This document shows, one piece after another, positions 1 to 32,382 of a DNA stretch of 32,382 nucleotides. The notes under the pieces are model-generated. The model saw nothing but the letters and a program-made list of their open reading frames with translations, was not told the origin of the DNA and did not search any database. Position numbers and translations under genes: made by a program. Positions within the stretch are counted from its first letter, which is position 1. Each line of letters opens with the position of its first letter. Source of the DNA: Saprospiraceae bacterium (lineage in GTDB: Bacteria; Bacteroidota; Bacteroidia; Chitinophagales; Saprospiraceae); NCBI GenBank assembly GCA_020628725.1, contig JAHDEO010000018.1, positions 1 through 32,382 of the forward strand. Reading direction: 5' to 3'.

Positions 1-3000
1 AGGTGTCGGGGTAGCAAGATTGCTTGCGGGTGTTTGTCCGGGTAGTAGCTTTCTGGTCGAAACGAGTGTAGTACGCATCTCTCCGAGTGTAGGGTCGAAA
101 GCACCTTCAAGCCAAGCCGCCAACTCAATACCCACACAATCCGGCTCGATGATAATTACGACTGTAGAAGTATTACACATTGAAGGCGAACCATCATCAC
201 AAACTTCGTAAGTAAAACTATCTGTGCCGACGAAATTTGGATTTGGTGTGTAATTGATATTGCCATTGGGCTGTACGGTTGCGTTCCCATTTGAGGGGAC
301 TGCCATCGGAATTATCGCTGCTGTTAGATTGTGATTTTCTATATCAGAATCATTCAATAATACATTATGCTGAATAGAAGAATTGGCAAACATGTATAAG
401 GTATCCGGCAGGGGAACGGGCGCATCATTGATAGGTGTAACATCAATCGTCACACTTGCTGTGTCGCACATGACAGGGTTGCCATCATCACAAATTTCAT
501 ATTCAAAAATATCCGCACCATTAAAATCAACATTGGGCGTATATGAGTACGAACCACCTGCCAAGAGGAATACCGAACCGTTTTGAGGCTGTGTAATCGG
601 CGTGATATTTACCGTCAAATTATCGCCGTCAATGTCGCTGTCATTGCTGATAAGATTACCTGTTTTAGCTACCTCTTCGGGAGTGGTATTGGTATCATTT
701 ATTGCTTGTGGGGCATCATTTTCGGGTGTTACATTAATGTTGACTGTAGCTACATCGCAAAGCGATAAATCTACCGAATTACCAACTGAAGTGACTTCGT
801 AATTGATAAATAATTTCGGCGGAGCCGTTCCGTCAAAAGACTCGGCAGTGCGTGTTCCCGTTCCTTCTAAAATGAAGGTCATGGCATTGCCACTTGTCCA
901 GTCTCCACGATTGGTGATTTCTTGCACAACAGTACTAATGTCCGCACTTTGATAGGTGTTTCCTATCGTCCATGCCGGAAGATTTGACCATGAAGCCGCC
1001 GCACTTGTTTTGGTTTTTGAACTCAAGGCATAAGCTGTCGTGGGAATAGCAGCCGCATTGCCCGTAGCTTCTGCGCTAATGGATATGGAAGTGGCTATGC
1101 TTTGTGCTTCGTCGGCGACAAATTCCAAATAAGCACTTGTTATCGTCGCACCCTGCGGTACGGCAATATTTGTCATACGAATCCCTACAGCAGTAAATAC
1201 ATCAGGTAAGTCTTCCAACAAATCCAAATCGCTACTACCTACGTTGATGGAGCCATCCGTTGAAAGTTCTTCTACATCATCTCCACTTGATGCTACTTGC
1301 CCATTAAAACTACCGGGCGTGATGACCGTACTGACAATCGCAGCATCGTCACAAACTTCATAAGTGAAGCTATCTGCACCATAAAAATCAGGATTTGGCG
1401 TATAGTCAAATGTACCATCCGGGTTGATTGTGAGGGTTCCATTGGAAGGATTGCTCACAGGTGTTGCATTGACAATCAGGTTGTCATTATCGGGGTCATT
1501 ATCGTTTGTCAATACATTATTTGATAATACATTATCCTCATTTATCACAAAATTATCATCTATCAAATTGGGAATTGTATTGCAATTTTCTACCGTAACC
1601 AATTGATTATACACCTTGGTACATTCAAAGTATTGGGTAATCAACTGCACGCTGTAAGTGCCGGGAGTGTTCCATGTTACCATTCCCGAATTTGCCGTGA
1701 AATTCGCGGGGCTTGCCCCCGATACAAACCACGTAAAATTCATATCGTTCAAGGCTGCATCTGCTTGTATAGTCGTTGGAACACCTACACAAATTGTATT
1801 TGGATAGAGAATAGCATTGTCGGGACAAGGCGTGTTTTCGCGTCCCGGTGTGCCGTATGCGGAGTTGATATTCGAAGAGGCTTCCCATGAATTATATAAG
1901 AGATTATCCATTGAAGGGTCGATGAGGGAAAGCGTCGGACCATTGCCGTCGGGAATGGTATCCCAGGGAATTTTATCATTGAAAGTCAGTTCATCCGAAA
2001 GGCATTTATTTTGGTCAAACAAGCTGACGCGCTCACCGCCATTACTGATATTGAACAGCAAATTTCCGATAAAATCTGTGCCATTATTTAGGTGGGGAAA
2101 TATACTGCCAAATAAAGCCGCATCTTCCGCGAGTACCAGAAAATCATCGGGTTCGAGTATCGTTCCGGCTGGAATGGTGAAGGTGTTTTCGCTATCATAG
2201 AATTGCCAATTGGAAATATCTACACTCGTTGCATTGGGATTGTGTAGTTCCACCCAATCGCCCGGATTGGTGAGATTGTCGGAATTATAATTGATTTCGT
2301 TGATGACAATTTGGTCGGCGGGCGTGGTGCATGGTGTCGAATTTTGTGCGCCGGGAGTACCGCCTATCGGGTCAGATGCGTGCCAATCCGTAGCTGCAAT
2401 ATTATCCGCCGGAACGGGATAATTTAATTCCAATGAAGCCCCAAAACCATCTGCCAGCAATGCCCAGGGAATACCATCATTATAACGAACGGTATCGATG
2501 ACTGTACCCGTAACATTATTGAGCCAGATTTTTTCGCCATCATTATTGAGTTTGCTTTCTTCCCATTGAAAGACTTGATAGCCATTGCCCAAATATTGCG
2601 TAGCATCTGCCGCAATGACAATATATTCGCCGGGATTGATGGTCGTTCCTCGCGGAAATTTAAAACAAACACCTTCCGAAAATTCATATCCACTCAAATC
2701 ACGCGCTTTGGTGTCGGGGTTATGTATTTCGATAAATTCTTTTTCATTAATTGTATCATCTGGATGATAATGAATTTCATTGATGACAACATCCAATGCA
2801 GGTACGAAAACGGGTGTGAGCGTAGTATTTGAGGTGAATGATTGGTGCAGTGTGGAGTTGGTATTGCCTGTTTCCTGCCAATGTGAAAAACGATAACCGG
2901 GAGCAGGAATCGCGTGAATTTCAACAGGTGTATTCGTGAAATATTCGCCTGTATAATTGTAAGGTACTTCAAAATAATTGGAATTGACGACAACCGTACC

Positions 3001-4998
3001 ATTGGTGCTTGCATCAAAACTAAGGGTCAAATTAAAGGTAGATAATCCGAAAAAATTAGCAATATGTGTGCGTAAATTATCGCTTCTTACATTTGCAAAA
3101 CTTTTTAAATTATTAACATGCGAAACCCATGCATTATAATCCGCTACACCGCCTTGCGAACCCCAAAGTGCGGTGTGAGCCGTCATTTCGCTGTCTAAAG
3201 TATTTTTATAATCGTCAATCGTATTATTGACGCGGGTAGCATCATATACCAAATTGAGTTGTGTAGCATAGCGTTGGATAAATTCATCTCTGAACTCAGG
3301 AACCTCCATCATTCTTCTGAACAGCATCGTAGGACGTGGCGCGTTTCTGCTGTTTACACCTCCCGGAATCATCATGTATTCGATGGTATTGTGTGCGGGA
3401 TTTTGCCAGCCACTATCAGTGTCTAAGACTGCCATGCGCCATTTAGAATTGGCGGTAGCAGAACGCCAGTATATTTTATTACTCGGACTCCATGTGGCGG
3501 GCCAATCCGATGGCATGACCCACATTTGTAGCATGTAATAATTCAGAAAATTATTAATGTCAATTTGTGATTTTGCATAATCATAATTCGCTTGTGTAAA
3601 GCTGGTGTTATTGTCAAAATATTGGTATAAATTGCTCAGATTGGTGGTATCTCCGTCGGTGGCAACAATTTCTCTGTGAATGTCCCAAAGCCTTATTATC
3701 TCAAAATCATCTCCTTCGTATTTAGGAAATTGATACTCAAAATAATGCTTGCTATAACTATCTCTGATATTGTGAATACCCCAATATTCTCCATTGAGAT
3801 ACACTACGGATGGACGTGCAGATTGTATCTCCAAATCCAATTTATTTTCTGCTAATCGCTGTACTACCGCATCTCCCATCATCGAGGAGACCCAGTGGTT
3901 TCCGCCATTTCTAAATCTTAGTCTTCTAAATTCATACTGCTCTCTTTGAGGAAATATTTGTGCAGGAATATTGGGACTTGGGTACTCGCTTTTGGTTTTA
4001 AATTGAATACTCTTTTGAGCGTATCTGCGTGTACAATTTCCAAACACAGAAAGCCCCCCATCTGCATCAAATACCTCATTACCTACTTCATCAAACATGA
4101 TAACATTGGAAGGATATTCCCATTCTTGATGATAATTGGCTGTACCGCCACAACCTGATGCCCCATTTGTACCGACGACATACATACCCAAGCTGTCACT
4201 CCATAAATGGTCAGGGTCAAGATTGACAGACAAAACGGCTAAATCGTGGTTTGCCCCGATGATGTAAGCGGCTGTTTCTATCAGGCTATTCGCAAAACCG
4301 CTTTTTACACTAATTGCTCTGACACTTTGCGAAGTATTTACCGTGAATGCTCCTGTATATAATGTAGAGGATGTCGTCGGGGCAGTTCCGTCTAAGGTAT
4401 AATAGATGGACGCTCCGGGTTCGGCGGTGATAGTTACAGATTGAGCAGCGTTGTACAATCCGCTTGGGGGAGAAATAATCGGCGGGGCAGCCTGCGGCTG
4501 ACTGTTGTTATTAGTGGCTGCGGGAGTTGCGGGGATGAGTTGAGAGAGTGTAGCACTGCCATCGGGCAAACGTCCGTAGCCTTGGTCGGTCGTGACGGTT
4601 GTAAAGGTAAAGCTATCTTCAATGGTTATGCCGTCGGGATTGGTTAGGATGACACTTTCACCTGCACTACTTAATTTGAAATTGAGGTGATTCGCGCCTT
4701 GGAAGGTTTCATTATCTGCCCAAAAAATCAAATAGCCGTTTGCAGGAACGGTGGTCAATGCCGCATCTGTAGCCGGAATCTGCCACATCAAAGGATTGCC
4801 ACTATCGTCCGAGAGATAGTAACCCGCCAAATTTACAGAGGCATTTCCTGCATTATAAATTTCAATAACGTCGTCATATTCGCCATAATTGTCGGCGATT
4901 ATATTATCGTTTGAGGGAATAACTTCGTTGATGTATAATTGTGCGTTTGTATTAATAGCAATCAGTCCGCAAATAACAAATAGTACAACACTTCTCAT
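1..4998 (-). CDS. Secreted CotH-kinase family protein with LTD domains, chitobiase-C-like domain, cadherin/VCBS-like repeats and start of shared C-terminal module (3' end truncated by window edge)
   Basis: Open minus-strand frame from ATG at 4998 (MRSVVLFVICGLIAINTNAQLYINEV, signal peptide) to base 1 (1666 codons, no stop, so missing from the ORF track). CotH-like core NKIYWRSATANSKWRMAVLDTDSGW; LTD motifs (VVINEIHYHP.., IVINEINYNS..GDWVELHNP); IYYTLDGTAPTTSS (CHB_HEX_C-like); repeated ..GTLTINPDGTFDYTPNPDFYGADSFTYEVCDD..; ends in CVGIELAAWLEGAFD..LLPGQTPASNLATPTP. Confidence 0.85.
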   Translation of the reverse strand, partial: MRSVVLFVICGLIAINTNAQLYINEVIPSNDNIIADNYGEYDDVIEIYNAGNASVNLAGYYLSDDSGNPLMWQIPATDAALTTVPANGYLIFWADNETFQGANHLNFKLSSAGESVILTNPDGITIEDSFTFTTVTTDQGYGRLPDGSATLSQLIPATPAATNNNSQPQAAPPIISPPSGLYNAAQSVTITAEPGASIYYTLDGTAPTTSSTLYTGAFTVNTSQSVRAISVKSGFANSLIETAAYIIGANHDLAVLSVNLDPDHLWSDSLGMYVVGTNGASGCGGTANYHQEWEYPSNVIMFDEVGNEVFDADGGLSVFGNCTRRYAQKSIQFKTKSEYPSPNIPAQIFPQREQYEFRRLRFRNGGNHWVSSMMGDAVVQRLAENKLDLEIQSARPSVVYLNGEYWGIHNIRDSYSKHYFEYQFPKYEGDDFEIIRLWDIHREIVATDGDTTNLSNLYQYFDNNTSFTQANYDYAKSQIDINNFLNYYMLQMWVMPSDWPATWSPSNKIYWRSATANSKWRMAVLDTDSGWQNPAHNTIEYMMIPGGVNSRNAPRPTMLFRRMMEVPEFRDEFIQRYATQLNLVYDATRVNNTIDDYKNTLDSEMTAHTALWGSQGGVADYNAWVSHVNNLKSFANVRSDNLRTHIANFFGLSTFNLTLSFDASTNGTVVVNSNYFEVPYNYTGEYFTNTPVEIHAIPAPGYRFSHWQETGNTNSTLHQSFTSNTTLTPVFVPALDVVINEIHYHPDDTINEKEFIEIHNPDTKARDLSGYEFSEGVCFKFPRGTTINPGEYIVIAADATQYLGNGYQVFQWEESKLNNDGEKIWLNNVTGTVIDTVRYNDGIPWALLADGFGASLELNYPVPADNIAATDWHASDPIGGTPGAQNSTPCTTPADQIVINEINYNSDNLTNPGDWVELHNPNATSVDISNWQFYDSENTFTIPAGTILEPDDFLVLAEDAALFGSIFPHLNNGTDFIGNLLFNISNGGERVSLFDQNKCLSDELTFNDKIPWDTIPDGNGPTLSLIDPSMDNLLYNSWEASSNINSAYGTPGRENTPCPDNAILYPNTICVGVPTTIQADAALNDMNFTWFVSGASPANFTANSGMVTWNTPGTYSVQLITQYFECTKVYNQLVTVENCNTIPNLIDDNFVINEDNVLSNNVLTNDNDPDNDNLIVNATPVSNPSNGTLTINPDGTFDYTPNPDFYGADSFTYEVCDDAAIVSTVITPGSFNGQVASSGDDVEELSTDGSINVGSSDLDLLEDLPDVFTAVGIRMTNIAVPQGATITSAYLEFVADEAQSIATSISISAEATGNAAAIPTTAYALSSKTKTSAAASWSNLPAWTIGNTYQSADISTVVQEITNRGDWTSGNAMTFILEGTGTRTAESFDGTAPPKLFINYEVTSVGNSVDLSLCDVATVNINVTPENDAPQAINDTNTTPEEVAKTGNLISNDSDIDGDNLTVNITPITQPQNGSVFLLAGGSYSYTPNVDFNGADIFEYEICDDGNPVMCDTASVTIDVTPINDAPVPLPDTLYMFANSSIQHNVLLNDSDIENHNLTAAIIPMAVPSNGNATVQPNGNINYTPNPNFVGTDSFTYEVCDDGSPSMCNTSTVVIIIEPDCVGIELAAWLEGAFDPTLGEMRTTLVSTRKLLPGQTPASNLATPTP

Positions 4999-5297
4999 AT
5001 AAAAAACTTTAAACTAACAGCTAACAAATTATTAATAGTGTTAATTTTTCAAAATAACCATGCCAGCTTAGCTAAAATTCGTATTAAAAAGCAAGAAACG
5101 TGACATAGTAAACCCACACCATTACGCGTAATGAAAAATGACATGGGGAGGTATATTATCACCGAGTCGAATGGGATGATACCGAAAAACGAAGAAATCG
5201 GCTTGGGCGGGTATCTTCTGAGAATAGACTCTATTTACATGAAGAAAGTTGCTTTTGTTTTAAAGCTGTTTAAGCGAAGTTGATGCTTGTTAATATA

Positions 5298-5329
5298 AAA
5301 TGGTTTGTGTCGTTAAACACAAACCATTT
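5298..5329. terminator. Perfect 13-bp inverted repeat with 6-nt loop, terminator-like hairpin
   Basis: aaatggtttgtgt-cgttaa-acacaaaccattt, lying downstream of the orphan module fragment on the minus strand. Confidence 0.45.
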
Positions 5330-5382
5330 ATACTCAATACAAAACAATATTTTTATAGGGGATAAATATTTTATGGTCAATT

Positions 5383-5607
5383 CTACTTCGGCACTCGTGA
5401 TGAAATGCCATTATTTTCAAACCACAAAGACTTATCCTGTCCGTTTACGTCTCCATCCAAATTGAAGTCGGGAGATAGATAGTAATCGAATACGCCATTA
5501 GAATCGAACCATTCTGTCTTATCCGTACCATTCACATCGAAGCTGGGGAAATCCATTTGATTGGCATCTCCTGCGAACATTGCCCACTCGCCTGTCGGGA
5601 TTTTCAT
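5383..5607 (-). pseudogene. Orphan fragment of the shared C-terminal module (last ~70 aa only)
   Basis: 74-aa ORF GEWAMFAGDANQMDFPSFDVNGTDKTEWFDSNGVFDYYLSPDFNLDGDVNGQDKSLWFENNGISSRVPK; protein-identical to the tail of the 8514-12752 gene. No N-terminal part of the module or signal peptide upstream. Confidence 0.75.
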
Positions 5608-5813
5608 TAAACCTAAATACTGTTTGATAGGTAAATGGTCCTAAAATAAGTTTTTCATCTGTGACGAAGATAATTTTAATATGCTTTGCATTATAAATTA
5701 CCGAGAAGTATATTTTTAAACACAAAAATGCAGATTATTTTAATGTTAAATGTTCTCTATTCTATGGTTCTATAGTCCTATGGTTTGCTTTAGAAATAGC
5801 AAAATCAAAAAAA

Positions 5814-5845
5814 GTCGTTGGACATTTAAAAAAACATCCAACGAC
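5814..5845 (-). terminator. Rho-independent terminator-like hairpin downstream of the lipoprotein gene
   Basis: gtcgttgga ... tccaacgac stem; on the minus strand followed by a T-run (aaaaaaa on plus at 5807-5813). Confidence 0.7.
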
Positions 5846-5893
5846 CAGATTATTTATCGTATAACTCAGGTTAGAGAAGAAGAGTTTATTAAA

Positions 5894-6400
5894 TTAGTAC
5901 TGTATCCATCTCTGCGCTGAGTAAGAATAAACCGAATTATCATTTCTTGAGTTATCCCAAAAAGCACCGGTATAACCGCCAATACTACTATTAGTATAAT
6001 ACGCCAAACCTGTACCGCAAAACTGTTGTCCGGGATAAAGATAAATCTGTGCTTGATGACGATTTGAATAAGCCCATGCACCACTTGCATTAGAAGTCTT
6101 ATATTCTGTATACAACCATACCCATCCAAGGTTTTGAGAACTCTTCCAAGAGCCGGGGAAAACGACGCAAGGCGATCTTTCTTCTAATGAACTGGTGTTA
6201 TCCAGCGTTCTCACCGGAACTGATAAGTCAGCCGGTATAGTACTATGGTCAGGTACTTCCGATGTACTGACAAGTAATTCGAGGGGTGAGACGTCTGATA
6301 CTGCATCCGTCAATGTTTCCTGCTGTTCGCAAGAAGTGAAGCAGATTAGCATGAGGAGTAAACTGTAAAAGCTAACCACAAAACGATTAAAATTTTTCAT
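5894..6400 (-). CDS. Small secreted lipoprotein of unknown function
   Basis: 168 aa; MKNFNRFVVSFYSLLLMLICFTSCEQQ has a lipobox-like Cys; Tyr/Trp/Gly-rich C-terminus (GSWKSSQNLGWVWLYTEYKTSNASGAWAYSNRHQAQIYLYPGQQFCGTG). Own terminator downstream. Confidence 0.75.
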   Translation of the reverse strand: MKNFNRFVVSFYSLLLMLICFTSCEQQETLTDAVSDVSPLELLVSTSEVPDHSTIPADLSVPVRTLDNTSSLEERSPCVVFPGSWKSSQNLGWVWLYTEYKTSNASGAWAYSNRHQAQIYLYPGQQFCGTGLAYYTNSSIGGYTGAFWDNSRNDNSVYSYSAQRWIQY

Positions 6401-6996
6401 TTTATTTATAATTATTTATTAAAAAATGTTTGTGCTTTTTCGGAGAAATAATTTAGTTTAGGAGTGTTCAACTAAGATCGACTTTGTCACTTGTATTTAA
6501 TAAGTCGCAATAGAATATTTATTATTGTATTTAAATATATGAAGGCTAAGATAGTGTACAGGGGGAGAAAGGTTGTCTGAGTTTTAGAGAAGTTTACTTG
6601 TTTTATTGCAAAGGCATTTTTTTTAAAATCGATGAATTTTGGGTTTACATGCAAATAAAAACACAGACGTAAGCTCCATCTTAACTGCCTTAAATTTAGA
6701 TGTTTATAAGAGAATATTGCCACTTTGTTCAATTATTTATTTTCATATATTTACAGTAAATGCGACTTTTAAAATCTTTTTTAGAAAGAAAAAACAAGTT
6801 TATTTAGACATTAAAATAAAGGCTTACGTAATTTGTATTATTAAATTAGCCGCTGCATAGAAAATTCTGTTCGTCCGGTTTTTTTGCAACATTGGTTTTA
6901 GACATTACGTATTTTAACTATAGCCCGTGCAGTTTTTTACTGTACAATAGACTTTATTCTGAAATATTTTGCACGGAGCTTTTTTAAAACACTTCA

Positions 6997-8499
6997 ATGA
7001 ATAAGAAAGAGGTTATTTTTAAGATAATTGGACAGCTCAAACGAACGGAAAAACGTTTGTTCAGGTTGGAAATGGAGAAGTTCAAATCTTCTTCGACTTA
7101 CATTCTCATTTATGATTACCTTGAAAGGAGCACAGAACTAGATGATAAAGCCTTTAAAGCGTTTTGTCAGCAGCACAATATTCGTCACCTATCCTCACAC
7201 ATCCTTCATCTTCATGCAAAATTGATAAGGTTTCTGGTTAGGAATAAAGAAATAGCCGCAGAAGATAATATTAATAAAACAATTAAAGCAAAAAGAGCGG
7301 AGGCACATATTTATATGGATTACAGTATGCCCGGGCAGGCTGCTAAGACTCTAAAAAAAGCCTGTGAAATAGCTTACAAGCACAACAAATATTATTCAAT
7401 GTTATACGTCTTTCCGGAATTAATGAAGGTAAGTCGCATAGCACATAAATACCCGAGGTATTTAAACGACTTATCGATACCCGGAGGTTCTCCTGTGGAG
7501 CAAATGCAATGGATCATTGATAAAATTTCTGGTATATCTATTAATAGGGTGATTCTTCAAGATATAGTAAGCACTTATAATGAGGCTTTTCCTTCGCCTG
7601 AGCGAGACGTAAGATTAAAAAAACTCCAGCAGTATCAACCTATTTCTTATACTCCCGGTGATGCTATAGAATTTGCATGCTATTATAATGTAATCATCTT
7701 TCAAGCATATACTGCTAACGACATAGTAAAATTAATCAGCCTGATAGAAGACCTTTTAGCGCAATTACCCAATTTTTTTATACCGGATACTACTCAGCCC
7801 ATAGCATTATATGTCACGCATTATTTCACCCTTTGCCAGGAATTATTTTCGCAAGATGTTGAACATTTTAAGATTCAGCAACAACAATATAAGCGTACTA
7901 TAGAAGGACTTATTAAGGAGTATAAATTACCCGTTAGCAGTCATCTAAGTCTCCATATAGAAACCTATGCTTCTTGTCTGAAACAATACGCATCATTGCT
8001 AACATCAAGCTTTGATTCTACGATAATTAAATCATTTATTTCATCTGACAAAACAGCAAAATCACCAATCCTCTTGCCTATTTTTATGATCCAATTAGCT
8101 GTTGCGAATCTTCAATTCGTTATGATCAGAGATTATTCTAAAAGTAATGAGTGTTACAGGAAAATTCAATCAATTCCGAGAAAACTATATCAAGAAAAAA
8201 TATTTCACGATGAGATAGAACTTATCGAAATGATCAAAAGCTTTGAGCTAAATGACAGGGTGTATCTGGCGAATATCATCAAAGCAATCAGGAGTAAACA
8301 CTATACCAATTATTATGTCTCACCTATCAATAAATTGATAGTCAAACTTATTAATAAAATGCAGAAAGCGTCCGCGGATAAACACTTAGAGCTGATGAAG
8401 GCTGCCCTGCCTGAGTTGCAAAAACTTGAAAAGACCATTGTTTTAAAATATGTTCCCTTTTCCTATTGGCTCAAATGGCGAATTAAAGAGTATGAATAA
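6997..8499 (+). CDS. Alpha-helical repeat-like cytoplasmic protein of unknown function (TEKRLFRLE N-terminus)
   Basis: 500 aa, no signal peptide; N-terminus GQLKRTEKRLFRLEMEKFKSSSTYILIYDYL and C-terminus LKAALPELQKLEKTIVLKYVPFSYWLKWRIKEYE-like pattern shared with the 30236-31720 protein. Confidence 0.85.
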   Translation: MNKKEVIFKIIGQLKRTEKRLFRLEMEKFKSSSTYILIYDYLERSTELDDKAFKAFCQQHNIRHLSSHILHLHAKLIRFLVRNKEIAAEDNINKTIKAKRAEAHIYMDYSMPGQAAKTLKKACEIAYKHNKYYSMLYVFPELMKVSRIAHKYPRYLNDLSIPGGSPVEQMQWIIDKISGISINRVILQDIVSTYNEAFPSPERDVRLKKLQQYQPISYTPGDAIEFACYYNVIIFQAYTANDIVKLISLIEDLLAQLPNFFIPDTTQPIALYVTHYFTLCQELFSQDVEHFKIQQQQYKRTIEGLIKEYKLPVSSHLSLHIETYASCLKQYASLLTSSFDSTIIKSFISSDKTAKSPILLPIFMIQLAVANLQFVMIRDYSKSNECYRKIQSIPRKLYQEKIFHDEIELIEMIKSFELNDRVYLANIIKAIRSKHYTNYYVSPINKLIVKLINKMQKASADKHLELMKAALPELQKLEKTIVLKYVPFSYWLKWRIKEYE

Positions 8500-8513
8500 T
8501 AAAGGGAATAGAT

Positions 8514-9230
8514 TTATTTAGGTACTCGCGACGAAATCCCATTATTTTCAAACCACAAAGACTTATCCTGTCCGTTTACGTCTCCATCCAAATTGAAGTC
8601 GGGAGATAGATAGTAATCGAATACGCCATTAGAATCGAACCATTCTGTCTTATCCGTACCATTCACATCGAAGCTGGGGAAATCCATTTGATTGGCATCT
8701 CCTGCGAACATTGCCCACTCGCCATTCGGAAGTTGCTTTTGTCCGAAGCTGGTGGCATCGCGGTAGCTGTCGGAGGTGCGAAAATCGTAGCTTAATACGC
8801 CATTGACAATATCAATCGGTTGGGGAGTCATGATACCGATATGATTACGATGTTCTAAAACGATATAAAGTGGTGCTGTGACTGAATTAGTCAATACACA
8901 TCTGTCTATCAGTTTAATCCGCCCGTCTTTCATAATCAAAGCTGCGGTTTGTGCGACTTCGGTATTTTTTGCTGTTCCCGTTCTGAAAGAAACTAAAATC
9001 CAGTCAGTTTCATTGCCTGCATAGTGGACATCCCGCCAACCTATGCCTTCTGTGCCTGTGTAATTCCAAGGGGCAATTTGGTAAGGTTGTCCGGTAGGTG
9101 TAGGAGTGACGATACCGCTGACGGGCGTTTGTCCGGGCAGTAGTCCGCGTGATTGGAGGTTAGTGGTCATTTGCTCGGTAGTATTATCGTAAGTACCTTC
9201 GAGGTAGGCTTGGAGTTGGATGTCGATGCA
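8514..9230 (-). other. Shared C-terminal module (copy in toroid protein)
   Basis: CIDIQLQAYLEGTYD..LLPGQTPVSGIVTPTPTGQPYQIAPWNYTGTEG..LYIVLEHRNHIGIMTPQPIDI..SPDFNLDGDVNGQDKSLWFENNGISSRVPK. Confidence 0.85.
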
Positions 9231-12200
9231 GTTGCACAAGGCATTATTATCAGGATATTCGTAGGCGTAGTAACAGGTATTTCCCGTATCAAAGACGGCA
9301 CAGTCGGGGTCGTCGCAGTCCGATAATCCGTCGCCGTCATTATCAATACCGTCGGTACAATTTGTTAGTGTATTTTCAATAATAATATCTTCAAAAACAG
9401 CATCCACACAAACGGCAGTAGTATATGGTGCAATGGTAATTGTCCCATTTCCGGTGAACTTATCCCCCAAATCCGAAGCGGTATAAACACCTGCCTCCAT
9501 TTGAACGCCATTAATGATTAAATTTTCAAAAATATGATTTCTATCATTAATGTCAAAAACGCCACCTGTAAAAATGAATGCCCCGCCCTGTGTGATGTCA
9601 TACCCAAAACGCAAAAGTCCATTGCTCATGGAAATATCTCCATTCCAAGTGCCTGTATTGAAAGTGGTCTCTACATTATTGATACTGAGTGTTCCATTTC
9701 CTTTGACAGGTCCTTCAAAAGTGAGCGAACCTCCACTATTTGACCCTATGCTCAATCCGGTTTCTTTCAAGATAAGCTCACCGAGCCAAGTGTAGTTGAC
9801 GGCACCGCTTCCAAATGACATATAACCATAATTGGCAATCAGTTGTTTAACGTCGATTGTACCATTATTGGGTCCTTTGAGTAAAAGTCCTCCATCACCG
9901 ATGATTTTCAATGATTCGCCGGGAAAAACAGCGGTGGAAGAAGTAGGAGTTCGTAATGTACTAATACCATTTTCGGTACGATTGACCACGTATTTTTTTC
10001 CGGCTTGTGCCGATTGTCCATCATCCCAAGCACTCGCTAAATCCCATGATGTACCAAAGGCACTATTTTGTATCAAAATAATATCACCACTTCCCTCTCC
10101 GGTAATTTTGAATTCATACAGTTCGTTGCCAGTGACATTGGTTGGTATTTTGACTATTGCCGAATATTTCCCCTCTACAGTTGGGATAAATCTCACTTTG
10201 AAGGTTGTTGTATCGCCGTATGCGAGATTGGTTGTGTCTACATCTTCAATAAGAGAAAACGCAGTATCACCCTCAATTTCAACTTTGGGACTTCCTCCGA
10301 GTTGAAGTATCGGGTCGTTGGGATTGGTAATTTTAAAGGTCATTTCTTTGGGCGTATTGAGGGGAACTCGTTTGAAATTTTTCTCACCTACTACCGTTAT
10401 ATCCGCGTAATTCATCATACTCGAAAAAGAGGCTTCTCCAAAATTATGGTCTTGTGCGTCAGGGCTGACAACTACGAGTGCGTGTTGTCCACCCACCAAT
10501 GTGACTTGAGCAGGAACGGTAGATTGGTAAGGCACTCTGCCGAGAATTCCGTTGGATAGGACGAAAGAATCATCTCCTGCGGGCAGGCGATTTCTTTGTG
10601 GATTGCATTCGACATCATTTGAACTTGCATTTAACCAGATTTGAAAGGAGCGATTATTTCCAATGGCTTCCAAACCGATGAGGTCTTGATTACCCAATAC
10701 ATTGATGCTATTAAACTCATTGGTATCCGCCCACGCTGTTCTGATTTCTACTACAAAACGATATTCTGTATTCAGTGGGAAAGTTTCTTCTGCACCAACA
10801 GGCAAAGGTTCTGTGGGGCGATTACTAAATATTAATTCTGTTGCCGGAAGTGCTGCAGTTCGATATGGTTTTAAAGTGTCTGTAAGACTTGCATAGGTAT
10901 TATCGTGAACAATAATATCCAGTTGTCCGTAGCGGTAATGATTGGGGCTAATATTTTCGAGTACTTTCAATGTCGCCGCTCCCGTAGTACCACCTGAAAT
11001 CAGGCGAATCGCGCCATTGATGGCATAGGCTTTTGCACTATCGACATCCGGTACGGTAGATACCAAACCGATTAACCTATCGGGCAGACCGATCCACATT
11101 TGCCGACCTTGCCAGTCTGAACTTGGTCCTTTGTAAGCTCCTCTGCGTCTTGAGATACCATGCGCTGAAGTGCCTATGCTGTAATTTTTGGAAATGGTGG
11201 TGGCAGAGACTTCATTTTCGGTCAAATCTGCCCAAGCCGAGTAGTCGCCTTCATTTTCGGGCGTTATCCATATGCGAGGAGTGACTTCTGCCAGAATGGA
11301 GTTGAGTCTTCCATCCAATGAATCTACAGTCATTGCGCCTATCAAGGTCGTAAATCCTTCATTGCCGGGGGTGTTGGGTCTGTATGCGCCTGCATAAGTA
11401 AATTCTCCATACCAAGCCCTCGGACCACCAATATTTTTATCCGGTATCGTGTAATTATCAGGTAGCGGCTGTGAGGAAATATCAGGACGATACCAAACCG
11501 CATTGTCTCTTCCGCCGATTTTTCCTGACACTGCTCCGGTGAGTGCCTGATTGCGGTCTATCATCCACCTTACAAAGGGATTTTCTGTGAGGGTAGCTAC
11601 TGCTTCATTGCCTGCCTCTGTGCCTTTTTGGATGTTCCAGCGAAAGGCTTTGTCGAATGGCGATGTCCACCATTCTTCTGTGCGTCCGGTCGTCGGTCCT
11701 TTCCATTGGCTGCGCTGCAATGCTTCCAGCAGAGGTTCATATTCGAGTTGCTCATAGATGCTTAACCATGTGGTATAGAGTACATTATGGTAGTTGACCG
11801 AAGGGCGGTCATCTCCATGATAGGGCATTGCTCCATCTTGGCGTTGCATACGCATCGCTTTGTCTGTATGGTCAATTACACGGTCAATGATTACCTGATC
11901 ATCCAGATATAGTCCGATATTTAAAATGCCTAACATTCGCGCAGTTTCGATATTATAGTTCCACGGATATCTAAAAGAATTATCAAAGGTGAATAATCTC
12001 GTACGAGCCGCTTTCATCATATTATCCCACGATTTGCGTTGGCTGGGCAGGAGCAAATTAGGATGCAATTCTGCGATTTCATAAAAAGTTGGAAAAGCCA
12101 TTTCAATAGCAAATTGGTCAAACCAATCATTATGCGGCGCACCCAGATGTGAGCGTGAGTTGATATTTACCAAATCGGCAAAAGTGTGCATCCGACGGAG

Positions 12201-12752
12201 TGCTCTTTTTATCAATTCGGGTTCGTACTTCATCGGACTTTGCTCATGGGCAAAGAGCCAAAAATATTCCCGTGCGAGGTAAGTCGCACTACGTGTACCG
12301 TAGGTGTACGAAATACCCGTGTAGGTGGATTGCGTGGGCGTGGTGCGTTGCCATTCAACATCGGGTGTGGCGATAGCAGTAGTCGCATCGCTTACCATTT
12401 TATCCAAGTAAGGGTTATTGGTTTCGGTTAAAACAGGATGCAAAATCGCAAGGTGTTCGGCATTGGGATTTCTTTGAATGAAGTCGTCCGCAGGTTGGTA
12501 AAGCGCATTGAGGACATCGTTGATTAAATCTTCTGCTTCCGCATTATAGGCTACGGCTTCTGCGTTGGTTGCCCGTTCTAATGCCAGTTCTAATATTGCC
12601 TTTTTTACTTTTTCGGCTTGCGTACATTCAGGTAAGGAACTGACGACAATTTCTAATTGATTAATTTGCTCTGTAATTGATTGAGCATAAGAAACGTATG
12701 TCCAACTTAATAATAGGCAGGTAAGAATAGTTTTTATCAATGCATTTTTCAT
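8514..12752 (-). CDS. Large secreted alpha/alpha-toroid protein, putative polysaccharide lyase-like, with choice-of-anchor-D-like and beta-strand-repeat segments plus shared C-terminal module
   Basis: 1412 aa; signal peptide MKNALIKTILTCLLLSWTYVSYAQ; Trp/Tyr/His-rich helical N-half (HLGAPHNDWFDQFAIEMAFPTFYEIAEL, NYNIETARMLGILNIGLYLDD, MQRQDGAMPYHGDDRPSVNYHNVLYTTWLSIYEQ); ..FKITNPNDPILQLGG..FKVRFIPTVEGKYSAIVKI; MopE-like CTDGIDNDGDGLSDCDDPDC; module at C-terminus. Enzyme class is uncertain. Confidence 0.8.
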   Translation of the reverse strand: MKNALIKTILTCLLLSWTYVSYAQSITEQINQLEIVVSSLPECTQAEKVKKAILELALERATNAEAVAYNAEAEDLINDVLNALYQPADDFIQRNPNAEHLAILHPVLTETNNPYLDKMVSDATTAIATPDVEWQRTTPTQSTYTGISYTYGTRSATYLAREYFWLFAHEQSPMKYEPELIKRALRRMHTFADLVNINSRSHLGAPHNDWFDQFAIEMAFPTFYEIAELHPNLLLPSQRKSWDNMMKAARTRLFTFDNSFRYPWNYNIETARMLGILNIGLYLDDQVIIDRVIDHTDKAMRMQRQDGAMPYHGDDRPSVNYHNVLYTTWLSIYEQLEYEPLLEALQRSQWKGPTTGRTEEWWTSPFDKAFRWNIQKGTEAGNEAVATLTENPFVRWMIDRNQALTGAVSGKIGGRDNAVWYRPDISSQPLPDNYTIPDKNIGGPRAWYGEFTYAGAYRPNTPGNEGFTTLIGAMTVDSLDGRLNSILAEVTPRIWITPENEGDYSAWADLTENEVSATTISKNYSIGTSAHGISRRRGAYKGPSSDWQGRQMWIGLPDRLIGLVSTVPDVDSAKAYAINGAIRLISGGTTGAATLKVLENISPNHYRYGQLDIIVHDNTYASLTDTLKPYRTAALPATELIFSNRPTEPLPVGAEETFPLNTEYRFVVEIRTAWADTNEFNSINVLGNQDLIGLEAIGNNRSFQIWLNASSNDVECNPQRNRLPAGDDSFVLSNGILGRVPYQSTVPAQVTLVGGQHALVVVSPDAQDHNFGEASFSSMMNYADITVVGEKNFKRVPLNTPKEMTFKITNPNDPILQLGGSPKVEIEGDTAFSLIEDVDTTNLAYGDTTTFKVRFIPTVEGKYSAIVKIPTNVTGNELYEFKITGEGSGDIILIQNSAFGTSWDLASAWDDGQSAQAGKKYVVNRTENGISTLRTPTSSTAVFPGESLKIIGDGGLLLKGPNNGTIDVKQLIANYGYMSFGSGAVNYTWLGELILKETGLSIGSNSGGSLTFEGPVKGNGTLSINNVETTFNTGTWNGDISMSNGLLRFGYDITQGGAFIFTGGVFDINDRNHIFENLIINGVQMEAGVYTASDLGDKFTGNGTITIAPYTTAVCVDAVFEDIIIENTLTNCTDGIDNDGDGLSDCDDPDCAVFDTGNTCYYAYEYPDNNALCNCIDIQLQAYLEGTYDNTTEQMTTNLQSRGLLPGQTPVSGIVTPTPTGQPYQIAPWNYTGTEGIGWRDVHYAGNETDWILVSFRTGTAKNTEVAQTAALIMKDGRIKLIDRCVLTNSVTAPLYIVLEHRNHIGIMTPQPIDIVNGVLSYDFRTSDSYRDATSFGQKQLPNGEWAMFAGDANQMDFPSFDVNGTDKTEWFDSNGVFDYYLSPDFNLDGDVNGQDKSLWFENNGISSRVPK

Positions 12753-12851
12753 AATGTTTTATTAATTTTCGTTTGAATTAATCGGAAAACGATTTTGCAA
12801 ATTGTTTTGCCAATATTCGCAGGACGATTTATAAAATCGTTTTACAGTAGT

Positions 12852-13566
12852 TTACTTCGGCACTCGCGATGAAATACCATTATTTTCAAACCATAATGAC
12901 TTATCCTGTCCATTGACATCTCCATCCAAATTGAAATCGGGAGATAGGTAATAATCGAACACGCCATTAGAATCGAACCACTCGGTTTTATCCGTCCCCG
13001 TTATGTCAAAACTTGGAAAATCCGTTTGGTCAGCATCTCCGGCAAACATTGCCCATTCGCCATTGGGGAGTTGTTTTTGTCCGAAGCTGGTTTGGTCGCG
13101 GTAGCTGTCTGAAGTGCGGAAGTCGTACATCAAAATTCCCCCCACAATATTAACGGGTTGCGGCGTCATAATGCCGATATGGTTGCGGTGTTCTAAAACG
13201 ATATAAAGCGGACCTGTAATCGAAGAAGATAATGCACATCGGTCTATAAGTTCCACCACGCCGTCTTTCATTATCAGAGCTGCGGTTTGTGCAACTTCGG
13301 TGCTTTTTTCTATTCCTGTTCTGAAAGAAATCAATACCCAATCCGTTTCATCGCCTATGTAATCTGCATCTGTCCAACCTGCGCCTTCTGTGCCTGTGTA
13401 ATTCCACGGGGCAATTTGGTAAGGCTGTCCGGCTGGTGTTGGTGTGGCAAGTGGACTGACGGGTGTTTGTCCTGGCAATAATCCGCGTGAATGGAGGTTG
13501 GTGGTCATTTGTCCTGTATTATTGTCGTACGCGCCTTCGAGCCATGTTTGTAGCTGAACATCAATA
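12852..13566 (-). other. Shared C-terminal module (copy in metalloprotease)
   Basis: CIDVQLQTWLEGAYDNNTGQMTTNLHSRGLLPGQTPVS..LYIVLEHRNHIGIMTPQPVNI..SPDFNLDGDVNGQDKSLWFENNGISSRVPK. Confidence 0.9.
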
Positions 13567-16500
13567 CAGGGAATGGTCACGATTATATCTTGAGTGAATG
13601 TACATGTAGCGGTAGAAAATGTGACCGTATATGTACCTGCGGCAGCAACGGTGGTTTCTCTGGTATTTGCTGTGAAGCCGTTGGGTCCCATCCAACTCCA
13701 TGTTCCCGGTTCAAGATTGAAGTCAGCCGGACCAAATGTAACGGATTGCCCTAAAGATAAATCTATTTGGCTGGTTTGTTGCCAACCTTGGTTATCAATA
13801 TTTGCATAGGGAATGATGTAATTAAAACAGTTTACCGGATCGCATACGCCATTACTATCAACACCAATTGATGTACCTGTACAGTTGCAGTCACTGTCAT
13901 AAGCATCATTGATGGTGCAGTCGTCGCCGTTGTCGCAGGGAGTTCCTATATTGCAATCAGGTGTTACGATGATATTTTGAGTGAATGTACAGGTGCCATT
14001 GGAGAATGTAACCGCATATGTACCCGCAGTCGAAACGGTGATTTCTCTGGAACTTGCCATGAAGCCGCCGGGTCCTGTCCAGTTCCATGTTCCGGTTCCA
14101 AAATCCAGATTAGTCTGCGGACCGAATGTAACGGATTGTCCTACGAATAAATCTATTTCACAAGCTTGTTGCCAGCCTTGATTCTCAATATTGGTATAGC
14201 AAATGATGAAACCTCCGCAATTCACGGGGTCACAGTTGCCATTATTGTCAAGACCTGCGGGTGTTCCTATACAACCGCTACATTCAAATGTATCATTGCT
14301 TGTACATGAATCACCGTCGTCACATGGCATACCTAATATGGCATCATCCATTCCCTGACAAACATCCATTACATCACATGTACCGTCATTATCTTGGTCT
14401 TGAAATGTACCCGCACAAGTATCACAATCAATAAAGACATCATTTATTGTACAATCATCCCGGTCGTCACATGCGCCCTGACCGCAATCGGAGATTGTAA
14501 AATCGACTGACCAAGTGCAAGGTCCATATGTCATGGCGGCGGTATATACGCCGGGTTGGTCATAAGGCACTCTGAGTGAATAACCAATAGCACTAAATCC
14601 GTTGGGTCCGGTCCATAGCCATTTGTCGGGTTGATTCCACCATGTAGGCGGGAAGTCGGGGAAGTTTTCAGGATTATTGACCAATGGTTTTATATAGACT
14701 TCACCACTTGGCAGGAATATGTCGAATGTGCCACCTGACCAGCCTTGATTATTGATATTAAAGCTGGATACAATGGGGTTGAGTCCACATTCTACGATGG
14801 AAACTTCTTGGTTGAATGTACAAGCACCCTCGGTGTAAGTGGCAATGTAAGTACCTAATTCTGAAACGGTAATTTCTCTATTGGAAGATGTAAATCCGTT
14901 AGGTCCTGTCCATGACCAATTTCCGCTTGTCGGGGTGGGTGCGAGTGCTATGGATTGACCGGAAGTTACTGCTATCCAGCTTGTTTGTTCCCATCCCTGA
15001 TTGTCGATATTTGCAAAACTCTGTATGGGGTTTGGACAACCATTCATCGTTACTACTATTTCTTTGGTAAATATACAGGTTGCCTGAATGATACTAAGCG
15101 TATAGGTACCGGGGTCTGTGACAACGGTTTCTCTGCCTACGGCAGTAAAATTATTGGGACCTGTCCATGTATATTCAGCAACAAAACTGCTGATGTTAGA
15201 CGTTTGGAAATCTTGTATAGACGGTCCGAATCGAACGGTTTGTCCTGGAGAAATGTCTACTGTATCTGCTGCATACCACCCCGTTACACCTTCTATTGTA
15301 AGAAAAGGAATGATTGTTTCGTCGCAGGTATATACCCGCATTTCTGTGAAGACACTGCAACCGTCCTTAGTGTAAGTCGCCGTGTATGTTCCATCTTCTG
15401 CCGGTACGGTAATTTCTTGTTGATTTGAGCTAAAGCCATTTGGTCCTGTCCAAGACCATATGCCTCCCGGCAGGTTGTTTTCCGGTTTAAAATTAGCGGT
15501 TTCGCCGGGTGCAAGTCCTACGTGGCAGTTAGATGTCCAGCCCTCATTATTTACATTTGAAGCACATACAATTGATGTCAGTGGACAGGTATCCAATGTT
15601 ACAGTCATATCTTTGGAGTAGGTGCAGATACCGTCAGAAAAAGTAAATGTATAGACACCCGGTTCTGATACTTCGATGATTTTATTATTGGATGTAAAAC
15701 CATTCGGACCGGACCATGTACCTTCAGCGATGACAGGGTCAAATAGCACCGTTTCATCGGACCTTATGGCAACATCACAATTGCCTCCTTCGTCACCTGC
15801 CCAGCCTGCCCAGCCCCTTTGGGCGATATTGGCTCTGCAAATAATTGGGTTGGGATAACATTCATCCACATCACAAGTATTATTTTCGTTGCTGTCTATA
15901 CAATCTAATCCACAAGGTGTCAGGCAATCGGAAGTATAAACAGCATGTCTCATCAAATCTCCGGGCTGCTGCCCTAGTCCGAGGCTAATATCTCTCCCGC
16001 AGTAACTCATTAAAGTTCCGATATCACCATCAAGTACCGGATTGAAGGGGTCAAAACAAGCACCTGCCGACCAAGGACCGGGTACACTTCCGCAATCATC
16101 TAATTGCGTATTATTGCCATTCCAAAAACAGACATCTGTGTGAGGCGAACCGAGTACGTGCCCAATTTCGTGTGCCAAGACTCCGATTCCCTCCGCGTAT
16201 GTTATCACTCCGGTATCTTGATATTGAGAACCAATATAACTGCCACCGCCACCACCGCATAGTGGTCCGCCGGCAGCACCACCGCCACCACCGTAATTAT
16301 GACTCAGAAACATAATAAAGCTGCCTGTACGGGTGTCATTCCCAAGTATAAGATTATCATTGGTATCTTTGATAGTAACATGGTTTAATCTCATATTAAT
16401 ATGTTCATTGGCATAAATGAGTGTAACCTGATTGAAGAATGCAGCTAGGTAATTGGATAGGGCTATAGCGTCGTTGTTAAATACGTCATACAAAGTACCA

Positions 16501-17210
16501 TCTGCCCACAAGTGAACTTCTACGCAATTATTGGGATTGACGATTCCTGCCTGAACTTTCTTTTCAATATCATCTCTCTGCGCCATGAGTTGTTCTAAAT
16601 CCATTGGTGCATTGCAGACGAAATCAGGTTGTTCGGCGAGGTCTTTTTCATTATACAAAATGTAATTGTCGGAGTTTTTCATCTTGCTAAGGGTGTAGGT
16701 ATTACCTTCGGTGTTGATGATTCCGACGATTTCATTTTCAAAGATACTGACACTCACAGAGGAACTTTCATCGCCTTCCACAGTTCCCCAATAAAAAGCT
16801 CCCCAATCGTAGATGTTTTTCTTTTCGCCGGAGGGTGTTGGTACGTTGATTGAAGGAGATATAAACTCTACTTTTTTCAACAGTAAATTCAGCGTAGCGG
16901 CACTGGCTCTTGGTATGGAGAGTTTGAGTATATCGTTTTTCTTGCTTAGTATTTGTCTGTTGAATGATAAATCAAGATTCAAAAAATCCTTGTTGCCGTT
17001 TATTGCTTCGTTAATATTCTGCTTGCTGACCGTAGTGTTGTTGAATGGTTGTGATAAAGGAATAGCTTGGAGTGCTGCCGTTTCTTTATTGACCAATTCA
17101 CGCGCGTAGTTGTGGTGACTTAATGATTCTACTTGCCCGTTGGCAGTATTAATAAAAGTGCTAATCAATAGAATGATTAGATAGAAGCTTAGGTTGGATT
17201 TTTTTAACAT
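12852..17210 (-). CDS. Secreted reprolysin-like (metzincin, M12B-type) metalloprotease with seven Ig/PKD-like repeats, Cys/Asp-rich calcium-type segments and shared C-terminal module
   Basis: 1452 aa; signal peptide MLKKSNLSFYLIILLISTFINTANGQ; zinc motif HEIGHVLGSPHTD followed by MSYC Met-turn-like motif; repeats of (A/N)NI(D/E)NQGW..GQSVTFGP..GTWSWTGPNGFTS..REITV..GTYT.TYT..CTFTQ. Confidence 0.9.
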   Translation of the reverse strand: MLKKSNLSFYLIILLISTFINTANGQVESLSHHNYARELVNKETAALQAIPLSQPFNNTTVSKQNINEAINGNKDFLNLDLSFNRQILSKKNDILKLSIPRASAATLNLLLKKVEFISPSINVPTPSGEKKNIYDWGAFYWGTVEGDESSSVSVSIFENEIVGIINTEGNTYTLSKMKNSDNYILYNEKDLAEQPDFVCNAPMDLEQLMAQRDDIEKKVQAGIVNPNNCVEVHLWADGTLYDVFNNDAIALSNYLAAFFNQVTLIYANEHINMRLNHVTIKDTNDNLILGNDTRTGSFIMFLSHNYGGGGGAAGGPLCGGGGGSYIGSQYQDTGVITYAEGIGVLAHEIGHVLGSPHTDVCFWNGNNTQLDDCGSVPGPWSAGACFDPFNPVLDGDIGTLMSYCGRDISLGLGQQPGDLMRHAVYTSDCLTPCGLDCIDSNENNTCDVDECYPNPIICRANIAQRGWAGWAGDEGGNCDVAIRSDETVLFDPVIAEGTWSGPNGFTSNNKIIEVSEPGVYTFTFSDGICTYSKDMTVTLDTCPLTSIVCASNVNNEGWTSNCHVGLAPGETANFKPENNLPGGIWSWTGPNGFSSNQQEITVPAEDGTYTATYTKDGCSVFTEMRVYTCDETIIPFLTIEGVTGWYAADTVDISPGQTVRFGPSIQDFQTSNISSFVAEYTWTGPNNFTAVGRETVVTDPGTYTLSIIQATCIFTKEIVVTMNGCPNPIQSFANIDNQGWEQTSWIAVTSGQSIALAPTPTSGNWSWTGPNGFTSSNREITVSELGTYIATYTEGACTFNQEVSIVECGLNPIVSSFNINNQGWSGGTFDIFLPSGEVYIKPLVNNPENFPDFPPTWWNQPDKWLWTGPNGFSAIGYSLRVPYDQPGVYTAAMTYGPCTWSVDFTISDCGQGACDDRDDCTINDVFIDCDTCAGTFQDQDNDGTCDVMDVCQGMDDAILGMPCDDGDSCTSNDTFECSGCIGTPAGLDNNGNCDPVNCGGFIICYTNIENQGWQQACEIDLFVGQSVTFGPQTNLDFGTGTWNWTGPGGFMASSREITVSTAGTYAVTFSNGTCTFTQNIIVTPDCNIGTPCDNGDDCTINDAYDSDCNCTGTSIGVDSNGVCDPVNCFNYIIPYANIDNQGWQQTSQIDLSLGQSVTFGPADFNLEPGTWSWMGPNGFTANTRETTVAAAGTYTVTFSTATCTFTQDIIVTIPCIDVQLQTWLEGAYDNNTGQMTTNLHSRGLLPGQTPVSPLATPTPAGQPYQIAPWNYTGTEGAGWTDADYIGDETDWVLISFRTGIEKSTEVAQTAALIMKDGVVELIDRCALSSSITGPLYIVLEHRNHIGIMTPQPVNIVGGILMYDFRTSDSYRDQTSFGQKQLPNGEWAMFAGDADQTDFPSFDITGTDKTEWFDSNGVFDYYLSPDFNLDGDVNGQDKSLWFENNGISSRVPK
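13567..15852 (-). repeat. Seven ~80-aa Ig/PKD-like repeats, the last three separated by Cys/Asp-rich cassettes
   Basis: Repeat core W(S/L)WTGPNGF(T/S)..xREITV..GxYxxxxxxxxC occurs seven times; cassettes such as CDNGDDCTINDAYDSDCNCTGTS and CDDGDSCTSNDTFECSGCIGTP lie between repeats 5-6 and 6-7. Confidence 0.85.
16140..16172 (-). other. Metzincin zinc-binding motif HEIGHVLGSPH
   Basis: Reverse complement encodes HEIGHVLGSPH (HExxHxxGxxH). Confidence 0.95.
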
Positions 17211-17278
17211 GTGAAAATCGTTTTGTTTGATAATGTAGAATACTTTTAGGGAATAGCTTTCTTGTATGTAAAAATGCC

Positions 17279-18000
17279 TTACTTCGGGACTCTTGATGAA
17301 ATGCCATTATTCTCAAACCATAATGACTTATCCTGTCCATTGATGTCTCCATCCAAATTGAAATCCGGTGAGAAGTAATAATCGAAAATACCGTTATTAT
17401 CAAACCAGATGGTCTTATCCGTTCCGTTAATATCAAAACTTGGGAAATCATACTGGTCTGCATCTCCCGCAAATAGACACCAACTGCCTGTCGGGAGTTG
17501 CTTTTGCCCAAAACTCGTTTGGTCGCGGTAGCTGTCTCCCAAACGGAAATCATACACCAATACATTATTTATTACATCAATCGGTTGTGGCGTCATGATG
17601 CCGATGTGATTGCGATGTTCAAGTACAATATACAGTGGACTTGCTACATTGGAATTTAAAGCGCAACGGTTGGGAAATTCAATGCTGCCATCTTTCATCA
17701 ACAAACCTGCGGTCATGCCTACTTGGGTGCTTTTTGTTATGTCAGTTCTGAAAGATATCAACACCCAATCTGTCTCATCCCCCGTATAATCGGCATCTGT
17801 CCAACCTGCGCCTTCTGTACCTGCATAATTCCACGGGCTTCCACTATAAGGCTGTCCGGCTGGTGTTGGTGTGGCAAGGTTACTCGCCGGGGTTTGTCCG
17901 GGCAATAATTTTCTGGTGGAAACGAGGGTGTTACGCATCTCGCTTGTGGAAATATCATACGCTCCTTCGAGCCATGCGTAAAGCTCTATATCGACGCAAT
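17279..18000 (-). other. Shared C-terminal module (copy in second CotH protein)
   Basis: CVDIELYAWLEGAYDISTSEMRNTLVSTRKLLPGQTPASNLATPTPAGQPY..YYFSPDFNLDGDINGQDKSLWFENNGISSRVPK. Confidence 0.9.
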
Positions 18001-21000
18001 CGGGTACTACCACTACTTGCTTAAATAACACTTTTGTACATTCAAAATAATTGGTAATTAACTGGATATTATATGTGCCGGGATTTGCAAAATTGACAAG
18101 GGTAGAATCTGCATTATTATCTGTCGAAGTTGCGCCGACGATAAACCAAGTATATGTTACATCATCATCTGGAATATCTATCGTCAGAAGAGTATCTGTA
18201 CCTGAGTAAATGGTATCGGGGAAGATGATTTCCTGTTCCAAACAAGGTTCGTTTGCACGTCCGGGAGTGCCGTAAGCGGAGTTGATATTGGAAGAGGCTT
18301 CCCATGATTGTGCTAATACATTGTCGGAATTTGGTGTAATCAAAGACAGGGTTGGTCCGTTGCCGTCAGGAATGGTATCCCACGGGATTCGGTCATTATA
18401 AACGACATAATCCGAGAGGCATTTATTCTCATCGAAAAGCGAAACGCGCTCGCCTTTATTGCTGAGTCCGAAAACGAAATTCCCAAGATAATCATTCGTA
18501 GTGAGATGCGGAAAAATGCTTGTGAACATGGTGTCATTTTCCACCAAAATAAGAAAATCATCAGGTGCTATGATTGTTCCCGAAGGGAATATAAATTCAT
18601 TATTATTATCATAAAAAGTCCAATCGGATATATCGACGGGTGCGGAATTTGGATTGTAGAGTTCTACCCAGTCGCCGGGGTCGGTTACGCCATTATTTGA
18701 ATTATAATTAATTTCATTAATCACAATGGGCGTGGCGGCATTGGCGCAAAGTCGGGCGTTTGGCTGTCCGGGCGAACCACAAAGGTCGTCAGAGCGAAAC
18801 CAATTCAAAGGATCGGAATTGTCGAGGGAAGGGTCGCGCAATTCGAGCGAGGGACCGTTGCCGTCGGGGTCTTCGTCCCAGGGGTTTTTGTCATTATATG
18901 TGAGGGAGTCGATGATGTTTCCCTCAACATCTTCATAGACGAGTGTTTCGCCGTCGTTGCTGAATCCGCCTTTGAACTGACCATCGGGCATAAAGCCGTA
19001 GTGCAGGTTGAAGGTGTCTGCATTTTCGGCTAAAATGAGGTATTCGCCGGGAGCGATTTGGGCATTGAGGTCAAATTTGTAATTGATGCCGCAGGCAAAT
19101 TTGGTATCTGCCAAAGGAATGTTTTTTGTACCGTTATTATAAATTTCAATATAATCTAATTCATCGAAATACTGACTACAGGTATCATCTGCGTGATACA
19201 TAATTTCGTTGATCACCAAGCCATCATAATCAATATTGGTATAAAAACGACGCGGACACATGGCAGACCAATTTCCGTTGATTCTTACCCGCGCTTTGAT
19301 TTCGGTCACGCCATCGGGCAATGAAATACTACCCGAATAGGCTTGCGCCGAAGGTGAAACACCGCTACCCGTCACCTGAGGTCCGAATGTGACGGATTGC
19401 CCTGTCGATAATTGTACATCACAAGTGGGTTGCCAGCCCTGACCGGCAATATTGGCATAACAATCAACAGTGGGGTCGTCGGCACAACCGTCACCGTTTA
19501 CACGTACGTTTTTATGATAGATGCAGCCGTTGACAGTATAGATAACTGTGTATGTTCCGGCATCCGAAACAGTTATTTCTCTGTTATTGGAGGTAAAACC
19601 ATTCGGACCTCTCCACGACCATGTACCACCCGAAATATCAGCATTAGGTCCGAAGGTGACGGATTGCCCTGCCTGTAATTGTACATCACAAATGTTTTTC
19701 CAGCCCTGACCGTTGATAATAGCAAAACAGTTAATCGGGTCATCGCCACAGTTGTTGTTATTGTTTACTAACATACTGCCGGAGTAGCTGCAACCGCCTA
19801 CGTTGTAGTTAACTGTATATAAGCCCAAATCCGAAACGGTGATTTCTCTGGAGGTGGAGGTAAAGCCGTTGGGACCCATCCATGACCAAGTACCACCATT
19901 GACTAAGACATCCGGACCGATAGGGTCGGTACCATCGGTGGTGTAGTAAATCGTACCTGTATTATTGGGGTTGGTGAGAGTAATGGATGTACCGGAGCTG
20001 ACGGCACCGCCCGGCAAGCTGTATTCTACGGCATCCATGAGCGGGTATTGATTCATATATGCGTTTAGGTAGCTATCTTTCAAGAGGTTAAAACGATTGT
20101 AGAACCACCCGGAACTGACGAGATCTTGGCGATATTGGAGAAAATCATCATAGAGGTCATCTGCCCAACGGGCACATTCGGCAAGGTAGGCGAGGCTGTG
20201 TGCATCGAATATTTCGGTGTAATATTGTTCGGCATTGGCAGGATGAAGCGCACCGTCAGGCTCAATACAATTACATTGAAAATGGTCGGCAAATCGCCTT
20301 CTGAAATCGCTATTAGCTATGAGTGGTTCCCACATATCCTCATAATAAATAGATGTTGACGGATAATTATTGGTATAATACCAATCATTATCAAAAGAAG
20401 GTTCGATATCCCATATAAAAAACCGGAAGGGTTCGTTTGCCGTTGGATTGTCAATGGCGTAAGTATTCCAGGGGGTCCAGTCTCCGTTTGGACCGTATTG
20501 AGAGATGATCACCCAGTCTATAAAATGGTCAACATCGAGGTATTGCTCAATTGCCGGATAGTTGCCTACCTGAGATTCCATCAGGCGATAGGAGTCTGTT
20601 GTACCGTCAATTGATGTATCGGCTTTTATGACATTAAAGTCCTCTTTTTTACCCGAAAAGTAGGATTCTCCAAAGGAGTTTTCGGGACGCTCAGAAAGGG
20701 TGTAAACGCCCCAATAAACTGCATTGATATACACATGCACAAATCGTGTATGTACACCGTATTCGCTCATTTGTATTTGCCAATCTTTCAGGATTTTTTC
20801 ATGCATATTTTGTACGCCCCTTTGGTCAAGTGTCTCCTGTCCTCCTGCCCGCAGGTCAAATGAGTCGAACTCATCTACTGCTTCTTTGCCGAGAATAGGA
20901 TGTTTGAATTTTTTGGCACCATACTCTTCCCGAAATTTGAAGCGGTAGTTTTTCTTGTTGGCTTCAGGGCTTGTAAATGTCGTACCTCCGTAAGTTTGTA

Positions 21001-21559
21001 CACCGGAAGGCTTGCCATAGCTTTCATTGGTAGCTGCATCATAAAACTCTATATTACTTGGTTTTAGTTCGCCTTTGGTCGTATAGATATAGTTGTAATC
21101 TCCTTGTTCGAGACTGATAAAGAAAGCCGGAAGCGCAGTCAGAGCATCGTCGAGCAAATGCCCATATTGAGGGTCTGCTTGTATGGAAGTACTCATCCCC
21201 GTAGATGTTATCGGGAAGTTATTGATACCGTCAGGCTGTGTAATCACATCATTGATGAAGATATAAGTATGTGCAAATACGACTGATGTATCTATGCTAC
21301 TATACGCAATGGCTCTTACGGAGGTATTGGTATTTATCGGTATAGGAGTCGTGTAAATCTGCCCCGTCGAAACAGAAAGTGGCGCACCATTGAGGGCATA
21401 TCTGATTGTTGCACCTGTTATATCAGAATTTAATTCAAGGGAAAATGAATTATCGTAATATCCGCGCTCGTGGCTAAATTCTACATCATCAGCATTTACA
21501 AATAATGTAATGCACGAAAAAATAAATGTAAAAAGCATTGCTGTAATATAAAATCTCAT
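17279..21559 (-). CDS. Secreted CotH-kinase family protein with chitobiase-C-like, LTD, Ig-like and PKD-like domains and shared C-terminal module
   Basis: 1426 aa; signal peptide MRFYITAMLFTFIFSCITLFVNA; CotH region (DSFDLRAGGQE..RFVHVYINAVYWGVYTLSERPENSFGESYFSGKKEDFNVIKAD..FFIWDIEPSFDND); TIYYTTDGTDP; two LTD domains (LVINEIMYHADD.., IVINEINYNSNN..DWVELYNP). Confidence 0.9.
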   Translation of the reverse strand: MRFYITAMLFTFIFSCITLFVNADDVEFSHERGYYDNSFSLELNSDITGATIRYALNGAPLSVSTGQIYTTPIPINTNTSVRAIAYSSIDTSVVFAHTYIFINDVITQPDGINNFPITSTGMSTSIQADPQYGHLLDDALTALPAFFISLEQGDYNYIYTTKGELKPSNIEFYDAATNESYGKPSGVQTYGGTTFTSPEANKKNYRFKFREEYGAKKFKHPILGKEAVDEFDSFDLRAGGQETLDQRGVQNMHEKILKDWQIQMSEYGVHTRFVHVYINAVYWGVYTLSERPENSFGESYFSGKKEDFNVIKADTSIDGTTDSYRLMESQVGNYPAIEQYLDVDHFIDWVIISQYGPNGDWTPWNTYAIDNPTANEPFRFFIWDIEPSFDNDWYYTNNYPSTSIYYEDMWEPLIANSDFRRRFADHFQCNCIEPDGALHPANAEQYYTEIFDAHSLAYLAECARWADDLYDDFLQYRQDLVSSGWFYNRFNLLKDSYLNAYMNQYPLMDAVEYSLPGGAVSSGTSITLTNPNNTGTIYYTTDGTDPIGPDVLVNGGTWSWMGPNGFTSTSREITVSDLGLYTVNYNVGGCSYSGSMLVNNNNNCGDDPINCFAIINGQGWKNICDVQLQAGQSVTFGPNADISGGTWSWRGPNGFTSNNREITVSDAGTYTVIYTVNGCIYHKNVRVNGDGCADDPTVDCYANIAGQGWQPTCDVQLSTGQSVTFGPQVTGSGVSPSAQAYSGSISLPDGVTEIKARVRINGNWSAMCPRRFYTNIDYDGLVINEIMYHADDTCSQYFDELDYIEIYNNGTKNIPLADTKFACGINYKFDLNAQIAPGEYLILAENADTFNLHYGFMPDGQFKGGFSNDGETLVYEDVEGNIIDSLTYNDKNPWDEDPDGNGPSLELRDPSLDNSDPLNWFRSDDLCGSPGQPNARLCANAATPIVINEINYNSNNGVTDPGDWVELYNPNSAPVDISDWTFYDNNNEFIFPSGTIIAPDDFLILVENDTMFTSIFPHLTTNDYLGNFVFGLSNKGERVSLFDENKCLSDYVVYNDRIPWDTIPDGNGPTLSLITPNSDNVLAQSWEASSNINSAYGTPGRANEPCLEQEIIFPDTIYSGTDTLLTIDIPDDDVTYTWFIVGATSTDNNADSTLVNFANPGTYNIQLITNYFECTKVLFKQVVVVPDCVDIELYAWLEGAYDISTSEMRNTLVSTRKLLPGQTPASNLATPTPAGQPYSGSPWNYAGTEGAGWTDADYTGDETDWVLISFRTDITKSTQVGMTAGLLMKDGSIEFPNRCALNSNVASPLYIVLEHRNHIGIMTPQPIDVINNVLVYDFRLGDSYRDQTSFGQKQLPTGSWCLFAGDADQYDFPSFDINGTDKTIWFDNNGIFDYYFSPDFNLDGDINGQDKSLWFENNGISSRVPK
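19360..19920 (-). repeat. Ig-like WSWxGPNGF repeats interrupting a chitobiase-C-like domain
   Basis: ..TIYYTTDGTDP-[IGPDVLVNGGTWSWMGPNGF....LSTGQSVTFGPQVTGSG]-VSPSAQAYSGSISLPDGVTEIKARV.. Confidence 0.7.
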
Positions 21560-21768
21560 ATAAAGTACTTTTTGTTAATAATAAATGATGTGAAAAATAT
21601 TTGCTATTTGTCTAAAAAAATAAGAGGATGAAAAAATGAGATTCGTGACAGTGTAAGTATTCTACATCGAAACCATTGTATAAGCAATATAAGTAGGCAA
21701 GTTGTAATATTAAAATTAATGCAAATGTTAGAATATTTCATTTTTCATTATTTAAATAGCTCAAAACC

Positions 21769-21807
21769 ACAAAACCTGCAAGGCTTTTCAAGCCTTGTAG
21801 GTTTTGT
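21769..21807 (-). terminator. 18-bp hairpin (one mismatch) downstream of the PL8-like gene
   Basis: acaaaacctgcaaggctt-ttc-aagccttgtaggttttgt. Confidence 0.55.
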
Positions 21808-21877
21808 GTATAACTTTTAGCACAGCCGGTAGACTGTGATCTATTTTTTACTTTTACGAAGAGATATGTGCGCTACA

Positions 21878-22598
21878 TTATTTCGGTACTCTTGATGAAA
21901 TCCCATTATTATCAAACCATAATGACTTATCTTGTCCGTTGATGTCTCCATCTAAATTAAAATCAGGCGAGAAATAATAGTCGAAAATGCCGTTATTATC
22001 AAACCAAATCGTCTTATCCGTTCCATTAATATCAAAACTTGGAAAATCAGATTGGTCGGCATCCCCTGCAAATAGACACCATTCGCCTGTTGGAAGTTGC
22101 TTTTGCCCGAAACTCGTTTGGTCGCGGTAGCTGTCTGACAAACGAAAATCATAAATCAGGCTGTCGTTGAGTATGTCGATGGGTTGTGGTGTCATGATGC
22201 CGATATGATTGCGATGTTCAAGGACAATGTACAGTGAATTTTCCGTTACATCATCGAGCGCACAACGGTTGGGGAGATGGATGCCACCATCTTTTTTCAA
22301 TAAACCCGCAGTCATACCAACTTCTGTACTTTTTTGAATATCCGTTCTAAAGGAAAGCAATATCCAGTCGGTTTCATCACCTGCATAATTGGCATCTGTC
22401 CAGTATGCGCCTTCTGTTCCATTATAATTCCATGGGGCTGTGTTATATGGTTGTCCGGAAGGTGTCGGGCTGACGAGATTGCTAATAGGTGTTTGTCCCG
22501 GCAATAGACCACGTTGGGTATTTAGGATTGTCGTCATTTCATTTGTATTGCTATCATAAGCTCCTTCGAGGTAAGCGTGTAATTGTATGTTGACGCAA
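21878..22598 (-). other. Shared C-terminal module (copy in PL8-like protein)
   Basis: CVNIQLHAYLEGAYDSNTNEMTTILNTQRGLLPGQTPISNLVSPTPSGQPYNTAPWNYNGTEG..SPDFNLDGDINGQDKSLWFDNNGISSRVPK. Confidence 0.9.
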
Positions 22599-25500
22599 TT
22601 CTTTTTAACGGTGAAAGTTCTTGAAGAACCGCCTTCCATGTATGTGTTAAAAGTGGTGTCGTCTCCATCGTTGCCGATGGTCAAATGATGAGGTGGATTT
22701 CCGTCGGGTAGCCATTCGCCGTCCATAGTGATGGTGATATTTTCATACAAGCTATATCCCCATAAGTCATCGCCAAGGTCAATATCTTTATATCTTGTGT
22801 CTGCATTTGTGATGGTTATTTCTAAAACATCGGGCGATATTTCTTTGACCAATAATACGCAATGATTATCCACTGCTTTGATATCTCCCACGTTTACTTG
22901 TTGACCATTTTCATTGTGAGCGACAATACCGTAGCTGTTGTTTAAATTGTTTTTGACGGCATGTAATTCGTCGGTTTGTGCGAGGATTTCAAATGGTGGT
23001 ATGGCGGACGTCATATCTGTCTCAAATGTTTGCATTTGTGTGATACTTGCTTCGGGCTTGACGATGTAAGTATAAGCTGCATTCGCAGGAGCATTACCGT
23101 GTGAGAGATATGCCGTGAGAAATGTTCCTGTGAGGTCATTTGTATTGGTAATGTCTTTATTGGTAACTTCTTCTCTTTTTATTTTTAAATGCTGATTATC
23201 ACGAATGTAATAACCAATATTAGTTTGTGTGAGTATCCAGTGATTATCCGTGATTTGTTGGTCAAAAGTATAATCCGTATTAATGGGAGTGGTATTATCC
23301 ACATAAAAAATATCATCAGTTACATTGCGAACTCGCTCTTGGCAAATGGTAGTTACGGTTTCCTCGTTAACGATATTGTTGATAGCCGACCCGATGCATA
23401 CAATATGGTCATCAAAGAAAAAATAAGATTTTTTGGCTTTTTGAGAATCCAGATTTGGATTGGGACCGCCATCAAGCGTGACTGTGAATATGCCGTTATT
23501 CTCCTGTGAAGCACCACCCACGAAAGTAGCATTGCTACGCCATTGTTTCCATTCGACGTGTGCCATATCATCTGTATTGGCAAAATTGACGCTCGTAGTA
23601 CCGGGCATCAGGCGATGGTCAAAGCCATTGAGTCCGTAATCTTGTCTTTGTTTAATTTTATCATAACGAAACCAATAATCTTTTACAATTTGCATGGCTC
23701 CATTGCCTATATAAGTCACCAAATCGTCGGAGCTTTCGCGCGCGTATTCGTACTTGCTATGTCCTTTTATAGCCACTAAAAAATCATTGCGTTTGTGCAT
23801 AGCACATGCGCCATTTTGAAAAATACGATTCGAACTAAGGTCAGTCAAAGGCGTTTCTCCCTGAGCCAGAAAATCATTATAAGTATCGGTCATCAAGCGA
23901 GAAAATTCGGGATAGGGTTGGAGATTTTCTATGGCATAAGTTGTTAAAAAACGTTGGATAGCTGCCGTGTCTTTTGTGCCATCCTCTCTACCGGCAAGTG
24001 ACAAAAGCCCGAAATCGCTATAACTTTGACCAGAACCGGGACCACCATAACGATATAAACTTCCTGATTTTGCGCTGGTAATGACAGGTACTACATTGAA
24101 CATCTCACGGTCAAACTTTGCAAATGCCGCATGGCGAACAATATCGTGCCCAATACTTCCGATCGCCCACGGTGTATCGTGCAAAGCGTATATCGTACAT
24201 GCCGAGGCTTCGATTGCCCGATACGCATATAAGTCCAACATGCCGGTATGATGATAGGCATTGCCATCCGATTTGTAACCATCGACTACACCGGGAGAAA
24301 TTCTAAAAGCAAACTCATCGCACCAATCCTTGAAGCGTTCCAGATTCGCTTTATTTCTGCGATAGTCTGAATCCATTATTGCTAATGCCACCATACTTCG
24401 TAGATTCATACGTAAGAAATCGACATTGGCACCGCGTTCATTGGCATAATCACTACGCCCAAAGTATCTGCATACAAAAGAGTAATCCAAATAAATACGA
24501 TTCATTCCCATGGTGATTATCCATTCTCGAATAAGTGTATCTGTCAATAGTCCGTCTGCTTTCAAAGGTGTACGCATGACAAATACAGATTCCAAGAATT
24601 TATTTCCACTCCAAAAAGAAGGCATGACATCTGTATAAACTGCGTATTCATAAAGGGCTCTGTACCAATCGTATAGTTGTTGTTTTTGATTGACGTCTTG
24701 CACTTGTCGGTACAATTGCGCCATTTCAAGTAGTCTTACCCCAAATGTGTTAATGGCATCTTGCGTGTCATTCAATAGTATGTTTTTAGCTACTATTGGA
24801 TGGCAATTTGGGTTGATAAAAAATTGGTTGTAGTATTCTTGAAGTATATTCATATCATCCATCGGTACGGTATCCAATACATTGTCAGCATTAAAATAGG
24901 CATCTAAGCGAGTAGCAATATCGGATATAGCACTGCTATCCGCTGTGCTGACCGTCACACTATTGAAATCAGGAATATTGTAATCTTGTGCTTCAAATTC
25001 AGGGGCTTTTCTTCCTCTTTCCCAGTAATCGACTGCGGAAAGTCTACTTTCTTTTCCTAAGAAAAATAAACCGATATATGCCTTGCCTGATTTGTTGGGG
25101 AAGACAATACGTACTTTATCAGGCTTGTTCGGAAAAAGGTTATTGCTGTGATTTAGTTCGATATTATTTTGAATGATAATTTTATCATTTTTTTTGGATT
25201 GTATGAGTACTGCGTATCGCCATCTTTGTTCATTTTGAGCATAAACGAGGTATTCCATCTCCACCGAGCCGTTTTCGATGAATTGTATTTTTATAGCATC
25301 ATCAGTTGCATCGGCTAAATCATCACTATAAAATGCAAGTCCAAAATACCCAAAGCTCCACATGCTTTCGCCCACATACTGATAAGGAATTTCCAAATAG
25401 CCATTATTTGAAAAATCTACACGCAAGGCATTTTCTTCATCAAAACGGATACTGTCGCTCCAAGTGAGTGTGACATTATTTGCACTGGCATCTATCTCAC

Positions 25501-25657
25501 TCAAATGGGTGCTGTCAAATGTAAACCAGCTTGTTTGGCTGGCAAAACCTATACTATCGCTACTACAAGTCTGCGAAAAAACCACTGTATTACAAATAGT
25601 GCATAAAACTAGCGTAGCAAGTTTTATATATCGGCAATGTAACTTTAAACACAACAT
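21878..25657 (-). CDS. Secreted chondroitin/hyaluronan lyase-like protein (PL8 family, chondroitinase ABC-like layout) with shared C-terminal module
   Basis: 1259 aa; signal peptide ..LATLVLCTICNTVVFSQ; N-terminal lectin-like lyase domain (ASQTSWFTFDSTHLSEIDASANNVTLTWSDSIRFDEENALRVDF); catalytic-region motifs SDGNAYHHTGMLDLYAYRA, YRYGGPGSGQSYSDFGLLSLAG, QRQDYGLNGFDHRLMPGTTSVNF, TFVGGASQENNGIFTVTLDG. Confidence 0.8.
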   Translation of the reverse strand: MLCLKLHCRYIKLATLVLCTICNTVVFSQTCSSDSIGFASQTSWFTFDSTHLSEIDASANNVTLTWSDSIRFDEENALRVDFSNNGYLEIPYQYVGESMWSFGYFGLAFYSDDLADATDDAIKIQFIENGSVEMEYLVYAQNEQRWRYAVLIQSKKNDKIIIQNNIELNHSNNLFPNKPDKVRIVFPNKSGKAYIGLFFLGKESRLSAVDYWERGRKAPEFEAQDYNIPDFNSVTVSTADSSAISDIATRLDAYFNADNVLDTVPMDDMNILQEYYNQFFINPNCHPIVAKNILLNDTQDAINTFGVRLLEMAQLYRQVQDVNQKQQLYDWYRALYEYAVYTDVMPSFWSGNKFLESVFVMRTPLKADGLLTDTLIREWIITMGMNRIYLDYSFVCRYFGRSDYANERGANVDFLRMNLRSMVALAIMDSDYRRNKANLERFKDWCDEFAFRISPGVVDGYKSDGNAYHHTGMLDLYAYRAIEASACTIYALHDTPWAIGSIGHDIVRHAAFAKFDREMFNVVPVITSAKSGSLYRYGGPGSGQSYSDFGLLSLAGREDGTKDTAAIQRFLTTYAIENLQPYPEFSRLMTDTYNDFLAQGETPLTDLSSNRIFQNGACAMHKRNDFLVAIKGHSKYEYARESSDDLVTYIGNGAMQIVKDYWFRYDKIKQRQDYGLNGFDHRLMPGTTSVNFANTDDMAHVEWKQWRSNATFVGGASQENNGIFTVTLDGGPNPNLDSQKAKKSYFFFDDHIVCIGSAINNIVNEETVTTICQERVRNVTDDIFYVDNTTPINTDYTFDQQITDNHWILTQTNIGYYIRDNQHLKIKREEVTNKDITNTNDLTGTFLTAYLSHGNAPANAAYTYIVKPEASITQMQTFETDMTSAIPPFEILAQTDELHAVKNNLNNSYGIVAHNENGQQVNVGDIKAVDNHCVLLVKEISPDVLEITITNADTRYKDIDLGDDLWGYSLYENITITMDGEWLPDGNPPHHLTIGNDGDDTTFNTYMEGGSSRTFTVKKNCVNIQLHAYLEGAYDSNTNEMTTILNTQRGLLPGQTPISNLVSPTPSGQPYNTAPWNYNGTEGAYWTDANYAGDETDWILLSFRTDIQKSTEVGMTAGLLKKDGGIHLPNRCALDDVTENSLYIVLEHRNHIGIMTPQPIDILNDSLIYDFRLSDSYRDQTSFGQKQLPTGEWCLFAGDADQSDFPSFDINGTDKTIWFDNNGIFDYYFSPDFNLDGDINGQDKSLWFDNNGISSRVPK

Positions 25658-25800
25658 AAGACTACTAATTTTTCAATAACAATCCGTTTTCTGTAGATTT
25701 TGATGCCCCATTTGGACAGATAGAAAATTTCAATTTAAACAGATTTCAGATGTTTTATTTCGTTTAAAATTTGTGACTAGTTTAATTTCAAAAAACGACA

Positions 25801-25840
25801 AGAAGCAAGGGGGAATAAAATTTTATTTCCCCTTGCTTCT
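25801..25840. terminator. 20-bp stem terminator hairpin downstream of the sulfatase gene
   Basis: agaagcaagggggaataaaa / ttttatttccccttgcttct (one mismatch), with T-run on plus side and A-run on the other; potentially bidirectional. Confidence 0.7.
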
Positions 25841-25882
25841 AATTGTTTTTTTGGACTTCTTTACTTACAGACCTTAATCGTT

Positions 25883-26120
25883 CTATTTTTTAATTAATCG
25901 TTCGCTCCATATTTTACCTGCACCTCTGGCTTGAACAACATAAATACCGGAAGGCAAATCACCTATGTAAATTGGTTCCATAAATCCATCAGTTTTTACC
26001 ATCAGCAATTCACCTGTGATGGAGTAGATAGCAATTTGTTCTATCTCCTCTTGCAAATTATCACTCATTTCAATGCTAATTCTATCATCACTCGGATTAG
26101 GATAAATTTTAATTGCAGAC
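25883..26120 (-). other. T9SS type A sorting (C-terminal) domain
   Basis: IYPNPSDDRISIEM...GELLMVKTDG..LPSGIYVVQARGAGKIWSERLIKK matches the usual Por-secretion tail. Confidence 0.85.
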
Positions 26121-29100
26121 TCATCGGATTGGGATATTTTATTGCAAGCACCTCCGTAAGTCAAGACCAATTCCGGTGCATTTCCACTACTTTCTTTTGT
26201 ATGATAACGGATGTATTTATTATTGTCCGAAATAATGGCAAGGCTCACTGTGCCATCTCCCGCAGCTTCGCCTTGAACGGCACTTGTTATGTCTATTTCT
26301 GCCCATTGACCTGCTGCCACTGCAGTAAAATTGCTGAGACTCGTACCGCCGAATTGGTTGTTGTTCCAAGTCAAGCCGGATTCAGTCCAGTTGTCGGATG
26401 GCGCAAGTAAGAGTTCTTGTGCAACGCTTCCATTGCTATTAGAAGAAACTTTAATTCTGAATGTTGCACTTTGCAATTGAGCAGCATCGACTCCCGAAAC
26501 ATCAAATTTGAGGTATCCGTAGCGAGTGTATTTATCGCTGCCTCCTTTTTTGATGTGTATGGTTGTACTATTTCCATAATTATTATCGGCATAAGTGCCG
26601 CCTCTGATGAAGGTATCATCCGTAGGATTGAGTACATCCGTTGAAGCATTTCCACCGACAGGCGTACCTCCACCGCAATTGCAGTTCGCATCATATGTCT
26701 CACCTACAGTACAGGGATCGCCGTCATCACAACTTGCGTTAAGTGTACAATTGCCATTCGTATCATCGTTAGCATCACAAATGCCATCATTATCCGAATC
26801 TTGGAAAGTACCTACACAATTACAATTGGCATCGTAAGCGTCGCCAATTGTACATGCATCGCCATCGTCACAACTTGCGCCAAGTGTACAATCACCATTC
26901 GTCTCATCATCAGCGTCGCAAATACCATCATTATCTGAGTCCGGACATGGAGTAGGCTCGCAGTCATTATAAGTCAATGTCAATATCGGACCTTGACCGG
27001 ATTCGCGACTCCCATAAATGACATATTCTGTACCTGTACCTTCTAATAGCAATGAAATGGTTTTATCTCCATTCAAAGCAGATAATACGTCAGCAGAAAT
27101 ATCGACACTTGCGGTTGATACCGCATTGGAAACGTCAAAATTTGTAATCAATGATGAACTGCCCGGTTGATTGCTCCAAGTAATGCCGCTTTCAGTCCAA
27201 CTATCATCACTTAAGTGCGACAATGCTTGACTCACAGTACCGCTTGAATTATTGGTGACCGTAAGTTGAAGCGTAGCAGAGGCAAAATCCGTAGCATCAT
27301 AGCCTGTCAAATCGAATTTGATATAACTCTGTCTTGTATATTTCAAATTGGATGTTTTTTTCGTTGCTAATCCTCCTGTTCCGTAGTTGTTATTTTCATA
27401 AGAACCTCCACGTACAAAAGCGTCTGCTGCCGCAGCAAGGGAAGCATCTTCGACGCTAGTTGAGGTACCTTCACATACACAATTGGTGGTATAAACATCA
27501 TTGATTGTGCAATCACTTCCATCGTCGCAGGATGTACCTATCAGGTCATTATGGAGCGTCGGACAAATATCTACTGAATCATTGATGCCATCACCATCAC
27601 TGTCAGTATCATCACAAGGATCGGCAGGCGGCGTGTAACTTGCAGGATTGACAGGCACACTTCGGGTAGTTGAGGTACGAACCTCTATAAAACGATTCAT
27701 CATATCGTCTTTTCGAGTCGTATATGCCGGATCGTTGATGTAGTTGCCTGAGTCGTTTTCAGAGAGATTTGTACTCAAATCAAAAAGATACGTGGGATTA
27801 AAATCGGCATCAAGGTCAGCGTTACATTCAAAAATGAGCTTCCAATCGCCATCTCTGATGGTTGCCGTTCTCGGTCCGCTTGCTCCTTGGTTAATTATTT
27901 CGTTGCGTGGTTCGTAGCTATTATCTCCTAAGAGAAGTTGGAGAAAATTATGTGAATCTTTGGCTTCATTAGACGTAATAGCACCACCTGCTATCCCGGC
28001 AAAAGTAGCTACAAAGTCAGTTCCGGTAACCATGTGATCGGAAGTAGAGCCTGCCGGGACTACACAGGGCCAAGTCACTATCAAAGGTATTCTGTGTCCT
28101 CCCTCATAAGGATCTCTCTTGTCTCCGCGAAGGTTTCCGCTTGAATAATGTCCTACATCTTTTGCATAATTTAAGCCGCCATTATCAGAAGTAAATACAA
28201 TCACGGTATTTTCGTATTCACCATTTGCTTTCAAGGCATCTACGATTTTTTTGACTTCCCAATCAAATACTCTAATCATATCTGTAAGCGGATCCGGTGT
28301 TGTTCCTGCATACGCTTCGCCTTCGATAAAGTCCGGCGCGGTGTGAGGAATGTGAACCGAAGTAGCAGAATAGTATAGGAAGAATGGTTCGGGTTGTTGG
28401 GAGGCATTATTGATGAAATTGACGGCTTTATTAGCCAAAATTTCATTCATATCATAGGCGTTCCAATTTGAGTCACCGGGTCCTTCGCCCTTAGCACTCA
28501 GTTGAAGAGGGTCAATGTTGGTTTCATCAAGATGGATAATATCCGAATTAGCTCCTAATGGATACCATTGACCGTTTTCGTATGCCAAATAGCTTGGTCC
28601 CTGTATGCCATGAGGGAGGGTAAAATCATAATCGAAACCCAAATCGTTCGGATTATTGCTGACCCAAGTATTGAAGTCAACTTGCCCAAGCGCGTTTATC
28701 TCCTTTCCTCTGTAAATATTATTGGAATTTAACTCATAATAATCTCCTCCAAAATGCCATTTACCGATAAATCCTGTATGATAACCTTCACGCTTTACTG
28801 CCTGTCCGATAGTAATATCTGAATCGGTCATAGTATTATCATCAAAATGTCCCCAGATACCACCGGGTCTTGAAGAACGAATATTATAATTTCCGGTCAT
28901 TACGGCATATCTCGAAGGCGCGCACACAGCAGCAGGCGAGTGTGCATCGGTAAACCACATCCCCTCATCAATAAGTGCCTCAATATTGGGCGTAGGGGCT
29001 CCTCCCGGAACGCCTCTGGTTTGCAGGTGATAACTACTAATATCACTACGACCAAAGTCATCCGCAAAGATGAAAACGATATTTGGTCGGTCTTGTCCCA

Positions 29101-29158
29101 TAAGGACTGAAGCCAAAGTCATTAAGGCAATTACAATAAATGTTGTTTTATTTTCCAT
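25883..29158 (-). CDS. Secreted sulfatase with two DNRLRE/CBM96-like domains, Cys/Asp-rich calcium-type repeats and T9SS type A sorting domain
   Basis: Start preferred at 29158 (MENKTTFIVIALMTLASVLMGQDRPNIVFIFADDFGRSD, signal peptide); the ORF track start at 29215 adds 19 residues before it. FGly motif CAPSR; sulfatase signatures GKWHFGG and DNGG; C-terminus IKIYPNPSDDRISIEMSDN..GELLMVKTDG..LPSGIYVVQARGAGKIWSERLIKK. Confidence 0.93.
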   Translation of the reverse strand: MENKTTFIVIALMTLASVLMGQDRPNIVFIFADDFGRSDISSYHLQTRGVPGGAPTPNIEALIDEGMWFTDAHSPAAVCAPSRYAVMTGNYNIRSSRPGGIWGHFDDNTMTDSDITIGQAVKREGYHTGFIGKWHFGGDYYELNSNNIYRGKEINALGQVDFNTWVSNNPNDLGFDYDFTLPHGIQGPSYLAYENGQWYPLGANSDIIHLDETNIDPLQLSAKGEGPGDSNWNAYDMNEILANKAVNFINNASQQPEPFFLYYSATSVHIPHTAPDFIEGEAYAGTTPDPLTDMIRVFDWEVKKIVDALKANGEYENTVIVFTSDNGGLNYAKDVGHYSSGNLRGDKRDPYEGGHRIPLIVTWPCVVPAGSTSDHMVTGTDFVATFAGIAGGAITSNEAKDSHNFLQLLLGDNSYEPRNEIINQGASGPRTATIRDGDWKLIFECNADLDADFNPTYLFDLSTNLSENDSGNYINDPAYTTRKDDMMNRFIEVRTSTTRSVPVNPASYTPPADPCDDTDSDGDGINDSVDICPTLHNDLIGTSCDDGSDCTINDVYTTNCVCEGTSTSVEDASLAAAADAFVRGGSYENNNYGTGGLATKKTSNLKYTRQSYIKFDLTGYDATDFASATLQLTVTNNSSGTVSQALSHLSDDSWTESGITWSNQPGSSSLITNFDVSNAVSTASVDISADVLSALNGDKTISLLLEGTGTEYVIYGSRESGQGPILTLTYNDCEPTPCPDSDNDGICDADDETNGDCTLGASCDDGDACTIGDAYDANCNCVGTFQDSDNDGICDANDDTNGNCTLNASCDDGDPCTVGETYDANCNCGGGTPVGGNASTDVLNPTDDTFIRGGTYADNNYGNSTTIHIKKGGSDKYTRYGYLKFDVSGVDAAQLQSATFRIKVSSNSNGSVAQELLLAPSDNWTESGLTWNNNQFGGTSLSNFTAVAAGQWAEIDITSAVQGEAAGDGTVSLAIISDNNKYIRYHTKESSGNAPELVLTYGGACNKISQSDESAIKIYPNPSDDRISIEMSDNLQEEIEQIAIYSITGELLMVKTDGFMEPIYIGDLPSGIYVVQARGAGKIWSERLIKK
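26151..26645 (-). other. DNRLRE/CBM96-like beta-sandwich domain 2 in sulfatase
   Basis: DDTFIRGGTYADNNYGNST..TRYGYLKFDVSGVD..NWTESGLTWNNNQFG..APELVLTY. Confidence 0.75.
26965..27455 (-). other. DNRLRE/CBM96-like beta-sandwich domain 1 in sulfatase
   Basis: ADAFVRGGSYENNNYGTGG..TRQSYIKFDLTGYD..WTESGITWSNQPG..GPILTLTY. Confidence 0.75.
28910..28924 (-). other. Sulfatase formylglycine motif CAPSR (C-x-P-S-R)
   Basis: Reverse complement tgcgcgccttcgaga = CAPSR within SPAAVCAPSRYAVMTG. Confidence 0.9.
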
Positions 29159-29238
29159 ATGTTTTTGAAATAAGAGAGAGGTGGTTGAATATTTCCTCTC
29201 GTTAATGTTGTTCATAAATAAAAAAAATCTAACGCGAG

Positions 29239-29607
29239 TCCACCCCCAGCCCTCTCCAAAGGGCAGGGGTGATTGGTTCTGAATGAAAAATCATTTTCCT
29301 CAAAATATAATTTTGTCACGAGTCCCAACGGGACGACATATTATAACAATGGGTGTAAGCCCATTGCTCGAAATAAACCTACTTCCTTAGCCCTGAAAGG
29401 GCGGTATAGCGTGGAATTTCGCCCTTTCAGGGCTGATAAAGCTCCTTGTTTTTATCTTGGGGCTTACACCCCAAGTTAGTAGATTTTGCCCCGTTGGGGC
29501 TTGAGATAAAATAATATTTATCTGAAATTCAGAACCAATCACCCCTGCTCCAAAGGGGGACATATACTCGCGATAATCTCCCCCTTTGGAGCAGGGCTGG
29601 AGGTGGA
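29239..29607. repeat. Nested inverted-repeat element containing six short palindromes in mirrored order (MITE/REP-like)
   Basis: 21-bp perfect IR caggggtgattggttctgaat (29264-29284) / attcagaaccaatcacccctg (29527-29547); 16-bp IR ctgctccaaaggggga (29545-29560) / tccccctttggagcag (29579-29594); internal palindromes at 29321-29334, 29347-29366, 29389-29402, 29421-29434, 29456-29475, 29488-29500. Confidence 0.8.
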
Positions 29608-29881
29608 AAACGCATAACTCATTCTTATTTATGAACATCATTATTGGTTTAACAATTTTCAGTTTTATAAAAAAGTGTGCAAAGAAATTCATTCTATCGA
29701 AAAATAGAATGAGCAGCGATTGTCGAATTGTACATTGCCAATTCGCTATCTTCAGAAAAATAAAGGCTGTGGATTCGGTGCGCGTGACTCAAAGCAGCTA
29801 TTAGCACTAAAACTTCATTGAGTGGATGTTTGTGAATGAGAAATGAATTGAAATGCGTCCACGATAAAAAGGGTACTACAT

Positions 29882-29907
29882 TAGACTTTATTTCAGAATA
29901 AAGTCTA
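29882..29907. repeat. 11-bp perfect hairpin tagactttatt-tcag-aataaagtcta
   Basis: Read directly; its right arm with flanks matches 6946-6965 in inverse orientation. Confidence 0.7.
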
Positions 29908-30235
29908 TTATCAAATCAAATTAATGGGAAAGATTATTCTTTGTTACAAGGTACTTATAAAGACGAGAAAAGCATTGAAATTGATTCAAAGTATCCTTAC
30001 GTAGAATTGCACTTTTTATCTTTCAAAAGGGTAAAAAAAATAAGTATTTTATCTTTTCCCTAATTTATCACCCTTCAAATAAAACGCTTTACACATTTAC
30101 AGAATACCAAAATTACTCTATATCAATCTTTTGCATTTATATTTCAAGATGATAATAAAATATTATACCAGCTCTTAGGTTTTGAATCAATACGAGTAGA
30201 ATATACCAAAAATAGTCCGACAATATGCGGTAGTA

Positions 30236-31720
30236 TCATTCTCTAAGTCGCCACTTAATCCATGTGGAAAAATGAAGAAATGCGTATCTAGTAGATTCGA
30301 TTGTAGTGATTTCCGGAAGTGCTGTTTCCAAAATAGTTTTTGGGGATTCTGTTTTTCTCAATTTATCAAGTAAACGAAGCATGTAAGCAACCGTCCGGGA
30401 TTTCTTGTTTTTATACTTGTTTCTGCGAATAGTATTTCTTAGTTGATTTTGAAAATACATCGCTGAATTAGTTTCATAAATGGCTATCAAAGAGAGTATT
30501 TCAAGTTCTTGTTCCAGATAACTTGTAGAATGTAACCATAGATTTTCCTGCAACATGTTTTTGCATTGTTCAAATCTTTCATACGATTTCATTATTAAGT
30601 ACATGTAAGCGGAAACCAATACCGGATTTACCCACAAATCCTTAGTATTTCCAATTGTATTTTCCCAACTCCATTCATTCACCTCTTTAGAGGTAAATGA
30701 CTCTTGAAGTAAAAGAGAAAATAGCCGACCAAGCGAAAGAGTTAATCTAAGGTAAAGGGATACGCTGTCCATTTTCTCGGAAGATACATTGGTTGCCAAC
30801 TTTTTAAACTTGTCGAATTCTTGTTCTAGTCTAAGTATATAATAATCTAACTCTGAATATTTCATTTGATATAGAAATTCAAAAAAATTAGTATAAAACA
30901 CTATGAGATTTTCAAAAAAATTGACAAATCCGGCTTCACTTTCGTTATATGTTTCTACCAACTCTTCGAAGTATTGTATTGCCTTTTCAGGTTCAAGTTT
31001 CCATGCATGATAGGAGTATTTAATGGATAAAATTAAAGCTTTGATAGAGAATTTTTGCTCGGATAAATCCAAGTTAAGTATTGGATTTTCAATTATAGGC
31101 TTCCAGTTTTCTTCCGTGGTATTGATGTCATTTGCCAACGTAACTTGTTTTATGCCTATTAGCTGCAATTCCATCTTGACACCCCATAACTTTATCAATT
31201 CTCGCAAATCAACTTCGGCAGTCTCTTTGTTTAATACAATGTTTTTAATTTCAGTATTTTGGTATTCAGTGAAAAATAAAAAAAGTAAATTATAAGCTGC
31301 CATATCTTGTTGTTCGTGTTTCAGAGCTAATTCAAAGGCTTTTTTTCGTGCTCTATGTGCTTGCCGAACAAAACCTAATTGATACATAGTTTCTGACTCA
31401 GCAGCTATTTTTTCAATCTCATACCTTGCTTTAAGATGACGTACAGAAGGCGGACGATGTGTGGTGAGAAAAGAAATTAATTTATCAAAAAGATAACTGA
31501 CAGTTGTATTTGCACTGTTTATTTCATTCCTTTTAATATATTTTTTAAATCGCTGCTCATCATAAAATTTTGTATTTGACATATAGTCAAATACCTTTGA
31601 GTAGTCACTGCCTTTTTTGAGTTTATTAATTTCCAGTCTAAATAATCGCTTCTCGCTCTGTCTCATTTGATGAATGGCAGAGTATAGCATTTCTGATTTA
31701 CTTGGATGTTTTGTACCCAT
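30236..31720 (-). CDS. Alpha-helical repeat-like cytoplasmic protein of unknown function, paralogue of the 6997-8499 gene
   Basis: 494 aa; N-terminus HQMRQSEKRLFRLEINKLKKGSDYSKVFDYM and C-terminus LETALPEITTIESTRYAFLHFSTWIKWRLRE align with the 6997-8499 protein ends. Confidence 0.85.
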   Translation of the reverse strand: MGTKHPSKSEMLYSAIHQMRQSEKRLFRLEINKLKKGSDYSKVFDYMSNTKFYDEQRFKKYIKRNEINSANTTVSYLFDKLISFLTTHRPPSVRHLKARYEIEKIAAESETMYQLGFVRQAHRARKKAFELALKHEQQDMAAYNLLFLFFTEYQNTEIKNIVLNKETAEVDLRELIKLWGVKMELQLIGIKQVTLANDINTTEENWKPIIENPILNLDLSEQKFSIKALILSIKYSYHAWKLEPEKAIQYFEELVETYNESEAGFVNFFENLIVFYTNFFEFLYQMKYSELDYYILRLEQEFDKFKKLATNVSSEKMDSVSLYLRLTLSLGRLFSLLLQESFTSKEVNEWSWENTIGNTKDLWVNPVLVSAYMYLIMKSYERFEQCKNMLQENLWLHSTSYLEQELEILSLIAIYETNSAMYFQNQLRNTIRRNKYKNKKSRTVAYMLRLLDKLRKTESPKTILETALPEITTIESTRYAFLHFSTWIKWRLRE

Positions 31721-31815
31721 GTCGGGAAAATATAAAATTTAATAATATTTTTGAATATAGATTTGTAATAATTTTTTTTTGCTCAAAACTTTCATTATTA
31801 AACGTTTATGCATCC

Positions 31816-32382
31816 TTACTTGGGTACTCTTGATGAAACACCGTTATTCTCAAACCATAATGACTTATCTTGTCCGTTTATATCTCCATCTAAATTAAAG
31901 TCAGGCGAGAAGTAATAATCAAAAACCCCATTATTCTCAAACCAAATTGTCTTATCTGTTCCTTGTATGTCGTAGCTCGGAAAATCGGATTGATTAGCAT
32001 CTCCTGCAAACATTACCCATTCACCTGTTGGGAGTTGCTTTTGTCCAAAACTCGTTTGGTCGCGGTAGCTGTCTGAGGCACGGAAATCGTATGATAATTC
32101 ATTATTGATTATTGGAATGGCGGTGGGTGTCATGATACCAATATGATTTCGATGTTCAATGACAATGTATAATGAATCCGCCGTTGGCGAGAGTAAAGCG
32201 CAACGGTCAGGGAATGTAACACTACCATCATTCATCAGCAAACCTGCGGTCATCCCGGTTTCTGTATTCTTTTGAATATCAGTACGAAATGAGACTAATA
32301 CCCAATCCGTCTCATTACCCGTATAATCGGCATCTGTCCAGCCTGCGCCCTCCGTTCCTGTATAGTTCCACGGAGTCGTATG
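31816..32382 (-). CDS. C-terminal part of a further large secreted protein carrying the shared module (5' part beyond window edge)
   Basis: Frame open from the window end (189 codons incl. stop): HTTPWNYTGTEGAGWTDADYTGNETDWVLVSFRTD...HRNHIGIMTPTAIPI..SPDFNLDGDINGQDKSLWFENNGVSSRVPK; the ORF track shows only an internal Met start at 32253. Confidence 0.85.
   Translation of the reverse strand, partial: HTTPWNYTGTEGAGWTDADYTGNETDWVLVSFRTDIQKNTETGMTAGLLMNDGSVTFPDRCALLSPTADSLYIVIEHRNHIGIMTPTAIPIINNELSYDFRASDSYRDQTSFGQKQLPTGEWVMFAGDANQSDFPSYDIQGTDKTIWFENNGVFDYYFSPDFNLDGDINGQDKSLWFENNGVSSRVPK

Follow-up and report, generated by a model that had tools for sequence, protein, structure and literature searches.

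What is the nested palindrome that lies 5' of a sulfatase gene in a genome of the Saprospiraceae, and which kind of enzyme could have moved it? The locus belongs to a stretch of 32,382 nucleotides, hereafter called the window, and a sequence-only reading had described it as six short palindromes in mirrored order within longer inverted repeats, REP- or MITE-like, just upstream of the sulfatase. The position is as described, the element being 5' of the gene, with the sulfatase ORF opening at 29215, within the outer repeat; given a signal-peptide-like start (MENKTTFIVIALMTLASVLMG) 19 codons inside the ORF (29156-29215), the true start is probably 29158 and not 29215. As to the wider surroundings, three successive minus-strand ORFs of 1412, 1452 and 1426 aa, alike in size, occupy 8514-21559 and adjoin a polysaccharide lyase of family 8 (21878-25657) and the sulfatase, which carries a CBM96 (25883-29215); the presence of lyase and sulfatase suggests a glycosaminoglycan-use locus.

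The 21-bp perfect inverted repeat reported earlier was confirmed (Table 1), as were the arms beyond it (29239-29253 / 29593-29607, 93%), and the outermost pair of arms listed in the table is additional to these. All six mirrored palindromes were found as well, but A and A', and likewise B and B', are homologous and not identical: the hairpin order is mirrored because a single unit occurs twice in the core, the second time inverted, with arms 29303-29362 / 29460-29519 being 77% complementary. Folded as single-stranded DNA, 29203-29643 reached -117.1 kcal/mol, compared to -47.1 +/- 4.5 kcal/mol for dinucleotide shuffles (z = -15.6), and the nested palindrome is therefore not due to chance; the core folded alone gave z = -6.8. 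The region is not one large cruciform element. It consists of three independent repeats in nested layers, namely the core within a MITE-like element (T), and T within an older hairpin repeat.

Table 1. Features of the nested palindrome, in window positions
Feature	Positions	Strand	Description
Outermost inverted-repeat arm, left (left end of outer hairpin repeat)	29203-29224	+	TAATGTTGTTCATAAATAAAAA; same end in uninterrupted L008, L013, L053
Outer hairpin repeat, left arm	29239-29263	+	TCCACCCCCAGCCCT CTCCAAAGGG; final 10 bp are the first target duplication copy
Direct repeat, copy 1	29254-29263	+	CTCCAAAGGG; target-site duplication of T
T, left terminal inverted repeat	29264-29284	+	CAGGGGTGATTGGTTCTGAAT; perfect 21-bp pair with 29527-29547
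Core	29321-29501		two mirrored copies of a ~85-nt unit: hairpin A, 12-nt tail, hairpin B, ~20-nt spacer, hairpin C
Core half 1	29321-29402	+	A 29321-29334, tail GACATATTATAA, B 29347-29366, spacer, C 29389-29402
Core centre	29403-29420		18 nt separating C from C'; position of tnpA in complete elements (compared: L187, L081)
Core half 2, mirrored	29421-29501	-	C' 29421-29434, spacer, B' 29456-29475, tail, A' 29488-29500
T, right terminal inverted repeat	29527-29547	-	21-bp pair
Direct repeat, copy 2	29548-29557	+	CTCCAAAGGG
Outer hairpin repeat, right part	29548-29607	+	CTCCAAAGGGGGACAT...ATCTCCCCCTTTGGAGCAGGGCTGGAGGTGG; copies L008, L013, L014, L018
Outermost inverted-repeat arm, right	29622-29643	-	TTCTTATTTATGAACATCATTA; 22 nt, 91% complementary with 29203-29224

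Copies were counted by sequence searches of genomes, the source genome (G000) being assembled in 683 contigs. The element is multicopy there, with homologues found and not a single isolated palindrome: in a search with the whole element, many contigs proved to carry a complete or partial copy, the best being on C640 (88% over 325 bp), C391, C392, C306 and C20. Several of these copies are the A-B-C-C'-B'-A' part alone, and the core is therefore an independent unit. About nine mirrored pairs were found in the source genome and about fourteen in a sister species (G003). One apparent mirrored pair is an assembly palindrome, as follows from contig C652 (L221, 1-17970), whose ORF list is mirrored about its middle and whose contents are counted double by the artefact; what looked like a 12.5-kb 'composite transposon' on this contig, bounded by inverted units, was rejected since the mirrored ORFs reflect a palindromic contig.

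The proposal of a Y1 transposase acting in trans was the right lead in that the ends of the element are those of Y1 (HuH) transposase elements, but the kind of transposase is IS200-like subclass 1.2 and not the REP-associated class 2 TnpA (RAYT). Among the IS200-like Y1 genes of the source genome, four (L032-L035) carry the subclass 1.2 signature Y---Q--HH (motif YxxxQxxHH) and are flanked by small palindromes with an order and spacing like those of the window, most clearly at L035. Elsewhere in this genome (L036, C380:13221-16460) a Y1 (HuH) transposase-like stretch occurs within a single frame of more than 1000 residues that is otherwise DNA methylase/restriction-like (SGAFLNQAL ... NPPYG), a possible domain insertion. 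According to a survey in 2018, subclass 1.2 TnpA genes generally have no typical terminal secondary structures, and they lack the properties of insertion sequences (PMC6006769). When the L032-L035 proteins were used to scan the genome collection, 80 loci were recovered from Bacteroidota, Planctomycetota, Verrucomicrobiota, Acidobacteriota, Chlamydiota, KSB1, Hydrogenedentota and others. The TnpA matches solved IS200/IS605-type transposase structures (e.g., 2xm3; IS608 enzyme 2a6m), and its HuH and tyrosine motifs are kept.

Perfect hairpins (stem of at least 7) occur at ~5 per kb within 200 bp on either side of tnpA versus ~0.3 per kb farther off. The two flanks are inverted copies of each other: at 58 of 72 loci, the upstream flank aligned with the reverse-complemented downstream flank scores higher than a distal control. 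Direct-orientation alignment of the flanks also beats the control in 39 loci, probably because many loci hold several units. The unit that recurs at these loci comprises A (a hairpin of 13-17 nt), a tail of 10-13 nt, B (a hairpin of about 19-20 nt), about 20 nt, and C, and its end is often only a few bases away from tnpA. Complete elements have the order A-tail-B-spacer-C-tnpA-C'-B'-tail-A', with the ends mirrored, and A-B-C ends adjoin 55 of the 80 subclass 1.2 genes. A different type of end was seen at L190 (G005:C162:36100-38600), where a Y1 gene with the Y---Q--HH signature has a long near-perfect hairpin with CACAGGGTTTAAACCCTGTG on either side. Units and tnpA co-occur within the order: of 100 genomes, 34 had both, 7 units only, 20 tnpA only and 39 neither (Fisher p = 1.6e-6, the species not being independent); as 20 of the 54 tnpA-bearing genomes had no unit match, recognisable ends are not a feature of every subclass 1.2 gene.

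A covariance model (R1) was built from 29 aligned units flanking subclass 1.2 tnpA genes, none of them from the source genus. A mechanical three-hairpin scanner with G-T pairs had been too loose, giving 152 background matches and several false ones in the window, and the covariance model was used instead. In the window, R1 (cmsearch) matched the two core halves, in opposite orientation, and nothing else over the 32 kb: the minus-strand match spans 29413-29501 (63.5 bits, E 4.7e-17), the plus-strand match 29321-29410 (58.3 bits, E 1.4e-15). Among 55 tnpA loci outside the training set, 31 had an adjoining unit, and of 44 adjacent matches 42 had the mirrored orientation that was expected; only 2 of 81 R1 matches lay more than 600 bp from tnpA. 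Given that the training units were picked for their stems, compensatory changes (covariation) in A2 are not independent evidence, and with these set aside it is the held-out placement and orientation that we take as evidence.

The source genome holds 22 unit matches at E<=1e-4 besides its four subclass 1.2 tnpA genes, and in sister species G003 a complete element is preserved (L187: A-B-C, tnpA, C'-B'-A'). Gene-less G003 cores of about 166-193 bp align to the L187 end units at up to 82-87% identity (best 85/104 upstream and 78/90 downstream). We consider it very probable that the core in the window, which is nested in T and the outer repeat, derives from a subclass 1.2 HuH (Y1) transposon as a gene-less, non-autonomous form that would be moved in trans.

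Half 1 of the core (29321-29366, minus strand) also passes the Rfam cut-off for Acido-Lenti-1 (RF01687), with 37.3 bits versus 37, and half 2 (29456-29501, plus strand) scores 25.9 bits, below it. In 2010 this motif, known from Acidobacteria and Lentisphaerae, was rated 'probably' RNA with unknown function (PMC2864571), and in 2026 little was still known of it, a possible regulation of protease genes in Tannerella being considered (PMC13298647). Together with the location 5' of the sulfatase gene, the match and the 2010 rating favor a structured RNA, under which reading A-B would either be the small RNA of Acido-Lenti-1 or control the sulfatase gene as its leader or terminator. We regard this as unlikely, since the unit is inverted around tnpA, occurring on both sides and both strands, since A, B and C lack a T-run terminator (apart from one weak match), and since the surroundings of the dispersed copies are unrelated. 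The units may nonetheless be transcribed and have a role as RNA as well. An Rfam scan of 60 tnpA loci returned 26 Acido-Lenti-1 matches at the cut-off, 25 of which lie within ~510 bp of the gene, and otherwise two tRNAs only. Acido-Lenti-1 has a match in 22 of 148 genomes of the phylum. When the test was reversed, starting from 30 Acido-Lenti-1 loci in Bacteroidota, a subclass 1.2 gene lay no more than 1.5 kb away at two distinct sites only (L275/L295 and L283), as expected if most copies are gene-less; this reverse test alone would not have exposed the link between Acido-Lenti-1 and tnpA. We think it probable that subclass 1.2 TnpA is the enzyme of multi-phylum single-strand transposons that have mirrored ends and abundant gene-less derivatives, and that Acido-Lenti-1 is their outer end module (A-B) and not a regulatory RNA.

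The REP/MITE-like character noted earlier stands as far as the element is multicopy and built of Y1 (HuH) element ends, but it is not tied to the REP-associated class 2 TnpA. That the core could be a canonical REPIN/BIME moved by class 2 TnpA-REP (RAYT) is suggested by its being an inverted doublet of small palindromes, multicopy and intergenic, and by the class 2-like Y1 genes present in the genome (L037-L039). This is nevertheless very unlikely, as R1 found no units at L037, L038 and L039 or at two other Y1 genes of the genus (L066, L067), different palindromes adjoin L038 and L039, and the units surround subclass 1.2 genes instead. The GTAG/CGTC tag is also missing from its canonical place in the window, where ATAA precedes B in half 1; GTAG before B is present in units of some other phyla. 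The palindromes of L038 and L039 (G000:C66 and C522; RAYT-type) are GCGAGC.../GCTGGAAGC and CACAGGCTTCCAGCCTG, flanking both sides.

Target-site duplication was examined, as the sequence-only reading had proposed, and the 10-bp direct repeat CTCCAAAGGG flanks the middle element T. T accordingly has the hallmarks of a DDE-type MITE, a 21-bp terminal inverted repeat and a target duplication, an assignment that concerns layer T only. Direct repeats of 9-10 bp flank T exactly in the window and in G003:C85 (CCTTTGGAG), and near-matching ones do so on C640, G001:C246 and G003:C41. In these cases T has a third repeat as its target, namely the stem of CCACCCCC...CTCCAAAGGGGGA...TCCCCCTTTGGAG...GGGTGG; the window copy of this repeat has GTTCATAAATAA as its outermost ends, and the arms 29540-29563 / 29576-29599 in its right part are 92% complementary. 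With T and one copy of CTCCAAAGGG removed, the window is colinear with uninterrupted repeats in the source genome (L008, L013) and sister species (L044, L053), and from this comparison the outer repeat came first, with T later entering its stem. Repeats apparently insert again and again into the hairpins of other repeats. The cargo of T differs between genomes, as observed for the palindromes in L048/L263 (G019) and L252 (G003:C83).

The 21-bp terminal inverted repeat and the 9-10-bp direct repeats could also be taken to mean that 29203-29643 is a single DDE-type MITE, its inner palindromes being incidental. That is highly improbable, because the layers occur apart: in both G000 and G003 the core recurs at many sites that lack T, T is empty of the core in G019 (e.g., C44, C59) and holds palindromic cargo of an unrelated kind in G003 (C118, C83), and the outer repeats are uninterrupted elsewhere. 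An assembly or chimera artefact of a fragmented genome, for which C652 shows that assembly errors exist, is hardly credible when the nested arrangement recurs on C640 and in sister species G001 (L046).

How a gene-less subclass 1.2 element would have moved, where it would be cut and which TnpA would have acted on the window copy we infer by analogy. In the core, 18 nt between C and C' stand in place of the tnpA gene. When the locus becomes single-stranded, for instance as lagging-strand template, the hairpins would fold, a TnpA encoded elsewhere in the cell would bind the end unit and cut beside it, and the element could be re-inserted elsewhere with no target duplication. IS200/IS605 and TnpA-REP enzymes are believed to work in this way, without target duplication, and going by what is established for IS200/IS605-type enzymes, the hairpins would be read in single-stranded DNA and the core moved in trans. 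T, a separate element in which the core resides, duplicated its 10-bp target within the older hairpin repeat. At the edges of core copies outside T no target duplication was seen by eye, no insertion polymorphism of the core itself was observed, and a search of five congeners for the sulfatase gene, as an orthologous empty site, gave no match (the search had no positive control). At L032-L035 the R1 scores are only 12-31 bits; these genes thus have no units close to those of the window, none of the four could be paired with the window copy, and the cognate enzyme may have been lost from the source genome.

The units provide a concrete DNA substrate to test for a transposase subclass that had no recognised one, with complete and gene-less forms sharing genomes. 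For an orphan 'RNA' family of 2010, still read as a possible regulator, an explanation is offered, and with the covariance model such palindromic repeats can be annotated as a class of their own in genomes of Bacteroidota, Planctomycetota and related phyla. In the literature searched, which included few subscription journals and did not cover ISfinder, no class of HuH elements was found described whose ends are mirrored and have three hairpins each, nor any occurrence of the C hairpin sequence.

Among known systems, the IS200/IS605 family has a single subterminal hairpin at either end, and its two ends are not inverted versions of each other. Its MITEs, as well as PATEs, resemble the core in being gene-less and bounded by hairpins that a Y1 transposase binds, but in the core each end is a three-hairpin unit, inverted relative to the other. 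With REPIN/BIME repeats (TnpA-REP, RAYT) the core shares an inverted pair of small palindromes, intergenic and dispersed, for which movement in trans by a Y1 enzyme has been proposed; it differs in having three hairpins per half in fixed order, in having no canonical GTAG/CGTC tag in the window, and in that the enzyme is of class 1.2, with its gene inside the mirrored pair. The 46-nt model of Acido-Lenti-1 corresponds to the A-tail-B part of the unit, although that motif was described as a probable RNA and appears here as transposon-end DNA in many phyla. Finally, the genes with matching flanks carry the Y---Q--HH signature and HuH motif of the subclass 1.2 TnpA already surveyed (PMC6006769), whereas here they come with mirrored A-B-C ends and gene-less copies, and their range reaches Planctomycetota, Verrucomicrobiota, Acidobacteriota and others.
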